IMG/VR virus record: IMGVR_UViG_3300044712_000499
Location: 1 to 64,000 of that record
Length of the DNA: 64,000 nt
Source of the DNA: a virus
Strand: one strand, 5' to 3'
Made by a program: the position numbers and the translations under genes
Shown: positions 1-64,000 of the stretch, piece by piece
Numbering within the stretch: the first letter of the stretch is position 1
Layout: each line of letters starts with the position of its first letter
Notes under the pieces: generated by a model
What the model was told of the DNA's origin: nothing
The model's input: only the letters and a program-made list of their open reading frames with translations
The model's database searches: none

Positions 1-363
1 GTAGTAGTAAGTGATGGCATCGTCAAGCCCGCTAACGCCATACTCATTTACAAATCCTACATTTAAGTTATCATATCCTACTACCATTGAAGTAAAGGCA
101 CTGTCTTCTGCAACATCTAAGTAATAGCCTAGTGCGTTCTCACTATAATTCCAGTTAGCTGTAAACCCGCTAGAGGTTATATCTGATGCACTTATAGCTA
201 TAGGCGGGTCAGGCGCATCAAACTGATTTGTTGTGCGATCCGCATACTCGGTGTTAAGTGTGAAGGTTGCGGTTACACCACTTATTTCTTCAATAAGTAT
301 GTGCAACTCATCGCCATCCGACATCCAAAAGTTGCTCGATCTGAAGCAGTTAGCCTTCTTCAT
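1..363 (-). CDS. Virion protein with fibronectin type III-like domain (partial)
   Basis: This is the first 121 codons of a gene that runs off the left edge of the window. The start ATG at 363 lies 9 bases beyond the stop of the upstream small virion gene. About 30 residues of uncertain fold are followed by a proline-rich linker (PDPPIAISASDIT) and a beta-rich segment containing FTANW, YYLDVAEDSAF and VNEYGVSG, which is the pattern of a fibronectin type III domain. Such domains decorate phage tails and capsids and often bind surface glycans. Its place at the end of the structural operon fits a tail or fibre accessory protein. The fold is inferred from pattern only. Confidence 0.6.
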   Translation of the reverse strand, partial: MKKANCFRSSNFWMSDGDELHILIEEISGVTATFTLNTEYADRTTNQFDAPDPPIAISASDITSSGFTANWNYSENALGYYLDVAEDSAFTSMVVGYDNLNVGFVNEYGVSGLDDAITYYY

Positions 364-372
364 AAAAAAAGA

Positions 373-804
373 TTAAGCCTGTGATACCTTAATAAGTCCG
401 CTTGCGTTCCACTGAATAGTAAAAGTACCTCCTGTAACTGGATAATCAGCAGGAAGTTCGTAGATAGCCCTGATTTTAAATGGAGCTACTGCATTATAAA
501 CCACAACAAACCTTGCTGTCGCTGTTATGGTAGTGAACGCACTATTCACTGCATCTATAGCTGCGTCAGTTCCCGTATATCCTGTGGACTCTACACCCCA
601 TGCGTAGCGAGTAAGCGTTGCCCCTCCTGCCACATACGACCCACTTGCGGCTATCTCAAAAGCAGATACGTCAGTCCAGTTAACGTGAGTGCCTGCTACA
701 TATTGACCCACAAAGGTATTCTTCAACAGACCAACCTTCCATGTCTCAGCTAACCATGCGTCAACCTGTTCTTTTTTAACCTCTCTTGGAATTACACTTG
801 CCAT
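373..804 (-). CDS. Small virion protein, tail-fibre-associated type
   Basis: The 143-residue protein is beta-rich, with many Thr, Ala, Val and Gly residues and few Cys or charged clusters, as usual for small capsid or tail accessory proteins. It lies in the structural operon between the giant tail protein and the fibronectin-like protein. Its composition and pattern (alternating Ala/Val strands, a central AWGVEST, a C-terminal strand before the end) resemble the plus-strand protein at 61670-62104, so the two may be distant relatives. No catalytic motif is visible. The exact position in the virion is unknown. Confidence 0.55.
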   Translation of the reverse strand: MASVIPREVKKEQVDAWLAETWKVGLLKNTFVGQYVAGTHVNWTDVSAFEIAASGSYVAGGATLTRYAWGVESTGYTGTDAAIDAVNSAFTTITATARFVVVYNAVAPFKIRAIYELPADYPVTGGTFTIQWNASGLIKVSQA

Positions 805-815
805 TTCTTATTGTA

Positions 816-3800
816 TTAAATTGAATTACCTGCAAAATATATTGTTATTACGTCTGCTACATCTAAAACTGTACCAGGAGTCAATGCTAATGCTGTCTGA
901 ACCTCATAGTCCCCTAGATTATCAACGACGCCAAAAGCATTTCTCGCTGTAAAGTTACCATTTCCTTTGTAAACCCCATTTACGATAGCTCTCCAATAGC
1001 ATGTAAAGTAAGTACCTGAACTTTGGGTGGCGATGTCAAAAGTAGCTGTGAGGTTGATTATGTTAGTAGCATCAAGCACAACTCCAACCCTGTACCTTCC
1101 TATGTGCCAATCTAGTCCTGTGATATCACTTGTGCTTATAGTGAGCGTTGGTGGAACTACCGCAGGAACGGCTTGGTGTGTCACGTTCATACTAAAGGTA
1201 TCTCCATACTCATTCAGAAAGACTATCGGTGTGCCTGATAATTCAGCCCCTAAGTTCTCTGCTGTAGGGTATAAAGCACATGTCTCGCCATTGACAATAT
1301 AATGACCTCTGGTCAAATCGTTTCCACCGCTATCAAGTATTGTTATCCACGATGGAAATGAAACTACTCTACACTGTGAAGACGCTCCCGTATCGACTGT
1401 AAATGGTCTGTCATTAGCTGCTCCAAACTGAGATGCTAACCACGTCTCTGCCGGAGTACTAGGATAAGCATAAGTAACTAATATCGTTGGAGGCAGTAAA
1501 GTATAAGTTAAGTTTAAGAGACTTGGCAGTGCAGTTACATTAGTCGGTGGTGTTACACCTGTTCTGTAAGCAGATAAATAGACATAGACCCAATAGCCCG
1601 AAGGAACTGTTGTTGCTAAGTTGCTTATCGTTAGCGGGGTAATAACTGTTTCATTGGTACTTACATCATTATTTCCAACTGTAGAAATCACTGTGCCGTA
1701 CTGACTATCTCTTATCTCTATGGTAGCAAACACCATAAAGGCAGTTGCGTCAGTGATATCTTTATGGTCGCAAGTGAAATTAATATCAACTTGTGTTGAA
1801 CCAGGAAGACAAGTGCCATTACCTGCTACGTCTTGGAGTGCGTTATTTGGATTACTGTCGCCTCCCAAAGACTGAATCCTTACCGTAGGATTACTTGTAG
1901 AAGCATTTCTTTCTAGAGAGACAGCCTTATTAGGAGACCCTGCGTAAGCAAATCCCATAAAGTAACACTGAGCATAAGCCCCTATATGTCTTGTAAGAGG
2001 ATAGACGCCTATTTGCATCCCATCATAAAGGACAGTATTAGCTCCTACTTGCTGACCATTAGACTTATCATAAAAATAGAGTGCATCAAGTCCTGATGGT
2101 GGGGTATTATCTCCTGTTCCGCTATTATAAGTAAGAGTGTAAACGTAATATGCACTTATAGGGCTACAATCAACTGTGATGATTTCTTCGTAAGCCGATC
2201 CGTACTCGTCAGCGTTCCATGCAAGAGCCGTAGGTAATAAGCTAATAAAAGGCGTGTCTATCGTTGGCCCAAACTGACTCATCTGTAATGTGAGTAGTGG
2301 CATCTCTACTGTGCAGTCTACAACTATGGTGGGCGCAAGTAACTCATAAGTCAACTCCACCTCATCAGAGAAAGCTATAACATCCGGTGGTGTCTCTATG
2401 TCGAATATGGCAAATCTTGTATCTTCATCGAAACTAAATCCTATGCCGTTCTCGAAACCCCAAAGCACCCAATAGTCCAACTCTAACATCACGTTATATC
2501 CATCTGCGGGTGTTTGAGTGAAGTCAGCAAAGGTTATCCACCTGTTACTTGGCTCATGGAAAGCTATGGTCTCATCATTCTCCTCATTAACAAGGTCTCT
2601 GAAGATAACCCATAGGCAGTCGTATCTTTCATCCCACACGGTCATTACAGTGGTATATGCTCTGCCCGATAGGGCAAGTGCCTCTGCTTTGGCTCTGAAG
2701 TAGGTCTCCATCTTGTAGTCACCATTGCCATAAGCATCTTCAAACCTACCACTTACAGGGAATATGCCATTGGACGAATCCCGCCAAAGGACTCCATTAA
2801 AGATATCAAACCCGTAAATGAACTTATTATTCTTAGTTACTGATTCTATCCACTGTGTACCAAAGTTATTTTCAGGATAACGAACAGAGCCTAAGACCCT
2901 ATCACTTGACGCTGTTGTTAATTGACCATTGGTATCGGTATATTCTTGTCTTCCTATAAGGATAGAAGCACTTTTCTTCTCCATGTAGACCTTTAGCGTG
3001 TTACCCACTTCCATTATGGCCTGTATAGAACCGTAAATGTCGTTTATCTCTTTATAGTTATCGCCTTCAAAGGTCGTTAGTCCGTTTATGCCTGTGTTCT
3101 GTAGGTACTGATTAGAGAATCTAATTATATTAAGTGTCCTTTGGTTAAAGGCAGTCTCTACCCCAGGTCTTCCCTGATCGTACATATCGCTCTCAAAGAA
3201 ATCAGAGTACCATTGTGACTCCATAAAGAACCCTGTGGTCGTTGCTATGGGCTTCGATGGTGTTCGGATGATGTGATACACGTCCCCGTTGGAGAAAGTG
3301 CCTGTAGCAGCCAGAGATAAGTCCAAATCCTGATTCTGAGATGAACCTCCATGTACGAGATTGCCACCAGAGTCTTCTATGATAGGAAATAATTCTCCAA
3401 ACTCGTAATATATTGTTTTGACATCGGTTTTCCTTGGAGTGTATATCTCTACTATAGTATTTGCGCCTACGTTTATTGTTGCAGGATCAAAATATTGAAC
3501 ATAGAGTTTATTTGTGTCCTCGTCTAGCTTTACAATCTCATAGTCATAGACGCCATCAACTAAATCACCTAAGAGAGGCCCTGCTGTTAACTCGGTAATA
3601 AATCTTACTCTATCACCCTTTGTCCACTGATAAGGCTTTATGTTTGACTGAGGATATTCATTCCATGATCCGTCTGTTGGTGCTGTAAGTGTTTGTAGGG
3701 GAGTAATGTCTATGGTCGTCCATGGACTAGCCCCCGTAACAGCACTAACGGTATATTGAACGAACTCTGAGCATAGTGCATTGCCCGCATAACCCCATCT

Positions 3801-5693
3801 CCACCACTTAGCATAATCAGGAGGTGCGTGTTCTATCTGCCAATTAACATTCCACTTGGCAGATGTATCTGCTAAAGGAGATAGTTCATTGAACATAGGG
3901 ATATAAACAGTAGTACCATTTATACTATAGCCAGCACCGTCAATATTTTCTTTGGAGGTCTGAGCATCGCAACGTCTCAGTGCCTTATCATAGTAAAAAA
4001 GACACATAGGATGCCATGCCCCTGTCTTAAATCCCCTGTACTTAGTTAAAGAGTTCGATATCGCTCCTGTTGTAGTGTAGAAGATAGACTCAGATACAAG
4101 AAGATAGGTGTAGTTCTGCGTCATCACCACCGTTGCTCCACTAGCCTGTACTGAGAAGTTTGGATATCCCGCCCCTAGTACGTTGTAGATAAAAGTAGCT
4201 ATGCCATTAGCGAGTGCATCATCACTAACCACATCGGAAACTGTAAGCACATGACTATATTTGGTTCCATTAAGTGTTATCGAGTACTCATTTCCTAGTA
4301 CAACACCCACAATAAAGGTAGGTGCAAGGTCTATCACAGTCTGATAACTATAGCCATCTGCTAAGGGGATGATTGATCTCGTAACATCACCACTCAATAC
4401 ATTATCTCTTAAAACGGTATCTTGTACGCCTTCTTCTGTTATCGGAATTAACTCAGGGGTTAAGGTAACGTCTATCTTATCTTTGTCGAGATTATCGAAT
4501 CCTTCTGTAACCCCGCCATAGGTCAGAATATTCTTATTAATAAGTTCTTGTGCCTGTGCCCATCTTGGTACTGAGTCAAACTGCTCTTCAAAGAGTTCTT
4601 TCTCTAGTACTACATAAGCAGAATCAGTATTGTAGAAGTTAAAAGTATAATCTCTATCGTCTAGTGTTGATTGCTCTTGGCGGTTGATGATCTTTGCCCG
4701 CTTCCAGTCCATACCAACCTCCCTAAAAGCTATCTCTACCTCTTTAATCAATGCCGGAGAGTGGAGTTGAATCTGTACCTTAATATAATTATTGGTTATC
4801 GAAGCATCAACTATCTCCCCGTTATACACCTCTGAGTTCTGAGGAAGGGTTACGTCTGAGTAGTTTGAAAACTTGGAATAGCTATCGTCAAAGTACTTAT
4901 ACCTATGGGTAAACTGAAATACTTTCTGTGCTACGTTGTTTGCTGATCTCGAAGTATCACTCCCATAAGAACAAATAGGTCTATATAGAGGTATATGCTT
5001 GATGGTGTTGAACGCATAACGGAACTCACTGTCAAAGTTAATGTCCGAGTAGTCCTGATAGCAGTCTCCAACCCTATGCCACAGAGATGTGTTTGTACAT
5101 GGTGTTTGGTTGATAGCTACGTTCCCCGTTGCAGAGAATAACCCGCCAAAGTACTTAACTTTATTTCCTAGTACATAAGTAGAGAGGGGATCATAATCTA
5201 AGTAGTCTGTGTAGTTCTTTGCCATGACTACATCTATCATCTTTGGCTCGCTCACTCTTGGATTAAAGAATAGCCAATCACCAAGTATGTTGCAGTCCTT
5301 AACTACGTAGTTAGGATTAATCCCGAAATAATTTTTTGGATCGTCAAAAATAAGTTCTATGGTCTCTGTGTCCTCATTAAACTTGAGTAGCTTATTGTCG
5401 TACTCGTAATCTCCACTCGAAGTTGTGTCAAAAGGTTGCGAGAAGACAAAGAAATAAATACACCTATTAAGTCTGTCATAAGTACTTCCACCTACACGGT
5501 AAACATTAGATAGGCTTAGTTCGTACTTTGCGAGGTGGTTGCCCTTCATGTTCTCTATGATACCAACAGAACCATCGTGGCTAACCTGGATATGCCATCT
5601 TACTTGACTATCTCCAACGCCCATATACTCATAGGCGTCATCATAATTAAGGCCACTGTTAGGGAAGTTAATCTCGCTTTTTATATTGCTCAT
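816..5693 (-). CDS. Giant tail protein with P22 gp10-like (stabilisation/hub) features and C-terminal Ig-like domains
   Basis: The 1625-residue protein is the largest in the window. The N-terminal half has features recalled from gp10-like tail stabilisation proteins of Bacteroidota phages: ILGDWLFFNPRVSEPKMIDV near residues 135-155 and FQFTHRYKYFDDSYSKFSN near 265-285. The C-terminal 600 residues contain repeated beta-sandwich units marked by SQFG (SQFGPTIDTPF, then SQFGAANDRPF), and one unit (PSWITILDSGG ... EYGDTFSMNVTHQ) resembles BACON or other Ig-like glycan-binding domains. It follows three adaptor genes, as expected for a protein that closes the head-tail connector and reaches the cell surface. 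It may combine hub and receptor-binding roles. Confidence 0.65.
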   Translation of the reverse strand: MSNIKSEINFPNSGLNYDDAYEYMGVGDSQVRWHIQVSHDGSVGIIENMKGNHLAKYELSLSNVYRVGGSTYDRLNRCIYFFVFSQPFDTTSSGDYEYDNKLLKFNEDTETIELIFDDPKNYFGINPNYVVKDCNILGDWLFFNPRVSEPKMIDVVMAKNYTDYLDYDPLSTYVLGNKVKYFGGLFSATGNVAINQTPCTNTSLWHRVGDCYQDYSDINFDSEFRYAFNTIKHIPLYRPICSYGSDTSRSANNVAQKVFQFTHRYKYFDDSYSKFSNYSDVTLPQNSEVYNGEIVDASITNNYIKVQIQLHSPALIKEVEIAFREVGMDWKRAKIINRQEQSTLDDRDYTFNFYNTDSAYVVLEKELFEEQFDSVPRWAQAQELINKNILTYGGVTEGFDNLDKDKIDVTLTPELIPITEEGVQDTVLRDNVLSGDVTRSIIPLADGYSYQTVIDLAPTFIVGVVLGNEYSITLNGTKYSHVLTVSDVVSDDALANGIATFIYNVLGAGYPNFSVQASGATVVMTQNYTYLLVSESIFYTTTGAISNSLTKYRGFKTGAWHPMCLFYYDKALRRCDAQTSKENIDGAGYSINGTTVYIPMFNELSPLADTSAKWNVNWQIEHAPPDYAKWWRWGYAGNALCSEFVQYTVSAVTGASPWTTIDITPLQTLTAPTDGSWNEYPQSNIKPYQWTKGDRVRFITELTAGPLLGDLVDGVYDYEIVKLDEDTNKLYVQYFDPATINVGANTIVEIYTPRKTDVKTIYYEFGELFPIIEDSGGNLVHGGSSQNQDLDLSLAATGTFSNGDVYHIIRTPSKPIATTTGFFMESQWYSDFFESDMYDQGRPGVETAFNQRTLNIIRFSNQYLQNTGINGLTTFEGDNYKEINDIYGSIQAIMEVGNTLKVYMEKKSASILIGRQEYTDTNGQLTTASSDRVLGSVRYPENNFGTQWIESVTKNNKFIYGFDIFNGVLWRDSSNGIFPVSGRFEDAYGNGDYKMETYFRAKAEALALSGRAYTTVMTVWDERYDCLWVIFRDLVNEENDETIAFHEPSNRWITFADFTQTPADGYNVMLELDYWVLWGFENGIGFSFDEDTRFAIFDIETPPDVIAFSDEVELTYELLAPTIVVDCTVEMPLLTLQMSQFGPTIDTPFISLLPTALAWNADEYGSAYEEIITVDCSPISAYYVYTLTYNSGTGDNTPPSGLDALYFYDKSNGQQVGANTVLYDGMQIGVYPLTRHIGAYAQCYFMGFAYAGSPNKAVSLERNASTSNPTVRIQSLGGDSNPNNALQDVAGNGTCLPGSTQVDINFTCDHKDITDATAFMVFATIEIRDSQYGTVISTVGNNDVSTNETVITPLTISNLATTVPSGYWVYVYLSAYRTGVTPPTNVTALPSLLNLTYTLLPPTILVTYAYPSTPAETWLASQFGAANDRPFTVDTGASSQCRVVSFPSWITILDSGGNDLTRGHYIVNGETCALYPTAENLGAELSGTPIVFLNEYGDTFSMNVTHQAVPAVVPPTLTISTSDITGLDWHIGRYRVGVVLDATNIINLTATFDIATQSSGTYFTCYWRAIVNGVYKGNGNFTARNAFGVVDNLGDYEVQTALALTPGTVLDVADVITIYFAGNSI

Positions 5694-5696
5694 ATC

Positions 5697-6416
5697 CTAT
5701 CTCTTTGCGGACTGATTCGTAGTCCCCCAAATAATATCGTATAATTGACTTGTAGTAAGTTTATTCAGATAGCCTCTTAACTGTAGGCGGGCATTGGTGT
5801 AATCCTGTTTCAAAGACTCTCTCTCCCTTATCTTGTCCGTAAGCCAAAAGGATTCCTGCCACTTCAAATAGGTGTCTACAACCGGAGTTAAGATGATAGG
5901 TACATAGGTAGTCCCACTTAAGTTAATGCCTGAACTAACATACTTCAACAGTACTGTATCGCTTACTATACCATCACAGAATATCCTTCTTGCTTTCCAG
6001 TCTAGCATGTAGTAGTACTCGTTTACTGCACCTCTGGCGGCAAGAGTATCTGTTACGTTGTCCTTTAGTGCGACTCCCTCTCCAAATGTATCGTCATGTC
6101 CTTCTACGCCTCCTGTGGTGGTAGTTGTATTGACCATATCGGCTCTCTCGGTGAATGACCACCACTCTCCGTTCTTAGCCACGCAAATGTCCTTAAACCC
6201 ATAGTCTAGCATGTCCGTTGGCATCTCCACTATACCGAGTGAACTAACGGCTACCTTCTCACTTCTGAACTGCCTAGAGTCATAAGTCATAAACTCTCTC
6301 AAACAATCTGTCGCATGTGTGAGGTATAAAATATAGTCCTCTTGTGGGCGTTTATATTTGAGAAGGAAATCTGTGGTCAGACCCTCTATGTCTCGTAAAG
6401 CTATTGAATCAGCCAT
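5697..6416 (-). CDS. Head-tail adaptor / ring protein
   Basis: The protein has 239 residues. Its N-terminal region (FLLKYKRPQEDYILYLTHAT, then DCLREF) resembles conserved virion proteins of Bacteroidota phages that sit next to the tail hub. The middle is beta-rich and the C-terminal 60 residues are helical and charged. The start overlaps the stop of the upstream adaptor gene by 8 bases and the stop lies 3 bases before the giant tail gene, so the genes look translationally coupled. The role as a connector ring is inferred from order and size. Confidence 0.55.
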   Translation of the reverse strand: MADSIALRDIEGLTTDFLLKYKRPQEDYILYLTHATDCLREFMTYDSRQFRSEKVAVSSLGIVEMPTDMLDYGFKDICVAKNGEWWSFTERADMVNTTTTTGGVEGHDDTFGEGVALKDNVTDTLAARGAVNEYYYMLDWKARRIFCDGIVSDTVLLKYVSSGINLSGTTYVPIILTPVVDTYLKWQESFWLTDKIRERESLKQDYTNARLQLRGYLNKLTTSQLYDIIWGTTNQSAKR

Positions 6417-7044
6417 TTGCTACTTGTTTTTCTGCGTTATCATCCTTCAAATCCACTGGCTGAATTACGCCTAAGATTTTAAGCACTCTATCTTCAAACT
6501 CACCCGACTCTTTATTCAGTGATTCAGGGATTAAAACTTCATCTGTATCTAGGTAGACACTAAATGGGATTATGACATCCATACGCACCCCTGATGTAAG
6601 TACTGCACCACTCATATTGTAGTATTCAACTCTGGTGGGCGTCACCACATATCCTATTTTGGTAGTCACTGCATCCACATTAGAACCGTTCTGCACGAAG
6701 TCCATCTCCCTCTGATCCATTGGAAAGAATGTGAAAGCACCTTGCACCGGAGTAGAGACCCTGCGAATACCAGAACTTTTATCTTTAAAAACCACATACT
6801 GAGCAGGTACATTGGTGTAGTAAAGTCCTGTGGTGGCTTCCGAGATAACAGTCAGTGCAGTTGTGTATCCATAAGGCTTGGTGAAACGCTGTAGTGCCAA
6901 AGGATTCTCATAGAATACCTCTTGGTACATCTCAATCAGCACTCTCTCTATGGCGGCATCAAGCAGGCGAAAATGGTACTTCCCACTCTTATCATATTTG
7001 GGTAGCAGATTAAAGATTAAGCTCCGTATCTCCTTTTTTAACAT
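6409..7044 (-). CDS. Head-tail adaptor / ring protein
   Basis: The 211-residue protein has a helical N-terminal region (LIFNLLPKYDKSGKYHFRLLDAAIERVL) followed by a beta-rich core and a charged tail. It is the middle of three consecutive adaptor-type genes between the capsid and tail genes, and it overlaps the next gene by 8 bases. No enzymatic motif is visible. Function follows from position; which ring of the connector it forms cannot be told from sequence alone. Confidence 0.5.
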   Translation of the reverse strand: MLKKEIRSLIFNLLPKYDKSGKYHFRLLDAAIERVLIEMYQEVFYENPLALQRFTKPYGYTTALTVISEATTGLYYTNVPAQYVVFKDKSSGIRRVSTPVQGAFTFFPMDQREMDFVQNGSNVDAVTTKIGYVVTPTRVEYYNMSGAVLTSGVRMDVIIPFSVYLDTDEVLIPESLNKESGEFEDRVLKILGVIQPVDLKDDNAEKQVANG

Positions 7045-7046
7045 TG

Positions 7047-7808
7047 TTATTCGTTTTTAGTTTCCTCTGCCACGCCACTCTGTATAAGCAGTTCATCGGG
7101 TAACTGTACTCCCGCCTTCTTAAGCATCTTGGCAAGTAGAAGCGGTATGTCCGAGTTATCCCAAAGCATATCTACAGTAAGACTTGTAACGGTCACTCCT
7201 GTACCTCCTGCTGTACCATCTCTATACGTATATCCGGTTCCAATACTTTGCGGGGTTGTTGACTCAGGCAAGAACGTCTCTATCGTGGTAATATTGTTCT
7301 GGTAATAGTCTAGATATGGAGTACTAATAGTCCTAAAGTAGTCTATATAGACAGTCGTTAGCGTGGTTGGCTTAACCCTCATCTGAATATCATAGGTGGC
7401 ACTTATCCCTCCTATAGTAGCTGTAGGATATGTCTCACTAGCCATGGTCAGGAAGTCCTCTTCCCTAACAGCATCCTCATAAGTAGTAACAAGATCAACT
7501 CGTCTTGTAAGACCCGCAGTATTAACGACTCTTGGTTTGCCTATCAGGTAGTAGTAGTTCGCTGGCAGGTTTCCCACCCTAGCATCCCCGCTTAAGCTAA
7601 GACTAATCGCATAGTTAAGTGTTTTAAAATAGGCAAGGTCGTCCGTACTCTGCGTGTTAGTCTCAAAAGCATCAATATAGTCGTCATACAACTCTTGGTT
7701 ACAAACCCTTAAGTTACGGTTAAATTCATCTATATCTACCGTATGCCCCCTAGAGTCTGCCCTTATCGCATCAAGAAATATTTGGTAGAAATCCTTTGTG
7801 TAAATCAT
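7047..7808 (-). CDS. Head-tail adaptor / structural protein
   Basis: The 253-residue protein has an N-terminal helical segment (FYQIFLDAIRADSRG, FNRNLRVCNQELYDDYIDAFE) and a beta-rich remainder. Bacteroidota phages commonly carry a protein of this size and layout just before the tail tubular genes. A TATCTTTG box lies 16-23 bases upstream of the start and a terminator lies further up, so the gene opens a transcription unit with the next two adaptors and the tail gene. Confidence 0.5.
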   Translation of the reverse strand: MIYTKDFYQIFLDAIRADSRGHTVDIDEFNRNLRVCNQELYDDYIDAFETNTQSTDDLAYFKTLNYAISLSLSGDARVGNLPANYYYLIGKPRVVNTAGLTRRVDLVTTYEDAVREEDFLTMASETYPTATIGGISATYDIQMRVKPTTLTTVYIDYFRTISTPYLDYYQNNITTIETFLPESTTPQSIGTGYTYRDGTAGGTGVTVTSLTVDMLWDNSDIPLLLAKMLKKAGVQLPDELLIQSGVAEETKNE

Positions 7809-7823
7809 TTCTCAGAATTTGTA

Positions 7824-7831
7824 CAAAGATA
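7824..7831 (-). promoter_or_regulatory. Promoter -7 box (TATCTTTG) for the adaptor-tail operon
   Basis: TATCTTTG on the minus strand is preceded by TAAAATAGT, an extension shared with the scaffold promoter at 12072. No clear -33 TTTG is present. Confidence 0.55.
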
Positions 7832-7862
7832 ACTATTTTAGACGAGAGCGATTTTAAACAAA

Positions 7863-7888
7863 ACTGCCCCAACCGAAGTCAGGGCAGA
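7863..7888 (-). terminator. Intrinsic terminator after the 360-residue gene
   Basis: On the minus strand CTGCCC and GGGCAG form a 6-bp stem around a 12-base loop, followed by TTTTGTTT. It lies about 80 bases beyond the stop of the upstream gene and just before the promoter of the adaptor operon, so it separates two transcription units. Confidence 0.6.
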
Positions 7889-7967
7889 AAAAACAAGAGA
7901 GGTGCTCAGAAATGAACACACTGCACGACGGCAGCTTCTTAAGTCTCTTTTAGTTTTTTAAAACCTA

Positions 7968-9050
7968 CTAATCTTGAACAAACGTACTATAAACCATTTC
8001 CTTTATCTCTTCCTTGCTTTTAAACTCTACCTTTTGATCCATCATCCTTGCAAGCCAAAAGAACTGCTTACTATCACCTGTATTATCAAGATATTCCTTA
8101 GTAACAATATCTCTTAGTAAGTCCTGTAGCTTTGGTCGGTTTGCTGCATTATGAAGATGGTTGGCAAGATACTGTTCCTTGTGGGTAAGTTCGCCTATAG
8201 GCACTTTGCAAAGCAGTCTGTCGCCTATTTTATACTCTCCATTGGGGAGGAACTTAATCATGCCCATATCTTTCTCGGCAGAGGTAAGTAGACTCCTCAA
8301 ACGGACAGCATCAGTGACTTTAAGTTCGTCAAGGAACTCCCTAACGCCTTTAGCCATCGGGTCTCTTCTCTTCTGTCTCTCACCGGCAAGAACCTTATCT
8401 TTCAACTCTTTCCTTATAGCGTCTGGATGCTTCTTGTCTGTAGCAACACCATAAGCCTGTGCCATTACGTTAAGATGTTCTCCATCCTGTAAAACCCCGT
8501 AAAGAGCTGTCTTAAGTTCAAGTTCTGCTCTCTCCTTATCTCCTTCAAGTTTTGCCTGTAAGTTAGGATCATCAATAACGAGTTCTTTGATGCTCATCCT
8601 TCCGTTCTTACCTTCCCTTGAAAAGAGAGGACTCTTGTAGTAGATGAAGAAAGCTAGCTCAGGGTCTTTGTTAAGACTTACAACAAGATTCTCTGTAATA
8701 AACTTACTTCTCTTTCCTGTTGACTCCCAAAGTCCATTAGGTAATAGCTTTGGTGCGCCTTCGCAATACTCCCATATCTCTAGTCCTGCTTCTCCGTTTA
8801 CCCTTGCGGTAAGAGGCATAAGCAGTGGCGGTGTGGGCAATGCCATATTAGCCACCTCTTTGTCACGGTGATCAACACCCTTAGTTCTCTTTGGAAACTT
8901 AGGACGCTTAAACTTTATCTGATCACCAAAGGTCTTCTTAAGGACTTCTATTCCTTTCTTATACTCCATAGCATACTTGCGCATCGGGTGTTCTGACGCA
9001 CCATCAAGTAAGGCATTGGCTTCAATTTGTCTACTGTTGACTAAAATCAT
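7968..9050 (-). CDS. Virion-module protein of unknown function (360 aa)
   Basis: The protein is lysine-rich and mostly helical. Residues 40-55 are very basic (IKFKRPKFPKRTKG) and residues 165-260 look like charged helices. A C-terminal segment contains LLCKVPIGELTHKEQYLANHL. I do not recognise the family. It lies between the major capsid protein and the adaptors, where phages often keep decoration or head-associated proteins, but the basic charge could also mean nucleic-acid binding. It has its own TATCTTTG box and an AAAACAAGAGA leader directly before the start. Confidence 0.5.
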   Translation of the reverse strand: MILVNSRQIEANALLDGASEHPMRKYAMEYKKGIEVLKKTFGDQIKFKRPKFPKRTKGVDHRDKEVANMALPTPPLLMPLTARVNGEAGLEIWEYCEGAPKLLPNGLWESTGKRSKFITENLVVSLNKDPELAFFIYYKSPLFSREGKNGRMSIKELVIDDPNLQAKLEGDKERAELELKTALYGVLQDGEHLNVMAQAYGVATDKKHPDAIRKELKDKVLAGERQKRRDPMAKGVREFLDELKVTDAVRLRSLLTSAEKDMGMIKFLPNGEYKIGDRLLCKVPIGELTHKEQYLANHLHNAANRPKLQDLLRDIVTKEYLDNTGDSKQFFWLARMMDQKVEFKSKEEIKEMVYSTFVQD

Positions 9051-9071
9051 TTTTCTCTTGTTTTATTTTCG

Positions 9072-9079
9072 CAAAGATA
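9072..9079 (-). promoter_or_regulatory. Promoter -7 box for the 360-residue gene
   Basis: TATCTTTG on the minus strand is followed by an AAAACAAGAGA leader ending a few bases before the start at 9050. Confidence 0.6.
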
Positions 9080-9097
9080 AGAAAAAATTAATTACCG

Positions 9098-9349
9098 CTA
9101 ACCTTTATCGGTATCATCCTGCTTTTTTTCTTGTTTTTTGCAAAACTCAAAAAAAGATTTAAGGTCATCCTTTAGTAATTCAACAAACCCTAATTCCTCT
9201 ACGTGGTTATTAGATACAGAATTAATAATATCCCTACACAAAGATACAGCCATCCATGCCGCCTCCTCTTCAGGACACTTATCAAAGAAATCAATTACCT
9301 CCTCGCTAAATACGTCAAATTGTTTCTCTAAAGAATCTTTCTTTTTCAT
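9098..9349 (-). CDS. Small acidic protein of unknown function
   Basis: The protein has 83 residues counted from the methionine of MKKKDSLEKQF. An upstream in-frame start exists, but it lies inside the promoter region, and the AAAACAAGAGA leader ends right before the ATG chosen here. The sequence is acidic and helical (CPEEEAAWMAVSLCRDIIN) with a charged C-terminus. Its position directly downstream of the capsid gene suggests a virion or assembly role, with no direct support. Confidence 0.5.
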   Translation of the reverse strand: MKKKDSLEKQFDVFSEEVIDFFDKCPEEEAAWMAVSLCRDIINSVSNNHVEELGFVELLKDDLKSFFEFCKKQEKKQDDTDKG

Positions 9350-9372
9350 TTCTCTTGTTTTTAAATTATATT

Positions 9373-9380
9373 CAAAGATA
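9373..9380 (-). promoter_or_regulatory. Promoter -7 box for the small gene at 9098
   Basis: TATCTTTG on the minus strand lies just after the capsid-gene terminator and is followed by an AAAACAAGAGA leader. Confidence 0.55.
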
Positions 9381-9387
9381 AAATAAA

Positions 9388-9415
9388 AAAAGGAGATACG
9401 CAAATACCTCCTTTA
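9388..9415 (-). terminator. Intrinsic terminator after the major capsid gene
   Basis: On the minus strand AAAGGAG and CTCCTTT form a 7-bp stem around a 12-base loop and are followed by a run of T. It lies about 25 bases past the capsid stop codon. Confidence 0.75.
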
Positions 9416-9437
9416 AATAAACATAATCTATTGATTA

Positions 9438-10883
9438 TCAGGGACTGACGAGGATACGGTCATCCTGAATTAAGATTGCCTGGTTAACCTTATTAAAGAT
9501 CACCATGAACTCGCTCAAGATATCACCACGTCTGTCATCCCAAAGGTCTGTTGCCTGTGAACCAAGTCCATTAGTAACAGATACGAGACGACTCCTGTCT
9601 TCTCCATTGTAATCCTTAAGACCAAGTGTTAAGTTTTTCAGCTTAACGGTCTCAAGTGACTCAAGGCTACCCCTTACGTTGACATCAACATCAGGAAGTA
9701 TGAAACCAAGGCTACGGAAACTGTCATCGAAAGCATCAGCACCGTAAGCAATAGGATCGCTAAGTACTGACAGTTCTTTAAATGATACGTTCACTCCGTT
9801 GTACTTAACAGCTTTGAATGTGCTGTCTATTGACCCCATGGTCTTCATGAAGTCTGTTCCACCTGAAAATTCCTTAATGAAATCAAGGTTCAGGTTTTCG
9901 ATCTGACGACCAAGTTCGCTACCGAAGAAGAAGGTTACGTTCCTGTCGAGTACGCCCTGTGACTGAAGAGCGGCTTTGATATCCTCGAAGCAAGGCTTGT
10001 CATAAGCAGCAGTGTAGTACTGAGGCATTGCACGGTCTACAAGGTGCTCAAGAACACCAACTGTACCTGTTACGTCAATAGCATCATTGTCCCTATTGAG
10101 CATGGTAAAGGTATTGGTAACACCTGAACCTATCCACATCTGGTCAGACATTGTTTTAGTATGTCTCATGTCGGCCTCTGCGGTATTCTTTGAGAAGATA
10201 CCTGTTCCGCCACCTTTGAGTTCTTCGTAGTACCTCTGGTTGCTCTGTGTTGAACCGCCCTGTGCCCACGGAGTCCTGATTGTTGAGCAGTGGAAAGTAC
10301 GTGAGTACCATCCGCTTGCTTTAGGAACACCAACAGATGTTTCGTTAGCTACAAGACCACCAGTAACCATCAGTTCAACGCCTGCGAGCAGAGGCTCAAC
10401 AACGGCTATGTTGCTCTTGTGAGGAGTAGCTGTATAGATAGCAGCAACACCTACACCATTAATACTAGTAACCTGGTAGTTCTCAGGTTTCACTGACTTA
10501 GTACCATCTTCTTCAAGATAGTAAGCAGGAATAACAACCATATCTCTTACTGCGAGATAAGCCTTATTGCTTGTGTCATACTCTGCTGCATCAAGGGTAA
10601 ATGTAATATCTACACCTTCACCGGCAATAGCGATACCGCCTATTCCAAGAGTAACTAGTTTATAAGGAGACCCTTCTTCATAGACAATCTTTGTCGGCCC
10701 CGCTATATTGACCGTTGCTCCCATGATGTGAGCAAATTCGGCGAGACCTACGCCTCCACCATAATACTTAACAAGCTCCTGCCATATCTGAGGCTTGAGC
10801 ATGTCATAAACGGATGACCATATCGCACCATAGCGTACTTGCTTGGCATTCGATAAGATCGGATTGTTTGTTATTGTTGACAT
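9438..10883 (-). CDS. Major capsid protein
   Basis: The 481-residue protein follows the scaffold gene and precedes the adaptors, which is the usual place of the capsid gene. Length is typical for HK97-fold capsid proteins of Bacteroidota podoviruses. It begins NNPILSNAKQVRYGAIWSSV, carries a long beta-rich middle, and ends with an alpha-beta region (LGFILPDVDVNVRGSLESLE) like a P-domain. Codon use looks optimised, with frequent repeats of the same codons, as expected for a highly expressed gene. Its own terminator follows at once. HK97 fold is inferred, not demonstrated. Confidence 0.8.
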   Translation of the reverse strand: MSTITNNPILSNAKQVRYGAIWSSVYDMLKPQIWQELVKYYGGGVGLAEFAHIMGATVNIAGPTKIVYEEGSPYKLVTLGIGGIAIAGEGVDITFTLDAAEYDTSNKAYLAVRDMVVIPAYYLEEDGTKSVKPENYQVTSINGVGVAAIYTATPHKSNIAVVEPLLAGVELMVTGGLVANETSVGVPKASGWYSRTFHCSTIRTPWAQGGSTQSNQRYYEELKGGGTGIFSKNTAEADMRHTKTMSDQMWIGSGVTNTFTMLNRDNDAIDVTGTVGVLEHLVDRAMPQYYTAAYDKPCFEDIKAALQSQGVLDRNVTFFFGSELGRQIENLNLDFIKEFSGGTDFMKTMGSIDSTFKAVKYNGVNVSFKELSVLSDPIAYGADAFDDSFRSLGFILPDVDVNVRGSLESLETVKLKNLTLGLKDYNGEDRSRLVSVTNGLGSQATDLWDDRRGDILSEFMVIFNKVNQAILIQDDRILVSP

Positions 10884-10914
10884 GACTTATTAAAATAAAT
10901 TTTTCGTTTAGTAA

Positions 10915-12048
10915 CTAAATTCGTGTTGCTCTGCCTTGCCCATTGAGAAACTTCATGAACTCAGTACCGTCGCTTGTTGGTTTATCACTGCCCGCTCCGT
11001 CCGAGGCTGTTGCCGTGTTCGGGAGGGTGGTGTTCTCCAACTTCTTGTCCAGTTCCGCTTTTACCTTCGACTCTGCATCCTTATACATCACTTCGTAAAT
11101 CTTATCTTTATACTCAGAAAAGAAGAAAGCATCTCTAAGGTCGTTTAATGTCTGTAGGTTCTCTGGCGTGGGTTCGTTCCCTGCTTTCAAAATAAAGGCA
11201 TCAAACATATCGGGTAACTTAGACTTGAACTCATCGGGTACTGTGTACTTAAGGTCTTCTTTCACTTTAAACTCATCGTACTTTAGGTAATCAGCCTTTA
11301 GCGGGGTCGCTTGCTCTGTTCTCTTTGCCAGTTCACTTGCGGCTTTAGCCTGTGCTTCTTCCTTTGTTTCGATCTTTGGTAGCTGTACCCCTCCAAGGAG
11401 TGCTTTTATGTTCTCTCGTGCCGTGGATGCTTTGATTTCTAATTTCGTCAGTGTCTTCTCGTCCCATTCTTTAGGGTCTACTGAGGCATCTGCGCCTATC
11501 TCATCAAGCAAAACAGACTTTATGGCATCTAGACTTCTTGTTGGCAGCTTCATTTTAATTTCGCTGGCAAGGATGTCAAGGTTATCCATCTTATCCAAGT
11601 CTGTCATGGCAAGGTTTGTAAGAACACTAACATCTGAGTTAGGGTACTTAGCTTTCAGTTCCTTTACTACCCATGCTTTTTGCATTATCGGGTCACTAAG
11701 GTACTTCTGTGCCTCGCTCTGTGAAAGATTCTCAAGGTCAAGTTTATATTGATCTACACTCTTTTTAAGGTTGTCGTAGTCTTTGTACTTTGTCTCGTAT
11801 TCCGAAACCTTTTTCGGTAACTCAAAAAGTGCTTTTACTTCTGACTCATCTTTGAATTGAGTGTTGAATCTCGTATTCATCGTGTTAAAGAACTCATCCG
11901 CTTTGGGCGGCTCTCCCGAAGGAGGTGTTGCCGGTGGTGTTCCTTCCGGTGAAGGTGTTAGTACTGCTACTGGTTCTGTCGGATTACCCGTCGGCTCTTG
12001 CGGAGGTTCACCTTCAAACTTCTGAAATGTATCAAATACGTCTGGCAT
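10915..12048 (-). CDS. Capsid scaffold protein
   Basis: The 377-residue protein has a proline-rich N-terminus (PPQEPTGNPTEPVAVLTPSP), a long highly charged helical centre (residues about 70-340) and a Ser/Gly/Asp-rich tail. This composition and the position immediately before the capsid gene are typical of scaffolds that direct procapsid assembly and then leave the head. The start is preceded by a TATCTTTG box and an AAAAACAAGAGAC leader. An exact copy of the CTTTAGCGGG repeat lies inside the gene at 11296-11305. Confidence 0.7.
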   Translation of the reverse strand: MPDVFDTFQKFEGEPPQEPTGNPTEPVAVLTPSPEGTPPATPPSGEPPKADEFFNTMNTRFNTQFKDESEVKALFELPKKVSEYETKYKDYDNLKKSVDQYKLDLENLSQSEAQKYLSDPIMQKAWVVKELKAKYPNSDVSVLTNLAMTDLDKMDNLDILASEIKMKLPTRSLDAIKSVLLDEIGADASVDPKEWDEKTLTKLEIKASTARENIKALLGGVQLPKIETKEEAQAKAASELAKRTEQATPLKADYLKYDEFKVKEDLKYTVPDEFKSKLPDMFDAFILKAGNEPTPENLQTLNDLRDAFFFSEYKDKIYEVMYKDAESKVKAELDKKLENTTLPNTATASDGAGSDKPTSDGTEFMKFLNGQGRATRI

Positions 12049-12071
12049 TGTCTCTTGTTTTTAATTATCCG

Positions 12072-12096
12072 CAAAGATACAACTATTTTACAAATG
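12072..12096 (-). promoter_or_regulatory. Promoter for scaffold and capsid genes
   Basis: On the minus strand the sequence reads CATTTGTAAAATAGTTG then TATCTTTG. The same CATTTGTAAAATA extension precedes the box at 12500, suggesting a shared late promoter type. Confidence 0.6.
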
Positions 12097-12129
12097 CTTA
12101 TTTCAGTAGTTGAGTGACTATAAACGTAG

Positions 12130-12270
12130 TCAGTTTTGAGTAAAGCAACTTCTATGGGGATATGTATTCCTCATTGCCTTTCTTGGCACTCTATTAGTTA
12201 GTTTAGCCCTATGGGTTGATAGGTGGAGTTATGAGTAGACTCTTGCGAGCATATCCCACTATGTCGAGAA
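12130..12270 (-). ncRNA. Structured RNA element, copy A
   Basis: The minus strand folds into three hairpins in the same order as the element at 60800-60945. They are a hairpin around ATAGTGGGATAT (about 12250-12264), CCTAT/ATAGG with a 6-base loop (12208-12223), and a nested stem from GAGT/ACTC (12138-12191) enclosing GCAA/TTGC and a short inner stem. In copy B the middle stem is CCATT/AATGG, so both strands changed together. The element lies between a small gene and the scaffold promoter. I do not recognise the RNA family. A leader or regulatory RNA for capsid genes is the simplest guess. Confidence 0.6.
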
Positions 12271-12479
12271 GTTGGCACTCGGCGCATAGATTTAGTAATC
12301 TCACTCCATACTACAAATAGTACTTCTTCTATTACACTCGATATAATCAGTGGGGAGAGAAGATAAGTTATAGAAAAACCCTGTCTCAAGTTGTGTGACA
12401 AAATACCACGAGGATGATACGAAACACAACCCTTAACAGGGCTATTTAATTTAAGTGTTTTACTTTCTGAATTACTCAT
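12198..12479 (-). CDS. Small protein of duplicated gene-RNA module, copy A
   Basis: The 93-residue reading is counted from MSNSESKTLKLN, because the upstream start lies in the promoter. It aligns with the 72-residue protein at 60598-60816: both have LN(A/S)P(L/V)KG near the N-terminus, a QG(V/F)S motif in the middle, and FVV..EI.KS near the end. A 1-base length difference just after that motif lets this copy read through the place where copy B stops, so its last 20 or so residues come from the structured RNA. They may not be functional. Function is unknown; the conserved DNA and protein argue it is a real gene. Confidence 0.55.
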   Translation of the reverse strand: MSNSESKTLKLNSPVKGCVSYHPRGILSHNLRQGFSITYLLSPLIISSVIEEVLFVVWSEITKSMRRVPTSRHSGICSQESTHNSTYQPIGLN

Positions 12480-12499
12480 CCTCGTAATTTTATCAATCA

Positions 12500-12525
12500 C
12501 AAAGATAAGCATTATTTTACAAATG
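12500..12525 (-). promoter_or_regulatory. Promoter for module A
   Basis: CATTTGTAAAATAATGCT precedes TATCTTTG on the minus strand. It resembles the scaffold promoter at 12072. Confidence 0.6.
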
Positions 12526-12530
12526 ATTAT

Positions 12531-12749
12531 TTACCAATGGGGAGTGATCTGGTGCATACGATATATCTTACCCGTCTCTATATCATAAGAAACCCTATAA
12601 ACACAACTAAGCTCTATCGTAGTATAGAGAGTAAGGTCTTTGGGTGGTTCTAGGAGTTTAACAAATGATGTAGATTTTTTCACTGCTCTCCTTAATGCGT
12701 TTCTTACATCTTTAGGAAGATCATCCACTTTACAGTAATCCATAGACAT
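12531..12749 (-). CDS. Small protein of unknown function
   Basis: The protein has 72 residues from MSMDYCKVDDLPKDVRNALRR. The earlier in-frame codon overlaps the TATCTTTG box, whereas a GAAAATAAGAGA leader ends just before this ATG. The N-terminal half is helical and charged; the C-terminal half is beta-rich with aromatic residues (CVYRVSYDIETGKIY). No motif is recognised. Confidence 0.5.
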   Translation of the reverse strand: MSMDYCKVDDLPKDVRNALRRAVKKSTSFVKLLEPPKDLTLYTTIELSCVYRVSYDIETGKIYRMHQITPHW

Positions 12750-12764
12750 ATCTCTTATTTTCCC

Positions 12765-12772
12765 CAAAGATA
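12765..12772 (-). promoter_or_regulatory. Promoter -7 box for the 72-residue gene
   Basis: TATCTTTG on the minus strand lies 16 bases before the chosen start. Confidence 0.5.
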
Positions 12773-12777
12773 AAACC

Positions 12778-13128
12778 TTATTTTGAATTATCCAAATCTT
12801 TAGCGGGTTTTGTTACTCCATACCGATACCTCTTTCCGCATTTTATACAAACAACAGTTCTACTTCCACTCCTTGTTTGGACTAATTCGCCGCCACAATC
12901 ACATCTATCAGCTTTTAATCTCTCTAGAATCTGCTTATCAAGTTTTTCATTTTTTATTTTCCGAATCTTTAACCTGTACTCTTTTTCAATATCTGTTTCA
13001 GGTAATAATATTTTTTGTAGCCTTTTATAATCTCTACTTATCCACGGTTCCTCATAATGGAGTCCATCACCTATCATCTCTCCAAGTCGACAGAATTGTC
13101 TCCACATAAATTCATTGTCTTTTTCCAT
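12778..13128 (-). CDS. Zinc-ribbon protein of unknown function
   Basis: The protein has 116 residues from MEKDNEFMWRQF. The start is set by an AAAAACAAGG leader immediately before this ATG and by the TACCTTTG box at 13162, which overlaps the upstream alternative start. The helical, charged N-terminal part ends in a C-terminal zinc ribbon with two Cys pairs (CDCGG and CIKCGKRY). Such ribbons bind nucleic acid or other proteins. A CTTTAGCGGG repeat copy (12798-12807) lies inside the last codons and encodes part of KPAKD. Confidence 0.5.
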   Translation of the reverse strand: MEKDNEFMWRQFCRLGEMIGDGLHYEEPWISRDYKRLQKILLPETDIEKEYRLKIRKIKNEKLDKQILERLKADRCDCGGELVQTRSGSRTVVCIKCGKRYRYGVTKPAKDLDNSK

Positions 13129-13161
13129 CCTTGTTTTTACTATTAGAAACGCATCAATAAA

Positions 13162-13169
13162 CAAAGGTA
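13162..13169 (-). promoter_or_regulatory. Promoter -7 box (TACCTTTG) for the zinc-ribbon gene
   Basis: TACCTTTG on the minus strand lies 33 bases before the start at 13128. Confidence 0.45.
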
Positions 13170-13209
13170 ATAGGATAAACCAACAAATCCAAATAAATCA
13201 TCAATTATT

Positions 13210-13458
13210 TTACATCAATGGCTGATTTGGCATAGGATTACCTTGGGGCATACTTCCGTTCATTGGCGGAGAGATAGTGCCTCCTGCGTCCACGGCAGAG
13301 TTAATTTCAGGCATTGGCGGGGTTAGTTCCTGCATACTCTGAAACCCATTTAAAGAAGATATAGCTCTAGTGTATTCCTTTAGGGCGTTTTCAATGCCAA
13401 CCCTTGCTATGACGTTCTCAAATATTTTGAGTTTGTCTTCTGAATTAAGATTTGCCAT
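13210..13458 (-). CDS. Small protein after the portal gene
   Basis: The 82-residue protein has a helical N-terminal half (SEDKLKIFENVIARVGIENALKEY) and a Pro/Gly/Met/Asn-rich C-terminal half. It starts one base after the portal stop codon, so it is probably translated with it. The composition suits a small assembly factor or an internal head protein. The role is unknown. Confidence 0.55.
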   Translation of the reverse strand: MANLNSEDKLKIFENVIARVGIENALKEYTRAISSLNGFQSMQELTPPMPEINSAVDAGGTISPPMNGSMPQGNPMPNQPLM

Positions 13459-13459
13459 A

Positions 13460-15847
13460 TTATCTCCTTATTGAAGTGTTAATTCCCCGCTCTGCATTGG
13501 CACTCTCCATGAGTTGTGTGTACACATCCCTTGTCATCTCAAGATTGGTCTGACTTTCTGTTATCTTGCCTCTTATCAGTTCTTCGCCAACACTAATCTG
13601 CCCTTTCTGTTGTTCAAGCTGCATGGCGTTCTGATGTTTCAACTGTTCGGCTTGCATCTGTCCCTGTATCTGAGCTTGACTCTGTGCCATATCTGCCTGT
13701 TCCTTCTCCTCTTTGTTCTTCTTAATCCTGTACCTTAGTTGTCTCGTGAGATCAAGAATGTCGTCTCCCATCTCAAGTCTCTCGGTAAAGTATATAGCAT
13801 CACTTGTGTAGAGTCCCGTATTTCCATCTCTGGTGTCTTGTAGAGCAGCCTCAATCCATTTGTAGAACATCAGCTTTCTCTTTTCGTCAGGTTTAGGTTT
13901 AAGGAATAGTCCGTACTCTACGGCGTTTTTCTCCATCTCGACCATAGCCTGTATATCCATGGGACTGACAACCCCGCTATAGCTATCCCTTATCTCCTGA
14001 GAGTTTCTTAGTCCTATCTGTATTCTCCTCATCATACTCTCTCCTGCGCTCTGTTTTACTTCAAGAGAAGCATCTAAGATAGGCTTTAGGGCGTTCATAG
14101 TACTCTGCATAGCCTGTTTGGTATTCTCAGCAGGTACGTTAGCCTCTGGCGTGATTCCAAGGCTCATCAGATTTACACCAACGAATAGTTCAATCTTCCT
14201 GAAGGCAAACTCCATGGCTCTGACCGATTCTTCAACCCTCGTCCCAAGTCCACCATCTATCGGGGTGATAGGTGTGGCTGCACCGCCACCATACATACCA
14301 CCTACTCCTGCTGCGTTGATATACTGATAAGGGAGTACTCCTGTCTGCCTCCACATGCGTATAGCCTCTGCTGCGGGTAGTGTGTCCCCGCCATAGTTCA
14401 AATTATTAAGCATTGCCAAGTTAACAGCATATCCTCTTTCTACCATCATTGCTAATGAGTTCTGAAAGCGTAGATAGAGTTGCGTTATCTCATCAAGTAT
14501 AGGAATAAGGTTTTCTATTATAGGTGGTTGTAGTAATTGCTCTACGTGGAATGGTAACTTTGGTTCGGTTAGGCTCTTGCGGTCTGCCATCCTTATCTTG
14601 CCATAATCAAAGACGTAATCGGTGTCAACAACCCAATAACACTCCCTCGGTACTTTCATCCCGATAGTCTTGACATCCTGCTTTGCACCTAGTCTCTTAG
14701 ACTCTTCGGATATTGGTCTTACCTCGCCATCGTACCCCAAGTCAATAACCAAATCCCTTCCATGCCTGTTACGATAGTAAAGTCTTTTCTCTATGTCGAA
14801 GTCCATCCATGCTGCCTCAAAGACAGGGACTTTAAAACCATTGATAGATTTGTAGGTGTTCGTTGCGGGGTCTAGCTGACTAAACTTTGTGTCCCACTGA
14901 GTACTTGGGTTGCCCCACTTAGCGTAGTTCTTGTAAGCAAGTGCTTTTAAATCTTCCTCTGAACACTCAGGTAACTTATTTCTCAGACTTGAGATAGTCC
15001 AATAAGTGAGATAGCCCGCATAGTCCGCATCGTGATAGTCAAACTCGTTAGAGTATTGAATGACTAGATAGGCAGGGTCTAGGTATTTAACCTTCCACTT
15101 CTTCTCACTAGCATCGTAGTAGTCCTTGACCGCCGCATAGCCTAAAGTTATAAGGTCATCAATTATCTTCTTACGTACTACATTATCCCATCTGCTTATC
15201 TCAAAAGAATGTCTTATTAGCTTCTGCATGGTTGATGCCACTGCTAACTTAAACCCATCCTCTGCTTCAAACATATCGAACTCTTCCTGAGTCCTCGGAT
15301 ATATCATCTGTTCATCTACGGGTATCCCTGCCTTCTTCTTAAACTCTACCTGCCAGTCTGAGAACTTAGCCTCTACCATCTTACGGTACTTCTCATCTTC
15401 TGCTAGTCCTTTAGAGTCTGAGTCTATGGTATTGACGTAGTTGTCAAAGTCCATCTTATCAAACATACCATGCAAGGAGTTCATTATGGCTGGCGCAGGG
15501 GAAAGGTTCTTAAAGTTGACGTTGCTCCATCCTTGGCGTTTGTGTACTCTTGATAGAGGTAAGTCGTCCCAATTCTCTACCGAGGCGGGAGTAGTACTTG
15601 AGTCTGTGTTGTTATCTTGAACTAAGAAAGACTTGTAGGCTTCCGGTGATTGTTCACCCCTAGAGTATAACCTATTGTTATTAAATCTATTTACATCATT
15701 GAACCCCCAAGAGGTCTGATTAGAGCAATACAATGAATATATTCCAAGTGCATTTCCTTTATAATATTCAGGTGTTTCTTTTTTCTTTGGGTCTATATCA
15801 CGACTAGGGAACTCTTGCCCTTTTAAGTGATCGAGAACTGGAATCAT
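13460..15847 (-). CDS. Portal protein
   Basis: The 795-residue protein lies directly after the terminase gene. Its N-terminal region contains NNRLYSRGEQSPEAYKSFL, a pattern I associate with portals of crAss-like and other Bacteroidota phages. The middle (residues 230-430) has portal-like alpha-beta segments, and the C-terminal 130 residues are Gln-rich and coiled coil (QSQAQIQGQMQAEQLKHQN), as in portal barrel or crown regions. It forms the DNA entry ring at one capsid vertex. A TATCTTTG box lies 17 bases before the start. Confidence 0.75.
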   Translation of the reverse strand: MIPVLDHLKGQEFPSRDIDPKKKETPEYYKGNALGIYSLYCSNQTSWGFNDVNRFNNNRLYSRGEQSPEAYKSFLVQDNNTDSSTTPASVENWDDLPLSRVHKRQGWSNVNFKNLSPAPAIMNSLHGMFDKMDFDNYVNTIDSDSKGLAEDEKYRKMVEAKFSDWQVEFKKKAGIPVDEQMIYPRTQEEFDMFEAEDGFKLAVASTMQKLIRHSFEISRWDNVVRKKIIDDLITLGYAAVKDYYDASEKKWKVKYLDPAYLVIQYSNEFDYHDADYAGYLTYWTISSLRNKLPECSEEDLKALAYKNYAKWGNPSTQWDTKFSQLDPATNTYKSINGFKVPVFEAAWMDFDIEKRLYYRNRHGRDLVIDLGYDGEVRPISEESKRLGAKQDVKTIGMKVPRECYWVVDTDYVFDYGKIRMADRKSLTEPKLPFHVEQLLQPPIIENLIPILDEITQLYLRFQNSLAMMVERGYAVNLAMLNNLNYGGDTLPAAEAIRMWRQTGVLPYQYINAAGVGGMYGGGAATPITPIDGGLGTRVEESVRAMEFAFRKIELFVGVNLMSLGITPEANVPAENTKQAMQSTMNALKPILDASLEVKQSAGESMMRRIQIGLRNSQEIRDSYSGVVSPMDIQAMVEMEKNAVEYGLFLKPKPDEKRKLMFYKWIEAALQDTRDGNTGLYTSDAIYFTERLEMGDDILDLTRQLRYRIKKNKEEKEQADMAQSQAQIQGQMQAEQLKHQNAMQLEQQKGQISVGEELIRGKITESQTNLEMTRDVYTQLMESANAERGINTSIRR

Positions 15848-15863
15848 TGGCTATAATTTTCCA

Positions 15864-15871
15864 CAAAGATA
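15864..15871 (-). promoter_or_regulatory. Promoter -7 box for the portal gene
   Basis: TATCTTTG on the minus strand lies 17 bases upstream of the portal ATG, overlapping the end region of the terminase gene. Confidence 0.5.
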
Positions 15872-15879
15872 CTCACTTT

Positions 15880-18402
15880 CTAGATATACCTCTTTCTGAA
15901 CATACCGATAGAACTTATGTCTAGACTAGGTTGCTTATTCCCCCCTGATATTATTTCTCTATGGCGGGACTGACTACCAAACTTAGCCATACAGAAAGCA
16001 GCAGCAAGGTCAAGGTGTGTCATGGACTCTGGGCCTCGTATAGCCTTAATCTCATTTAGCAGTTTGTCATGGCACTCTGCGTGACCTCTGAACTCTATAT
16101 GGTCTTTGATTAAACCGAAAGCATCAGACCAAGTATCTGTTGATGTATATCTTCCTGGCATTGGGTTAGGCTTGCCTGTCAAAGTATTAATATCATAGAG
16201 CATATAACCCCACATACCATGTTCTATAAGATAAGTAACAACTCTCTCCACGTTGTACTCAGGATAGCACATCGCCCCAAAGTACTGTAACGTCATTATC
16301 GCATCATCAAAATATTCTTCTTGTGATGCTGGTCTTGCCCTATATACGCATACCACTCTATCACTCTGCCAGTCTAATCTATTTTTACCGCCGTCAATGG
16401 TCTTATCATATTCCCAATAGACACAGATACCGCCATCGGATTGACGAGAGTTGCTTGCACTACCAGTGAGTCTACCAATATCCTTAACATCCGCTTTCTT
16501 AATTGATCTGAAAGGGTCAAGACCACAAGTGAATTTATCTCCTCTTACTGGTTTCCATGCAGGTAGCCATTGCATTTTTATAGGATCAAAGTAATCACAT
16601 CTTATCCTTTGGTTGGTTAGCTCTGGCGGGAGTATCATAGATAGTTCCCATTTGCCTTCTACTGAGTCCGCCCAAAGAACTCTACTCTGATTGTCGTTAG
16701 GATTCTCTCTATAAAGATTCCCTGTTCTATAGGGTTGCTTGTGAATCGTTCTATCCCTATTTATCTCAGCGAGTCTCTTATCTATTATCTCAAGATTGAA
16801 TCCTGCGTTACCGGCAGAGCCCAACCAACAGTCCGCCCATTTCATAGGAAATTTTCTTCTTCTTGATCTGTAAGCCTCAAGTGCCTCCGGTGTTCCTTTA
16901 GATAGTAATGAGTCTAATTGAGATTGAAGTGTTTCTCTTGCTCCTTTGCCTGTCAGTGCAAACTTAGCCCTTGGACTATGCGCCATCTGTCTCTCTGTCG
17001 GGTCTTCAATGACAGACTTTCCCCACTTGTCAATATAACCTTCAAGTTTCTTATAGGAAGGAATGAATATCCTTGCAAGTCCCGAATAGGTCTGTCCAAC
17101 TACGGGCATCCTCTCATAGAAACAAGATAACTGAGCAAGTTTATAGTATTCTAATCCTGCACCATCCATCTCCTCTACTGTGGACGGGTGAAGTGAGTAG
17201 CCAATAATATTAGTACCACCACCCCTCGACATAGCCATCTTGTTGACACTCCATCTTTCAAAGATAGATGCACGGGAATCTTTGCCTTCCTCGTCCATAA
17301 GGCTGAAGTGGAGCGTGTCTCCGTCGTTTTTGCCTACACCCGCACTTCCCGTAAAATCAATAGTACTCCCAAGTCCTTCAATATTCCACACGTTAGGCGG
17401 TTCAATCAACTTGAGAGATGATGGTCTTTTGCTACCCATCCATATAGGCTTAAGAAACATAGGATACTTATTCCATGCAGGAATTAACTTCTTGTAGTAG
17501 TGTTTCTCGGCATTATCCCCCTCCATTGATATGATAGTACCATAGGCGGCTTGCATAGTACTTGTGCCTTTCCATACCTTATGACAACCTCTCTGCGTTT
17601 CCCCTGCCCTCCTGAACTTAGGTGTCATCTCACCAAAAAAAGTTCTACTGCCTACATCAACCATGCGATATGTACCGTCCTCGCTCTTTATCGCTTTCCC
17701 CGTTTCTGGATGTAGTTCTTGAAAGGTCTCTGTTGTCTCCTCAAGATACTTTGAGAATATAGAGTTCTTTCTATCCTCCTCCCTAAAGTCAGGATAAACT
17801 TCTGATTCTTTGATATACCAAAAGGCAAGATAGTCAAAGTAATCTCCTGATAGATACACGAGTTCTCCGTCATTGAACATCCAAAAGCCATTAAGCCTCC
17901 ACCACCAAATATGTTTTATCCATTGTATCTCGTCCCTATACTTATCTGACTCTTGTTCTAGTATCTCCCAGTACTTCTGATAGATACGATACCCTTGCAC
18001 AACTTCTTGGCGATTACGTACTTCTATTTCATAAAGAGATAGATACGCTCTCTCTTCTAATTTCTTAAGTGTTATAGGTACTTCTGGTCGTCTCCAAAAC
18101 TGATCGTCTTTAGGTAATCCATAGTTTGTTATTAACTCTTCCTTTGGGGGTTGTGGTGTAGAAATAAAAATCGGGATTAAATCTTCATCGTCTAGGTTCA
18201 CTCCAACATAATAGGGTGTATTCTTTGGTGGGGCATCACCTAAAAACTTAAGCTGACCAATGTCATAATCTCCGTAAGGATTAAAGTCTGCCGGTAGGTT
18301 TCCACTCTCCCTATAGTATTTAACTATCTGTTCAGGACGTATGCCTAGTTCTACTCGGTCAATTAAATCAGTATCTAACTCTTCTTTTTTCTTTCTCGCC
18401 AT
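15880..18402 (-). CDS. Terminase large subunit
   Basis: The 840-residue protein begins at MARKKKEELD. An in-frame codon seven residues earlier lies within the promoter, and an AAACAAGAGA leader ends just before this ATG. It carries a probable ATPase core (GCHKVWKGT as a degenerate P-loop region, FSLMDEEGKDS as Walker B) and a C-terminal nuclease-like region (FTCGLDPFRS, GGICVYWEYDKT). Terminases cut and pump phage DNA into the procapsid through the portal. The N-terminal 200 residues are longer than in classic terminases, as in other large Bacteroidota phages. No small-subunit gene is recognised nearby. Confidence 0.8.
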   Translation of the reverse strand: MARKKKEELDTDLIDRVELGIRPEQIVKYYRESGNLPADFNPYGDYDIGQLKFLGDAPPKNTPYYVGVNLDDEDLIPIFISTPQPPKEELITNYGLPKDDQFWRRPEVPITLKKLEERAYLSLYEIEVRNRQEVVQGYRIYQKYWEILEQESDKYRDEIQWIKHIWWWRLNGFWMFNDGELVYLSGDYFDYLAFWYIKESEVYPDFREEDRKNSIFSKYLEETTETFQELHPETGKAIKSEDGTYRMVDVGSRTFFGEMTPKFRRAGETQRGCHKVWKGTSTMQAAYGTIISMEGDNAEKHYYKKLIPAWNKYPMFLKPIWMGSKRPSSLKLIEPPNVWNIEGLGSTIDFTGSAGVGKNDGDTLHFSLMDEEGKDSRASIFERWSVNKMAMSRGGGTNIIGYSLHPSTVEEMDGAGLEYYKLAQLSCFYERMPVVGQTYSGLARIFIPSYKKLEGYIDKWGKSVIEDPTERQMAHSPRAKFALTGKGARETLQSQLDSLLSKGTPEALEAYRSRRRKFPMKWADCWLGSAGNAGFNLEIIDKRLAEINRDRTIHKQPYRTGNLYRENPNDNQSRVLWADSVEGKWELSMILPPELTNQRIRCDYFDPIKMQWLPAWKPVRGDKFTCGLDPFRSIKKADVKDIGRLTGSASNSRQSDGGICVYWEYDKTIDGGKNRLDWQSDRVVCVYRARPASQEEYFDDAIMTLQYFGAMCYPEYNVERVVTYLIEHGMWGYMLYDINTLTGKPNPMPGRYTSTDTWSDAFGLIKDHIEFRGHAECHDKLLNEIKAIRGPESMTHLDLAAAFCMAKFGSQSRHREIISGGNKQPSLDISSIGMFRKRYI

Positions 18403-18420
18403 CCATCTCTTGTTTGAATG

Positions 18421-18428
18421 CAAAGATA
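18421..18428 (-). promoter_or_regulatory. Promoter -7 box for the terminase gene
   Basis: TATCTTTG on the minus strand is followed by an AAACAAGAGA leader and the terminase ATG at 18402. A CTTTGGTGGG variant of the dispersed repeat lies immediately upstream at 18433-18442. Confidence 0.65.
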
Positions 18429-18519
18429 CTAACTTTGGTGGGACTCATTAAATAGTCTTAGATAGTAGTAGTATTACTATCATTATTAGGATATTCTTAA
18501 TGCTTTAGCGGGGTCGGAA

Positions 18520-18822
18520 TTATTCTATTTCTCCGGTTCTTCGAGCCTCATTAATGTCATCATGTATTTCGTGATATTCCTCTTCCTCTATTTCCTCGTC
18601 TGTTACATCCCTTACTGCTTTCTGACATCCTCTAATATGACCCTTGTAATAGCCACATTCAGGGCAGTTATCCTTGCTTACTGTAGAATCAAAGTATAAA
18701 CCAAGCATTAATGTTTGCTCTTCTACCCACTTATCAAATTCAATAGGTTTCATTGTTTGCATGTCGTAATCATGCGCCCTGTATAGAGCATTTGTAATAT
18801 ATTGTATTAAATCTTCTTTCAT
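18520..18822 (-). CDS. Acidic protein with a Cys pair
   Basis: The 100-residue protein is strongly acidic at its C-terminus (DEEIEEEEYHEIHDD). A CPECGYYKGHIRGC segment in the middle could bind zinc. The stop codon lies 8 bases from an exact copy of the dispersed 10-mer (18503-18512). Family not recognised. Confidence 0.5.
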   Translation of the reverse strand: MKEDLIQYITNALYRAHDYDMQTMKPIEFDKWVEEQTLMLGLYFDSTVSKDNCPECGYYKGHIRGCQKAVRDVTDEEIEEEEYHEIHDDINEARRTGEIE

Positions 18823-18827
18823 AAGTT

Positions 18828-19028
18828 TTACAGTATTGTAACTTTAGTAGCTTTAACCGTTTCTGCTGTCTGTGGATTAATAATAAGAACTCTTTCTGTC
18901 TTAATTTTTACTCCGAGATGTGAAGATATTGCTGTTAAGTGCCTGTCTTCTTTATTGCTGTAAAACCACTTTCCTTCTTTTAGGGTGGTCATTGCAATAC
19001 TTTCAAGTGTGTGTTTTTGTTTTGACAT
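18828..19028 (-). CDS. Small protein of unknown function
   Basis: The 66-residue protein has a basic N-terminus (MSKQKHTLESIAMTTLKEGK) and a C-terminus of Val, Lys and Thr strands. It lies 5 bases before the acidic Cys-pair gene and is probably co-transcribed with it. Confidence 0.45.
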   Translation of the reverse strand: MSKQKHTLESIAMTTLKEGKWFYSNKEDRHLTAISSHLGVKIKTERVLIINPQTAETVKATKVTIL

Positions 19029-19093
19029 AGTGTTGATTATTAAGTTAATATCACTGTTTTTGCATTATATCATTACCGGTGTTAGCGTGCATT

Positions 19094-19288
19094 TTATATC
19101 TTATCTTTCCAAATTAAAATTATAGCACCTATTGCCTCAAGTCCAAACATTGATACCAGCATAAGCATCATGGCTTTTCCAAAGTTCATTATATAATCTT
19201 CTGTTGTAATACAGAAATAGATATTTATTAAGTTAGCCATTAGGCATATTAAAAATATCGTCCAAAATACTTTCTCTCCTTTATCCAT
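19094..19288 (-). CDS. Small membrane protein, two transmembrane segments
   Basis: The protein has 64 residues with two hydrophobic stretches, at about residues 8-26 and 37-60, joined by a short polar loop (TTEDYIMNFGKA). It overlaps the upstream gene by 8 bases. A holin or membrane accessory role is possible but nothing specific supports it, and no lysis enzyme is adjacent. Confidence 0.5.
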   Translation of the reverse strand: MDKGEKVFWTIFLICLMANLINIYFCITTEDYIMNFGKAMMLMLVSMFGLEAIGAIILIWKDKI

Positions 19289-19586
19289 CTTTTATGTTTT
19301 TAATATAATTACTAATTCTTTCAACTAAGTCCCATCTCAACTTCCCGCAAATTTCTTCGTTAGCTTTTATATAATCAAGATTATCTTTATCTATGTCTAT
19401 TTTAGATAATATAATATGAAGCGTCTCCCTCACCTCTTTATCGCATGGCATCACTAAGCTCGTGGCCTTATATTCCTCCATACACTCCAATACGCTCCGT
19501 CTAGAATACCAATTTCTTTCAGGCATAACATTCCCCTCGCTAACTAGAGAAACGCAGTTATCCAATATTTCTTCTGCTGTTTTCAT
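19281..19586 (-). CDS. Small protein of unknown function
   Basis: The 101-residue protein is charged and mostly helical (EEILDNCVSLVSEG, CMEEYKATSLVMPC, WDLVERISNYIKN). It contains four Cys residues without a clear zinc pattern. It is coupled to the downstream membrane protein gene by an 8-base overlap. Confidence 0.5.
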   Translation of the reverse strand: MKTAEEILDNCVSLVSEGNVMPERNWYSRRSVLECMEEYKATSLVMPCDKEVRETLHIILSKIDIDKDNLDYIKANEEICGKLRWDLVERISNYIKNIKDG

Positions 19587-19607
19587 TATTAGAGATTTAT
19601 TAGAGAT

Positions 19608-19793
19608 TTAGTAGAAGATTATCAACCAAATTATCCAAAACAAAGAATAGCAAAATATTGGAATTACTGCTCCTATTGCAGAACCAATGCTTCCATAATC
19701 GCCTCCGCTTGGTTTTGTCGCATAACGTAACCAAACATACCAAACTATTGTTGCAATTATTACAATTACCCATTTAATGTGTATTGTTACCAT
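19608..19793 (-). CDS. Small membrane protein
   Basis: The protein has 61 residues from MVTIHIKWVIVIIATI. An upstream start at 19823 would lie outside the transcript because the TATCTTTG box is at 19810-19817. Two hydrophobic segments flank a Gly-rich loop (KPSGGDYGSIGSAIG). Function is unknown. Confidence 0.5.
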   Translation of the reverse strand: MVTIHIKWVIVIIATIVWYVWLRYATKPSGGDYGSIGSAIGAVIPIFCYSLFWIIWLIIFY

Positions 19794-19809
19794 AGTCTTA
19801 AATTTTGAC

Positions 19810-19817
19810 CAAAGATA
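19810..19817 (-). promoter_or_regulatory. Promoter -7 box for the accessory operon at 19.8 kb
   Basis: TATCTTTG on the minus strand lies 17 bases before the membrane-protein start and decides between two possible starts. Confidence 0.5.
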
Positions 19818-19850
19818 AAACACATAAATGACAAATCCAAATATTTCTGA

Positions 19851-20330
19851 TTATATTTTACAAGCAATAGCCACTTTCTTATACACAACACCCCTTGACA
19901 TGTCGTGCCACTGCTTCTTGAACTTCTTAATTGAAATCATCTCTATCCCTCCTGTAGCAGGATCAAAGAAGTATAGCCTTTGGCGGGCATAGCCTATCAG
20001 AACTACATAGTGTCCATGCTCCCATGTGTTGTACCAACTCAGTTCTTTCTGGTTCTGTATAAGACATACTATTGGTATCTCTTTTCGTATATACTTTTTA
20101 ATGCGAGAAATGTCGTTGCGGAAATAGTCGCAACTTAAGCCTAGCCTTTTCGTTACTTTAATAAAACGCTTAACCGATGTCCCGTGTATAGGGGAAGTCT
20201 TTAGCAGCGATGTTACATTTTTGTAACTTACATTTTTGTTATAATATTTCAATATGCACCAAAGGGCTGCTACGCCACAGTCGTAATCACTCTTCTGCTC
20301 TCGTATAGGAAAGTTAGGAATGTTTTGCAT
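19851..20330 (-). CDS. C39-type papain-like cysteine peptidase
   Basis: The 159-residue protein matches the C39 peptidase layout. SDYDCGVAAL contains the catalytic Cys18, GHYVVLIGY contains His107, and FFDPATGG supplies Asp123. C39 domains cut after double-glycine leaders in bacteriocin exporters, but here there is no transporter or membrane part, so it is a free-standing enzyme without a signal peptide. It may process a phage protein or attack a host target. The TATCTTTG box lies only 5 bases before the ATG, so the transcript would be nearly leaderless. The upstream homing endonuclease gene ends inside this promoter region. Confidence 0.7.
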   Translation of the reverse strand: MQNIPNFPIREQKSDYDCGVAALWCILKYYNKNVSYKNVTSLLKTSPIHGTSVKRFIKVTKRLGLSCDYFRNDISRIKKYIRKEIPIVCLIQNQKELSWYNTWEHGHYVVLIGYARQRLYFFDPATGGIEMISIKKFKKQWHDMSRGVVYKKVAIACKI

Positions 20331-20334
20331 AAGA

Positions 20335-20342
20335 CAAAGATA
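20335..20342 (-). promoter_or_regulatory. Promoter -7 box for the C39 peptidase gene
   Basis: TATCTTTG on the minus strand ends 4 bases before the ATG. Initiation about 5-7 bases downstream would make the mRNA leaderless or nearly so. Confidence 0.5.
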
Positions 20343-20999
20343 CTACACTTTCACATACCTATTGGTAATGCCGTACTCATCTAGTGCAGTAATATATCTT
20401 TGGTGTGCCTCTTCGTAGGTATCGTAATAACCGAGTGTCTTGCTTTTTTTATTTATCCTTATCGCAGCCATCCATCGTCCATTGGTATAACAACATCCTT
20501 TTGCTCCGCCTATAGCATGACTGTAATTTTCCCTATTAGTAACGTATTCTAAGTTCTCAATGCAATTATTTCGTGGGTTATTATCTATGTGATTTACTTG
20601 CAGGTCGCTTGCCCCACAAAAGGCTTCCATAACTAATCGGTGAACTAAATAAGAACTAACATGAGTAATAATACTAAGATACCTACCATTAATACTTGGA
20701 TGAGTTAAGATCAGTTGCTCTCTCCCCTCTCTTCTAAAATTTAACGACTTAACTCGCCCTTTATTGCTTACAACATAACCTTTTCCAAGCGTAGGTGAAG
20801 AAGCCCATATCTCACCGTCTAAATCCATCACATAATTAGACACCCCTAACTCAAGTTTTTTAATTTCTCTCGCTATTATGGCATCTTCCTCTGTGTCAAA
20901 ATAACCCAAATTATATCGAGTCCCATTATGCTCTATAACACAACGCCATCTTTCGTTGCCATTTTTAGTAATACCTGTGTGTTTTGAATACTTTCCCAT
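20343..20999 (-). CDS. AP2-HNH homing endonuclease
   Basis: The 218-residue protein has an AP2-like DNA-binding repeat at each end. The N-terminal copy contains WRCVIEHNGTRYNLGYFDTEE and the C-terminal copy contains WMAAIRINKKSKTLGYYDTYE. Between them lie a NUMOD4-like segment (EIWASSPTLGKGYVVSNKGR) and an HNH nuclease (LVHRLVMEAFCG, QVNHIDNNPRNNCIENLEYV). Such free-standing homing endonucleases spread by cutting copies of the genome that lack them. It sits between a terminator and the C39 promoter, consistent with insertion into an intergenic site. Confidence 0.85.
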   Translation of the reverse strand: MGKYSKHTGITKNGNERWRCVIEHNGTRYNLGYFDTEEDAIIAREIKKLELGVSNYVMDLDGEIWASSPTLGKGYVVSNKGRVKSLNFRREGREQLILTHPSINGRYLSIITHVSSYLVHRLVMEAFCGASDLQVNHIDNNPRNNCIENLEYVTNRENYSHAIGGAKGCCYTNGRWMAAIRINKKSKTLGYYDTYEEAHQRYITALDEYGITNRYVKV

Positions 21000-21009
21000 T
21001 GCTTTAATA

Positions 21010-21095
21010 TTTTACGTGTCGGATGTAAAGATACAAAAAAGAAATGACTCCCGAAAGAGTCACTTCAACAATGGGGTTTTGGTTGACACGTAAAA
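21010..21095. repeat. 11-bp perfect inverted repeat enclosing a terminator
   Basis: TTTTACGTGTC (21010-21020) and GACACGTAAAA (21085-21095) are exact reverse complements 64 bases apart. They flank the terminator at 21034-21064 and begin just before the homing endonuclease start. They could form an outer stem or be paired protein-binding sites. Confidence 0.6.
21034..21064 (-). terminator. Intrinsic terminator after the paralogous gene pair
   Basis: On the minus strand TGACTC and GAGTCA form a stem with a TTTCGG loop, followed by a T-rich tract (TTTCTTTTTT). It lies about 33 bases beyond the stop of the gene at 21098. Confidence 0.75.
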
Positions 21096-21097
21096 CC

Positions 21098-21574
21098 CTA
21101 ATTAAGCTGATTTTCTTCTAAAAGCATATATACTGCTGTGTAGTCGTGACTGACTAAAATTCTTATCATGTCCCAACCTCCGTCTGAATATAAAATCCAG
21201 GTATAGGCACTATTCCCATCATGGTTATAAGGGTAGCAATAGGCTATGGCAGCCTTGCCTATCGTAATCTCTGTGGTAGCTAATGTGGGGTCGTTGTCAA
21301 TAAACTTATTAAAGGTTACATCCTTAGAGCCTATATCAGTATCTGCCGCATCGGTAATATTACTTAAAGCCGTATCCCATATCTTCATCCATGCACCTCC
21401 GTCTCTCGAATTAGAATGGTTATCGAAGAATCGCATCCTCTGTTTGTCCTCAAAGTCAGAAGTGATCTCATACATTCTGTTGGTATTCAGAAGGTATAGA
21501 TTACCATCGGTCTTGTCGGGGACTCTACGCCCTCCGTCAATCCTCCAATCCTCTACTATTGTTAATAGAAACAT
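21098..21574 (-). CDS. Paralogous protein of unknown function, copy 1
   Basis: The 158-residue protein aligns with its upstream neighbour at 21593: both share an N-terminal F-rich start, a middle FFDN motif followed by a Trp, an IAY(C/F) strand, a (T/V)W(I/M)-Y-G segment, and a C-terminal (I/V)LV..DY/SL...LLE. This copy has RMRFFDNHSNSRDGGAW and ILVSHDYTAVYMLLEEN. The pair looks like a tandem duplication. The beta-rich composition suggests a virion or receptor-type protein, but no family is recognised. Confidence 0.55.
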   Translation of the reverse strand: MFLLTIVEDWRIDGGRRVPDKTDGNLYLLNTNRMYEITSDFEDKQRMRFFDNHSNSRDGGAWMKIWDTALSNITDAADTDIGSKDVTFNKFIDNDPTLATTEITIGKAAIAYCYPYNHDGNSAYTWILYSDGGWDMIRILVSHDYTAVYMLLEENQLN

Positions 21575-21592
21575 ATCTGTAGAATTAAAGGA

Positions 21593-22111
21593 TTACTGTT
21601 CTGTACTAGATGTGGTTGTTCCTGATTCGAGAAGGTCTTCTATATCCTCAAGTGAATATTTGACAAGAACCTCTCTGCGTTTAAATGCCCCGTTTCGATA
21701 GCACATCCACACATATTCAGTGGGTCTCGGATTGTACCTGTCAAAGTAAGCAATACAACTTACCGGTAATGTGGTATCCACTGTCAGAGCATCGGGGTTA
21801 TTGTGCTTGCAAATAGGTAAAGTAACCATGTTTGAATGAAAAGGGACATCGTCTGTAGCTATAATGGTTGCTACTGCAATGTAGGCTTTACCATAACTCC
21901 ACCCTTCTCTCCTATCTACCTCATTATCGAAGAACTTAAACCAAGAAGTGGGAACTTGAATTGTTGAATCGTTGCCCTCGATAAGATCACTAATCCTATT
22001 GGGGTTGATAAGAAACTCACGATAGCCTAAAAGCCTTTCGTCGAGAGGTGATACACGGTAAGCAGAATCACGCTTATCGCTCCAAGAATAAAATTTTGTA
22101 TTTACAAACAT
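21593..22111 (-). CDS. Paralogous protein of unknown function, copy 2
   Basis: The 172-residue protein has WFKFFDNEVDRREGWSYGKA in the middle and VLVKYSLEDIEDLLESG near the end, matching the downstream copy. It ends in a Ser/Thr-rich tail. A TATCTTTG box is 38 bases upstream, and the terminator after the next gene closes this two-gene unit. Confidence 0.55.
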   Translation of the reverse strand: MFVNTKFYSWSDKRDSAYRVSPLDERLLGYREFLINPNRISDLIEGNDSTIQVPTSWFKFFDNEVDRREGWSYGKAYIAVATIIATDDVPFHSNMVTLPICKHNNPDALTVDTTLPVSCIAYFDRYNPRPTEYVWMCYRNGAFKRREVLVKYSLEDIEDLLESGTTTSSTEQ

Positions 22112-22148
22112 TTTTTTACGTTTTAAATTATCTTATAAATCTTGGATG

Positions 22149-22156
22149 CAAAGATA
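22149..22156 (-). promoter_or_regulatory. Promoter -7 box for the paralogous gene pair
   Basis: TATCTTTG on the minus strand lies 38 bases before the start at 22111. An exact copy of the dispersed 10-mer lies just upstream at 22176-22185. Confidence 0.55.
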
Positions 22157-22187
22157 ACTAAAACTTAGAATATGACTTTAGCGGGTC

Positions 22188-23030
22188 TTAAAGACCACAG
22201 TATCCGCTATCACAATCAGTAAAGTCTGAGAAGGTTAACTCAGCGTAAGGCTTCCACGCATTTATCTGCTTAAACGTAATTTCTTTTCTAAATCTATTGC
22301 CGGTTTCATCCTCTTTACGTTCAAACCACTTCATCTTATCCGAATTATTTCTATTCATCATTGAAAGAAGTAATGGATTCTTGTGAAAGCAACCAACACA
22401 GTTGTTGTAATAACCTTCAATAAATGGCACTGGTTTATTTTTCCAATAGGCATCTACCATATCCTTTCTTATTCTATTCTCTATAAGAGGGAACTTAGGT
22501 ATTCTCCATGCTATGTCTCCCCATTTATTCTGACTCTTGCGGGTTCCTACAATAGCTTTATAAGTATCAAGACCTTCACTGTTTAACTTATCTTGCATCC
22601 TTACCATCCTATCTTCCTCTCCAAACCTAAACCCAATGTTCATATAACAAATATCCTTAACATAGCGTTGCCACCACTCAAAAATAGGTTTCATTTTAAG
22701 TTCAGTAGTACAATAACGAGCCATTAGATTGGGCAGATAATTACCTTTCTTCTTGATAATATCATCAAAGGTTTCTCCGCTAACCCAAAAGATTTCTCTC
22801 CCTATAAACTGCTCTAGTTCTAACATTATGGGTATAATAGCATCCATTTCTAAGGTTCCTATAAAATCTTTCTGTAGTTTAAGAGAAACGGTCTTTCTTA
22901 TTCCTTTGTCGGGATATTTTAACTTCTTGTCATTCGTTCTGACCAAGGCAAAGACATCATAGTCCGCAGGATAGTTCTTTGCGATATAAGACGAACTCTT
23001 ACCTCCCGATAAGCTATTTATTGTTTTCAT
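22188..23030 (-). CDS. PAPS-reductase-like ATP pyrophosphatase family protein
   Basis: The 280-residue protein begins with an SGGKSS loop (residues 8-13), the pyrophosphate-binding signature of the PP-loop family. It contains ARYCTTELKMKP, as in phosphoadenosine phosphosulfate reductases, and an NNCVGCFHKNP motif plus a C-terminal CDSGYC that could hold metal or an Fe-S cluster. In phages this family is linked to sulfur metabolism or nucleic-acid modification (compare DndC), but no Dnd partners are present here. It overlaps the upstream gene by one base. The substrate is unknown. Confidence 0.7.
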   Translation of the reverse strand: MKTINSLSGGKSSSYIAKNYPADYDVFALVRTNDKKLKYPDKGIRKTVSLKLQKDFIGTLEMDAIIPIMLELEQFIGREIFWVSGETFDDIIKKKGNYLPNLMARYCTTELKMKPIFEWWQRYVKDICYMNIGFRFGEEDRMVRMQDKLNSEGLDTYKAIVGTRKSQNKWGDIAWRIPKFPLIENRIRKDMVDAYWKNKPVPFIEGYYNNCVGCFHKNPLLLSMMNRNNSDKMKWFERKEDETGNRFRKEITFKQINAWKPYAELTFSDFTDCDSGYCGL

Positions 23031-23368
23031 TAATCTTCTCCTAATAAATAAGTTTTCTCTGGCGTGGTTATAGAAACCCTTCTTTGTTTAAATTTAATCA
23101 TTAGCCTATCCGCTAGCTCCCACGCATCATAAATCAATCGTTGTTTTTCTTTGGGAAACCTTGCATAGCTAATAAACCCAACTATTGCGCCGTCTTCCCA
23201 TCCGTCTTTGTAAACAAACCTTGTGGGTGTTATGGTAACACAATTACCTGGGTATTGGCAATATCTATAACAGACATCATAAACCTCATTGATGTTGTGC
23301 CTAATATCAGAATATTCTTCTCTTAGTCCAATCCATATCTGTATGTTAAAAGAATCAACTGTTTTCAT
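23030..23368 (-). CDS. Protein of unknown function
   Basis: The 112-residue protein has a beta-rich start, YDVCYRYCQYPGNCVTITPTR in the middle and a charged helix (PKEKQRLIYDAWELADRLM). It overlaps the glycosyltransferase gene upstream by 4 bases and the PP-loop gene downstream by one, so all three are likely translated together. Family not recognised. Confidence 0.5.
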   Translation of the reverse strand: MKTVDSFNIQIWIGLREEYSDIRHNINEVYDVCYRYCQYPGNCVTITPTRFVYKDGWEDGAIVGFISYARFPKEKQRLIYDAWELADRLMIKFKQRRVSITTPEKTYLLGED

Positions 23369-24375
23369 CTTGTCTTAATTGGTAAATTGAACTGTTCGGA
23401 AAACCAAGACAGATCATGAGTGAATATCTGCTTATTTCTCGCTCGTATCTTAAGTACGTTAGCGTAGTTTTTCTTAATTAGAGTTCTTGCTTTGTTAAGG
23501 TTTAATTCAGGGTATAGGAAGTTAGATATTTTATTCCTTTGGTCGGCATCCATAACCATAGTTTCGAGTACCCACAATCTATTCCAGAACATCTTCAAGG
23601 GACTTCGTGGCCCCTTCTCGTACCTATTAACTCCCTCTCTGTTGAAGAAATGAGTTGCCTCTACATCTGGCATGAGATAGCATCCGCCACCTACCAGCCA
23701 ACTCTTTAAACTAAGATGAGGCTCAAGTGTACCCCATTGGATGTGCCCCTGCCACCTCACTTTAGGGTCAGTGTCAAAGCCACCAATGAACTGATAGTAT
23801 CTCTTTGATGTCCAATAAAAGGCTCCCATTAGACATGAGATAGGACTTATGTCGTCTGATACAACATCTGTCTTCCATCTGCCTTTGAATATATCAGCGT
23901 AGTTAGGCTTTTGACGGAGCTTAGAGAAAGGTGGAAGGTCGTCTTTGTCAACAGTTATAACTAGGTCTGCCCCGTAACGCTTATGAAAGTTACCATCTTT
24001 GTCGGGCTTATCTCCTATGCAGACTGCACAGCCTATTGAGTTAGGTCTCTCTGTTACTGCTTTTATTACTTTGGTATCCCATCCCTTTTGAGTGTAGATA
24101 TCGCATCCAAGTATGACTATAATTTCTCCTTTGGCGGCTTCCACCCCTCTATCCAGTGAGTAGCCGACACCACGAGAGATAGGATTCTGAATAACCCTTA
24201 CGACTGAATTATCAATCATTAACGGCCTAAACTTGCCATTATGACTGAAAGAACCGTCATTAACGATGATAATTTCAATATCCGAGTTATCCTCGGCAGT
24301 TGCTAGCAGGTTGTTTACGACGTTATGAACCTGCTCATCGTCATTTTTAAAAGGGATCACAACGCTAACGGTCAT
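23365..24375 (-). CDS. Glycosyltransferase family 2-like, GT-A fold
   Basis: The 336-residue protein starts TVSVVIPFKNDDEQVHNVV, a typical GT-A N-terminus, followed by IEIIIVNDGS and GEIIVILGCDIYT, which give the nucleotide-sugar and metal-binding residues. A later segment (WGTLEPHLSLKSWLVGGG) resembles the acceptor region of polypeptide GalNAc-transferase-like enzymes. It would transfer a sugar to a protein, lipid or glycan. It is one of two glycosyltransferases on this strand, away from the main cluster at 32.6-39.4 kb. Confidence 0.8.
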   Translation of the reverse strand: MTVSVVIPFKNDDEQVHNVVNNLLATAEDNSDIEIIIVNDGSFSHNGKFRPLMIDNSVVRVIQNPISRGVGYSLDRGVEAAKGEIIVILGCDIYTQKGWDTKVIKAVTERPNSIGCAVCIGDKPDKDGNFHKRYGADLVITVDKDDLPPFSKLRQKPNYADIFKGRWKTDVVSDDISPISCLMGAFYWTSKRYYQFIGGFDTDPKVRWQGHIQWGTLEPHLSLKSWLVGGGCYLMPDVEATHFFNREGVNRYEKGPRSPLKMFWNRLWVLETMVMDADQRNKISNFLYPELNLNKARTLIKKNYANVLKIRARNKQIFTHDLSWFSEQFNLPIKTR

Positions 24376-24535
24376 CTTCTGTAATATTGTAAGTTATACC
24401 ACACTCTGTACAAATAGCTTTAGCGTCTACATCAAACAACTCGGATACAAGATCAACCTTTCTATCTGTAAGAAATCCAAAAGTGTGTAAGTGCATTAGT
24501 GCTTCTGTGGCAACGTTTTCATTCATTTTACTCAT
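24365..24535 (-). CDS. Small protein with a CxxC motif
   Basis: The protein has 56 residues. It overlaps the GroES-like gene at its start and the glycosyltransferase gene at its end, so it fits the operon without a gap. The C-terminal half contains AICTECGITYN, a single zinc-knuckle-like pair. The function is unknown. Coupled overlaps at both ends support a real gene. Confidence 0.5.
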   Translation of the reverse strand: MSKMNENVATEALMHLHTFGFLTDRKVDLVSELFDVDAKAICTECGITYNITEDDR

Positions 24536-25319
24536 TGCTTTTCCTTTTGATTACCATGGCAATTTTTCTTCTAGGAATCAGAATATACAACTCATCTCCA
24601 TTGAACGTGGCAGAGTAACTCTTTCGCTCAAGCGGGAGGTGTACCGTATTTCTCTCAAGCAATACCTCATCTCCTGGTTGTAGGTCTTGGTGGTCTATGT
24701 AGGATTTAACTTTATATGATCTATTGCAGGTTCCAACATACCGGACTATAGCTCTTGTCTTGTCTATTTTGTCTTCGCTTGTAACGTCTAAGGCTGATAA
24801 CTTTGGGAGGTTTACTGTTTGACAGAGTACGTAGCCGTTAAGAGGGATGACTTTAATAACTTCCCTTAATCCACCCTCAAAGTTTCCTCCAAGTTTCCAC
24901 AGTTCGACTTCTTTTCTCTTTGCCACATAGCAGTCAGCATAAGGCAGTATCTTGTAGGTCTTGCCCTCGCAAAGGACTTCATGCGAATTTGCCGATTCTA
25001 TTAAAGAGAAAAAAACCACGTCTGATTCTTGTAGTTCCATATCGGTATCCCATTCCATAGAATTAGGATCATTCTCATTGTAGTAGAGCTTTGGTGGGCA
25101 CTTGTAAACTATACCCCATACCTCTTGAAGATTTGCGGGATGAGAGTCCGAACCTTCAGCGTAATTTACTGACCGATTAAACCCATATACGATTCCGCTT
25201 CTCGTTGTAGCACCATCGCTAGAGTACGTCATCTCTACAATCACTTGGTTGCACTTGTCGGTTAAGATACCTTCATCAAGTTGCTTTCTTGTCAGTTCTA
25301 TCTTTGGGTTTTCTATCAT
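24528..25319 (-). CDS. GroES-like co-chaperonin, probable tandem domains
   Basis: The 263-residue protein appears to contain two GroES-like units. The first has QVIVEMTYSSD, SGIVYGF and ESDVVFF; the second has GYVLCQTVNLP, RAIVRYVGTC, LQPGDEVLLER and a C-terminal ELYILIPRRKIAMV. GroES caps the GroEL folding chamber, and phage versions such as T4 gp31 are needed to fold the capsid protein. The length of two domains is unusual. A second, single-domain candidate is at 31504. The assignment rests on strand pattern and key turns, so it is moderate. Confidence 0.5.
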   Translation of the reverse strand: MIENPKIELTRKQLDEGILTDKCNQVIVEMTYSSDGATTRSGIVYGFNRSVNYAEGSDSHPANLQEVWGIVYKCPPKLYYNENDPNSMEWDTDMELQESDVVFFSLIESANSHEVLCEGKTYKILPYADCYVAKRKEVELWKLGGNFEGGLREVIKVIPLNGYVLCQTVNLPKLSALDVTSEDKIDKTRAIVRYVGTCNRSYKVKSYIDHQDLQPGDEVLLERNTVHLPLERKSYSATFNGDELYILIPRRKIAMVIKRKSNE

Positions 25320-25522
25320 AATTGTTCAAACATTAGCTTGTTATACTCTTCTTCATTAAGAGTTATACCCCTTATCTTTTTTCCGCAAGAGGGGCAGTAG
25401 TTAACATGGAATCCCCCTATGCAAGCCATGGTATATTTTTTAGTACCATCCTCTTCATAGAAATACCACTTAAATGTTGGGAGTATTTTCTTTATGGGCT
25501 CACAGCAAAATTCAGTTTCCAT
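25316..25522 (-). CDS. Zinc-ribbon protein
   Basis: The protein has 68 residues from METEFCCEPIKK. Cys residues near the start and a YCPSCGKKI pair near residue 52 suggest a zinc ribbon. A longer reading from 25558 would overlap the upstream gene by about 45 bases. The stop overlaps the GroES-like gene start by 4 bases. Confidence 0.5.
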   Translation of the reverse strand: METEFCCEPIKKILPTFKWYFYEEDGTKKYTMACIGGFHVNYCPSCGKKIRGITLNEEEYNKLMFEQL

Positions 25523-25769
25523 TTTTCTTATCTTTATTTTCAAACCATATTTCAACATCCGGTGTAACGCCTATTTCATGCTCAATTTCCCCATCGAACT
25601 CTATAAGTAGTCTATCTCTCTTAGTCTTATTAACGTAAGAAATAGATAATACCTTTAGCGGGGATGCCATACCTGCCCTAAAGAAATGATCACCAACTAT
25701 GTAGGTAGTACTGATTATATCTCCCGACACGGGGACTTTATTGAAGCGGATGCTCGTTATTTCTTTCAT
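25512..25769 (-). CDS. Small beta-rich protein
   Basis: The 85-residue protein has alternating hydrophobic strands (TSIRFNKVPVSGDIISTTYIVG) and a charged C-terminus. It contains an exact CTTTAGCGGG repeat at 25653-25662 in its coding region. Family not recognised. Confidence 0.5.
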   Translation of the reverse strand: MKEITSIRFNKVPVSGDIISTTYIVGDHFFRAGMASPLKVLSISYVNKTKRDRLLIEFDGEIEHEIGVTPDVEIWFENKDKKNGN

Positions 25770-25776
25770 TTACTAA

Positions 25777-25989
25777 TTAAAACATATTCCATGTTTTATC
25801 CATGTTTAAAATACCATCAGCTTTGAAATTATCATCTTGCAATTCAAGATTCCCGTTTTTATACATTTTATCCCTATTTATTTTAAGGACTTCAATAGCT
25901 TTTTCTTTTGCTTCTTCTTCTGACTCAGATTTAACATGGATACAAATAATTGCTTTATAGCCAAATGTTACTTGATAATTTGTTTTCAT
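25777..25989 (-). CDS. Small protein of unknown function
   Basis: The 70-residue protein has a strand-helix layout: a beta segment (YQVTFGYKAIICIHV), an acidic-basic helix (SESEEEAKEKAIEVLK) and a short C-terminal beta segment. The start overlaps the stop of the glycosyltransferase gene by 4 bases. Confidence 0.5.
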   Translation of the reverse strand: MKTNYQVTFGYKAIICIHVKSESEEEAKEKAIEVLKINRDKMYKNGNLELQDDNFKADGILNMDKTWNMF

Positions 25990-26687
25990 TTCATTATTTG
26001 ATTTAGTATTTCTCTTTCCTCAGTACTTAAAATTTCGTATAGCTTTTGCGGGTCTTCCCTCTCCTTGATCTTCTTACACCAAAAGTCAACACGATTCAGG
26101 TTTTGCTTGCTCTTAATATCGAATACTACTGCATCATCCACAATCTTACTCGTCTGCACATGTGGTTTGATAGCTAAAGTAACAAGCCCGTCAAGCCCCC
26201 AGTTCTTATCTTTAGTCCATGGTCGCCAGTCAACCTTGTCAAGCACGCTAGAGCTTATAGTCTTGCACACTCCTAGCATACTCTTTCCTGTGAATTTAAC
26301 CATGTCTCCTTTGTATATCCCTGCCGTGCCAAAGAAATAGATGTTCTGTACTCCTACTAAGTCATAGCCTTTCTGTACTTCTGTATTTATTCTTTGGTAG
26401 GTTTCTGTACTCATAACATTGTCGGAACCCAAAATCATGCAATAGTCTACTTTTATTGACCTCATATAAGCCATGGCACGGTTGTATTTCTCTGAAACGG
26501 GGTAGTTCTCCTGTTCTATGTGTACTATATGCCCGTTTTCACATATCCCTTTGTCCTCTGAGCCACTTACTACCACTGCGGGTATGTATGTCTCGGTTTC
26601 ACGTCTTAAACGGTTCACAGACTCCACCCACAAGCTCAAAATGAGAGGTCTATTATGGTTAGCGCAAATAAGTCCCAATGTTTTCAT
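25986..26687 (-). CDS. Glycosyltransferase-like protein
   Basis: The 233-residue protein begins MKTLGLICANHNRPLI; this ATG overlaps the stop of the upstream membrane gene (TAATG), which decides the start over one 19 codons earlier. The segments YIPAVVVSGSED, DYCMILGSDNV and WGLDGLVTLAI follow the GT-A pattern, with SDN in the place of the metal-binding DxD. The acceptor is unknown. It belongs to the same operon as the GroES-like and other small genes. Confidence 0.65.
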   Translation of the reverse strand: MKTLGLICANHNRPLILSLWVESVNRLRRETETYIPAVVVSGSEDKGICENGHIVHIEQENYPVSEKYNRAMAYMRSIKVDYCMILGSDNVMSTETYQRINTEVQKGYDLVGVQNIYFFGTAGIYKGDMVKFTGKSMLGVCKTISSSVLDKVDWRPWTKDKNWGLDGLVTLAIKPHVQTSKIVDDAVVFDIKSKQNLNRVDFWCKKIKEREDPQKLYEILSTEEREILNQIMK

Positions 26688-26848
26688 TATCCTTTTGGTA
26701 TAAAGAAAGTCCACGTCTTTGCCTGTGGATGCTCGGCTCTCCAAAACTTATATTTAATAAAGCCAACTCCGAAAACCAAAGAAGCAATGGCAAGAACTAG
26801 TCCTACCACAAGCATATTATACTTTAATTTTTGAAAAAACTTTTTCAT
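26687..26848 (-). CDS. Small single-pass membrane protein
   Basis: The 53-residue protein has a basic N-terminus (MKKFFQKLKYN), one transmembrane segment (residues about 12-30) and a polar C-terminal region ending TWTFFIPKG. Its stop overlaps the glycosyltransferase start. A TATCTTTG box and an AAACAAGAGA leader lie upstream. It could anchor or partner the glycosyltransferase. Confidence 0.55.
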   Translation of the reverse strand: MKKFFQKLKYNMLVVGLVLAIASLVFGVGFIKYKFWRAEHPQAKTWTFFIPKG

Positions 26849-26891
26849 CGCCCGTTAAAGATTAAATTATTACTTATTCTCTTGTTTCTTG

Positions 26892-26899
26892 CAAAGATA
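26892..26899 (-). promoter_or_regulatory. Promoter -7 box for the glycosyltransferase-GroES operon
   Basis: TATCTTTG on the minus strand is followed by GAAACAAGAGA and the membrane-protein ATG 44 bases downstream. Confidence 0.6.
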
Positions 26900-26929
26900 G
26901 TATAGATTAATTAGAAATACAAATTTATT

Positions 26930-27712
26930 TTAACCTTTGGTGGTTTCAAGTAATTCAAATTGTTCTATAACTTTAAATATCTGTAACGCAACGCCTGGTA
27001 CTATCGCATTGCCATAAGCCTTTATAGATTCTCTTCTCCATTCTGAAACGGTAATTCCGTCCATTGCGGTGGAAACCCCATCATTGTTGCTAACAACGTC
27101 GGATTCGGATATACGGTACGCTTCTTGAAACCTATTCTGTAGTTCAGAAAATGTTTTAATTGACTTTTCCACCTTTCTCTGTTTAGTGCAGACTTTGGTG
27201 TGCTCCCTTTCCAATCGCTTGTTGTTGGAGTAGGCAATAAACCATACCCTATCTCTGCTATGGGGGGCATCAACGGCACAAGCTGGAAGTATAATCGGTT
27301 GTACGACGTACCCTTGAAGTTCCAGGTCAGTACACACCTGCTCGAATACCAATCCCCCGTTCCAATTAACAATTCCATAAACATTTTCTCCCACAACCCA
27401 AACCGGTTCAATCTGCTTAATAACTTCAAGCATTCGAGGCCAGAGATGGCGGTTATCATTCGTGCCCTCTCTTTTTCCCGTTTGGCTAAAGGGTTGGCAT
27501 GGAAACCCTCCGGTAAGTATGTCAATTCTTCCTCGGTGAATAGAGAAGTCTGTTTTTGTGATGTCTCCATAACTTATTGCATTAGGCCAGTAATATTTTA
27601 AAACTTTTCGTCCAAATTCATTCCATTCACAATGAAACACATTATTCCATCCCATCCATTGAGCAGCCATATCAAATCCGCCAATCCCGCTAAAGAGTGA
27701 ACCATGTCTCAT
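26930..27712 (-). CDS. dcm: DNA (cytosine-5) methyltransferase
   Basis: The 260-residue protein has the C5-methyltransferase motifs in order: SLFSGIGGFD for S-adenosylmethionine binding (residues 5-14), GGFPCQPFS with catalytic Cys72, GENVYGI with the ENV motif near 109-111, HSRDRVWFIAY, and a C-terminal ESIKAYGNAIVP. It is short, with a small target-recognition region, but looks complete. Phages use such enzymes to protect DNA from restriction. A second conserved-looking gene lies inside it in another frame. A long structured leader precedes it. Confidence 0.9.
   Translation of the reverse strand: MRHGSLFSGIGGFDMAAQWMGWNNVFHCEWNEFGRKVLKYYWPNAISYGDITKTDFSIHRGRIDILTGGFPCQPFSQTGKREGTNDNRHLWPRMLEVIKQIEPVWVVGENVYGIVNWNGGLVFEQVCTDLELQGYVVQPIILPACAVDAPHSRDRVWFIAYSNNKRLEREHTKVCTKQRKVEKSIKTFSELQNRFQEAYRISESDVVSNNDGVSTAMDGITVSEWRRESIKAYGNAIVPGVALQIFKVIEQFELLETTKG
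27022..27570 (-). CDS. Overlapping gene nested within the cytosine methyltransferase
   Basis: The 182-residue frame lies wholly inside the methyltransferase gene on the same strand, in a different frame. It is unlikely to be a shadow. It starts METSQKQTSLFTEEELTYLP, contains YGLLPTPTTSDWKGS and ends LLATMMGFPPQWTELPF. I recall proteins with LPTPT.SD and MGFP..WT.LP that accompany cytosine methyltransferases in Bacteroidota and phages. It may shape target recognition or be a partner protein. A database search would settle whether the frame is conserved. Confidence 0.55.
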   Translation of the reverse strand: METSQKQTSLFTEEELTYLPEGFHANPLAKREKERARMITAISGLECLKLLSRLNRFGLWEKMFMELLIGTGDWYSSRCVLTWNFKGTSYNRLYFQLVPLMPPIAEIGYGLLPTPTTSDWKGSTPKSALNRERWKSQLKHFLNYRIGFKKRTVYPNPTLLATMMGFPPQWTELPFQNGEENL

Positions 27713-27789
27713 ACCTCCAAAAGTAAATCAAATTAATTAAATATCCAAATCTTTAGTAGGTTTTGTTTTAAACTTTAGCGGGTTTGCTC

Positions 27790-28266
27790 ATAAAAGAGCA
27801 TAGTATGGGCTTTTGTTTTGCATTTGGTTTCTCTCAATTTTGAATCTTTTAACTCTCATCCGAGAACCAAAGAAGAATCTGCTATTGTTTCGCTCAACTC
27901 TGGGTGGTAGGCATAGTCCCCCTTACCCCCACAGCCTTTATGCCATGGAAGTAGCCTACCACCCGTCGTCTCGCTTACAACCCTTCATCTTGTAATATCC
28001 TTCATACTACCGAAAACAAAAACCCGACCTCTACTGGCTCGATTGTTAATGTTTTTGATACCGTAACAATTATGGTATCCCGCTTATGTGGTGGCTTGGC
28101 GGGCTCATCGCCACCTAAAGATTATATGAGTTATGGGAAATGAAAAAGAGGGAGGACTTTATTTGCACATGATGTAAGACTGCGATTCGATGACCGCTTA
28201 CCTCCCTCTATTTGAAATACAAATTTACTCAAATTAATCATCATGTGCAAATATTTTGACTTAATT
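27790..28266 (-). ncRNA. Long structured leader upstream of the methyltransferase
   Basis: A minus-strand transcript from the TATCTTTG box at 28272-28279 would run about 550 bases to the methyltransferase start. It contains an 11-bp perfect stem (27902-27912 with 27954-27964), a GATACC/GGTATC hairpin (28057-28079), a GGTGGC/GCCACC hairpin (28090-28115), and two interleaved repeats: an 8-bp pair (28148-28155 with 28201-28208) and a 14-bp pair (28161-28174 with 28239-28252). Repeats in this order form a pseudoknot or exclude one another. The family is unknown. A regulatory leader or separate RNA is inferred. No convincing gene is seen in this stretch. Confidence 0.55.
28148..28252. repeat. Interleaved inverted repeats (8 bp and 14 bp)
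   Basis: GAGGGAGG (28148-28155) pairs with CCTCCCTC (28201-28208), and ATTTGCACATGATG (28161-28174) pairs with CATCATGTGCAAAT (28239-28252). One arm of each lies inside the other. On the minus strand the 8-bp stem is followed by TTTTTC, so it could act as a terminator blocked by the longer stem. Confidence 0.7.
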
Positions 28267-28271
28267 CTCCG

Positions 28272-28279
28272 CAAAGATA
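28272..28279 (-). promoter_or_regulatory. Promoter -7 box for the methyltransferase leader
   Basis: TATCTTTG on the minus strand diverges from the plus-strand promoter at 28315-28345, about 60 bases away. Confidence 0.55.
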
Positions 28280-28314
28280 ATACTTTTTTTGAATATAAAA
28301 AATCCGCCAAAGAC

Positions 28315-28345
28315 TTGCACGATAATTTTATTATAATTATCTTTG
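28315..28345 (+). promoter_or_regulatory. Promoter for the plus-strand RNA island
   Basis: TTGC at 28315 is followed after 20 bases by TATCTTTG at 28338-28345. This is one of the best Bacteroidota-type promoters in the window. Confidence 0.75.
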
Positions 28346-28364
28346 TATTGAATACAACAATATG

Positions 28365-28435
28365 CCCCTCGGTTGAAACGGGGTTAATTACTAACCGATT
28401 TTTTGCTGATTACAAGGATGAAGTTTACCGAGGGG
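28365..28435 (+). ncRNA. Hairpin leader before the 86-residue gene
   Basis: CCCCTCGGT (28365-28373) pairs perfectly with ACCGAGGGG (28427-28435), enclosing a GGTTA/TAACC hairpin (28382-28396). The structure starts about 20 bases after the promoter and ends 29 bases before the ATG of the next gene, as expected of a cis-acting leader. The family is unknown. Confidence 0.5.
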
Positions 28436-28464
28436 TTCTTTGAAAGTTATTAACTCTATATATT

Positions 28465-28725
28465 ATGTGGATTACTTTACCGGTTCTTTGGGCAGACGAT
28501 GATTGGGAAAGGAAAGAAGACCTTGGGCAGGACGTGGAATACCACGAAGACGACCTGAGTATAAATGTCAATAGTATCACTGCCTATCATAAAGATGATG
28601 AGGGAACCTTAATGCTCAGACTTAATAATGGTGACGTTTTTAGATCAAGGATTAAGTTTGAGTCCTTTGTTGCCCTTCTTAATGATTGTAATGTACAGGT
28701 AGAGTTAAAGTACACAGATAACTAA
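28465..28725 (+). CDS. Small acidic protein in the RNA island
   Basis: The 86-residue protein begins with MWITLPVLWADDDWER. It has a long acidic stretch (EYHEDDLSINVNSITAYHKD) and then LRLNNGDVFRSRIKFESFV, a pattern like small regulatory proteins that present an NG turn. No family is recognised. It is the only clear coding gene in a plus-strand unit that otherwise carries structured RNA, so the protein and RNAs may act together. Confidence 0.5.
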   Translation: MWITLPVLWADDDWERKEDLGQDVEYHEDDLSINVNSITAYHKDDEGTLMLRLNNGDVFRSRIKFESFVALLNDCNVQVELKYTDN

Positions 28726-28741
28726 GTTCTTTTTTTCTTTT

Positions 28742-28957
28742 GCAGTAGTGTGTGCCGATGGGTCGGCAAAGGGGAACACTCTGGGTAACACGGTGAGTTA
28801 AGCGATTAGTAACCGTATCTTCAATAATTCATAGACCCTCTTCTCGTTGTGTGTGATATAGTCCGCTACGACTATGACTTAGAGAAGTAATTTCCGAGAC
28901 TGCTACAGGATATGCAGCACAGCAATGTGGTACGGAATCACGCAAATGCAAGCAATT
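28742..28957 (+). ncRNA. Structured non-coding RNA with terminator
   Basis: At least four nested hairpins are visible in order. They are AGTGT/ACACT enclosing GCCGA/TCGGC (28747-28780); ACGGT/ACCGT (28790-28816); CTTCTC/GAGAAG enclosing ATAGTC/GACTAT (28840-28887); and TTCCG/CGGAA enclosing CTGC/GCAG (28892-28937). A strong terminator follows at once. There is no open frame across it. It matches no RNA family I can name: it lacks tRNA, tmRNA and RNase P signatures. It is probably transcribed from the promoter at 28315, with the small gene upstream. Confidence 0.65.
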
Positions 28958-28992
28958 AAAAAGGCTACTCTTTCGGGTAGCCTTTCTTTTTA
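28958..28992 (+). terminator. Strong intrinsic terminator after the structured RNA
   Basis: AAAGGCTAC and GTAGCCTTT form a 9-bp stem (28960-28985) with a TTTCGG-containing loop, followed by a T-rich tract. It separates the plus-strand RNA from the convergent exonuclease gene, whose stop codon overlaps the T tract. Confidence 0.85.
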
Positions 28993-29904
28993 TCTAGCTG
29001 TTGGCATCATTATTCCTGATTTACACTTTAGTGGGGTATCCACCTTACGACTACGGCAGATAGCACCACAGTCTTTGCACCTAAAGGCTAAGTACCTATT
29101 AACAGATGTAGAGTAGTGACCGCACTCATCAATATTAGTTGAACCGCAAGTAGGACAAGATGGTTCTATTGACTCCTGGTAGATAGCCATGTTAGGATGA
29201 GACTTTATATAAGGTCTTAGGAATACGTATGCTTCTTCTTCAAGTAGTACGTCCTTCTTATTGTAGGTTAGCATCTCCTGTAATCTTTCCGGTACTCCCT
29301 GCATACAATCAAGCCATAGTTGATATTCTGTATGAATCTTTCTGTCGTGCAATAGAAGTTCGCTTATGTAGTCTAGTTTGTTGGACGCAAACCTGAAGTT
29401 CTGTTGTGCTATTGTAAGTGTATCTATGGTGCGGTATGGTGATGGTGGTGCAAGTTTATTAACAATGAAGCGAGTCTGCGCCTTAGGGATATCAAATCGG
29501 TTTATGTTGTGACCTATAACTACATCGCATTGATCTAAAAACTTCCACAGTTCTCTTGCTATGCGTGAGTCATCTCTATTTACAGCCTCTTCGGGAGTGA
29601 CAACAGACCCATAGACCTTAGAATCAAATAACCACTTCCATGAGTAGGATAACATGAACCAATCATTGATTACCTGCTCATAACCTATCCTTTGCTTCCA
29701 TGTACCCCATACGTTAACCTGCATAGGGCTAGTCTCGATATCTAAGATACCTACTTTAGGTTGTTTTGTTTCCCAAAATCTTTTCTTTCTTTCGTAGCGT
29801 CTGAGTGTTTCGGCTGTAATGCCAAAGTGTTGGAGTGTTTCTGTTTCGCCATTTTCATTTAAGAAGGCAAGTACTTTTTCTAGATATTCTATGCTTACAG
29901 CCAT
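28990..29904 (-). CDS. DnaQ-like 3'-5' exonuclease with C-terminal zinc ribbon
   Basis: The 304-residue protein has an N-terminal helical region (residues 1-45) and then an exonuclease core. VGILDIETSP gives the first two acidic residues, VIGHNINRFDIPKAQTRF the second motif, and YNKKDVLLEEE the third. The C-terminal 70 residues carry CPTCGS and CKDCGAICRS, a zinc ribbon. DnaQ-fold nucleases proofread or trim DNA and RNA. No polymerase domain is present. It follows the small gene at 29904 with a one-base overlap. Confidence 0.75.
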   Translation of the reverse strand: MAVSIEYLEKVLAFLNENGETETLQHFGITAETLRRYERKKRFWETKQPKVGILDIETSPMQVNVWGTWKQRIGYEQVINDWFMLSYSWKWLFDSKVYGSVVTPEEAVNRDDSRIARELWKFLDQCDVVIGHNINRFDIPKAQTRFIVNKLAPPSPYRTIDTLTIAQQNFRFASNKLDYISELLLHDRKIHTEYQLWLDCMQGVPERLQEMLTYNKKDVLLEEEAYVFLRPYIKSHPNMAIYQESIEPSCPTCGSTNIDECGHYSTSVNRYLAFRCKDCGAICRSRKVDTPLKCKSGIMMPTAR

Positions 29905-30209
29905 TATTTATTTTTTTGGTTAGTAGATTTAATCTTTAGCGGGTGTATGAGATCGTCTATGACGGTTAACTCTTTCTTCCAGTCATCTTCAAAATGGCTT
30001 GTACGCCTATCCCTAAACAGTTTTTCGTCACTCATTCTACGAGAGTAACCTTTTGTATAGGCTACAGAGTAAACGCCCTCTAAAGTGTTATTTACTATCT
30101 CTGTTGTGGGGTTCGTTTTAACTATCCTATCAGCTACAGCTACAAGGTAGTCCTTTGGCAGGGTATGAGGTCTCTTGACCTTTCCTTTTGACTTCTTCTT
30201 TTTCGACAT
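29904..30209 (-). CDS. Basic protein of unknown function
   Basis: The 101-residue protein is very basic at the N-terminus (MSKKKKSKGKVKRPHTLPKD) and helical after that, ending in a lysine-rich tail. The basic ends suggest nucleic-acid binding. An AAATCAAGAGAT leader precedes the start. An exact dispersed repeat lies inside at 29934-29943. Confidence 0.5.
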   Translation of the reverse strand: MSKKKKSKGKVKRPHTLPKDYLVAVADRIVKTNPTTEIVNNTLEGVYSVAYTKGYSRRMSDEKLFRDRRTSHFEDDWKKELTVIDDLIHPLKIKSTNQKNK

Positions 30210-30264
30210 ATCTCTTGATTTTTGACAAATGTACTAACAATAAGTGATTTATCCAAAACTTTTG

Positions 30265-30338
30265 TTGCTTTTTATGAAAAACATTTACTTTCTGTGAAAA
30301 TTATTTAAAAAACACTTGCTTTTATGAAAAACATTTAC
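30265..30338 (+). repeat. Direct repeat in the divergent promoter region
   Basis: TTGCTTTTATGAAAAACATTTAC occurs as a 24-base version at 30265-30288 (one extra T) and a 23-base version at 30316-30338. The second copy supplies the -33 TTGC of the promoter for the first plus-strand early gene. The copies could be tandem promoters or operator sites. Confidence 0.65.
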
Positions 30339-30346
30339 GACCTTTG
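30316..30346 (+). promoter_or_regulatory. Promoter of the early plus-strand operon
   Basis: TTGC at 30316 is followed after 20 bases by GACCTTTG at 30339-30346. It is followed by TTTGTAAAAAATATATTG ending one base before the ATG; a near copy (two changes) precedes the gene at 31267. Confidence 0.6.
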
Positions 30347-30361
30347 TAAAAAATATATTGT

Positions 30362-30664
30362 ATGACAACCGAACTACAAGAATTAAAGTTCATAGACTAC
30401 GCAAAGACCTTCAACCAGAAGTTAACCTTTGCCCTGCTAAAGATAGGAGACTGTAAAGAGATAAGTGAGGAAGAAGAATTATTACTTAAGGAGGTTTTCA
30501 GAATCCAGTGGTTCGGTAACTATCCCCTTTTTGTGACTAAACTTGCACTAGAGCAACAAACGGTAAGCCAAACTGGCTTGTTCGACTGCAATTCTGTCAG
30601 TACAACCGATGAAACCGCCAATGGCATGACTGTTGCTTATACTCCGACAGAACCAACAATTTAA
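30362..30664 (+). CDS. First gene of the plus-strand early operon
   Basis: The 100-residue protein is helical and acidic (KIGDCKEISEEEELLLKEVF) with a polar C-terminus rich in Thr. The ATG is about 15 bases from the promoter, so the transcript has almost no leader. Being first after the divergent promoter suggests an early host-takeover or regulatory role, which is only an inference. Confidence 0.55.
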   Translation: MTTELQELKFIDYAKTFNQKLTFALLKIGDCKEISEEEELLLKEVFRIQWFGNYPLFVTKLALEQQTVSQTGLFDCNSVSTTDETANGMTVAYTPTEPTI

Positions 30665-30668
30665 AGAG

Positions 30669-30962
30669 ATGATTAAGAAGTATAGATTTGCAGACAGAAC
30701 AAATGATGATCTAGCCCAGGTATTTGATGATTTCTTTGGGTGGCCTTTCGCCTCTAGTTACAGCGTGAACGGTAGGCTGGTCAATACGGATGACTACGAA
30801 ATTCGACCTAAGAAGCACACCATTGAACGTAAGATTAAGGAAGCCGAGCAAAGACTTGAATCCTTAAAAACCCAGAAAAAGAATTGGGAGAGAACATGGG
30901 ACGAACAGAAGAAACAGATAGAAGACGAGATATTTGACTTACAGAAGAAACTTTCAACATAA
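30669..30962 (+). CDS. Coiled-coil protein of unknown function
   Basis: The protein has 97 residues from MIKKYRFADRTNDDL; the earlier in-frame start overlaps the preceding gene by 32 bases. Residues 55-95 form a charged coiled coil (IERKIKEAEQRLESLKTQKK). The N-terminal half contains aromatic residues (FDDFFGWPFASSYS). Confidence 0.5.
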   Translation: MIKKYRFADRTNDDLAQVFDDFFGWPFASSYSVNGRLVNTDDYEIRPKKHTIERKIKEAEQRLESLKTQKKNWERTWDEQKKQIEDEIFDLQKKLST

Positions 30963-30979
30963 TTTAAAAACAAGATAAG

Positions 30980-31129
30980 ATGGCAACAGAAGAAGAACGG
31001 CTTCAACAAGCTAGAGACGAAGAATTAAGAGAACGTGCAGTAGCCTTTGCAAGAGACTTCCGCAAGGAGGGAGCTAAGGAACTTATAGCAGAAGCAAAAA
31101 TTATCTACAAATACCTTAAAAACGGGTAG
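30980..31129 (+). CDS. Small helical protein (49 aa)
   Basis: The protein is highly charged and helical throughout (MATEEERLQQARDEELRERA) and ends KIIYKYLKNG. An AAAAACAAGATAAG leader lies before the ATG. It continues the operon begun at 30362 and is closed by the terminator at 31176. Confidence 0.5.
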   Translation: MATEEERLQQARDEELRERAVAFARDFRKEGAKELIAEAKIIYKYLKNG

Positions 31130-31164
31130 TGGATTTAAAACAAGAGAACCCAAAAACAAGAGAC

Positions 31165-31218
31165 ATGACGACAGAGAGGGGGTTGGAAACTTCCCCCTTT
31201 TTTAATACCATTTTGTAA
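31165..31218 (+). other. Possible leader peptide overlapping a terminator
   Basis: A 17-codon frame (MTTERGLETSPFFNTIL) begins right after an AAAAACAAGAGAC leader and translates across the hairpin and T tract of the terminator at 31176-31205. This layout is that of an attenuator controlled by translation. It could also be chance, since the leader motif alone may direct a short readthrough. Confidence 0.3.
31176..31205 (+). terminator. Intrinsic terminator of the early operon
   Basis: GGGGG and CCCCC form a stem around TTGGAAACTT, followed by TTTTTT. It lies about 50 bases after the 49-residue gene. Confidence 0.75.
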
Positions 31219-31266
31219 GTCACGTTTTACACCATTTGAATTTTTGTAAAAGATATACTGCCTTAT

Positions 31267-31530
31267 ATGATACGACAAGAAAGAAGAAGTTCGCTGAGAG
31301 AGATGACCAAAGAGATAAGTAAGTTTGAAAAGACTGGACTTTATAAGTCTATGGTGGGTTATTTCAATAAACTCCCCAAAGATCAATATGAACTACTAGA
31401 AAAGGGAACGCACGAAAACCCGCTAAAGCAAAACGAGTTTAACGGTTTCATGCGTCTTATGAAAGGTTATATAGAGTTACAGACTAGAGCTGACTATCTA
31501 AGGTCACTCAGAGTAGGCGAAAAGCACTGA
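31267..31530 (+). CDS. Small basic protein of unknown function
   Basis: The 87-residue protein is basic and helical (IRQERRSSLREMTKEISKFE). The upstream TTTGTAAAAGATATACTG matches the element before 30362 in 16 of 18 positions. Its 3' end overlaps the convergent GroES-like gene by 27 bases. An exact dispersed repeat (31429-31438) lies in frame. Confidence 0.5.
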   Translation: MIRQERRSSLREMTKEISKFEKTGLYKSMVGYFNKLPKDQYELLEKGTHENPLKQNEFNGFMRLMKGYIELQTRADYLRSLRVGEKH

Positions 31531-31782
31531 ACTTTCCGGTAATAAAAAATAGTCCGTAGAATCGTCGTCTACATTAAATTTTGTTGCTGACAGTCTAGGG
31601 TAAAGAACTATCATTCCTTCTTTGATGGTTTCACAGGCAGACCCCGTTAGGATTACCTTACCACTTAATGTATCATTCTTTGTTACTTGCACCGGAGCGA
31701 TTATACCGCTAGGCCGAACTGTTTCGACCTTATCCAACTGCTGTAAAATCAATTTTGTAGGAAGTACTAAGCCACGTCTCAT
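31504..31782 (-). CDS. GroES-like (Cpn10) protein
   Basis: The 92-residue protein has the length and order of GroES. VLPTKLILQQLDKVE is the first strand pair, SGIIAPVQVTKNDTLSGKV the mobile-loop region and turn, IKEGMIVLYPRLSATKF the central strands, and FLLPESSVLFAY the last strand. Phage GroES proteins replace the host co-chaperonin for capsid folding. It faces opposite to its neighbours, with its own TATCTTTG box and AAAACAAGAGA leader. It may pair with the double-length candidate at 24528. Confidence 0.6.
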   Translation of the reverse strand: MRRGLVLPTKLILQQLDKVETVRPSGIIAPVQVTKNDTLSGKVILTGSACETIKEGMIVLYPRLSATKFNVDDDSTDYFLLPESSVLFAYSE

Positions 31783-31804
31783 GTTTCTCTTGTTTTAGTT
31801 TTGA

Positions 31805-31812
31805 CAAAGATA
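31805..31812 (-). promoter_or_regulatory. Promoter -7 box for the GroES-like gene
   Basis: TATCTTTG on the minus strand is followed by AAAACAAGAGA and the ATG at 31782. It is divergent from the promoter at 31835. Confidence 0.6.
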
Positions 31813-31834
31813 CTTAAAATTCTTGTTTATTTGT

Positions 31835-31865
31835 TTTGAAAAGTCAATTTGTTTATTTATCTTTG
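31835..31865 (+). promoter_or_regulatory. Promoter for the radical-SAM and glycosylation operon
   Basis: TTTG at 31835-31838 is followed after 19 bases by TATCTTTG at 31858-31865. An ATTACAAGAGAG leader then precedes the ATG at 31884. Confidence 0.75.
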
Positions 31866-31883
31866 AATAAAATTACAAGAGAG

Positions 31884-31976
31884 ATGACAACAAATCAATT
31901 CTATGATGACAATAAGGAGTGGATACTGCTCTTTGGTGTTTTGGTGGTAGCTACTTTGATAATGTGGTTTGCATGA
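31884..31976 (+). CDS. Short single-pass membrane peptide (30 aa)
   Basis: The peptide (MTTNQFYDDNKEWILLFGVL and onward) has a polar N-terminus and one hydrophobic segment of about 18 residues ending FA. Its stop overlaps the start of the radical-SAM gene (ATGA). A good promoter and leader directly in front support translation. It may be a membrane anchor or only a coupling leader for the next gene. Confidence 0.5.
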   Translation: MTTNQFYDDNKEWILLFGVLVVATLIMWFA

Positions 31977-32635
31977 TACGAGAATCAAAAGGTAATATGT
32001 ATTCTTGGGTTACGCACACATGGAATACTGTTAAGGGAGAATGCCCACATGGTTGTACTTATTGCTATATGAAGCGATGGGGTACACAGACTCCTGTCAG
32101 ATTTGATTATGATGAACTAAAGACAGACCTAGGATCGGGCAATATTATCTTTGTCGGCTCTAGTTGCGATTTATTTGCAGAAGCTATCCCTAGTGAATGG
32201 ATTCACAACACACTACAACACTGTAATATTTACGATTCAAATGAGTATTTATTTCAAAGTAAGAACCCCAAAGGATTTGCTTATATAAGGCAACACCAGA
32301 TACCAAAATACAGACTTTGCACTACAATAGAAACAAATAGGGTTTATCCTAAAGAGATGCAACTATCGCCATCCCCTATGGAAAGAGCACTTGCATTATC
32401 TAAGTATGTTTTGGATTATCGGTATGTGACCATTGAGCCTATTATGGACTTCGATATTGATGAGTTGGTAACGCTGATTGAAATGATTGCGCCCGATCAA
32501 GTAAATATAGGAGCAGACAGTGGCAACAACGACTTACCCGAACCGTCTAAAGATAAAGTTATATCTCTTATAGAAGAACTATCTAGGTTTACTACCATAG
32601 ATAGAAAGACTAACTTAGCAAGGCTTTTAAAATGA
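31973..32635 (+). CDS. Radical-SAM-type protein, phage Gp37/Gp68 (DUF5131) family
   Basis: The 220-residue protein begins MIRESKGNMYSWVTHTWN; this start overlaps the upstream stop and replaces one 18 codons earlier. CPHGCTYCYMKRW is a Cx3Cx2C cluster for an Fe-S centre. FVGSSCDLFAEAIPSEWI and YLFQSKNPKGF are features I associate with the Gp37/Gp68 family found in phages. Radical-SAM enzymes start radical reactions on varied substrates. The substrate of this family is not established. It opens the glycan-modification operon. Confidence 0.75.
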   Translation: MIRESKGNMYSWVTHTWNTVKGECPHGCTYCYMKRWGTQTPVRFDYDELKTDLGSGNIIFVGSSCDLFAEAIPSEWIHNTLQHCNIYDSNEYLFQSKNPKGFAYIRQHQIPKYRLCTTIETNRVYPKEMQLSPSPMERALALSKYVLDYRYVTIEPIMDFDIDELVTLIEMIAPDQVNIGADSGNNDLPEPSKDKVISLIEELSRFTTIDRKTNLARLLK

Positions 32636-33216
32636 TAACCTACCTTATCAATAGAGAAGATCGCCCCCAAAGGCTTGCTCATGCTAGAGAACAACTACAA
32701 GCACAGAACTTAAATGCTCATGTGTTTAAGGCTATAGTGGGTTCTCCTGGTTGGAAGGGCTGTCGAGATTCCCACGTAAGTCTCATGGAGAGATGCCGTA
32801 ACGAAGAGACGTTCCAAATCCTTGAAGACGATGTACTTTTCTTAGGCGACTACCATTCTGCTGTTGAAAATGCAATGTGGGAACTGCCTAATGAATGGGA
32901 TGCTTTGTTTCTTGGGGCATCACCGCAAGAGCCTTTTGAACGCTACTCTGAACATCTATTTAAGATGGGAAAAGCCTTTACAACACATGCGATCATCTGG
33001 CATACACGTTATAAGGGCGCAGTAGAGTTCATCCTATCCAATAAGAAGGACATACATAAAATTGATGTTTTCTTTAACGATTTTATTTACTCTAACTTTA
33101 ATTGCTACTGTATCTATCCATTATTGTGTATTCAATCTGGCTCTTTTTCTTCAGACACATGTAAGGTAAGCGATGTGTCAACTATATCAAAAAATTATAA
33201 TTTATTTTGTATATGA
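32632..33216 (+). CDS. Glycosyltransferase family 25-like
   Basis: The 194-residue protein begins YLINREDRPQRLAHAREQL, as in LPS-type GT25 galactosyltransferases, and then has FQILEDDVLFLGDYH, in which EDD is the metal-binding motif. A FTTHAIIWHTRYKGAVEFI segment matches the acceptor half. Its start overlaps the radical-SAM stop (ATGATAA). The C-terminus ends at the insertion of the GIY-YIG gene; its last residues NLFCI may differ from the original end. Confidence 0.75.
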   Translation: MITYLINREDRPQRLAHAREQLQAQNLNAHVFKAIVGSPGWKGCRDSHVSLMERCRNEETFQILEDDVLFLGDYHSAVENAMWELPNEWDALFLGASPQEPFERYSEHLFKMGKAFTTHAIIWHTRYKGAVEFILSNKKDIHKIDVFFNDFIYSNFNCYCIYPLLCIQSGSFSSDTCKVSDVSTISKNYNLFCI

Positions 33217-34304
33217 TAGGGGATAGAAATTACGGAGAAAGTGGCGTATATATAATACAATCAAAGACAAAACCAAACAGGGTATACGTTGGTAGTGCGG
33301 TAGCTGTTGAAAGAAGAAGGTGGGAGCATACAACTGCATTAAGGAAGGGCAAGCATCACTCTCATAAATTACAAAATCATTTTAATAAATACGGAGAGAA
33401 TGATTTAATTTTTGATGTTATAGAGAGCGGTGATTATATAGACAAAAATCACTTACTTTCAAGGGAGCAAGGTTGGTTTTATCATTTTGATGACAAAAAA
33501 ACAGGCAAGCCATATTTCAATGAGTGCGCATTAGCAGGCAGTGTTTTGGGTATTAAACAATCTGAGGAGACAAAGAAGAAGAAGTCTCTTGCCATAAAAG
33601 GTCGTAAAAGAAGGGCAAAAACGCAGATGGAAAAAGATCATCAATCAGATATGTTAAAAGGGAAACCTCTTTCTGATGTGCATAAAGCAAAACTAAAAGG
33701 ACATAAGCATAGCGAAGAAACAAAGGCTGTACTTAGAGAGAAACTTAAGGGAAATAAAAATGGAGTTGGTAATAAATCTAGCAAGGGAAAACCATCCCTA
33801 AAAAAGGGTAAAAAACTTCCTTCTCATAGTCCGCAAACAATTTTAAATCAATCTATTGGAATGAAGAAATGGTGGGATAACCATCCAATGGAGAAAAATA
33901 AAAGGAGCGATATGTTTTCAGGGGAAAAAAATCCGTTTTATGGGAAAAAGCACAAACCAGAGTCTATCATGAAAGGTGTAAGTAAAAATAAGGGTAGGAA
34001 GGCATCCTCTGAAACCAAGGAAAAACAAAGTATTTCTTTAAAAAAAGCGTGGGCAGAAGGGAGGAATAGAGGTTCTTTTGGTATTCATACGCCAATGCCA
34101 CTAACAACTAGAAATGCACTTAAGACAGCGAATGAAATACCTATCTTACAATTTAACGATAAGAATATATTTATAAAGGAATGGGGGTCAATTAAGAATG
34201 CGTGTATGTGTCTTGGAATATCTTATGCTACAATAATTAAAAGTATTAAACTCGGTATTATTGTTAAGAATAATTTTGCATTTCAATATAAACCCGATGC
34301 GTAA
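33213..34304 (+). CDS. GIY-YIG homing endonuclease with NUMOD3 repeats
   Basis: The 363-residue protein begins MIGDRNYGESGVYIIQSKTK. GVYII and VYVGSAV are the GIY and YIG halves, RWEHTTALRKGKHHS adds the conserved Arg and His, and SREQGWF supplies the Glu. Residues 110-270 contain repeated (H/K)SEETK, PLSDVHKAKLKG and similar units of NUMOD3 DNA-binding type. It has more lysine and is more AT-rich than its neighbours, typical of a mobile gene. TTGTATATGA occurs at both of its borders (33207 and 34326). Confidence 0.85.
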   Translation: MIGDRNYGESGVYIIQSKTKPNRVYVGSAVAVERRRWEHTTALRKGKHHSHKLQNHFNKYGENDLIFDVIESGDYIDKNHLLSREQGWFYHFDDKKTGKPYFNECALAGSVLGIKQSEETKKKKSLAIKGRKRRAKTQMEKDHQSDMLKGKPLSDVHKAKLKGHKHSEETKAVLREKLKGNKNGVGNKSSKGKPSLKKGKKLPSHSPQTILNQSIGMKKWWDNHPMEKNKRSDMFSGEKNPFYGKKHKPESIMKGVSKNKGRKASSETKEKQSISLKKAWAEGRNRGSFGIHTPMPLTTRNALKTANEIPILQFNDKNIFIKEWGSIKNACMCLGISYATIIKSIKLGIIVKNNFAFQYKPDA

Positions 34305-34331
34305 TAATATTAATTTTAATAAATATTGTAT

Positions 34332-35546
34332 ATGAAGATAAATAAATGCCCTATAACAGATGCCGATAATGGGGTTAAGTATCTTGACCTTGGGGATATT
34401 CCTTTAGTAAACAATCTTTGTAGTACAAGAGAAAGTTCTTTAGCGTGCAAGAGATATCCTTTATCGGTTCAGCTATTCCAAGGATCGGGATTATCATGCC
34501 TCACAGAGCTTATCCCTAAAGAAGAACTATTTAGCCACTACCTATATAAATCAGGAGTTAGTAAACCATATATTAGCCACTGTTCTCAGATGTATGATTA
34601 CCTAGATAAGTATGTTAATCTTGAATATGGAGGTATAGTAGTTGACATAGGCGGGAATGACGGTAGTTTGCTCAATGAGTTTAAGAAAAAGAATGGTACA
34701 CTAACCCTTATTAATGTTGACCCGTGCATAGAGTTTGCTGATGAGAACATGAGAGAGGGTATTTCATATCATAACGCTTTCTTTGGAGAGGAGGTTGTAC
34801 TTCCAGCCAAAGCCACTCTTATCATATCTACCAATGTCTTTCAGCATAATTGGGATATAAGATCATTTGTTAAGGGGGTACATGAAAATCTTGATACTAA
34901 TGGCATTTGGTGTTTAGAGTTCCCATATTGGCTTACTACTATCTTAACCGACAACTACGATCAAGTATATCACGAGCATGTGTATTACTACATTTTAAGT
35001 AGTCTGCTTACGTTATTTAAGCAAGAAGGGCTTAAGGTGATTAATGTATCTTACCACCCGATTCACGCAGGAACGCTAAGGGTCATAAGTGCTAAGGAAG
35101 AAAGCAGTCTTGTTGCGGACAGTAGCATTGATTCGTTTCTTAATCTTGAGCAACTTATGACAGAGAGCTTTTATATTAAGTGGGGTAACTCTATTCAAAC
35201 TAAGATTAGCGAGTGTGAGGATTTTATCAAAGGATTTGTGCATGTTTACAATGCTAGAATATTCGGTTTTGGTGCTGCCGCCAAGGGCTGTATATTTCTA
35301 AATACCTGCCATCTTACTGACACAGACATGCCGTTTGTCATTGATGACACGCCAGAGAAACAAGGCATGTTTATTCCTGGCACGGGTATTGAGATAGTAA
35401 GTAGGGATATCTTGAAGAAATGGCATCCAAATTACATTTTGATACTTGCCCATAACTTCAAGGATTATATTATCAAGTCGTTAAGAAACGATGGCTATAT
35501 AGGCGGATTTATTATAATGTTTCCAGAAATAGAAGTAATAGACTAA
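34332..35546 (+). CDS. Sugar C-methyltransferase-like SAM enzyme
   Basis: The 404-residue protein begins MKINKCPITDADNGVKYLDL. It has the three-part layout of NDP-hexose C-methyltransferases: an N-terminal Cys-containing domain, a Rossmann core (VVDIGGNDGSLLNEFKK for SAM binding, TLINVDPC, LIISTNVFQH) and a C-terminal domain with a second Rossmann-like motif (FGFGAAAKGCIFL). Family members alkylate deoxysugars used in antibiotics and surface polysaccharides. A phage copy suggests that it makes or alters an unusual sugar. The N-terminal zinc site looks reduced. Confidence 0.75.
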   Translation: MKINKCPITDADNGVKYLDLGDIPLVNNLCSTRESSLACKRYPLSVQLFQGSGLSCLTELIPKEELFSHYLYKSGVSKPYISHCSQMYDYLDKYVNLEYGGIVVDIGGNDGSLLNEFKKKNGTLTLINVDPCIEFADENMREGISYHNAFFGEEVVLPAKATLIISTNVFQHNWDIRSFVKGVHENLDTNGIWCLEFPYWLTTILTDNYDQVYHEHVYYYILSSLLTLFKQEGLKVINVSYHPIHAGTLRVISAKEESSLVADSSIDSFLNLEQLMTESFYIKWGNSIQTKISECEDFIKGFVHVYNARIFGFGAAAKGCIFLNTCHLTDTDMPFVIDDTPEKQGMFIPGTGIEIVSRDILKKWHPNYILILAHNFKDYIIKSLRNDGYIGGFIIMFPEIEVID

Positions 35547-35547
35547 T

Positions 35548-36090
35548 ATGCAAGAATTATCTCTTTTAGACTTAAACACAAGAGGCGTTGCAGGACTCTC
35601 TTTCTCAGATAAGGGAACACTTCATAGCTATCTGCCTTATTATGATGTATTGTTTAGCCCTTTCCGATATAGGTCTATAAACATCTTTGAAGTGGGCTAT
35701 CAGCACGGAGGTAGTTGTATGTTATTTAGCCTTTACTTTTCCGATGCTAAGATACTCGCTATTGATACCGATGGGTGTGTGCCTTTACCAGAGTCGGGGC
35801 GAATACTTGTTGATGTTCTTGATATCGCAGGTCTTACTCCGGCTTACTTTGATAATTTCATTCCCGACATAGCCATAGATGATGGTTCTCATACAATAGA
35901 AGATCAGATAAGGTTTATTCGTCTTGTTTATCCCGTTTTAAGAGAAGGTGGTATGCTTATCGTTGAGGATATTCAGAATATTGATAAACAAAAGGAAATA
36001 TTTGATCTTCTTAATATTCCATATACCATCTATGACTTAAGACACATCAAGGGAAGATATGACGATGTTTTTTTAGTTTTTAATAAATAA
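35548..36090 (+). CDS. Class I SAM methyltransferase-like
   Basis: The 180-residue protein has FEVGYQHGGSCMLFSLYF for the SAM loop, ILAIDTDG for the acidic ribose contact, PDIAIDDGSHTIEDQIRF and LREGGMLIVEDIQNID. This pattern occurs in small O-methyltransferases of polysaccharide and natural-product clusters. It lies one base after the C-methyltransferase stop, which suggests that it methylates the same glycan. Confidence 0.75.
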   Translation: MQELSLLDLNTRGVAGLSFSDKGTLHSYLPYYDVLFSPFRYRSINIFEVGYQHGGSCMLFSLYFSDAKILAIDTDGCVPLPESGRILVDVLDIAGLTPAYFDNFIPDIAIDDGSHTIEDQIRFIRLVYPVLREGGMLIVEDIQNIDKQKEIFDLLNIPYTIYDLRHIKGRYDDVFLVFNK

Positions 36091-36093
36091 TCC

Positions 36094-36855
36094 ATGAATA
36101 AGATAGTTATTGCCTATCACGCCTACTTATATGGCAATCGCTATATGGAGATGGTAGTTGATCAGCTAAGAAAAATTAGTAGTGCTATTTGGCATGAAGA
36201 TACTCAGTCATTGGAGGTAAACTTATTTCCACTGTGTCACAAAATGTACATTGGTATTGTTGATACTCCCACAAAGAAGCCTAGTCATGGAGTCGAATGG
36301 CTAACTAATTGGTTTAATACTAAGTCAAGTAAACTTGATTGCGATGTTATATGCCCTAAACTTGAAGTGGTTGTTTATCCAAAGAATGAAGAGTTAAGGG
36401 GAACATTAAGATGGATACGTGACTATGCAAAAGAGAATCCAGATGATTATATTCTATTTTTTCACACCAAGGGGATAACTCATCTGACTGAAGCTACCGA
36501 GGACTGGCGTAAGTATATGGAGTATTTTGTTCTTAAAAGATGGAAGGATTGTGTGCAGAAGTTAGATGAGGGGTACGACTGTTGCGGTGTTTTATGGAAT
36601 ACGGACACACCAATAGGAATCTGGCCTCATTTCTCCGGTGCATTCTTTTGGGCAAAGGCTAGTTATATAAATACACTTGATCATAGTTATTTGGAATCAA
36701 AGTGGCGATACATGATGGAGTTTTGGATAGGGAGTAATCCTAATGCCAAGGTTTATGAGTTTCATAATTCTGGATTTAACTCAAAAGAAAGACTACTAGC
36801 AAGACAAGGACATTATAATATTCCATATCCCCCTAAAGAATATGAGATAAAATGA
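36094..36855 (+). CDS. Glycan-modification protein, rhamnan-synthesis-like
   Basis: The 253-residue protein has KIVIAYHAYLYGNRYMEMVV at the start, YILFFHTKGITHLTEATEDW in the middle and HFSGAFFWAKASYI near residue 190. The FFHTKGI pattern occurs in glycosyltransferase-related proteins near surface-polysaccharide genes. Its stop overlaps the next glycosyltransferase start. The exact reaction is uncertain. Confidence 0.55.
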   Translation: MNKIVIAYHAYLYGNRYMEMVVDQLRKISSAIWHEDTQSLEVNLFPLCHKMYIGIVDTPTKKPSHGVEWLTNWFNTKSSKLDCDVICPKLEVVVYPKNEELRGTLRWIRDYAKENPDDYILFFHTKGITHLTEATEDWRKYMEYFVLKRWKDCVQKLDEGYDCCGVLWNTDTPIGIWPHFSGAFFWAKASYINTLDHSYLESKWRYMMEFWIGSNPNAKVYEFHNSGFNSKERLLARQGHYNIPYPPKEYEIK

Positions 36856-37439
36856 GTACGCTTCACGTAATATGTACAGCATTCAATCGTCCTATTCAAC
36901 TTAGGATGATGATAGACTCTTTCCTCTTACAAACAGACGGAAGGTGGAAATTGACTGTTATACATGACGGGCAAGCATCACAAGAGATTCATGATATTAT
37001 TGGATGGTATAACGATAACCGGATAACATTCTTTGAGACGGATATTGTTGGCGGTAGTTATGGTCATCCTAATAGAAAGTATATGTTAAATCAGATACAG
37101 GGAGACAAGGATGACTTTGTATTAATAACGAATGAAGATAATTATTACGTTCCCGCTTTTGTAGAATACTTTCTTGGGGCATGTACGCCTCGTGTGGGCA
37201 TGGTTTATTGTAACACTATTCATTCTTATCTTAAATACAATATTCTAGTAACTAAGGTTAAGGAGAATTATATAGACATGGGGTCTTTTATTGTAAGATT
37301 AGCAGTAGCAAAGGCAACTGGTTTTAATCATGCACACCTCTCGGCAGATGGTAAATATGCAGAAGAGTGTTTTCAAACGTGCCGTAAGCGAGGGTTGATG
37401 CCCGTGTGTATTAATAAACCTCTTTTTGTTCATAATTGA
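36852..37439 (+). CDS. Glycosyltransferase family 2-like
   Basis: The 195-residue protein starts LHVICTAFNRPIQLRMMIDS, the usual GT2 N-terminus, and has WKLTVIHDGQ and FVLITNEDNYY, with EDN in the metal-binding place. It is short, containing mainly the nucleotide-sugar half. It overlaps the upstream gene by 4 bases. Confidence 0.75.
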   Translation: MSTLHVICTAFNRPIQLRMMIDSFLLQTDGRWKLTVIHDGQASQEIHDIIGWYNDNRITFFETDIVGGSYGHPNRKYMLNQIQGDKDDFVLITNEDNYYVPAFVEYFLGACTPRVGMVYCNTIHSYLKYNILVTKVKENYIDMGSFIVRLAVAKATGFNHAHLSADGKYAEECFQTCRKRGLMPVCINKPLFVHN

Positions 37440-37444
37440 AAGAC

Positions 37445-38131
37445 ATGAAAAATTTACTAATAACAACAATAGGAAAGTATAATCATTTCTCTGCGTGGAT
37501 TGATGGAGAAAGAGATTATGACATAGCCGTAGTTATTTATGATGACTCAGTTCAGCCAAAGGTAAGTGACAACACTTGCTTGGTCGTTGAACGCTTTAAG
37601 ACTTTCAAGTACGAGGGTATTAAAAGATTATTTGACTTGCACCCCACGTTATCTGACTACGACTACTTTTGGATGCCGGATGAGGATATATGGGCTAAAC
37701 CTGAAGATATAAACAGAATCTTTACTCTGACAAAGGAAAGAGAACTTTGGTTGTCGCAACCAAGCATACTAGATACCCACGACAGCTTTCCTTCATGGAA
37801 GTGTTTTGCCCATAGACCCGACGTAGAACTTGTTCATACTAACTTTATAGAGGTTATGTGTCCGTGTGTTTCACGCAAGGCAATGAAGAAGATTTACCCC
37901 CTGCTTAATAAGTCTAAGTCGGGATGGGGGCTAGACCTCATTTGGAGTTGGCTTGGAGTTGACGAGAAGATGGGCATACTGAACTCTGTACCCGTTAAGC
38001 ACACACGTCCCGTTGGTGGAGGAACGCTTTACTCTGAGTTAGCCGCCAAGGGTATCTATCCATCAAGAGAAAGAAAGAAGTTAATGAAAGAGTTCGGCAT
38101 TCCAAGTATTGACATAAAAACATGGATATAG
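37445..38131 (+). CDS. Glycosyltransferase-like protein (DUF707-like)
   Basis: The 228-residue protein begins MKNLLITTIGKYNHFSAW. It has YDYFWMPDEDIWAKPED for a DxD-type site, a later CPCVSRKAMKKIY, and GWGLDLIWSWLG, features I associate with DUF707 proteins. The alternative TTG start at 37436 would overlap the upstream stop. It is placed in the glycan operon and ends 9 bases into the next gene. Confidence 0.6.
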   Translation: MKNLLITTIGKYNHFSAWIDGERDYDIAVVIYDDSVQPKVSDNTCLVVERFKTFKYEGIKRLFDLHPTLSDYDYFWMPDEDIWAKPEDINRIFTLTKERELWLSQPSILDTHDSFPSWKCFAHRPDVELVHTNFIEVMCPCVSRKAMKKIYPLLNKSKSGWGLDLIWSWLGVDEKMGILNSVPVKHTRPVGGGTLYSELAAKGIYPSRERKKLMKEFGIPSIDIKTWI

Positions 38132-38808
38132 TCTTTCTTATAACCACTTACAATAGAAGGGAATCCTGCCAAAGACTTGTTGACTCTCTACAAGGACTAG
38201 GAGATATAGTCGTTCTAGGAGATCATGTGGACTACACCATTAGTGGGTGTAGCTTTACAAACCTACCGGAGCACTATGGAAGATCAGGTTATTGGTTTAC
38301 TGTTAAGCGTCTCTTTGCCATGAGGGGTAAGCATAAATACTTCATGATGCTTCCTGATGATTTCATGATGTGTGAAACGCAAGTTATGGAAGCTATAAAG
38401 TTATGGGAGGGTATTAACGATCCGCAAAAGATATGCCTAAACCTATACATGGACAGATTAGGTCTTAAGTGTTGGACTAATTTTTATCCTACATCATTGG
38501 GTAATGTTTGGCAGACAGGATGGGTAGATATGTGTTTCCTTTGCGAGGAATCCTTCTTTTGTAATTTCAAACTTAGGCAGAAGATATCCCATACTAGTAG
38601 TGGAGTGGGCGCACAGATAAGCAGACAGTTGTTTCACAGGAAGTTTCATTTATACCAGGTTAAGGAGAGTCTTGTAACGCCCCAAAGTGAACATTCTATA
38701 TCCCAAATGCACAATGAACAAAACAGTAACGGTGGGAATCGCCAGTCTCAAAGAGAGAGAAAAGTCTATGATACTCGTCGTAGAGGCAGTAAAAGATCAA
38801 TGCGATAA
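38122..38808 (+). CDS. Glycosyltransferase-like protein
   Basis: The 228-residue protein starts DIVFLITTYNRRESCQRLVD and has YFMMLPDDFMM as a DxD-type site. The first 195 residues look genuine. The last 30 (GGNRQSQRERKVYDTRRRGS and after) are low-complexity and overlap the next gene by 95 bases, so they may come from a small frameshift or from lost coding constraint. The pair could once have been one fused enzyme. Confidence 0.65.
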   Translation: MDIVFLITTYNRRESCQRLVDSLQGLGDIVVLGDHVDYTISGCSFTNLPEHYGRSGYWFTVKRLFAMRGKHKYFMMLPDDFMMCETQVMEAIKLWEGINDPQKICLNLYMDRLGLKCWTNFYPTSLGNVWQTGWVDMCFLCEESFFCNFKLRQKISHTSSGVGAQISRQLFHRKFHLYQVKESLVTPQSEHSISQMHNEQNSNGGNRQSQRERKVYDTRRRGSKRSMR

Positions 38809-39382
38809 GGTAGTAGTAGGACTTAATAACTATACGAGGGTTCCCGAAGCACTATCTTGCTATTCCAATGTGGAATGTCATCTGCTCGATAATTCTTTGG
38901 GAGATGCGGCAAAGATGCTCACAGTTGGTTCATGTGACGGTTACTATGCCACCTTGGACGACGATCTATTGCCCCCAAAGACCTTCATTCAAGATTTGAT
39001 TAGAGGCATAGACCGGTATAATGGATTCATATCTTTTCATGGTAAGGTGTACAATAGGGGGTTCAGTGGGTTTAAAAAACCGTCTATCGTCTATCGTTGT
39101 CTTGGTTCTGTGGCTGATGACGTCCGTGTCAACTTCATAGGTACGGGATGTTCGGGTTTTCACACAGACCGCCTAAAGCTATCAATAGATATGTTCCCTA
39201 TAAAAAATATGGCTGACGTACACGTTTCTAAGGCATGTCATGACCAAGGGGTACAAATGGTCGTCCTTAAGCATGATCGTGGCTATTTCGCCTATCAGCA
39301 ACCTTCAGGAGGGACAATTTGGGAGTCGTTTAGAGGAGCAACCCCCGTACAGGATAAAATAATGAGAACTTTTCTTAAATAA
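38714..39382 (+). CDS. Glycosyltransferase family 2-like
   Basis: The 222-residue protein begins MNKTVTVGIASLKEREKSM. CDKVVVGLNNYT and YYATLDDDLLPPKTFI follow the GT-A pattern, with DDD as the metal site, and a later VNFIGTGCSGF and YFAYQQPSGG complete a small transferase. An upstream in-frame codon at 38687 is possible but lengthens the overlap. This is the last gene of the glycan operon. Confidence 0.7.
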   Translation: MNKTVTVGIASLKEREKSMILVVEAVKDQCDKVVVGLNNYTRVPEALSCYSNVECHLLDNSLGDAAKMLTVGSCDGYYATLDDDLLPPKTFIQDLIRGIDRYNGFISFHGKVYNRGFSGFKKPSIVYRCLGSVADDVRVNFIGTGCSGFHTDRLKLSIDMFPIKNMADVHVSKACHDQGVQMVVLKHDRGYFAYQQPSGGTIWESFRGATPVQDKIMRTFLK

Positions 39383-39385
39383 GAT

Positions 39386-39416
39386 TTGCTTTTTACATTA
39401 AGATAGTTTATCTTTG
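39386..39416 (+). promoter_or_regulatory. Promoter for the small-gene operon at 39.4 kb
   Basis: TTG at 39386 is followed after 20 bases by TATCTTTG at 39409-39416, and then by an AAAATAAGAGAGAA leader before the ATG at 39435. Confidence 0.75.
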
Positions 39417-39434
39417 GTGAAAAATAAGAGAGAA

Positions 39435-39614
39435 ATGAAAACATTTAATGTAGGATTGACAATAATCTCCATATTGGCGTTAGCGGCATTAATCATCAGT
39501 ACGGCAATATTCGGAGAAAGAGGGAATGATGATGCTATGTGGGGGTATGGATTAGCATCTATTTATTGTTTTTTGTATATAATTCAGTTATTAAAACCCA
39601 CTAAAGAGAAATGA
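39435..39614 (+). CDS. Small membrane protein
   Basis: The 59-residue protein begins MKTFNVGLTIISILALAALI. It has two hydrophobic segments separated by a polar GERGNDDAMW loop and a basic tail. An earlier start would lie within the promoter. Function is unknown. Confidence 0.55.
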   Translation: MKTFNVGLTIISILALAALIISTAIFGERGNDDAMWGYGLASIYCFLYIIQLLKPTKEK

Positions 39615-39868
39615 AACCACAATACATCAAGAACAAAACCGCCCAAAGGCTAAGAGATGGCTTTCATACTGATCTCATGGCTTTCTTTGAAGAAAGCATA
39701 GACCTATATACAGAGAAGAACTTTATGCGGGGTCATGATTCGTTCTTTGAGGATGCTAGTGTTCATGCCTACAATATTGCAGAGAAACTTGGGTATTTAG
39801 ATGAAAACGACACTAGACTTGCAGCAGTAATTATAGAAGACTATTTTAACTCAATAAAACCACAATAG
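39611..39868 (+). CDS. Small protein of unknown function
   Basis: The 85-residue protein is helical and charged (NKTAQRLRDGFHTDLMAFFE). The start overlaps the membrane-protein stop by 4 bases. No family is recognised. Confidence 0.5.
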   Translation: MKPQYIKNKTAQRLRDGFHTDLMAFFEESIDLYTEKNFMRGHDSFFEDASVHAYNIAEKLGYLDENDTRLAAVIIEDYFNSIKPQ

Positions 39869-39870
39869 CT

Positions 39871-40077
39871 ATGGAGGATACATTTACAAGCACAGTTGAT
39901 GGTGCTGCCGGATTTGAAAGGATGAGGGTCATTGAAGAAGAACGTAAAAACAGACCTTCAAGGCTTGATGTTATGGATTTCAGAGATGAAGAAGAGGTTG
40001 AATACGATGACTATGATAGATGTAACTGCTCTGATCCTGGTTGTCCATGTGGCGGTATTAAAAGAGGAGGTGTTTAA
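39871..40077 (+). CDS. Small acidic protein with C-terminal Cys cluster
   Basis: The 68-residue protein has an acidic centre (FRDEEEVEYDDYDR) and then CNCSDPGCPCGG, a compact four-Cys group likely to bind metal. The stop overlaps the next start by one base. Confidence 0.5.
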   Translation: MEDTFTSTVDGAAGFERMRVIEEERKNRPSRLDVMDFRDEEEVEYDDYDRCNCSDPGCPCGGIKRGGV

Positions 40078-40337
40078 TGCGCAATAGAGTGTATTTTAAT
40101 GACACTGATTTTAATGAGTGTGTTATAGAGCAGAGCGAGATGCTTTTGATGCAAGCAAAGCCTATACTCGAGAGCCTTACCAGTTGTAGGTTAAGAAGAC
40201 AATCATTACCTCGTTTTATTAATACAGAAGAAGAGGCAAAGGAACAGCATGAGTTAAACGCACTAGAGATATATCTAATCTCTCAGCTTCACGCTCTACT
40301 AGGATATGATGATGTAAACAAAAAATTTATATTTTAA
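40077..40337 (+). CDS. Small protein of unknown function
   Basis: The 86-residue protein is helical (EEAKEQHELNALEIYLISQL) and has a Cys-containing start. It sits directly before the SSB-like gene. Confidence 0.5.
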   Translation: MRNRVYFNDTDFNECVIEQSEMLLMQAKPILESLTSCRLRRQSLPRFINTEEEAKEQHELNALEIYLISQLHALLGYDDVNKKFIF

Positions 40338-40340
40338 ATA

Positions 40341-40805
40341 ATGAAGGATAAAAACAACTACTACGACATTAGCGGGGTTATCTATGCAAAGCCAATGCGC
40401 TTGGTTCCCGACAAAAAGAATAAGAACAACGGACAGCCATGGGAGTTTCCATCCATAATACTAGAAGTTAAGCGTGAGTATGACGGACGTGAGTTCATAG
40501 AGCTTCCTGAGTTCGACCTTGGTAAGGGAGTAAGCACAGAAGACTTTAGCGTGAGGGACAACGTAACGATAACCTTTAGCCTTTCGGGTAGGGAGATTGA
40601 GTACAAGGACAGGCAAGGGGAGAAGGCTAAGATGCACAAGACAACCGCCAAAGCACTATATATCAAGCACTCAGACATACAGAGTAATGATACAAGAGCT
40701 ATAGGCACTTCATTTGTTCCTGCCCATAAGGATGATAGCATACCGCCACTGCCTTACAGCGAGGGTGCGAGTAAAGAAGAAGACGAAAGTGATCTACCGT
40801 TCTGA
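40341..40805 (+). CDS. ssb: Single-stranded DNA-binding protein-like
   Basis: The 154-residue protein has an N-terminal OB-fold pattern (YDISGVIYAKPMRLV, IILEVKREYDGREFIELPEF, VTITFSLSGREIEYKD) and a flexible acidic tail ending DESDLPF. That acidic tip with a final Phe is the partner-binding signature of bacterial SSB. It would coat single-stranded DNA in replication or recombination and recruit nucleases and helicases. A CATTAGCGGG variant of the dispersed repeat lies in the first codons (40367-40376). Confidence 0.75.
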   Translation: MKDKNNYYDISGVIYAKPMRLVPDKKNKNNGQPWEFPSIILEVKREYDGREFIELPEFDLGKGVSTEDFSVRDNVTITFSLSGREIEYKDRQGEKAKMHKTTAKALYIKHSDIQSNDTRAIGTSFVPAHKDDSIPPLPYSEGASKEEDESDLPF

Positions 40806-40993
40806 TGATTGATAAACTCATAATATGGAACCCGCTAGAGCCCTACGACAGTCTAGATAATGAAAAACATCTTAATACTGAGTATTGTAAAGACTGTGAG
40901 AAACCTATTGATGAGTGTAGGTGCTTAAGTCCTTGTTGCTCGGCAAAGATTATACATCACGATATTTGTTCTAACTGCCTTGATCATGTGTAA
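40805..40993 (+). CDS. Zinc-finger-like small protein
   Basis: The 62-residue protein has six or more Cys in pairs (YCKDCEKPIDECRC, SPCCSAKI, ICSNCLDH), so a double zinc knuckle is likely. The start overlaps the SSB-like stop by one base. Confidence 0.55.
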   Translation: MIDKLIIWNPLEPYDSLDNEKHLNTEYCKDCEKPIDECRCLSPCCSAKIIHHDICSNCLDHV

Positions 40994-40994
40994 T

Positions 40995-41318
40995 ATGGAA
41001 TACTTAGACGACACCGGATATCCAACAGATGAGTTTTTGGATTATGTCAAGTACTCTACAGTAACAAGATATAGTGCATTCTCATTCTTTAAAGAGATAG
41101 AATCTTATTGGGCGTATGGCGCATGGATTTGGGAAGATGGAATGGATTTTCAGGGAAGCCCCGTAAAGTTAGTAAGCATATCTACATGGGGATGGAGTGG
41201 AAATGAATCTATTATAGATGCGATGCAACATAACTTTATCTTATGGTCGCTATTTTGGGTACAACACCGTAGAGGAGGACATTATCAATTTGAAATACCA
41301 TGGCAACAGCAGAATTAA
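40995..41318 (+). CDS. Trp-rich protein of unknown function
   Basis: The 107-residue protein begins MEYLDDTGYPTDEFLDYVKY and is rich in Trp and Tyr (YWAYGAWIWEDGMDF, ISTWGWSG). The alternative ATG at 40986 would overlap the upstream stop. It overlaps the next gene by 19 bases. No family is recognised. Confidence 0.5.
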   Translation: MEYLDDTGYPTDEFLDYVKYSTVTRYSAFSFFKEIESYWAYGAWIWEDGMDFQGSPVKLVSISTWGWSGNESIIDAMQHNFILWSLFWVQHRRGGHYQFEIPWQQQN

Positions 41319-41548
41319 AGTTTAACCTAGAAGACCCCGATGACAGAATGGAGTTTGAGAGATGCACCAAAGCTACTGACCTAGCATTAGTACTTTGGGA
41401 GGTCTACCATAACTCATGGAGGGACATAGAGCGTCAGATAGAGGCAGGGACTATCAAAGAACCACAGGACGCTATAGATGCTTACGTTCTAGCGATACAA
41501 GAACAGATGGACAACCACAACATAATCATTGATAAACTTGTAATCTAA
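41300..41548 (+). CDS. Small protein of unknown function
   Basis: The 82-residue protein is helical and acidic (FNLEDPDDRMEFERCTKATD). The pattern recalls small phage proteins of about 80 residues that sit near SSB genes, with no known function. Confidence 0.5.
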   Translation: MATAELKFNLEDPDDRMEFERCTKATDLALVLWEVYHNSWRDIERQIEAGTIKEPQDAIDAYVLAIQEQMDNHNIIIDKLVI

Positions 41549-41745
41549 TGGCAGACATCAGTAAATGTTCGGGTGCTAACTGCCCGCTAAAGAAAACCTG
41601 CTATAGATATACTGCTATAAGCAATGAATACTATCAGTCATATAGTGAATGGTTCCCCGCTAAAGTTAAAAATAAGTGGACTTGCGATGGATACGAGAGC
41701 AACAAAGGACTATGGAGAATATCGATACCAATAAGACATGAGTAA
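41548..41745 (+). CDS. Small Cys-containing protein
   Basis: The 65-residue protein has CSGANCPLKKTCYRYT and a later WTCDGYES, a four-Cys arrangement that may hold zinc or iron. Two exact copies of the dispersed repeat lie in it, at 41583 and 41656, in different reading frames. Confidence 0.5.
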   Translation: MADISKCSGANCPLKKTCYRYTAISNEYYQSYSEWFPAKVKNKWTCDGYESNKGLWRISIPIRHE

Positions 41746-42223
41746 ACTTAACTTTCTAAAGACATACTTCTCTCCTTTTAAGCCACTAAAGTTATCGTGG
41801 TATTTTGGGAAGACCGCCATAGGTACTCCTTACTTCCTTCCCCGCAGATGGGTAAGGGATAAGACAAGGGAAGGTTTCTCCATTGCCGTACCCAAGAAGA
41901 TAGGCTTTGACTTTGTTGGTCTTGGGTGGAAGACTAAGTGGGAAGCCACCGACTATCGCTTCGAGTGGAGTCCTATGTTGTCATTCGTGTTCTTCGGATA
42001 CCAGGTGACAGTTACCTTTGTCGCACCAGAGCTAGACCACTATTGGGAGTGTTGGTTGTACTACGAGAGGAATACCGATAAGTCCAAACCTGCTAAAGAT
42101 CGAATACTACAAGCTAAAAAAGAGTTCCCTTGTATATGGACAAGTTGGAATAAAGATGGAACCAAGAAAACAACAGACTATTGGAATTTAATATTGAAAC
42201 CCGCTAAAGCTAAACAGCCATGA
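41738..42223 (+). CDS. Conserved-looking phage protein
   Basis: The 161-residue protein is aromatic-rich and beta-like (LSWYFGKTAIGTPYFLPRRW, GFDFVGLGWKTKWEATDYRF). I recall similar sequences in Bacteroidota phages but no function. It ends LILKPAKAKQP, where an exact dispersed repeat encodes part of KPAK. Confidence 0.55.
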   Translation: MSKLNFLKTYFSPFKPLKLSWYFGKTAIGTPYFLPRRWVRDKTREGFSIAVPKKIGFDFVGLGWKTKWEATDYRFEWSPMLSFVFFGYQVTVTFVAPELDHYWECWLYYERNTDKSKPAKDRILQAKKEFPCIWTSWNKDGTKKTTDYWNLILKPAKAKQP

Positions 42224-42564
42224 AAGACATAATCAAAAAACAGGAGGAGTTAATAAACTTATTACTCGCAAGAGAATTAAAAAGAGAGGGTAATTTTGAT
42301 ATTAAAATAAGAAATCTTGATGATGAGCTATCAGTTCTGAAATCTAAGATGGAAGAAGTGACGGAATATCAATCAGGCATTGTTACTGTAAAGGAAAGAA
42401 CTATTGAAATGTTAAATCTTGGCGATAATCAGAATAGTGTACATGATGCGTCAATTATGGATCGTTATCAGAATGAAGCAATCAGATTTCTTGCAGAACA
42501 GATTGATAAATTGCATGAATTACGATATAAAGCCCACAGAGACAATTTAATAAAGAAAGGATAG
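42220..42564 (+). CDS. Coiled-coil protein
   Basis: The 114-residue protein is almost entirely heptad-like helix (RNLDDELSVLKSKMEEVTEY). It starts with the ATGA overlap of the upstream gene. Its role is unknown. Confidence 0.5.
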   Translation: MKDIIKKQEELINLLLARELKREGNFDIKIRNLDDELSVLKSKMEEVTEYQSGIVTVKERTIEMLNLGDNQNSVHDASIMDRYQNEAIRFLAEQIDKLHELRYKAHRDNLIKKG

Positions 42565-42839
42565 ATATGAAGATACATTTTGAATTTAACTTTTGGTTAT
42601 GGCTTTGCAGATTTTCTTATAAAATGATAAGAAGCTCAATTAACCCATATCCTTTAGGAATACCGGGAATGAGAGATAAAGACAATATATGCCCCGGTTA
42701 TACACCCCGAAAATGGAGAATGGGAGACGCACAGCCTGACTGTGAATCTGATGGACATTATCTATGTAATGAATGTGCCTTTAAAAACAGGGGTGAATCT
42801 ATAAATGATTAACAATCAATAAAGAAAGGATAGATATGA
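42549..42839 (+). repeat. Repeated translation-start cassette
   Basis: A 22-base sequence, AATAAAGAAAGG then ATAGATATGA, occurs exactly at 42549-42570 and 42818-42839, each ending in the start of a gene. A related version (AATAAAGAAAGGAGAATG) precedes the gene at 43514. AAAGGA supplies a Shine-Dalgarno-like site, rare elsewhere in this window. Confidence 0.7.
42567..42812 (+). CDS. Small protein of unknown function
   Basis: The 81-residue protein has a Trp/Phe-rich N-terminus (HFEFNFWLWLCRFSYKM), which may be membrane-associated, and a C-terminus with CESDGHYLCNECAF, a zinc-like group. Confidence 0.5.
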   Translation: MKIHFEFNFWLWLCRFSYKMIRSSINPYPLGIPGMRDKDNICPGYTPRKWRMGDAQPDCESDGHYLCNECAFKNRGESIND

Positions 42840-43123
42840 GTGATAAAACAATTTGCACAGGATGTAGTGTGCCTCTTGATTTGCATGGCACTTGCTGTGG
42901 ATGGGAGAATGCAAAACAGACAACCTCTGATCAGTCTATAAATATTGCGGTGTTTAAGAAATTAGTAAATGGCAAATCTGAGAATTTACCGCAAAGATCA
43001 GGAGAGTATTTCTGTATGCTTAAAAATGGAAGTAAGTTATTAAAGCCTTACAACAATAAGCCGGGATTCGGAAATGAAGAACTGCATTGGCTTAAAGTAG
43101 TTGAATGGTGGATAGATTGTTAA
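42836..43123 (+). CDS. Small Cys-rich protein
   Basis: The 95-residue protein starts with CTGCSVPLDLHGTCCGW, which could bind metal, and continues with a polar region ending in VVEWWIDC. No family is recognised. Confidence 0.5.
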   Translation: MSDKTICTGCSVPLDLHGTCCGWENAKQTTSDQSINIAVFKKLVNGKSENLPQRSGEYFCMLKNGSKLLKPYNNKPGFGNEELHWLKVVEWWIDC

Positions 43124-43146
43124 TTAAAATTTAAAGAACTTAATGT

Positions 43147-43488
43147 ATGATAAAGAAAATTAACATACCAATTTATTTCGGGCAGATCATTATTATTCAG
43201 AAAAAGAAGTTAAGTGATATTCCGAAGAAATGGAGTATTGATTTTGATTTTCACGGGTATGCAGCTACGTGCTATACAAAGAATACAAAAGATGGATGCC
43301 TGAGAATAGTTATGGCTTTTATGAACCCTACAACTGCTGAAATCATTGCTCATGAGTCATACCATGCTGTTAATTATCTATTCTCTCGTAGCGGCATAAA
43401 GCATGATCCGAATAATGATGAGCATGGTGCTTTTATCTTAGGGTGGATAGTAAATCAATGTCATAAATATTTGAAAGTAACAATCTAA
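43147..43488 (+). CDS. Putative metallopeptidase-like protein
   Basis: The 113-residue protein contains EIIAHESYHAVNY, an HExxH zinc-peptidase motif, followed by a possible third ligand in NDEHGAFILGW. The length is short for a peptidase. It could be a toxin or a small host-protein protease. The motif may also occur by chance in such a small protein. Confidence 0.45.
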   Translation: MIKKINIPIYFGQIIIIQKKKLSDIPKKWSIDFDFHGYAATCYTKNTKDGCLRIVMAFMNPTTAEIIAHESYHAVNYLFSRSGIKHDPNNDEHGAFILGWIVNQCHKYLKVTI

Positions 43489-43513
43489 CAACCAATAAAG
43501 AAAGGAGAATGAT

Positions 43514-43747
43514 ATGAGGATAAAATTAATATTTGCATGGTATGACCTTTGGGTTGGTTTGTTTTGGGATATAAAAAAGAAGTGGTTATATATATTCATA
43601 ATTCCTACTATTGGGATTATCATTCAGTTTAAAAAGAAGCCATTAATAGATGTTGATGATCCTAACCAGCCTTGGAATTATAGAAAAGAACAGTATCATA
43701 AAAATGAATTAGAAATTTCAGATGCCGGGTATTTTAGTGATAATTAA
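43514..43747 (+). CDS. Small membrane protein
   Basis: The 77-residue protein has one or two hydrophobic segments (LIFAWYDLWVGLFW, WLYIFIIPTIGIII) and a charged C-terminus. It carries the AAAGGAG start cassette. Function is unknown. Confidence 0.5.
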   Translation: MRIKLIFAWYDLWVGLFWDIKKKWLYIFIIPTIGIIIQFKKKPLIDVDDPNQPWNYRKEQYHKNELEISDAGYFSDN

Positions 43748-43764
43748 TCTAACAACCAATAACC

Positions 43765-43953
43765 ATGAAAGAAGTTTGCAACGGTAAAATAAATACAAAT
43801 GGCATTTGTGAAAAATGCTATCAGGTATCACAGACTACATCGGGATATTGTTCAAGGCTTATTGACATTTATCCAGAAGACGACACAGTTATCCCTCCAC
43901 ACATGTATCGTAATGTATGGGAAGCAGGAGATGGAACAATCGAAAAACATTAA
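43765..43953 (+). CDS. Small Cys-containing protein
   Basis: The 62-residue protein has CNGKINTNGICEKCYQ, a likely metal knuckle. No family is recognised. Confidence 0.45.
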   Translation: MKEVCNGKINTNGICEKCYQVSQTTSGYCSRLIDIYPEDDTVIPPHMYRNVWEAGDGTIEKH

Positions 43954-43956
43954 ATT

Positions 43957-44859
43957 ATGAAAAGAGAAGAAATAATTGAGATACTTGAAAAGTACTTACC
44001 GAGATTTGAGAACGAAGTCAGGATAATAGATTCTATTGCTGATGAATTTCTTGCCTCTCATCCCGAACCAGCACAAGAGCAAAGAGAAACAAACTCGTTT
44101 TCAAAAACAGAAATAATACAGATTCTTAACGATGGGGGATGTGACAGATGGTTGATGGATGAAAATATTGAAAAAATGGCTGATCAAATTATAACTCTTT
44201 ATTCTAATTCCTTTGCAAAGACATTGACTGAGGATCAAATAGAAGAAAATAGTTCAGATTACAGTCAGTTACAAAAAATGAAAGAATTAGCAATGCAAGA
44301 GAAACAGACGACAGAGGAAGCAAAATTTAATAAAGCAAATGAAAATGTAAAATCTACGTGGAAAGGACATTCACAAGGATATTACTACCATTTTATTGAA
44401 GGATGGGAAGCCTGCGAAGAGTATGCCTCTCAGAGTCAATCATCTGTTTTTCCGAGTGAGGAAGAAAATAATACAAATGAATTTGATATAGAGGGAGGAG
44501 GTGGAGTAACTATAAATGAGATCGAGAATCCACCAAAAGAGAAATCTTTATACGATAAGGCATTAGATTTTATTAAGGAATATCATTGGGATGAAGAATC
44601 ACTAAAACAATCAGGTAGAATAATTCCTTTAGTTGCTACTATGTTAGAAGTTTTTGCCAAAAGATATGTCAATAAGGAGTCCCAACTAAAGCAGGGATAC
44701 CCGAAACCATTCGTACTTTGGCTAATATTCGGTAATCATCCATTTGTGCAATGGTATGACAGCCCTGATGAATGTTTCTTCACCGATGAAGTAGATGACA
44801 AAAAATGGACTCTTGACGATCTTTTAAAATATTGGATTGATAACGTAAAAGACAAGTAA
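43957..44859 (+). CDS. Protein of unknown function (300 aa)
   Basis: The protein is acidic and helical in the first 200 residues. It contains WKGHSQGYYYHFIEGWEACE and a Gly-rich turn near residue 185, and ends with a Trp-rich segment (FVLWLIFGNHPFVQWYD). No family is recognised. It lies in a run of small genes with little spacing. Confidence 0.5.
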   Translation: MKREEIIEILEKYLPRFENEVRIIDSIADEFLASHPEPAQEQRETNSFSKTEIIQILNDGGCDRWLMDENIEKMADQIITLYSNSFAKTLTEDQIEENSSDYSQLQKMKELAMQEKQTTEEAKFNKANENVKSTWKGHSQGYYYHFIEGWEACEEYASQSQSSVFPSEEENNTNEFDIEGGGGVTINEIENPPKEKSLYDKALDFIKEYHWDEESLKQSGRIIPLVATMLEVFAKRYVNKESQLKQGYPKPFVLWLIFGNHPFVQWYDSPDECFFTDEVDDKKWTLDDLLKYWIDNVKDK

Positions 44860-44908
44860 CCAACCCGACCTAGCGATAACCCCCCAAAGGTTAAATCCCT
44901 ACATACTA

Positions 44909-45175
44909 ATGAAGAACATACAAAACAAATGCGACAAAGGATGGCATGACGGCTCTTGCTGCTGTAACTGCCAACACCAACGCAAACTCATGTGCCACCC
45001 ATGGAATAAAGACTTCGGCAAAGGAGCAATGACCGATCAATGTGGCTTCGTATGCCTTGTATGGCTTGATAAAGGATTAGACGAAGAGGCAGATAAGGTC
45101 ATATTCTTCGATAGAGAACATGGAATGTGCGAACTTCACACGCCACGAGTTAATCAAAAAGTCGTATCTTTGTGA
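44909..45175 (+). CDS. Cys-rich protein, probable zinc binding
   Basis: The 88-residue protein has nine Cys, including SCCCNCQHQRKLMCHP and CGFVCLVW. The spacing would suit a small zinc-binding domain. The TATCTTTG box at 45165 overlaps its last codons. Confidence 0.5.
   Translation: MKNIQNKCDKGWHDGSCCCNCQHQRKLMCHPWNKDFGKGAMTDQCGFVCLVWLDKGLDEEADKVIFFDREHGMCELHTPRVNQKVVSL
45165..45172 (+). promoter_or_regulatory. Promoter -7 box at the end of the Cys-rich gene
   Basis: TATCTTTG ends 38 bases before the ATG at 45211. No clear -33 box is present. Confidence 0.45.
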
Positions 45176-45210
45176 AGTAAATGACAACCAACCACTGAGA
45201 GAACACCATA

Positions 45211-45396
45211 ATGAAAGCAAAGTCTAGGTTTAAAACATACTTCGTACTAATAAACACAGCTACATTCACAGTCAAAACAACATACAGAGTGTCCGTAGCT
45301 GCACAGATAACCGAAGCAAGCATTAACACTCTCAAGAAGATAGTAGGTAGGCACGTAATTAACGAATGGATAGTATGCAGAGTAGTAGAAGAGTAG
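45211..45396 (+). CDS. Small basic protein
   Basis: The 61-residue protein is Thr-, Val- and Lys-rich (TFTVKTTYRVSVAAQITEAS). The pattern of strands followed by a helix is like small DNA- or RNA-binding proteins of phages. A later in-frame region up to 45732 contains no strong gene. Confidence 0.45.
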   Translation: MKAKSRFKTYFVLINTATFTVKTTYRVSVAAQITEASINTLKKIVGRHVINEWIVCRVVEE

Positions 45397-45671
45397 AGAA
45401 ACAAGTAGGGTACATAGGAGAACAACAAGGGATGGGCATGTATAAAGAGGTTGTGGGCAAACAATGGAGTATAGGGGGAGAGACACGTAGTTTATGGGGG
45501 TGGCATGGCGTTTGGGTTTCCGTATCCATCGCAGGCCGGTATGCCGTTAAAGCATTCTTTTTGCCTAATCTGTTAAAAAATAGTTGCGTCTTGCTTAGGT
45601 GCAACGAAATAAAGCAGAATATTGCCAGATATAAGGCAGGATCATTGATTTATTCACCTTTATATATATGA
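45366..45671 (+). CDS. Doubtful open frame
   Basis: The 101-residue frame has no recognised motif, and its Trp/Gly-rich composition (GGETRSLWGWHGVWVSVS) is unlike its neighbours. It fills most of the 336-base gap between 45396 and 45733. Within it lies a GTTGC/GCAAC hairpin near 45575-45605. It may be non-coding; I keep it only as a possibility. Confidence 0.2.
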   Translation: MDSMQSSRRVEKQVGYIGEQQGMGMYKEVVGKQWSIGGETRSLWGWHGVWVSVSIAGRYAVKAFFLPNLLKNSCVLLRCNEIKQNIARYKAGSLIYSPLYI

Positions 45672-45732
45672 GGGTGCAATTTATTAGCTGTTGATCCTGA
45701 TATATGAGAACAAACATAAAGCTATTTAATAA

Positions 45733-46137
45733 ATGACTACCATCAAACCTTATGACACATTAGCCTTGTTTGGTCAATCTGTTACACTTGCACAGTATAA
45801 TATTGTCAATGCTTTTAGGATAATGCGTCCTGTATGTAAAAAATACAAGTTAACAGTTAATAGTGTTATTATCTTATTAGGATCAGTAATATATAATAAG
45901 TATATAGGATCAGGAATGAATAAGTATAACTTTAGGCGGTTCATTGGATATTATAATAGCAATAAGATAGACTATTATATTAATCTATTGTGTGAACGTG
46001 GTTATCTTGTTAAGTCTGATATAATACATGGTAAGGATATATATAAGATTACCGATTCAGGAATGAATGTATATAATGATATTGAAGAGTGTTATAATAG
46101 TAGTCTATATTCTTTTATTAGTAAGTATAATCTTTAG
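45733..46137 (+). CDS. Winged-helix-like DNA-binding protein
   Basis: The 134-residue protein has a MarR-like layout: a helical N-terminus (QYNIVNAFRIMRPVCKKYKL), a helix-turn-helix region (SVIILLGSVIYN and then RRFIGYYN) and a wing ending CERGYLVKSDIIHGKDIYKITD. It could regulate the small-gene region that follows. Its stop codon TAG lies inside an exact copy of the dispersed repeat (46132-46141). Confidence 0.55.
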   Translation: MTTIKPYDTLALFGQSVTLAQYNIVNAFRIMRPVCKKYKLTVNSVIILLGSVIYNKYIGSGMNKYNFRRFIGYYNSNKIDYYINLLCERGYLVKSDIIHGKDIYKITDSGMNVYNDIEECYNSSLYSFISKYNL

Positions 46138-46190
46138 CGGGTTCGTTCATTATCCCCTTATTTATTGAGCCTTTGCGCTGATTACTCATT

Positions 46191-46218
46191 TTAAGCCTGT
46201 TTTAAGGCTTATTTTTTT
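46191..46218 (+). terminator. Intrinsic terminator after the winged-helix gene
   Basis: AAGCCT and AGGCTT form a short stem (46193-46210), followed by ATTTTTTT. The 228-base gap from 46138 to 46365 holds this and the promoter at 46304. Confidence 0.7.
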
Positions 46219-46303
46219 GTCTGGTGGTTAGTCCCATTATTTTTAGTTATTGCCTTAAAAGTCTTTATTTGCCTTCAGTCCTGGTTAAATAGTTTGTTAT
46301 TTA

Positions 46304-46336
46304 TTTGCATTTAGACCTTTGGCGGGTGTATATTTG
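46304..46336 (+). promoter_or_regulatory. Promoter for the AT-rich small-gene operon
   Basis: TTTG at 46304 is followed after 21 bases by TATATTTG at 46329-46336. The spacer contains CTTTGGCGGG (46317-46326), a variant of the dispersed repeat. Confidence 0.6.
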
Positions 46337-46365
46337 TATCATAATATTAATCAATAATTAAAGAG

Positions 46366-46548
46366 ATGAAAACGAAAAAATACCTTTTAGTTAAAGTAGC
46401 TGGTAATCTTAACCCATTAATTACTCAGCGTTTCAAATTATCTGAAGCCCATTTTATTAGTAATGTTGCTCAAGATTATCCTAATGAAACACTAATTATT
46501 AAATTAGTTGAATGTTCACCATCTGATTATAAATCTATATTTGGATAA
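46366..46548 (+). CDS. Small protein of unknown function
   Basis: The 60-residue protein begins MKTKKYLLVKVAGNLNPLIT and has strand-helix-strand composition. It is the first gene after the promoter at 46304. No family is recognised. Confidence 0.5.
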   Translation: MKTKKYLLVKVAGNLNPLITQRFKLSEAHFISNVAQDYPNETLIIKLVECSPSDYKSIFG

Positions 46549-46576
46549 TTTAAGTAATCATTAATACTTATTTATT

Positions 46577-46768
46577 ATGAAAACAAACCTTAATAATACA
46601 ATTTGTGATTTATGGAATATATCCCGTACAGCTTTAGCGGGTTCTGATTGTTCCCGTTATTCACGGATGATATATATTAAATCTGAGTTAATCCGCACGT
46701 ATCCCGATTTAATTAAGGGGATGACTTCAAAACAGATATGGTTTGCTATTGAGGATCAATTAAATTAA
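46577..46768 (+). CDS. Small protein of unknown function
   Basis: The 63-residue protein is helical with Ser, Tyr and Arg (NISRTALAGSDCSRYSRMIY). It resembles small phage proteins that include an AMP-type GSD turn, without clear function. An exact dispersed repeat (46632-46641) encodes ALAGS. Confidence 0.5.
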   Translation: MKTNLNNTICDLWNISRTALAGSDCSRYSRMIYIKSELIRTYPDLIKGMTSKQIWFAIEDQLN

Positions 46769-46775
46769 CAATAAT

Positions 46776-46886
46776 ATGAATACTCTATTATATTACTTGC
46801 CTTATTTACCCCTCTATTTAATAACTTTAGCGGGCGTAATGATCATACTTAAATCACTTATCAAATGTTTTATTAACCTTAAATAA
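46776..46886 (+). CDS. Short membrane peptide (36 aa)
   Basis: The peptide has one long hydrophobic segment (YLPLYLITLAGVMIILKSLI) and begins 7 bases after the preceding stop. An exact dispersed repeat at 46825-46834 lies in the middle. It may be a small membrane effector. Confidence 0.4.
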   Translation: MNTLLYYLPYLPLYLITLAGVMIILKSLIKCFINLK

Positions 46887-46894
46887 TTACGAAT

Positions 46895-47368
46895 ATGAAT
46901 ATAACAGATAAAACAATAGAAACCATTAGGCAAATGGGATACGGTGTAATGTTTTATGATAATGGGATTAATGATACGACACCAGGCAAGGCAATAGAAA
47001 TATCTGTTTATTGCCTTGATCCTTACTATATAAACTATTCATTTAAAACGCCAAAGAACAAAGAAATTACAACGGATTGGATAATGAATAAAATTGCACA
47101 AAAAGAAAATTACACCTCTATTAATTGGAACAAAATATTTGAACCATTAAAATTAGACAATATCCATTTTTATATTACCTCTTATGGTATTGGTGTTGAA
47201 ACAATTTTTGGAAGTAAACACGAAACAAGAAATAAAATAAACGAATATCTTGATAATTTAGGTATTGAATATAAAAATGAATATTCTGATGCAAACTGGG
47301 TATTCAGGTATAAGATTAGTAAATCTAAAGAGAATATTGAGAAAATAAATAAATTATCTAATAAATAG
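46895..47368 (+). CDS. Protein of unknown function (157 aa)
   Basis: The protein mixes strands and helices, with conserved-looking MGYGVMFYDNGINDTTPGKA and FYITSYGIGVETIFGSK. It ends in a lysine-rich helix. No family is recognised. Confidence 0.5.
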   Translation: MNITDKTIETIRQMGYGVMFYDNGINDTTPGKAIEISVYCLDPYYINYSFKTPKNKEITTDWIMNKIAQKENYTSINWNKIFEPLKLDNIHFYITSYGIGVETIFGSKHETRNKINEYLDNLGIEYKNEYSDANWVFRYKISKSKENIEKINKLSNK

Positions 47369-47372
47369 ACTA

Positions 47373-47615
47373 ATGAAGACAAGTAAAAAGCAAAAGCAAT
47401 TAGCCCGCTGGGTTTATTATGAGGATGCGGAATATTATTGCCCCTCATGTATGAATATAAGACTCGATGAAATAAATAGAAATAAAGAGTTTGCCGAATA
47501 TATTGATTATAATAGGGGTGAAGAGTGTGGATATTTTGAAGACTATATAATTGATCAAGATAAGGCGTTTTGTTGTAAATGTTCCGCCCCTCTGTTTGCA
47601 AAATTAGACTGCTAA
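47373..47615 (+). CDS. Zinc-finger-like protein
   Basis: The 80-residue protein has YYCPSCMNIRLDE near the start and FCCKCSAPLFA near the end, two Cys pairs typical of a zinc ribbon. Confidence 0.55.
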   Translation: MKTSKKQKQLARWVYYEDAEYYCPSCMNIRLDEINRNKEFAEYIDYNRGEECGYFEDYIIDQDKAFCCKCSAPLFAKLDC

Positions 47616-47664
47616 TTAAAAGTAAACTAGTAAACCGGCCAAAGATATTAATTAACTAAAAACC

Positions 47665-47769
47665 ATGAAAACTTTTACAGTAAACACCAAAAGGAAATTT
47701 AATACAGTATTTTTAATCAGTTACTTTGTTATATCTGTTATATACTGTATAATAGTAACTTTTATTTAA
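47665..47769 (+). CDS. Short membrane peptide (34 aa)
   Basis: The peptide has a basic N-terminus (MKTFTVNTKRKFN) and one transmembrane segment of about 20 residues. It ends 2 bases before an exact dispersed repeat at 47772-47781. Confidence 0.4.
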   Translation: MKTFTVNTKRKFNTVFLISYFVISVIYCIIVTFI

Positions 47770-47812
47770 ACCTTTAGCGGGAATTTTAATATTAACTTAA
47801 AAAATAAATACG

Positions 47813-48070
47813 ATGAAAACATTAACAGAATGGGAAAACTCGAAACTGTGTTTATCTAATTTCCTTAATATTGGGGATGAAGTTGACGAAGATATAACCG
47901 AGTATGTTTTATGTGTTTTGCCTCCTGCAACATGGACAAAACAATGTATCCAAATGGGGGAACCATACAGCCATGATAATTTTGGCCGTGCATGTTATTT
48001 AACACTTGAAAGGCCAATATTTGGCAGCCCTTGGATATATACAGGAATTAAACCACGTCCAAAGAATTAA
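47813..48070 (+). CDS. Protein of unknown function (85 aa)
   Basis: The protein has a conserved-looking layout (WENSKLCLSNFLNIGDEVDE, ATWTKQCIQMGEPY), with a GDEVDE turn. No family is recognised. Confidence 0.5.
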   Translation: MKTLTEWENSKLCLSNFLNIGDEVDEDITEYVLCVLPPATWTKQCIQMGEPYSHDNFGRACYLTLERPIFGSPWIYTGIKPRPKN

Positions 48071-48101
48071 TAATAATTTATAAACCTTAATAAATACAAT
48101 T

Positions 48102-48614
48102 ATGAAAACATTAAAAATTTATCCGAATCAAATACATTATAACAATGAATTAAATAAAATTCTTGTTAAGGAAATACAAAACATTTACCCTCAGTTATTG
48201 CCGTTTTTAAATAAACAAATATTGCTATCTGACGGCAAAAACTCTAAAAAGTTTAAAATAGACTTTTTGCGGACTGATCCAGCACCATTAAAAAATAATG
48301 ACTTTGGCCGGAATCATATTTGTTATTTAGATATATCAACATATTCTATTTGGTTAAAAGTCTCTTTGTGTTTTTCCGGTGGCAAATATGAGGATAATAC
48401 ATACTATTGCAGTTATATTGATAAATCGGTTTATATCGGTAAGGTTGAAAATTGTATGCTAACTGAAATAAGTAAACCTGATGACATTATAAAAGACTAT
48501 AAACTCAATAATCTTATTGATATTGATAATGAACAGGCAAAAGTAAAAAAATATAATAGCTTGTTAAGTGAATTGGAACAGGTTAAAAACAGTTTTGCAT
48601 ATAACCACGAATAA
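48102..48614 (+). CDS. Protein of unknown function (170 aa)
   Basis: The protein is beta-rich and lysine/tyrosine-rich with a central FGRNHICYLDISTYSIWLKV and a helical tail (NSLLSELEQVKNSF). No family is recognised. Confidence 0.5.
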   Translation: MKTLKIYPNQIHYNNELNKILVKEIQNIYPQLLPFLNKQILLSDGKNSKKFKIDFLRTDPAPLKNNDFGRNHICYLDISTYSIWLKVSLCFSGGKYEDNTYYCSYIDKSVYIGKVENCMLTEISKPDDIIKDYKLNNLIDIDNEQAKVKKYNSLLSELEQVKNSFAYNHE

Positions 48615-48633
48615 AGCCAATTTAAGCTATTAT

Positions 48634-48666
48634 ACCAGTCTTTAAGGGTAAATACCTTACACTGGT
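48634..48666 (+). repeat. Hairpin in a small intergenic region
   Basis: ACCAGT (48634-48639) and ACTGGT (48661-48666) form an outer stem enclosing AAGG/CCTT. No T tract follows, so it is a weak terminator or an RNA-stability element. The rest of the gap 48615-48741 shows nothing. Confidence 0.45.
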
Positions 48667-48741
48667 TTATAATGCCTTAAATCCTTTATGTATAGGTTTA
48701 TTTTGAACATTAGCTGGATTATTAACTTAAAATTAAACACA

Positions 48742-49020
48742 ATGACACTAAAAGAATTTAAAAATGAATATCGCCTAGTTTGTTCTGATGACTGGGGTAC
48801 AGCTATGGAGGCCTGGTTTGAATGTGCAGGCAGAATGTATAAAAAGAATATGCTAATACCGGCAAATTGGGAATATAGGGCCGGTTTAGGTGATCCGTGC
48901 GACAATGATAGTTATTTTTATAGTCTATTTGCGCATTCGAGTAAAAAGCAATTGACTGAAATAGGTAATTTTTTATTCAGGTATTGCCAAATGTTAAAAT
49001 ATCAGGGTAAAGATTATTAA
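48742..49020 (+). CDS. Protein of unknown function (92 aa)
   Basis: The protein begins MTLKEFKNEYRLVCSDDWGT; an earlier start falls in the intergenic region. A central WFECAGRMYKKNMLIPANWE is Trp- and Cys-containing. No family is recognised. Confidence 0.5.
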   Translation: MTLKEFKNEYRLVCSDDWGTAMEAWFECAGRMYKKNMLIPANWEYRAGLGDPCDNDSYFYSLFAHSSKKQLTEIGNFLFRYCQMLKYQGKDY

Positions 49021-49022
49021 CA

Positions 49023-49199
49023 ATGAATGCAAAATATCATTATAAGCAATATGTAAACGGTGAATTTATTAACTGTTATTCACTTGTAGAAATAATTAGT
49101 AATGATAAAAAAACATATTTAGTAAGATGTTTGGACTTTTGCCGGTCTTATCAGCCCGGTAAAGTCTTAAGAGTAAAAAAGAGAAGTATAAGATTTTAG
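49023..49199 (+). CDS. Small basic protein (58 aa)
   Basis: The protein starts 2 bases after the preceding stop. It reads KYHYKQYVNGEFINCYSLVE at the start and ends in a basic stretch (VLRVKKRSIRF), so it may bind nucleic acid. A CCCGGTAAAG variant of the dispersed repeat lies at 49155-49164. Confidence 0.5.
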   Translation: MNAKYHYKQYVNGEFINCYSLVEIISNDKKTYLVRCLDFCRSYQPGKVLRVKKRSIRF

Positions 49200-49224
49200 T
49201 ATAAACAATTAAAAAACAAATATT

Positions 49225-49572
49225 ATGAAAACCATACAAAATAATATCTATAAAGATTTAATCCAATTTGTTAAGGATCATCACGGATATAGTAAAACAG
49301 ATTTTGAAGAGCACCCCGAAATAAGAGAAAAGGAAAATAATTTTATTAAAGAACTCAAAGAAATAGAGGGCAGAAAAGTAAAAATTAAATTCTATTGCGA
49401 AAACGATTTTTTAAGCATGGGTGGAGAAAAGACAGGTAAAATTATATTTGCAGATGATAACCGCATAAGATTTTATGAAGGTAAAAAAAGAACACGTTTT
49501 TATTATCTAGATGCTGGTTTACATTTGGGCTTTTATGCCGTATTAATCCCAATAGAAATAAATATACTATAA
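49225..49572 (+). CDS. Protein of unknown function (115 aa)
   Basis: The protein has a helical charged start (NNIYKDLIQFVKDHHGYSKT) and a beta-rich end (RIRFYEGKKRTRFYYLDAGL). No family is recognised. Confidence 0.5.
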   Translation: MKTIQNNIYKDLIQFVKDHHGYSKTDFEEHPEIREKENNFIKELKEIEGRKVKIKFYCENDFLSMGGEKTGKIIFADDNRIRFYEGKKRTRFYYLDAGLHLGFYAVLIPIEINIL

Positions 49573-49592
49573 ACCTTTAATAAAAAAGCACT

Positions 49593-49901
49593 ATGAAAAA
49601 AGATGATTTTAAAACTGATGTTATGTTCAGAATAGAAAAGCACGGGGAGCTCAAAGATGAAATTTTAGCAGTATTCCCGCATGAAGTGAATGATTATAAA
49701 GGGAATGTTGTGGCCTATGTTCATATCGGACAACACACAAGCGCAGATTATAACTATGTGCTACAAAGGACAAGACCCGCTAAAGAAATAGACTACATGC
49801 CATTAAAAAGGGAATTAGAGTCTATTGGCTATAATCTTAAGATAGTCAAGAAACGCAATTACAACAGGTATTTAACCGAACTTAAAAAAGCAAGGGCATG
49901 A
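49593..49901 (+). CDS. Protein of unknown function (102 aa)
   Basis: The protein has IEKHGELKDEILAVFPHEVN and a GQHTSADYNYVLQRTRPAKE segment, a common layout in Bacteroides mobile elements for small proteins of unknown role. The exact dispersed repeat at 49776-49785 encodes RPAKE. It overlaps the next gene by 4 bases. Confidence 0.5.
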   Translation: MKKDDFKTDVMFRIEKHGELKDEILAVFPHEVNDYKGNVVAYVHIGQHTSADYNYVLQRTRPAKEIDYMPLKRELESIGYNLKIVKKRNYNRYLTELKKARA

Positions 49902-50089
49902 CACACAAAGAATATAAAACAGAAATAGAACGGCAATTTCCATTAGTTGCTGATCCAGACCTAGTAATTGAGGTAAATGAAAGGCAGATGACCCCGCAAA
50001 GGCTATCATTTAATAGATTTTATCATCTTTACCAGGATTTACACCGTGAAAAGTACGGGGAATATTTACAGATTAAAATTAAAAACTAA
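49898..50089 (+). CDS. Small protein of unknown function
   Basis: The 63-residue protein is charged and helical (THKEYKTEIERQFPLVADPD). The start overlaps the upstream stop (ATGA). Confidence 0.5.
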   Translation: MTHKEYKTEIERQFPLVADPDLVIEVNERQMTPQRLSFNRFYHLYQDLHREKYGEYLQIKIKN

Positions 50090-50104
50090 TAAAAAAGTAA
50101 TATT

Positions 50105-50392
50105 ATGAATTACAATGAATATGGAGTATCAGAACAGACCTGTATCATTAACAGGATTAAAAGCAACAACGAAACAGTTGAATTGCTTGAGGCTATTGAA
50201 AAAGCAATGGATAAAATACATTATGACAGTATTGCGAATGTACTTTATAAAGACCATGAGGGTAATTACTTTCCGGCTGATTCGGACACAAGAGACACAG
50301 ATTTTTATAATGATATATGCGAATGGATAACTAAAAACTGTGTTTATCTTACCAAAGATTCAATGGAACAATACACAAGACTACGTAAATAA
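50105..50392 (+). CDS. Protein of unknown function (95 aa)
   Basis: The protein is acidic and helical (SNNETVELLEAIEKAMDKIH) with a C-terminal FYNDICEWITKNCVYL. No family is recognised. Confidence 0.5.
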   Translation: MNYNEYGVSEQTCIINRIKSNNETVELLEAIEKAMDKIHYDSIANVLYKDHEGNYFPADSDTRDTDFYNDICEWITKNCVYLTKDSMEQYTRLRK

Positions 50393-50394
50393 CC

Positions 50395-50402
50395 TATCTT
50401 TG
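50395..50402 (+). promoter_or_regulatory. Promoter -7 box for the secreted lytic enzyme
   Basis: TATCTTTG begins 2 bases past the preceding stop and 31 bases before the ATG at 50426. Confidence 0.55.
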
Positions 50403-50425
50403 CCCCTCATCAAAAAAATAAGGAT

Positions 50426-50863
50426 ATGAAAAGACTAATATTGTTACTTTGTTTTGGGATTTTAGTCTCTATAGCGGCGAACCCAAGTTACGAGAATGTG
50501 ATTTACATCCCGTTTTCACCCCCTCTCACACCGTATGAGGCATTATCTAGGGCAATAGGTACTGTGGAGTCCAAAAATGATCCGAATGCCTACAACAGTC
50601 GAGAAAATGCAGTAGGTATTTACCAGGTGCGCCCCATAAGACTAGATGATTATTACCAAAGAACCGGCAAGAGATATGAACTAAACGAGATGTACGACAC
50701 TATAAAAGCTAAAAAAGTATTCCTATACTATGCTCTTCAGTATCATTATTCAGAAACAGAACGTATAAGCAGAGAATGGAACGGGGGCGAAAGGGGCATG
50801 AAAAAGCAGTCAACAAAAAGTTATTACAAAAAAGTGAAAGTTTATTTGGAAAATCAAAATTAA
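50426..50863 (+). CDS. Secreted lytic-transglycosylase-like endolysin
   Basis: The 145-residue protein starts with a signal peptide (MKRLILLLCFGILVSIAANP). The core has AIGTVESKNDPNAYNSRENA, in which the Glu of TVESKN is the likely catalytic residue, then VGIYQVRPIRLDDYYQRTG and a later REWNGGERGM. These match lysozyme-like lytic transglycosylases that cut peptidoglycan. The signal peptide implies export by the host machinery, so it may act without a holin. It has its own promoter. Confidence 0.75.
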   Translation: MKRLILLLCFGILVSIAANPSYENVIYIPFSPPLTPYEALSRAIGTVESKNDPNAYNSRENAVGIYQVRPIRLDDYYQRTGKRYELNEMYDTIKAKKVFLYYALQYHYSETERISREWNGGERGMKKQSTKSYYKKVKVYLENQN

Positions 50864-50876
50864 GGTTATATATTTG
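50845..50876 (+). promoter_or_regulatory. Promoter for the gene at 50896
   Basis: TTTG at 50845-50848 is followed after 20 bases by TATATTTG at 50869-50876, overlapping the end of the lytic-enzyme gene. An AAAAACAAGG leader follows. Confidence 0.65.
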
Positions 50877-50895
50877 ATAATTAAAAACAAGGGCT

Positions 50896-51612
50896 ATGAA
50901 TAAAAAATGTAAAGTTGTTATGTTAGCAACGGATAAGGAAACGGAAATTGGATTATATCACGATAATCTGTATAATTCTACATTTGGAGCAAAAACGAAT
51001 GATTGGAATAATCAACATCTCTATATTCTCTCTGATGATGAGATTAAAGAAGGTGATTGGTTTTGGCAAGGATTTGATAAGAAGGTTCATCAATGCCATA
51101 AAACCACTGATCATTTCATTATAGCAGTATTACCTGATGATTATCCAAAAAAGATATGTAAAAAGATTATTGCTACTACTGATTCTTCTCTTTCTTTAAA
51201 CCAATGCGATGGCTGTATTACAGGTGCGCCCATAGACGGTAAAAATATTCATAGATTCGCAGATAAAGGTGCAATGGTTTGTCAGAGAGATAAATATCAG
51301 CTCCCATCTATTCCTCAATCATTCATTGAATACTATGTTTCTGAATATAATAAAGGAAATAAGATTGAAGAAGTGTTGGTTGAGTATGAAATTAAAGGGT
51401 GGTCAAAACATCTTATTGAAGAAGCGCATGAGCCTAAAGAATTACATCAAACACTTAAACTCAATTCAGATAACACTATCAATATTAAAGCTATTAAAGA
51501 TAGCTGGACAAGAGAAGAAGTATCTGGTGACATGCAATATTATATGGAATATATTCAATCAAATGGATATGTTACTCCGATGGAATGGCTTGATGAATTA
51601 AAACATTATTAA
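50896..51612 (+). CDS. Protein of unknown function (238 aa)
   Basis: The protein has a start like small phage proteins (MNKKCKVVMLATDKETEIGL), then HLYILSDDEIKEGDWF, a pattern seen in many Bacteroidota phage and prophage proteins of unknown role. A central YPKKICKKIIATTDSSL and a later helical region are also typical. No enzymatic motif is visible. Confidence 0.55.
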   Translation: MNKKCKVVMLATDKETEIGLYHDNLYNSTFGAKTNDWNNQHLYILSDDEIKEGDWFWQGFDKKVHQCHKTTDHFIIAVLPDDYPKKICKKIIATTDSSLSLNQCDGCITGAPIDGKNIHRFADKGAMVCQRDKYQLPSIPQSFIEYYVSEYNKGNKIEEVLVEYEIKGWSKHLIEEAHEPKELHQTLKLNSDNTINIKAIKDSWTREEVSGDMQYYMEYIQSNGYVTPMEWLDELKHY

Positions 51613-51613
51613 C

Positions 51614-51814
51614 ATGAACCAAAACGACATTATAGAAAAAGCATTGCGCCAATGCGATCAGAACTACTCTAAACATCCTTATGCATGGTCTGAGACAGGA
51701 TATCACGCAATGGCTGAAGACCTCGAAAAGGAATTACTAAAGATGAATTATAAACTACTTAAAATTATACCTTATGAAAACGAAAGAGGAATTAACAAGA
51801 CAGATGATAAGTGA
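51614..51814 (+). CDS. Small protein of unknown function
   Basis: The 66-residue protein is helical (NQNDIIEKALRQCDQNYSKH). It overlaps the membrane protein at 51774 by about 40 bases. Confidence 0.45.
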   Translation: MNQNDIIEKALRQCDQNYSKHPYAWSETGYHAMAEDLEKELLKMNYKLLKIIPYENERGINKTDDK

Positions 51815-51953
51815 GTATAACTCTGGTGGGTCTAAGACTCTCACAGTAGCAATACTCTGTGCCTTTGCAACAATGGTGCTTACCGGATTCGGGCTGCTCG
51901 CACTGTATCTTATAGGTCACGAAATAGTAACCTTTATAAAAGACCTGCTATGA
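51774..51953 (+). CDS. Small membrane protein (59 aa)
   Basis: The protein has a charged N-terminus (MKTKEELTRQMISEYNSGGS) and a long hydrophobic segment of about 30 residues including AILCAFATMVLTGFGLLALY. It overlaps its neighbours at both ends (41 bases before, 4 bases after), so it fits the operon. It is not far from the lytic enzyme, but a holin role is only possible. Confidence 0.45.
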   Translation: MKTKEELTRQMISEYNSGGSKTLTVAILCAFATMVLTGFGLLALYLIGHEIVTFIKDLL

Positions 51954-52294
51954 AAAATATAGTGACCACCAAAGATGAGATTAAGCATGTAAGGGCTTTA
52001 CTCGACCATAGCGAAAGATGGTATGTTGAACCTACTGCACCCGAAATAGATGAACTCAAAGAACTCGCAGAAAAAGCTCGTGAGTACGCACAGGAGAGGC
52101 TAAGAAAAATCTCTTCAGGTAATTTATATCAGAGGTATCTTATTTGGGAGAAGTCTGATCCTATTGACACCGGCAAAAGCCATTATCATTCTTTTCTTGA
52201 TGATGTAGTCTGGAATATGGGATTAGAGTCTTTACGAGGCACTGAGAGAAATCTGTTTGAAGAGAATTGTGTTTTAGAACTTAGATGGTTATGA
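51950..52294 (+). CDS. Protein of unknown function (114 aa)
   Basis: The protein is helical and charged (TTKDEIKHVRALLDHSERWY) with Arg and Glu pairs. It overlaps the next gene by ATGA. No family is recognised. Confidence 0.5.
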   Translation: MKNIVTTKDEIKHVRALLDHSERWYVEPTAPEIDELKELAEKAREYAQERLRKISSGNLYQRYLIWEKSDPIDTGKSHYHSFLDDVVWNMGLESLRGTERNLFEENCVLELRWL

Positions 52295-52677
52295 ACATCC
52301 TAAATGATAAATATGATGTTGTCTCAGCTTCTAGTACAGAGATTGAACAAGTACAGCAAGAGCAAACTGAATATGTATTGCTTGGGAGTTTCTTACGCAC
52401 GAAGGGACTAAACATTTATTATTATGATCCTCACAGTGGAAGAGTGGCAGAAGCATCTATTAAGTATAGTGATACAATTCATGTTTATCTTGTAGACGGT
52501 AAGTTTATTACTATAGATTGGGAAGCACAGCGATGCACAGTTGAAGGAAGGTTCATTTACTTTGAGGCCCTCAATCTAAAGAGTGCAACAGAACGGGTTA
52601 GGCGATTTAAGGAAGGCAGAATAAAAGACCTTGCTAACTTAAAAGCACCAAATCCAAATGGAATTAAATTCTTTTAA
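52291..52677 (+). CDS. Protein of unknown function (128 aa)
   Basis: The protein begins MNILNDKYDVVSASSTEIEQ; this start overlaps the upstream stop. A beta-rich centre (LNIYYYDPHSGRVAEASIKY) follows. No family is recognised. Confidence 0.5.
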   Translation: MNILNDKYDVVSASSTEIEQVQQEQTEYVLLGSFLRTKGLNIYYYDPHSGRVAEASIKYSDTIHVYLVDGKFITIDWEAQRCTVEGRFIYFEALNLKSATERVRRFKEGRIKDLANLKAPNPNGIKFF

Positions 52678-52690
52678 ACCTACTAAAGCT

Positions 52691-52912
52691 ATGAAAAAAT
52701 TTATCAAATCAATCCTTTGCGGGTTCGTGCTATGGTTCTTACTACTTATAACTATTCTTATTATAGCTCTATCAGGAAATATAGTACTAGTATTTAAGAT
52801 AATAGGAGTAATAGGGTATATCTTTGGTGCGATTGTCGGACTTTGGGCTATCGGACTATTAATACACAGTGGAATCTTTCTTTATAAGTACAATAAAAAC
52901 AAGAAATCATGA
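52691..52912 (+). CDS. Small membrane protein
   Basis: The 73-residue protein begins MKKFIKSILCGFVLWFLLLI. It has two hydrophobic segments and a basic tail (KYNKNKKS). A CCTACTAAAG variant of the dispersed repeat (52679-52688) lies just before the ATG. The upstream in-frame start overlaps the preceding gene. Confidence 0.5.
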   Translation: MKKFIKSILCGFVLWFLLLITILIIALSGNIVLVFKIIGVIGYIFGAIVGLWAIGLLIHSGIFLYKYNKNKKS

Positions 52913-53274
52913 AAGCAAATGAATTGAGAATGGGGAATTTTGTTGAAGGAGAACAGGGCTATGTTTATCCATGGGAGTTAAGTGATTTTTATGACTGTTA
53001 TAATGATCATAATTCTCATGAATATGTGAATAGTGTGAAACCAATCTTATTAACCGAAGAATGGTTGCTGAAGTTTGGATTTGAAAAAGTAAACAGGGAT
53101 GTTCCGGCATACGAAAAGGAAAATCTAATAGTTGAGTGGTTATTTGAAAGATGGACTGGTAGACTTTATATGGATGTCTATAATTCAATTCAAATTATAG
53201 AATTAAAATCGGTTCACCAACTTCAGAACCTTTACTTTGTTTTGACCGGTGAAGAACTAACAATTAGTGAATAA
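52909..53274 (+). CDS. Conserved phage-type protein (121 aa)
   Basis: The protein begins KANELRMGNFVEGEQGYVYP and has LTEEWLLKFGFEKV and LQNLYFVLTGEELTI. I recall this N-terminal ANELRIGN...V pattern in many Bacteroidota phage and prophage proteins, with no known function. Confidence 0.6.
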   Translation: MKANELRMGNFVEGEQGYVYPWELSDFYDCYNDHNSHEYVNSVKPILLTEEWLLKFGFEKVNRDVPAYEKENLIVEWLFERWTGRLYMDVYNSIQIIELKSVHQLQNLYFVLTGEELTISE

Positions 53275-53811
53275 ATGAAAACCTGCTCTGAACCTGGATG
53301 CAATAACAAACCTTTCAATGAGTACTGCCTATATCATCAGTACAAATTACGTATGAAGGGAGGACGCTTATATAAACAAAAGCGTAAAGCTAAAGCCCCT
53401 ATCCCACGAGAGAGCAGGAAACGCAAAGAAGAGAGAAAGATATACACTGAGGTATGTGACCTACTAACAGAAGAAATAAGAGCAAGTAATGATGGTAAGG
53501 TGCATTGTTTCTTTAGCGGGCTTGAGATAACAGCCAAAAGGCCACACTACCACCATCTAAAGTCAAGAACAGGGGACTATTACACAGATAAGGAGTGGTT
53601 GGTTCCATCCTTAGATGAATTTCATGTGGACGGGTATCACAGCAAGTCAGTTGAGTGGCTACTACAACAGAAATGGTACACCGATGTGTTTTTACCTAAC
53701 CTGCTAAAGAAAGATAGAAAACTATACGATAAAGAGATAGATAAGCGTACTAAGTCAGAACCTATCAATCCCCGTAAAGGCTATACACTATTTGAAGATG
53801 AAGATTACTAA
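53275..53811 (+). CDS. HNH-like recombination endonuclease (NinG/Rap-like)
   Basis: The 178-residue protein has an N-terminal Cys group (CSEPGCNNKPFNEYCLYH), a very basic region (residues 28-60) and then HCFFSGLEITAKRPHYHHLK followed by WLVPSLDEFHVDGYH. The His cluster and Cys suit an HNH-type nuclease, and the layout resembles NinG recombination proteins. It would act in resolving or initiating recombination next to the RuvC-like gene. The active-site assignment is tentative. An exact dispersed repeat (53511-53520) encodes FSGL. Confidence 0.6.
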   Translation: MKTCSEPGCNNKPFNEYCLYHQYKLRMKGGRLYKQKRKAKAPIPRESRKRKEERKIYTEVCDLLTEEIRASNDGKVHCFFSGLEITAKRPHYHHLKSRTGDYYTDKEWLVPSLDEFHVDGYHSKSVEWLLQQKWYTDVFLPNLLKKDRKLYDKEIDKRTKSEPINPRKGYTLFEDEDY

Positions 53812-53817
53812 AATAAA

Positions 53818-53849
53818 TTTGGAGAATTGATAAATAAAGCATATATTTG
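53818..53849 (+). promoter_or_regulatory. Promoter for the recombination operon
   Basis: TTTG at 53818-53821 is followed after 20 bases by TATATTTG at 53842-53849, and then by AAAAACAAGAGAGAA before the ATG at 53876. Confidence 0.75.
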
Positions 53850-53875
53850 ACAAAACAATTAAAAACAAGAGAGAA

Positions 53876-54328
53876 ATGACAAAGATTACGAAGTACGAAC
53901 CAAAGACCTATCTGGGTAAGATAACAGGCTATAGCGTGGAACTATCTGATGGGACAAAAGGCTACCTTGATGATAAGGCAAGCGACAAAGGGCTAAGACA
54001 GGGGGATGCTGTATCCTGTAGCCTGTCAGTTAAACAGAACAAAAAAGGAGAGAACTATAATCTTCTTAGCTTAAGATTGCTCTCTGACGGGCAATCATCT
54101 CCGACACCATCACCGACAACGGGTATCCACCTGCCCGAAAAGACACCTCTCTCAGTCAATTCAAAGATTGACCACAAAGTAACCGCTGCTATCAAAGCAA
54201 TGGAGTTTTGTATGAGTGTTTTTAACGAAGAAAAGCAGGGTTTTGAATGGACTAATATACTAAATCGTCAGAAAGAGTGCGTTAACGTCCTCTGGTCAGA
54301 AATAGATGAGATATACAGCCAAAAGTGA
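53876..54328 (+). CDS. OB-fold-like protein, probable nucleic-acid binding
   Basis: The 150-residue protein starts with a beta-rich region (YLGKITGYSVELSDGTKGYL, DAVSCSLSVKQNKKGENYNL) followed by a Ser/Pro/Thr linker and a helical C-terminal part. This suggests a small OB-fold joined to a helical domain, like other SSB-associated phage proteins. No acidic SSB tail is present. Confidence 0.5.
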   Translation: MTKITKYEPKTYLGKITGYSVELSDGTKGYLDDKASDKGLRQGDAVSCSLSVKQNKKGENYNLLSLRLLSDGQSSPTPSPTTGIHLPEKTPLSVNSKIDHKVTAAIKAMEFCMSVFNEEKQGFEWTNILNRQKECVNVLWSEIDEIYSQK

Positions 54329-54620
54329 AATAACTGATCCTTTCTTATACAGACTCTATTGGGGTTTAATGCTAGAGGACTTGCTGACAAAGCTAAATGC
54401 TGAGATCACACCAAAGAACAAGCAAACCCTACATGAGTTTAATAAAAAGGTTTTAGGTTATACCTCTATATCAGGGCGGTCAAAAGAGTTTGTAAGCCTT
54501 TTTATTTACGAAATGACAGCATGGTGGGCAGTGGAGCAGGGAATATTCGTGAGATCAAGTGGAAATCAGCCGCCCGATATAGAGAACCGCTCTTTCCTTG
54601 AAGTTAAAGACTTATTATAA
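54306..54620 (+). CDS. Protein of unknown function (104 aa)
   Basis: The protein is helical (YRLYWGLMLEDLLTKLNAEI) with a Trp-rich centre (EMTAWWAVEQGIFVRSSGNQ). It overlaps the preceding gene by 23 bases. No family is recognised. Confidence 0.5.
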   Translation: MRYTAKSEITDPFLYRLYWGLMLEDLLTKLNAEITPKNKQTLHEFNKKVLGYTSISGRSKEFVSLFIYEMTAWWAVEQGIFVRSSGNQPPDIENRSFLEVKDLL

Positions 54621-54626
54621 AAATAG

Positions 54627-54920
54627 ATGGAAATGACAGTAACAGAATTAAGAGAGAACATTGGCAGGTTTGGAGAACTAAAGGCAGGCAACACAGGCTA
54701 TAAGAAGACACTTAATGGATTCCTGAGAGACATGGACACAAGAGGCACTATTTGGTTTGTGGACAACGATGGCTTTGGTTACTCATATAAGAATACGCTT
54801 GTGGACTCCTTCACGCCAAAGGTATTTGAACCACTACCCACAGAGTATCACGGTAAAGATGTAAGATGGGTTAATGGTAAGCTCTACGCAGACGGAAAAG
54901 AAATTGACCTTAAAAAATAA
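54627..54920 (+). CDS. Protein of unknown function (97 aa)
   Basis: The protein starts MEMTVTELRENIGRFGELKA; a second ATG at 54633 is possible. A beta-rich end (GKDVRWVNGKLYADGKEIDL) gives a compact domain. No family is recognised. Confidence 0.5.
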   Translation: MEMTVTELRENIGRFGELKAGNTGYKKTLNGFLRDMDTRGTIWFVDNDGFGYSYKNTLVDSFTPKVFEPLPTEYHGKDVRWVNGKLYADGKEIDLKK

Positions 54921-54926
54921 ACTACT

Positions 54927-55082
54927 ATGAAAAGACTTCCACTTGTACTTGCTACTATGATTATGGTATTTTTAGCCGGACTTGCTGCAATACCGCTATT
55001 CTTATTATGGTTACTTGGGGCAAACAAACCATTTAAGAACTTTTGTAACACAATGAATGAAATTGTATTTGATAAAATTTAA
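54927..55082 (+). CDS. Small membrane protein (51 aa)
   Basis: The protein starts 6 bases after the preceding stop with a hydrophobic segment (LVLATMIMVFLAGLAAIPLF) that may be a signal anchor, followed by a polar C-terminus. No family is recognised. Confidence 0.45.
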   Translation: MKRLPLVLATMIMVFLAGLAAIPLFLLWLLGANKPFKNFCNTMNEIVFDKI

Positions 55083-55091
55083 AATAAAACT

Positions 55092-55307
55092 ATGAAAAGA
55101 AATGAATTCTTACTCGACAAACTGCCTAAGTTCGGTGATGGTAAAGTCACCATAGGCAAGACAAGCTATGAATTAAGGATGGTCCAGGATGGTAACTGTG
55201 GCGGGATACTCACCGTATGGGAGAACGGCCTCGCTAAAGATCAAATCTGCTTAAGCCTTATGGATATGAAGGGTATATACTTACTGCTTTCAAGTAAATC
55301 AGAATGA
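55092..55307 (+). CDS. Protein of unknown function (71 aa)
   Basis: The protein is beta-rich (GKVTIGKTSYELRMVQDGNC). It overlaps the DnaA-C-like gene by 4 bases. A CTCGCTAAAG variant of the dispersed repeat lies at 55230-55239. Confidence 0.5.
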   Translation: MKRNEFLLDKLPKFGDGKVTIGKTSYELRMVQDGNCGGILTVWENGLAKDQICLSLMDMKGIYLLLSSKSE

Positions 55308-55717
55308 CAGTAGCAGAGAAAAAAGAGATAGACTCTATCAAAGCACAGTTAAATGCTATTCTTGGTAAGATAGAGAGCTTTGGGGCGACACGACCTATGC
55401 CTACCCTTATCATCAAGAAAGAAGACCGCATAAGATATGTTATTGATTCTATCTGTGATTTCTATGGCGTGGATCAGCAGACCCTTGTCAGACGCTATCG
55501 GAATACGAGGTACGCATCACGAAAAAAACTTACCGTAAAGCTACTAAGGGATGTTGCAGACATTACCTATAAGGATATGGCAGATACAATAGGAATGAGT
55601 CAGGAGGCATCACAGATGACCTATAGTGAAGTATCAGAAAACCTCGCAGAGAATACCTACGGGAATAAAGAACTTAAACAAGAGTATAAAGAACTACTTA
55701 AATATTTGGGCGTATGA
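55304..55717 (+). CDS. DnaA C-terminal-like DNA-binding protein
   Basis: The 137-residue protein has an N-terminal helix and then a segment (DRIRYVIDSICDFYGVDQQT, YRNTRYASRKKLTVKLLRDV, ADTIGMSQEA) that resembles the DnaA domain IV helix-turn-helix, which binds origin boxes. There is no AAA+ domain. It may recognise phage DNA, for example at an origin or repeat, or compete with host DnaA. It overlaps the RuvC-like gene by 4 bases. Confidence 0.6.
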   Translation: MTVAEKKEIDSIKAQLNAILGKIESFGATRPMPTLIIKKEDRIRYVIDSICDFYGVDQQTLVRRYRNTRYASRKKLTVKLLRDVADITYKDMADTIGMSQEASQMTYSEVSENLAENTYGNKELKQEYKELLKYLGV

Positions 55718-56220
55718 GAACGATAATTGGAATTGATAATGGAGTGACGGGCAGTCTTGGTATCTTAACCATCAATGGATCGGATGTCCGTTCTGCCTTT
55801 AGTCCTACCCCTGTTATTAAAGTTAGGGACTATACTCAGGAAGTTCAGTATTTCCATAGAATTGATTGGAGGGCACTTATTGAAATCATACCTAAAGACG
55901 CACTCGTTTTTATAGAGAGACCTATGGTTAATCCTAAACGATTTATTGCTACCAAAAGCGCATTAAGGGCATGGGAGGCAACCTTAATTGTCTTTGAGAT
56001 GCTAGATATTCAATATACTTTAATTGATAGTAAGAGATGGCAGAAAGAGTTTATCTCAAGTGGCATTATAGGCTCTGATAAGATGAAAGAAGCAAGTCTC
56101 GAAATAGGAATTAAACTTTTCCCAAACAATGAATCATTTATTAGAAAGCACGGAGACGCTGACGGACTGCTCATTGCTGAGTATGCCCGCAGGAAATTCG
56201 TTGAAGAAATATGTTCTTAG
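55714..56220 (+). CDS. RuvC-like Holliday junction resolvase
   Basis: The 168-residue protein begins TIIGIDNGVTGSLGILTING, with Asp8 as the first catalytic acid. VFIERPMVNP supplies the Glu, and HGDADGLLIAEYARRKF carries the C-terminal Asp pair. This RNase H-fold order matches RuvC and related phage resolvases, which cut four-way junctions during recombination and before packaging. Confidence 0.8.
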   Translation: MRTIIGIDNGVTGSLGILTINGSDVRSAFSPTPVIKVRDYTQEVQYFHRIDWRALIEIIPKDALVFIERPMVNPKRFIATKSALRAWEATLIVFEMLDIQYTLIDSKRWQKEFISSGIIGSDKMKEASLEIGIKLFPNNESFIRKHGDADGLLIAEYARRKFVEEICS

Positions 56221-57376
56221 GGAGTACCAGGAACAAGCCGTTAGTGCTGCCAAAAGGTATCTTCTTGACAAGAACGCCAAGAAGCCTGTCCTTATCGTCA
56301 TGCCCACAGGATCAGGCAAGAGCTTAATAATTTCATCTATTGCAGAACAGATAGACGCACCACTTATTGTGTTTCAGCCTACCAAAGAGATTCTTGAACA
56401 GAACTACCATAAGATGATGGACTATGGGATTATGGGAGTAACTATCTACTCAGCATCTATGAATAGAAAAGAGATAGGGAATATCACACTTGCTACTATA
56501 GGTTCTGTGTATAAGAAACCCGAAGACTTTAAGCACTTCAAGTATATCATCATGGATGAAGCTCACCTCTGTAATGCAAAAGGGGGTATGTATAAGGATT
56601 TCTTTAGCGTGGTCGGGAGTAAACTGATAGGATTAACCGCTACCCCTTATAGATTAGCCCACAATAGTTTTGGTAGCACACTAAGATTCTTAACACGTAC
56701 TAATCCAAGAGTGTTTAGTAAGGTTATTCATGTCACCCAGACAAGAGACTTGTCACAATTAGGTTACTTCTGTAAGACTGAATACTATCAGATAAAAGGA
56801 TTTAATCGTAGTGAGATTAAGTTGAACTCTACGGGGGCTGACTATCAGGAAGAATCAGAGAAAGCATATTACACCAAGCATGAGTTTAATAAGTCAGTGC
56901 TTGACGTGGTACGTAGGTTACTTAAAGCAGGCAAGACTAGAATACTTGTATTTACTAAGTTTGTTAGCGAGGCACAGACGCTAGCCGAAGACTTAGGTGA
57001 TATAGCGGCAATGGTTAATGGAGAGATGAAAGCTAAAGAAAGAGATGCTATCATTAAAGGCTTTCGTTCCGGTGCTATTAAGGTGGTGGCTAACGTGGGC
57101 GTTCTCACTGTAGGGTTTGACTACCCCGAACTAGAGTGTGTGCTTATCGCCAGACCAACAAGATCACTTACTTTATACTATCAGATGATGGGTCGTGCCG
57201 TAAGACCTCATCCTAACAAAGAGAGTGCTTGGGTCATTGATATGTGTGGTAACTACGAGATATTTGGCAAGATGGAAGACATGAGACTTGTTGAATACAA
57301 CGACAACCTATGGACAGTAGTTTCTAACGGGAGAAAACTGACCAATGTTTATCTTGATGAAATAATGAAAGACTAG
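56183..57376 (+). CDS. SF2 DNA/RNA helicase
   Basis: The 397-residue protein begins MPAGNSLKKYVLREYQEQAV; an earlier in-frame start at 56129 is buried in the RuvC-like gene. Helicase motifs are in order: a Q-motif-like REYQEQAV, MPTGSGKS (Walker A), IIMDEAHLCN (DEAH box), GLTATPYR, and QMMGRAVRPH (motif VI). The layout is like SSL2/RadD-type helicases. It probably remodels DNA in recombination or replication. Overlap with the RuvC-like gene suggests co-translation. Confidence 0.85.
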   Translation: MPAGNSLKKYVLREYQEQAVSAAKRYLLDKNAKKPVLIVMPTGSGKSLIISSIAEQIDAPLIVFQPTKEILEQNYHKMMDYGIMGVTIYSASMNRKEIGNITLATIGSVYKKPEDFKHFKYIIMDEAHLCNAKGGMYKDFFSVVGSKLIGLTATPYRLAHNSFGSTLRFLTRTNPRVFSKVIHVTQTRDLSQLGYFCKTEYYQIKGFNRSEIKLNSTGADYQEESEKAYYTKHEFNKSVLDVVRRLLKAGKTRILVFTKFVSEAQTLAEDLGDIAAMVNGEMKAKERDAIIKGFRSGAIKVVANVGVLTVGFDYPELECVLIARPTRSLTLYYQMMGRAVRPHPNKESAWVIDMCGNYEIFGKMEDMRLVEYNDNLWTVVSNGRKLTNVYLDEIMKD

Positions 57377-57380
57377 GTTT

Positions 57381-57779
57381 ATGAGACTCGCCTCCAAAGA
57401 TAAAGAGCATATACGCTACATAAGACACTTATTCTTACAAGGAAAGTGGATAGCAATGTGTAATGAGATATGGTACTATGGCGAGTTTGACTTTGCATAC
57501 GATTTCTTACGTCATGTCCAATATAAGTACAAAAATGAACATTACGCAAGTTCAATGTACAGAGAATTGATAGATATTTACTTTAGCGGGCAATATAATC
57601 CCAATCTAATGAATCCAAGTGAGGGAAAGCCACGCAAAGACCGATGGATGGAGTTCTATATGGGGAATAATGAGGGAATAAGTGAGGGATTAAATGAGGG
57701 AATAAAATCAACATCAAAGATAAAAACAAAGAATATCTCAAAAAAGTTGCAGAAAATTTTGGAAAAGAATAATATTTAA
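57381..57779 (+). CDS. Protein of unknown function with C-terminal repeats
   Basis: The 132-residue protein is helical (KDKEHIRYIRHLFLQGKW, FDFAYDFLRHVQYKYKN) and ends with a repeated NEGISEGLNEGI and a lysine-rich tail. An exact dispersed repeat (57581-57590) encodes YFSGQ. No family is recognised. Confidence 0.5.
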   Translation: MRLASKDKEHIRYIRHLFLQGKWIAMCNEIWYYGEFDFAYDFLRHVQYKYKNEHYASSMYRELIDIYFSGQYNPNLMNPSEGKPRKDRWMEFYMGNNEGISEGLNEGIKSTSKIKTKNISKKLQKILEKNNI

Positions 57780-57797
57780 CCGATATTTGAATAAAAA

Positions 57798-58772
57798 ATG
57801 GTAGCACGAATATCCACACCGAGAAAGCCAAGTAAAAAATTGGCTAAGATACTTGCAGCGCAAAGCAAAGAGTTAGCAACAGGTATTACAAGTGAACAAC
57901 TGTCAGCAATGTTCTTTGATGCAACAGTACTTAAGTATCAACCAGAACCTCTTTATAGGTTAGACTCTAGCGGGCACAGATATTACTATCGCTATGGAGA
58001 AGACGGTAATCCATTATTCTACACATCCGTTACTACTCTGATTAAGGCTACACTGCCTACAAGTCCTCATCTCATTAAATGGCTGATAGACAAAGGTGGT
58101 GAGAGTGGTAAGGAAGAGGCTATGGAAAGGGCAAGTTACGGCACGTTCCTCCATATTCAATGCGGAGAACTACTGATGACGGGCAAATACGACCTTGATA
58201 AACTACAAGAGAAACTTGCACTGTTCTTGATTGGAGAGAAGGTGCCGTCAAGAGATGAATGGATAGACGAACTTAAAAAGGATGTTCTTGCCTTTGCTCA
58301 GTTTATCATAGACAGGAATGTTAAACCCATAGCAGTAGAGATTGTTCTTTATCATCCAATGGATATGTACGCAGGGGCGATTGACTTAGTTTGTGAGATT
58401 GATTGGAACAAGAAAAGAGTACCTTGCATTATTGATATAAAGTCAGGACGTAAGGGGTTCTATGAGAGTTCAGAGATACAACTTGGTGCTTATCGGGATA
58501 TGTGGAATTTACATTTTCAAGACTATCCTATTTACAACATTTTTAATTGGAGTCCCAAAGCATGGGCTAAGTCCCCCACCTACAATTTGAAAGACCAATC
58601 GGATAGCAAGAACCTCGCAAAGTTACCGTACCTAGTGAGTCTAAGTAAGATTGAAGCCGACAAAAGACTCGATAGCGTAACTATCACTAAAGGAAGGATA
58701 GACCTCGCTAAAGGACTTAGTGACAATATTGAAGAAGTATCATACACCGAACTAATAAAGAGAAACAAATGA
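57798..58772 (+). CDS. PD-(D/E)XK nuclease (RecB/Cas4-like)
   Basis: The 324-residue protein has YTSVTTLIKATLPTSPHLIK and ASYGTFLHIQCGELLMTGKY as the early RecB-nuclease motifs, and MYAGAIDLVCEI and CIIDIKSGRKGFYESSEIQL as the catalytic core with Asp, Asp and Lys. The family degrades or trims DNA ends. Next to the helicase it resembles the nuclease partner of a recombination pair. Its start has no strong promoter; a GATATTTG lies just upstream. Confidence 0.8.
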   Translation: MVARISTPRKPSKKLAKILAAQSKELATGITSEQLSAMFFDATVLKYQPEPLYRLDSSGHRYYYRYGEDGNPLFYTSVTTLIKATLPTSPHLIKWLIDKGGESGKEEAMERASYGTFLHIQCGELLMTGKYDLDKLQEKLALFLIGEKVPSRDEWIDELKKDVLAFAQFIIDRNVKPIAVEIVLYHPMDMYAGAIDLVCEIDWNKKRVPCIIDIKSGRKGFYESSEIQLGAYRDMWNLHFQDYPIYNIFNWSPKAWAKSPTYNLKDQSDSKNLAKLPYLVSLSKIEADKRLDSVTITKGRIDLAKGLSDNIEEVSYTELIKRNK

Positions 58773-59086
58773 AACCACTAGAGCAAACCTTTACTAAAAA
58801 CGGTATAGACTACGATACTGTAAGAAGAACAGAGAGAGTAGTACTTCTTAGATTATTCCTTGATGGTACTTTGGTGGGCTATGAGGTATCCCGTATATAT
58901 CAGAATCCTGAGAGAACTATGGCGGGTCATGTCATCCAACCCACAGAGAGTATATCCGGCAATGAGCAGTTCGGTGGTGACGGCAGTAAAGCCTTCTTCC
59001 CTGACCATTTCAGTAGGGCAGAGGACTATTTCTTAGAACTCAATGCTGAGTTAGATGTAAAAGAGGCTGAGAAGGCTGAAATTTAG
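58769..59086 (+). CDS. Protein of unknown function (105 aa)
   Basis: The protein has a beta-rich centre (RTERVVLLRLFLDGTLVGYE) and an acidic helical end. The start overlaps the nuclease stop by ATGA. No family is recognised. Confidence 0.5.
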   Translation: MKPLEQTFTKNGIDYDTVRRTERVVLLRLFLDGTLVGYEVSRIYQNPERTMAGHVIQPTESISGNEQFGGDGSKAFFPDHFSRAEDYFLELNAELDVKEAEKAEI

Positions 59087-59173
59087 TTAGCAGAATGGTA
59101 AATTAGCCACGATCTCTGCTTAAACGATAGTAGATACCGCTTTGTATAATAAGGGCTTAAAAACGCAATTTCA

Positions 59174-59746
59174 ATGAATAGCCTGCAAACAGACGACAAC
59201 GACTTCAAGTTCTACATCTCGCTAGACGATGCGAAGGCTGATGGGTGGAGTCCTGTTCCTGTAAGAAATCTCTTGCAGTTCTTTACTATGGAGAGTCGCA
59301 AGACAACCATGACCAAAGAGAACCTAGTCCCCCTGCATGATCAGCCATACGTAGTCCTTGGAACCGACCAAAGATATTACCTTAAGACATACCGTAATTA
59401 CAATGTAGATACACTATACTTTTACTTCCAAGACAAGATAAGCCCTGTAGACGAGGCTATAGAGCAACTAAGAAGCTACGTTTTGGATGAGAAAGTGTGG
59501 ATTCTGTTCGACAAGACACAGGTGGACGACATGAAGAAGATGCTCGAAAGAGTATTCAAGAGTAAGATTTCAGGAGAGGGCACGCTAACGTATAAATCGT
59601 TTATAGACATACTAGATTTAGAGATAAGACTTCAGGACTATAGGCGGATTGGAAGTAACCTCCCAGGAAGTAGAACGGTGGTCAACCAATTTGATTTGGC
59701 TATCGCCGACCAATGGAGAAAAGTTTACGAGAAAAACATTAAGTGA
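59174..59746 (+). CDS. Protein of unknown function (190 aa)
   Basis: The protein has a helical charged layout with DKISPVDEAIEQLRSYVLDE in the middle and a C-terminal LDLEIRLQDYRRIGSNLPGS. No family is recognised. It starts after an 87-base gap that holds an AGCAGA/TCTGCT inverted pair (near 59090-59130). Confidence 0.5.
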   Translation: MNSLQTDDNDFKFYISLDDAKADGWSPVPVRNLLQFFTMESRKTTMTKENLVPLHDQPYVVLGTDQRYYLKTYRNYNVDTLYFYFQDKISPVDEAIEQLRSYVLDEKVWILFDKTQVDDMKKMLERVFKSKISGEGTLTYKSFIDILDLEIRLQDYRRIGSNLPGSRTVVNQFDLAIADQWRKVYEKNIK

Positions 59747-59994
59747 TGGACTGCGACACCATAGTAAACATACGCATAGTAGTCAGATGGTTTCTTGTGG
59801 CTTTGTCTGTTAGCTCTATTACTTTTATATTCTACTATCTTTCCTGCTGTTTTAGTAAGAAGAAGTGGTGTAGGATAGCTTTGGTGGGCATACTACTAGC
59901 AATCTCTGTTACGGTGTATGTGATGACGCATAGACCCGCTAAAGTTGTACAAATGAGAGAAGATGTACTTTATATAAAACCAAGCGATGAGTAA
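59743..59994 (+). CDS. Small membrane protein, two transmembrane segments
   Basis: The 83-residue protein has segments of about 20 residues at 12-32 and 42-58 (RWFLVALSVSSITFIFYYLS, IALVGILLAISVTVYVM) and a polar tail. Overlap with both neighbours suggests co-translation. A role in lysis is possible but unproved. An exact dispersed repeat (59935-59944) encodes RPAK. Confidence 0.5.
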   Translation: MMDCDTIVNIRIVVRWFLVALSVSSITFIFYYLSCCFSKKKWCRIALVGILLAISVTVYVMTHRPAKVVQMREDVLYIKPSDE

Positions 59995-60286
59995 GTTCTT
60001 ACGTAGTCTAACCGATGGTTCATTGCGTTGCCGTTACTGCGGAGATAAGGTATGTAACTGTATGGAGGATGGTATCACAACAGTTAATTTTATTGCTATT
60101 TGGAAATATGGGGATAAGGGTACTTCCATGTGCGTCCAGTTAGCAAAGCAAAAACTCCCTAATGGTAAGAAAATACCTAGCGGTCATAAGCTATGGATAC
60201 CACTAAGTGTCATTCATGGATGCGATGACAATCTTAAAAAGATGGGTATAGATAATAGTTATCTGAATAAACTCAGATTTGATTAG
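59987..60286 (+). CDS. Zinc-finger-like protein
   Basis: The 99-residue protein has CRYCGDKVCNCMED near the start, a four-Cys knuckle. The rest is beta-rich. No family is recognised. Confidence 0.5.
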   Translation: MSKFLRSLTDGSLRCRYCGDKVCNCMEDGITTVNFIAIWKYGDKGTSMCVQLAKQKLPNGKKIPSGHKLWIPLSVIHGCDDNLKKMGIDNSYLNKLRFD

Positions 60287-60309
60287 TATAAATTTAAAAC
60301 ATTAAAAAC

Positions 60310-60543
60310 ATGGTAAGAGCTAAGTTTTTTGTAATGAGCAACACTCCTAATGGAATGACGGATGATAACTACAGGGGAAATGCTATTAATTTAAATGCCG
60401 TCTATTCTGGTAGTCCTGAAAATGAGGCATTCTTTAAAATGACTCCTGGTGGAACCATACAACTCGTAACAGTTAATCCTAATGCGGCAGAACAATTTGA
60501 AGTAGGAAAAGAGTATTACGTTGATTTCACCAAGACTGAGTGA
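60310..60543 (+). CDS. Small conserved phage-type protein
   Basis: The 77-residue protein (VRAKFFVMSNTPNGM at the start, EQFEVGKEYYVDFTKTE at the end) matches a pattern I recall from many phages: a short beta-barrel protein ending in YYVDF. Its role is not known. Confidence 0.6.
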   Translation: MVRAKFFVMSNTPNGMTDDNYRGNAINLNAVYSGSPENEAFFKMTPGGTIQLVTVNPNAAEQFEVGKEYYVDFTKTE

Positions 60544-60570
60544 TACTAAAGCGATTTAACGAAAATTGAT

Positions 60571-60578
60571 TACCTTTG
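60571..60578 (+). promoter_or_regulatory. Promoter -7 box (TACCTTTG) for module B
   Basis: TACCTTTG lies 20 bases before the ATG at 60598. No clear -33 box is present. Confidence 0.45.
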
Positions 60579-60597
60579 CATCTGTTATTGATAGGTA

Positions 60598-60816
60598 ATG
60601 CGAAGGACTCAAAAACAAATTAGACTTAATGCCCCGCTAAAGGGATACTGTAATAATCCAATTCGCATTGCCTATTCAGTAGCCCAAGGCGGGGTTTCTT
60701 ATAACTTATTCTTCCCCATTGCTGATTATATCGAGCAGAAACAAAGCAAAGTACAGTTTGTAGTATTGAATGAGATAAGTAAATCTGTGCAACGTCCGTG
60801 CGACCTGACGACATAG
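60598..60816 (+). CDS. Small protein of duplicated gene-RNA module, copy B
   Basis: The 72-residue protein matches copy A at 12198 (LN(A/S)P(L/V)KG, QG(V/F)S, FVV..EI.KS). The two copies share DNA identity too, including an exact 14-base run (CTGATTATATCGAG at 60722-60735). Here the frame ends in the TAG within GACATAGTGGG, at the first hairpin of the RNA element. The exact dispersed repeat (60633-60642) lies near the start. Function is unknown. Confidence 0.6.
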   Translation: MRRTQKQIRLNAPLKGYCNNPIRIAYSVAQGGVSYNLFFPIADYIEQKQSKVQFVVLNEISKSVQRPCDLTT

Positions 60817-60945
60817 TGGGTTATGTCCTGTAAAGGATAATTCAACATTCAACCATTGAACCTAATGGGTGGTACTAACAAGCTGAGTGCAAAAAGAGGC
60901 AACCAAGGGAAGATAACCCTATAGAGGTCGCCTTGCACTTTACTG
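60800..60945 (+). ncRNA. Structured RNA element, copy B
   Basis: Three hairpins lie in order: GACATA/TATGTC (60810-60827), CCATT/AATGG (60853-60868) and a long nested stem from GTGCAA/TTGCAC (60887-60938) containing GGC/GCC and AGGG/CCCT. Copy A at 12130 has the same order, and the middle stem is CCTAT/ATAGG there, a two-sided change that keeps pairing. The TTG of the last stem is also the -33 box of the next promoter. The family is unknown. Confidence 0.65.
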
Positions 60946-60962
60946 AACTTTGACTATCTTTG
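60933..60962 (+). promoter_or_regulatory. Promoter for the right-hand virion module
   Basis: TTG at 60933-60935 is followed after 19 bases by TATCTTTG at 60955-60962. The -33 box is inside the terminal stem of the structured RNA. Confidence 0.7.
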
Positions 60963-60977
60963 TGGAAATGATTCTTG

Positions 60978-61613
60978 ATGCTTGAACTCATAAATAAAAC
61001 AGGAAGTAATTCAAAGTTAGGTTATGCCGTAGTCCTTTCGCCTGACGACAACCAATCCTTTATCTATGCGCCACTAGGCAGTACTCGTGTTCTAGGAATA
61101 GTTACCCAATCAGTCGGGTACAGGCAGAAGTGCAAGATAGCCACCCAAGGAGAGAAAGCCCAAGTCTATATATCAGCAAACGCCGTAAAGGATAATATAA
61201 TACGTCTATCTAAATCTACAGATAGGATTAGCTTTGGTGCGTCCACAGTAGCTAAGACAGCCGATGAACCATATCTAAGAATAGGTACTGCTCTTAACTC
61301 AGGTAGAGGACTAATAGAGTGTATACTCGAATTAGTTTATGTAGGCTCTAGCGGGACTAACACTCTAGGGGAAGAGTTTGAAACGGTAAGTAAAAACCTC
61401 AAGAGCTATCCTTATGACTTAACCTATGGAGTAGATGGTATAGATACAATAGTTTATGACCTTGGCGGGGGGCTAAGCATAACCAAGACCTTCAACTACA
61501 CACTTAGTGTTTTAACGAGCATAGTCCTATCAGGGGACACGCCATCGGGCATAGACCTTACCAAGACTCTTATCTATACTGGTGCAGACCTGACAAGCGT
61601 TACTTATTCGTAA
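60978..61613 (+). CDS. Virion-like protein
   Basis: The 211-residue protein begins MLELINKTGSNSKLGYAVVL. It is beta-rich with few charges, like head or tail accessory proteins. The C-terminal part contains DTIVYDLGGGLSITKTFNYT, a strand-turn pattern. The start is set by the promoter and by an out-of-frame ATG at 60968. It opens the plus-strand virion module. Confidence 0.55.
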   Translation: MLELINKTGSNSKLGYAVVLSPDDNQSFIYAPLGSTRVLGIVTQSVGYRQKCKIATQGEKAQVYISANAVKDNIIRLSKSTDRISFGASTVAKTADEPYLRIGTALNSGRGLIECILELVYVGSSGTNTLGEEFETVSKNLKSYPYDLTYGVDGIDTIVYDLGGGLSITKTFNYTLSVLTSIVLSGDTPSGIDLTKTLIYTGADLTSVTYS

Positions 61614-61636
61614 AATCCACTCTTATTTTTTATGGC

Positions 61637-61644
61637 TATCTTTG
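61637..61644 (+). promoter_or_regulatory. Promoter -7 box for the gene at 61670
   Basis: TATCTTTG lies 26 bases before the ATG at 61670. Confidence 0.55.
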
Positions 61645-61669
61645 CGTTGAATATTAAAACGTAAAAGAT

Positions 61670-62104
61670 ATGCCTAAGAGTACTCCCACCTGTACAAGTA
61701 TTTTAAACCTGATGTACTGTGCAGTTACGTGGTCTAATGTTGCAGTTAACGCTACTGCTGGCCCATTGACAAATGTTGAATTAGCTCTCCATACAGCCAC
61801 CTTGACACCGGCAACCGACAGTCAGGAAGAGAATGAGACTGCCTATAGTAATAAAGCTAGGGTAGCCGTGGCTAGATCAGCCGTTGGATGGACTGTAGCT
61901 TCAGGAACAGCCGAAAATGCTGCCCTTGCTGCCTTTCCTAAGTGCGGTGTTACTGGCTCTACTGTGACCTATCTTTCAACAGGTACAGACCATACAGGCG
62001 CAGGACACGTATGGCACTATGGAGAGATGAATAGTCCTCTTGCAGTAGCCCTCAACATTACACCTCAATTTCCTGCCGGAAACATAGTAATTCAGGAAAC
62101 CTAG
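61670..62104 (+). CDS. Small virion protein, tail-fibre-associated type
   Basis: The 144-residue protein is beta-rich with Ala, Thr and Val. It reads NVELALHTATLTPATDSQEE, SNKARVAVARSAVGWTVASG and, near the end, LNITPQFPAGNIVIQ. These fit a known phage type that forms small capsid or tail decorations. It may be distantly related to the protein at 373-804. Confidence 0.6.
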   Translation: MPKSTPTCTSILNLMYCAVTWSNVAVNATAGPLTNVELALHTATLTPATDSQEENETAYSNKARVAVARSAVGWTVASGTAENAALAAFPKCGVTGSTVTYLSTGTDHTGAGHVWHYGEMNSPLAVALNITPQFPAGNIVIQET

Positions 62105-62374
62105 ATGGACGCAAGAACACCAAGAGAAAAACTTCTATGGAACCTCATAGGTGAGCCTCTTTACTATTGTAAGGAGTGTCTGAAATATGTGAGTGTTACT
62201 ACTAAGGATGGTGTTGTGACTGTAAAGAGACATTGTGAGCATGATGATGCTGAGATAATAGCACCAAGGAAAGCATCTCTTTCAGGTAAGGGCTTTGCGG
62301 GGTTAAGACTAGCGACCAAAGTAAAGGTTAGATATCAACAGATAGCTTCAAAGATTACAGGTAGGAACGTATGA
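62105..62374 (+). CDS. Small protein with Cys pair
   Basis: The 89-residue protein has YYCKECLKYVSV and RHCEHDD, a zinc-like group, followed by a basic helical end. It overlaps the next gene by 4 bases. No family is recognised. Confidence 0.5.
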   Translation: MDARTPREKLLWNLIGEPLYYCKECLKYVSVTTKDGVVTVKRHCEHDDAEIIAPRKASLSGKGFAGLRLATKVKVRYQQIASKITGRNV

Positions 62375-63216
62375 TTAAGACAGTATCAGACATAGCAGAC
62401 GCATACGCAGCGGGAAGGGTTCACCTACAGCCTTTCATTAAGGTATGGCCTTCTGGCTTTGCTACGGCTAATGCTTGGTGGGACTGCACTATGGCTGGTA
62501 ACTTTCCAAAGGCTTCTTACTATGCAGGGGATGACCTTAAATTCACTCCCTATCCTACGGGTAATCATCTGTCTTTCTTCCATGGTGGTAATGTATCTCC
62601 CAAGCAAAAGATTCTAAGAACGGTTGATCTTTATGGAAACAACGCTACTCTTACACCTTCAAGATATATACTCTGTGATTACTTAGGCTTTGCAAGTGGT
62701 ATATCATGGGAAACCAACGACCTGCAAGAGATTGATAATGCCTATACTCTTCCAAGATATGCAGATGGTAAGGGCGTAAGAGCCTTTATCGTTCAACTCT
62801 TTGGTAATAACGCTAACTCAGTTTATACTGTAAATTATCGCAACTGTGCAGATCAGGACGTTACATCTCAGGTTCAGACAGGAAATGCTTTAAGTACGGG
62901 TGCTTTACAACATGCTAGAACATCTGCTAATTACAACCCCTTTATTGATATGAACGCAGGTGATTGTGGTATTAAAAGAGTTAATAGCATTAGTGTTTCT
63001 TCAGTGGGAGCAGGTATAGCCGTTCTAGTACTCGTTAAGCCTATAGCAGAAATAATATTCAGAGATTTGCAGTGCCCGACAGAGGTTGACTATCTTACAC
63101 AGAAATACGAGACACCTATAATATATGATGGTGCTTGCTTAAACTTCTTAATGACAAGCGTTGGCTCTCCGGCAACATGTATAACAGAAGGATATATGGA
63201 ATTTATATGGACTTAA
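62371..63216 (+). CDS. Virion protein, paralogue 1
   Basis: The 281-residue protein has a mixed fold with RYADGKGVRAFIVQLFG near residue 130 and a His-rich stretch at 60-75. The next gene has the related RYADGAGLRAYVV motif, so the two are paralogues. Beta-rich and polar, the protein would fit a tail fibre or baseplate subunit. Confidence 0.6.
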   Translation: MIKTVSDIADAYAAGRVHLQPFIKVWPSGFATANAWWDCTMAGNFPKASYYAGDDLKFTPYPTGNHLSFFHGGNVSPKQKILRTVDLYGNNATLTPSRYILCDYLGFASGISWETNDLQEIDNAYTLPRYADGKGVRAFIVQLFGNNANSVYTVNYRNCADQDVTSQVQTGNALSTGALQHARTSANYNPFIDMNAGDCGIKRVNSISVSSVGAGIAVLVLVKPIAEIIFRDLQCPTEVDYLTQKYETPIIYDGACLNFLMTSVGSPATCITEGYMEFIWT

Positions 63217-63228
63217 TAATTTAAAGAT

Positions 63229-64000
63229 ATGGGGTTTTCGAGTGTTGACGATTTCGTCAGTGAAGCCACAACGGGTGGTAAAATATGGCATCAGGACTTT
63301 GTAAAGACAAGTGCCGTGTCAGTAGCTCATGTAGCGGGTAACTGTTACGATTGGGCGGTACATGCAGGTTCTCCTGTAGCTAACCTTTATACAGGGGTTA
63401 CTAAGGTAGCAGCAACTCCAACAGATATTGGAATAGGTGGTGGTATCTATCATGGGGGTAACACACCTTCGGGACAGACCAAGCATCTTATTAATATAGG
63501 AGCTTACTCAGCAGTAGCAACAGCAGTACCAAGCGTACTTCAGCTTTGTGATTCGGTGATGTATTACCCGACACTGGACTGCAAGAGTACAAGTGCTAAC
63601 GACATGATAAACAGTAATACTTTTACGGCAGATAGTAACTCTGGTTTGCGTTTAGCATACACGAATGATTTTGCAAGTTATACTACTGTTAAGTTTACTG
63701 GGGCTGATCTCCCAACGGGATTAAATACAACCGATATATTTTATCTTGTAAGGGTTGATTCTACCCACGCAAGAGTAGCAACAACTCTCGCTAATGCTAT
63801 TGCTGGTACTGTCATTACTTATACGAATGCAGGATCAGGAACACTAACTATGACAGTAACTCCTAATAGATATGCTGATGGTGCAGGACTAAGAGCTTAT
63901 GTAGTTCTTACTGTTCAGTCAGGTAACGGTGCTACCACTCCTGTTATGACAATGACATATTATAATCAGGACGGTAATGAGAAGACAATGGGTGCTACCG
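63229..64000 (+). CDS. Virion protein, paralogue 2 (partial)
   Basis: The gene runs off the right edge; 257 codons are visible from MGFSSVDDFVSEATTGGKIW. It shares with its neighbour the motif RYADGAGLRAYVV near residue 224. The gene is rich in Thr, Ala and Asn, as virion proteins often are. Confidence 0.65.
   Translation, partial: MGFSSVDDFVSEATTGGKIWHQDFVKTSAVSVAHVAGNCYDWAVHAGSPVANLYTGVTKVAATPTDIGIGGGIYHGGNTPSGQTKHLINIGAYSAVATAVPSVLQLCDSVMYYPTLDCKSTSANDMINSNTFTADSNSGLRLAYTNDFASYTTVKFTGADLPTGLNTTDIFYLVRVDSTHARVATTLANAIAGTVITYTNAGSGTLTMTVTPNRYADGAGLRAYVVLTVQSGNGATTPVMTMTYYNQDGNEKTMGAT

Follow-up and report, generated by a model that had tools for sequence, protein, structure and literature searches.

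A phage of Bacteroidota encodes what is probably a genuine small structured non-coding RNA, here called RNA2, which we read as the final RNA of an operon for stable RNAs, one in which the phage makes use of the rRNA antitermination system of its host. The most economical account is that RNA2 represents a new small non-coding RNA family with no Rfam entry. Structural alignment finds a secondary structure common to the RNA2s of four phages, scoring far above shuffled controls. Four members are known; that the unit is transcribed, that antitermination acts on it, and that RNA2 is stable and has a molecular function are all inferred.

The window (the whole stretch of DNA analysed, 64,000 nt) comprises positions 1-64000 of an 82,580-base IMG/VR virus record. 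Its source is a tailed phage of Bacteroidota, since its genes for terminase, portal and capsid have counterparts among the PHROG families for head and packaging, the exonuclease adjoining the RNA2 region is closest to exonucleases of Bacteroides and Cellulophaga phages, and the promoters are of the Bacteroidota TTTG/TAnnTTTG type.

The transcription unit and its relatives

RNA2 lies in a plus-strand island flanked by minus-strand genes (23365-27712 and 28990-30209), as a preliminary description of this DNA had recognized. The unit consists of RNA1, a boxA-like site, an 86-aa open reading frame (ORF) and RNA2 (Table 1). That description had not noted the boxA-like signals, the homologous operons, the conserved small ORF or the tRNA found in the unit of relatives.

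Table 1. Features of the RNA2 unit and the adjoining exonuclease gene, in window positions
Feature	Position	Strand	Description
Promoter, Bacteroidota type	28314-28345	+	CTTG at 28314-28317, 20-nt spacer, TATCTTTG at 28338-28345
RNA1, predicted leader RNA	28352-28435	+	9-bp outer stem (28365-28373 / 28427-28435), directly before boxA
boxA-like element GTTCTTTGA	28435-28443	+	Identical to the element upstream of 16S rRNA in Bacteroidota
86-aa ORF	28465-28725	+	Small beta-rich protein, resemblance to FlbD-type 'flagellar and swarming motility' protein
Second boxA core AGTTCTTT	28725-28732	+	At stop codon of the ORF; invariant in four phages
RNA2, probable structured non-coding RNA	28733-28955	+	Structural alignment of four homologs; no Rfam match
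P1, 5' strand	28739-28744 and 28748-28752	+	Opens the long-range closing stem
P2	28754-28767	+	5-bp hairpin GCCGA-TGGG-TCGGC with tetraloop
P3 domain	28783-28838	+	GGGT/ACCC and GTGAGTTA/TAATTCAT; conserved in outline only
P1, 3' strand	28939-28943 and 28947-28952	+	Closes RNA2 shortly before the terminator
Intrinsic terminator	28960-28992	+	11-bp stem 28960-28985 (one G-U), loop TTTC, T tract to 28992
Exonuclease gene	28990-29904	-	Convergent to the RNA2 unit; ends at 28990

The promoter is of the TTTG/TAnnTTTG class rather than sigma-70, and transcription would start at about 28352. It is kept in three of three relatives as TA[TA]CTTTG with TTTG 19-20 nt upstream (L003, L002 and L084). The earlier assignment to RNA2 of its own promoter at 28315 is thus plausible as to the element, which is conserved; the promoter would, however, drive the whole unit and not RNA2 alone, lying about 390 nt from it, and none was found between the 86-aa ORF and RNA2. 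At the other end the terminator is the sole strong one of intrinsic type in the region. It is as strong as had been claimed and has the T tract, although its stem comprises 11 pairs rather than 9; with an A tract preceding the stem, it can work in either direction. Between the end of the ORF (28725) and the terminator no gene-like plus-strand ORF occurs, in agreement with the preliminary description. The description thus holds in outline, but a more natural start for the RNA than 28742 is the second boxA core, with the closing stem following from 28739.

Three relatives were located, L002 and L003 by exonuclease search and L071 by terminase; their exonucleases are 79%, 71% and 46% identical, respectively, to that of the window, and the L071 contig carries exonuclease and small ORF together. 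The order in the relatives is promoter, RNA1, boxA-like site, tRNA-CAU, small ORF, AGTTCTTT, non-coding stretch and terminator, and in all four phages the whole unit is convergent to the exonuclease gene. The tRNA with anticodon CAU, between boxA and ORF, is present in three of the four phages and missing from the window. Further scans with the exonuclease, the small ORF, the terminase and the RNA1 pattern returned the same three relatives only, and exonuclease search of genome contigs gave no match. GC-rich pattern matches in L350, L351 and L353 were rejected as chance matches in coding DNA, and the operon is absent beside the exonuclease relatives of crAss-like phages (L004/L005 and L008/L009). 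In one relative, L003, a Twister-sister ribozyme match was found at 12088-12154 (+), 44.7 bits and above gathering. In L071 a promoter at 5516 (+) stands immediately before AGTTCTTTGAA, followed by a 584-aa protein that Pfam does not match and by 18 tRNAs in an array; a TROVE/Ro assignment for the protein at L071:5747-7501 was dropped, the Pfam match being absent.

Orthologs of the 86-aa protein occur in all three relatives at 29-34% identity. Nothing above the cut-off was found for it in Pfam and nothing significant in a PDB fold search. Its AlphaFold model (pLDDT 75) gave weak viral Foldseek matches (best E 5e-4), from which its predicted fold resembles that of FlbD.

By the strongest rival to a distinct RNA, RNA2 would be no more than the 3' untranslated region of the mRNA for the small ORF, or else an sRNA derived from that mRNA by processing, with the closing stem and terminator protecting the message and the shared structure reflecting mRNA stability. 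RNA2 does start at the stop codon of the ORF and end at the terminator of the ORF's unit; it has no promoter of its own that we could find, and none of the phages found has the small ORF without RNA2 or RNA2 without the small ORF. A multi-branched domain of 220 nt with its own conserved boxA core nevertheless far exceeds a stabilizing hairpin, and three relatives have a tRNA in the unit, as stable-RNA operons do. We consider this rival unlikely, while giving it more weight than any other.

Two further regions of the window were noted. On the minus strand, about 500 nt of non-coding DNA (27760-28265) separate a divergent promoter element, ATTATCTTTG at 28281-28272, from a DNA methylase gene. 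This stretch, read from 28265 to 27760, has a folding energy of -147 kcal/mol (z -4.7), equalled by none of 100 shuffles, which is stronger folding-energy support than RNA2 has, and contains perfect inverted repeats of 15 and 11 bp. Searches of Rfam, INPHARED and PLSDB gave nothing for it, and BLAST against the related phages gave short weak fragments only; it may be a second, larger structured non-coding RNA. At 31919-39382 runs a series of plus-strand genes, the first for a radical-SAM/DUF5131-like protein and the rest, judged from translations, including glycosyltransferase-like, SAM methyltransferase-like and GIY-YIG-like homing endonuclease (33207-34304) products. It is possibly a glycan or DNA-modification cassette.

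Shared structure of RNA2

The RNA2 sequence alone cannot show a structured RNA, because its folding energy is ordinary once the terminator is removed (z -0.15). With the terminator, 28742-28992 has a minimum free energy of -72.6 kcal/mol (z -1.73), and 13 of 200 shuffles were equally good. The fold given in the preliminary description is therefore not above chance by energy; what upholds its claim of a structured non-coding RNA is structural conservation in the three relatives.

RNA2 diverges in sequence and length (about 160-230 nt) across the four phages, and MAFFT aligns the four poorly, apart from columns 1-8, the second boxA core, which are invariant. We rely on a purpose-written Sankoff-type structural alignment with dinucleotide shuffles as controls, a method that favours shared pairs by construction. 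In five of the six pairs of RNA2s no shuffle of 100 reached the observed score, and in the sixth 2 of 100 did. With the sequence terms off, z ranged from 2.0 to 3.9; across the pairwise comparisons with and without these terms, 0-2 of 60 or 100 shuffles reached the score. The joint structure-only score over six pairs was 547.6, whereas 20 shuffled sets gave 401.8 +/- 29.9 and at most 459 (z 4.9). The joint score is higher for the sense than for the antisense strand. The preliminary description had held that a lack of structural conservation in relatives would count against the RNA; the four RNA2s share structure.

The shared core comprises P1, P2 and a third hairpin domain, while the 3' half is less alike and has no clear common structure. 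The order along RNA2 is boxA core, P1 5' strand, body and P1 3' strand. P1 is a long-range stem split into two segments that together have about 12 bp. Its pairs were aligned in all of three pairwise comparisons with bases changed on both sides, and P2 follows P1 by 0-1 nt in all four phages. Nearly all P1 and P2 pairs differ between phages yet still pair, in a sample of four members with an alignment fitted to structure.

These results bear on two rivals. By one, only the terminator matters, 28733-28955 being unconstrained spacer and the shared fold an artefact of an alignment that rewards shared pairs; the ordinary energy z-scores would fit. Shuffled sets, however, never attained the joint score, the strand difference favours sense, and P2 and the boxA core stand at the same place in four of four phages, so we judge it improbable. 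By the other, RNA2 would regulate in trans, or would act as a decoy that occupies a defence system or an RNA-binding protein of the host. Rapid change of sequence with retained shape is compatible with an arms race, but we found neither a target nor an antisense stretch nor any known decoy motif, and we rate it marginally lower still. Of the roles that the preliminary description had offered (regulatory RNA, defence decoy or scaffold RNA), none stands out, and nothing observed speaks for a decoy or for antisense action.

Promoter and boxA in hosts and other phages

In a scan of bacterial genomes, at least 120 stretches, nearly all from Bacteroidota, had GTTCTTTGA at a distance of 50-110 nt upstream of the start of 16S rRNA; the consensus of the boxA in these stretches is aaaGTTCTTTGAaatATTGa. 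Just upstream of boxA the host rRNA leaders have a stable hairpin (mean -4.4 kcal/mol, versus -2.3 when shuffled), a position like that occupied by RNA1. The phage unit has two features of an rrn-type leader, with the boxA of the host lineage downstream of a promoter and a hairpin (stem 28365-28435) upstream of it. The outer stem of RNA1 has homologous CCCGCC/GGCGGG stems in L084, L003 and L002; structural alignment of RNA1 was clearly above shuffles in only three of six pairs. The 82.6-kb contig has nine copies of GTTCTTTGA, so single matches to it carry little weight. The first boxA, after RNA1, has one change in two of the four phages (GTTCTTCGA and GTTCTTTTA); the second core, before RNA2, is conserved in all four.

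Viral contigs were scanned for TAnnTTTG with AAAGTTCTTTGAAAT 3-33 nt beyond it, and RNA genes downstream were confirmed with Rfam. The combination was found in 69 viral contig stretches, where a rough estimate gives about one expected. Among 43 intergenic cases 25 lead on the same strand into GOLLD (19) or tRNA/tmRNA (6), whereas none of 26 controls inside ORFs leads into GOLLD, tRNA or tmRNA (Fisher p 1.5e-7). The conserved GOLLD domain starts 420-830 nt after boxA, mostly at about 485. Promoter and AAAGTTCTTTGAAAT precede GOLLD in L011, L012, L028, L060, L219, L225, L241, L253, L255 and others, and promoter and boxA stand directly before tRNA arrays or tmRNA in L230, L232, L245, L254, L260 and L268. 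In five intergenic cases (L210, L227, L233, L242 and L261) the signal is directly followed by neither a known RNA nor a gene and may mark further non-coding RNAs. The main cryo-EM paper on GOLLD makes no mention of boxA or antitermination (PMC12286853), and a literature search, which missed most subscription papers, found no report linking either to GOLLD.

RNA2 itself matched no known RNA. Rfam 15 gave no family at gathering over the whole window, ROOL, tmRNA, RNase P, 6S and group I intron included, nor a meaningful match at E<=10 in 28200-29100, and RNA1 and RNA2 of the relatives had no Rfam match. The preliminary description, which had proposed an Rfam search, saw no tRNA, tmRNA or RNase P hallmarks; ARAGORN and Rfam concur, with no tRNA or tmRNA at RNA2 or anywhere in the 82.6-kb contig (ARAGORN; RF00005/RF00023). 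Weak Rfam matches to Phe_leader, sca_ncR20 and ARRPOF were rejected as terminator or chance matches far below the cut-offs. A group I intron, suggested by a P7-like GATATAGTCC motif, was dropped for want of an RF00028 match, as was a permuted tmRNA, an RF04321 match being absent. Nucleotide search of INPHARED gave only terminator-sized or promoter-sized scraps. That RNA2 is a shortened or diverged ornate RNA of the GOLLD/ROOL type is very improbable: the setting of phage, boxA leader and tRNA in the unit is shared (PMC12286853), but neither ROOL nor the covariance model of the GOLLD (RF02032) 3' domain gave a match, whether in the window or in the relatives, with E relaxed to 1-10, and RNA2 measures about 160-230 nt against 600-800.

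Proposed mechanism and known systems

Assembly of the rRNA antitermination complex in E. coli requires boxA and needs nothing more than boxA, and closely downstream of it comes the leader strand of the rrn leader-trailer helix (boxC) (PMC10250234). By analogy, NusB/S10 would use the boxA sequence in Bacteroidota too. Host RNA polymerase would start at the promoter (28338), and the nascent leader would present the RNA1 hairpin and then boxA GTTCTTTGA, as in host rRNA leaders. The boxA would recruit NusB-S10 and other antitermination factors, as in E. coli rrn, and Rho would thus be prevented from stopping polymerase on a poorly translated, folded transcript. Polymerase would then read the tRNA (in the relatives), the small ORF and RNA2, as far as the terminator. 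The second boxA core and closing stem, which resemble the 16S boxA and leader-trailer helix, could aid co-transcriptional folding of RNA2, which once released would most likely be a stable free RNA or RNP; the 86-aa protein encoded alongside may be its partner. A translated ORF inside the unit counts against a stable-RNA operon.

More generally, and tentatively, with confidence a little short of even, we propose that Bacteroidota phages put stable-RNA genes (GOLLD, tRNA arrays, tmRNA and RNA2) into rRNA-like units with the hairpin-boxA leader of host rrn, RNA2 copying from pre-rRNA the combination of boxA and leader-trailer helix. These phages would then rely on host rRNA antitermination as the general route to large untranslated RNAs, giving a testable rule for phage transcription of long untranslated RNAs such as GOLLD, and a promoter followed by an rrn-type boxA would be a signal for finding more phage non-coding RNAs. 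RNA2, keeping its shape while its sequence changes freely, is of a size that suits rapid structural and genetic study.

The pRNA of phage phi29 is a small structural RNA whose two ends pair in a closing stem. RNA2 is likewise small and stem-closed, but shows no evident homology and no link to the packaging genes, the terminase lying 10 kb off on the other strand. GOLLD (RF02032) is also a phage non-coding RNA near tRNAs, and its transcript in Bacteroidota phages starts with promoter and AAAGTTCTTTGAAAT; unlike RNA2, which does not match it, GOLLD is about 800 nt long with a conserved 416-nt 3' domain. Lambda nut and HK022 put are cis-acting leader RNAs of phages, with a boxA-type element (nut) or a structured leader (put). 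The RNA2 unit resembles them in having a phage leader RNA that is structured or beside a boxA-type element, but no phage N-like protein was seen, and the signal, which corresponds to the rrn box of the host, serves RNA genes rather than a whole early operon. A bacterial rRNA operon differs from this phage-encoded unit in that the latter yields an RNA of about 215 nt and a small ORF, with no rRNA, and its antitermination is putative. The unit nevertheless shares with rRNA operons the hairpin and then GTTCTTTGA downstream of a Bacteroidota promoter, a second boxA core, a long-range stem enclosing the product right after boxA, and a tRNA in the unit.
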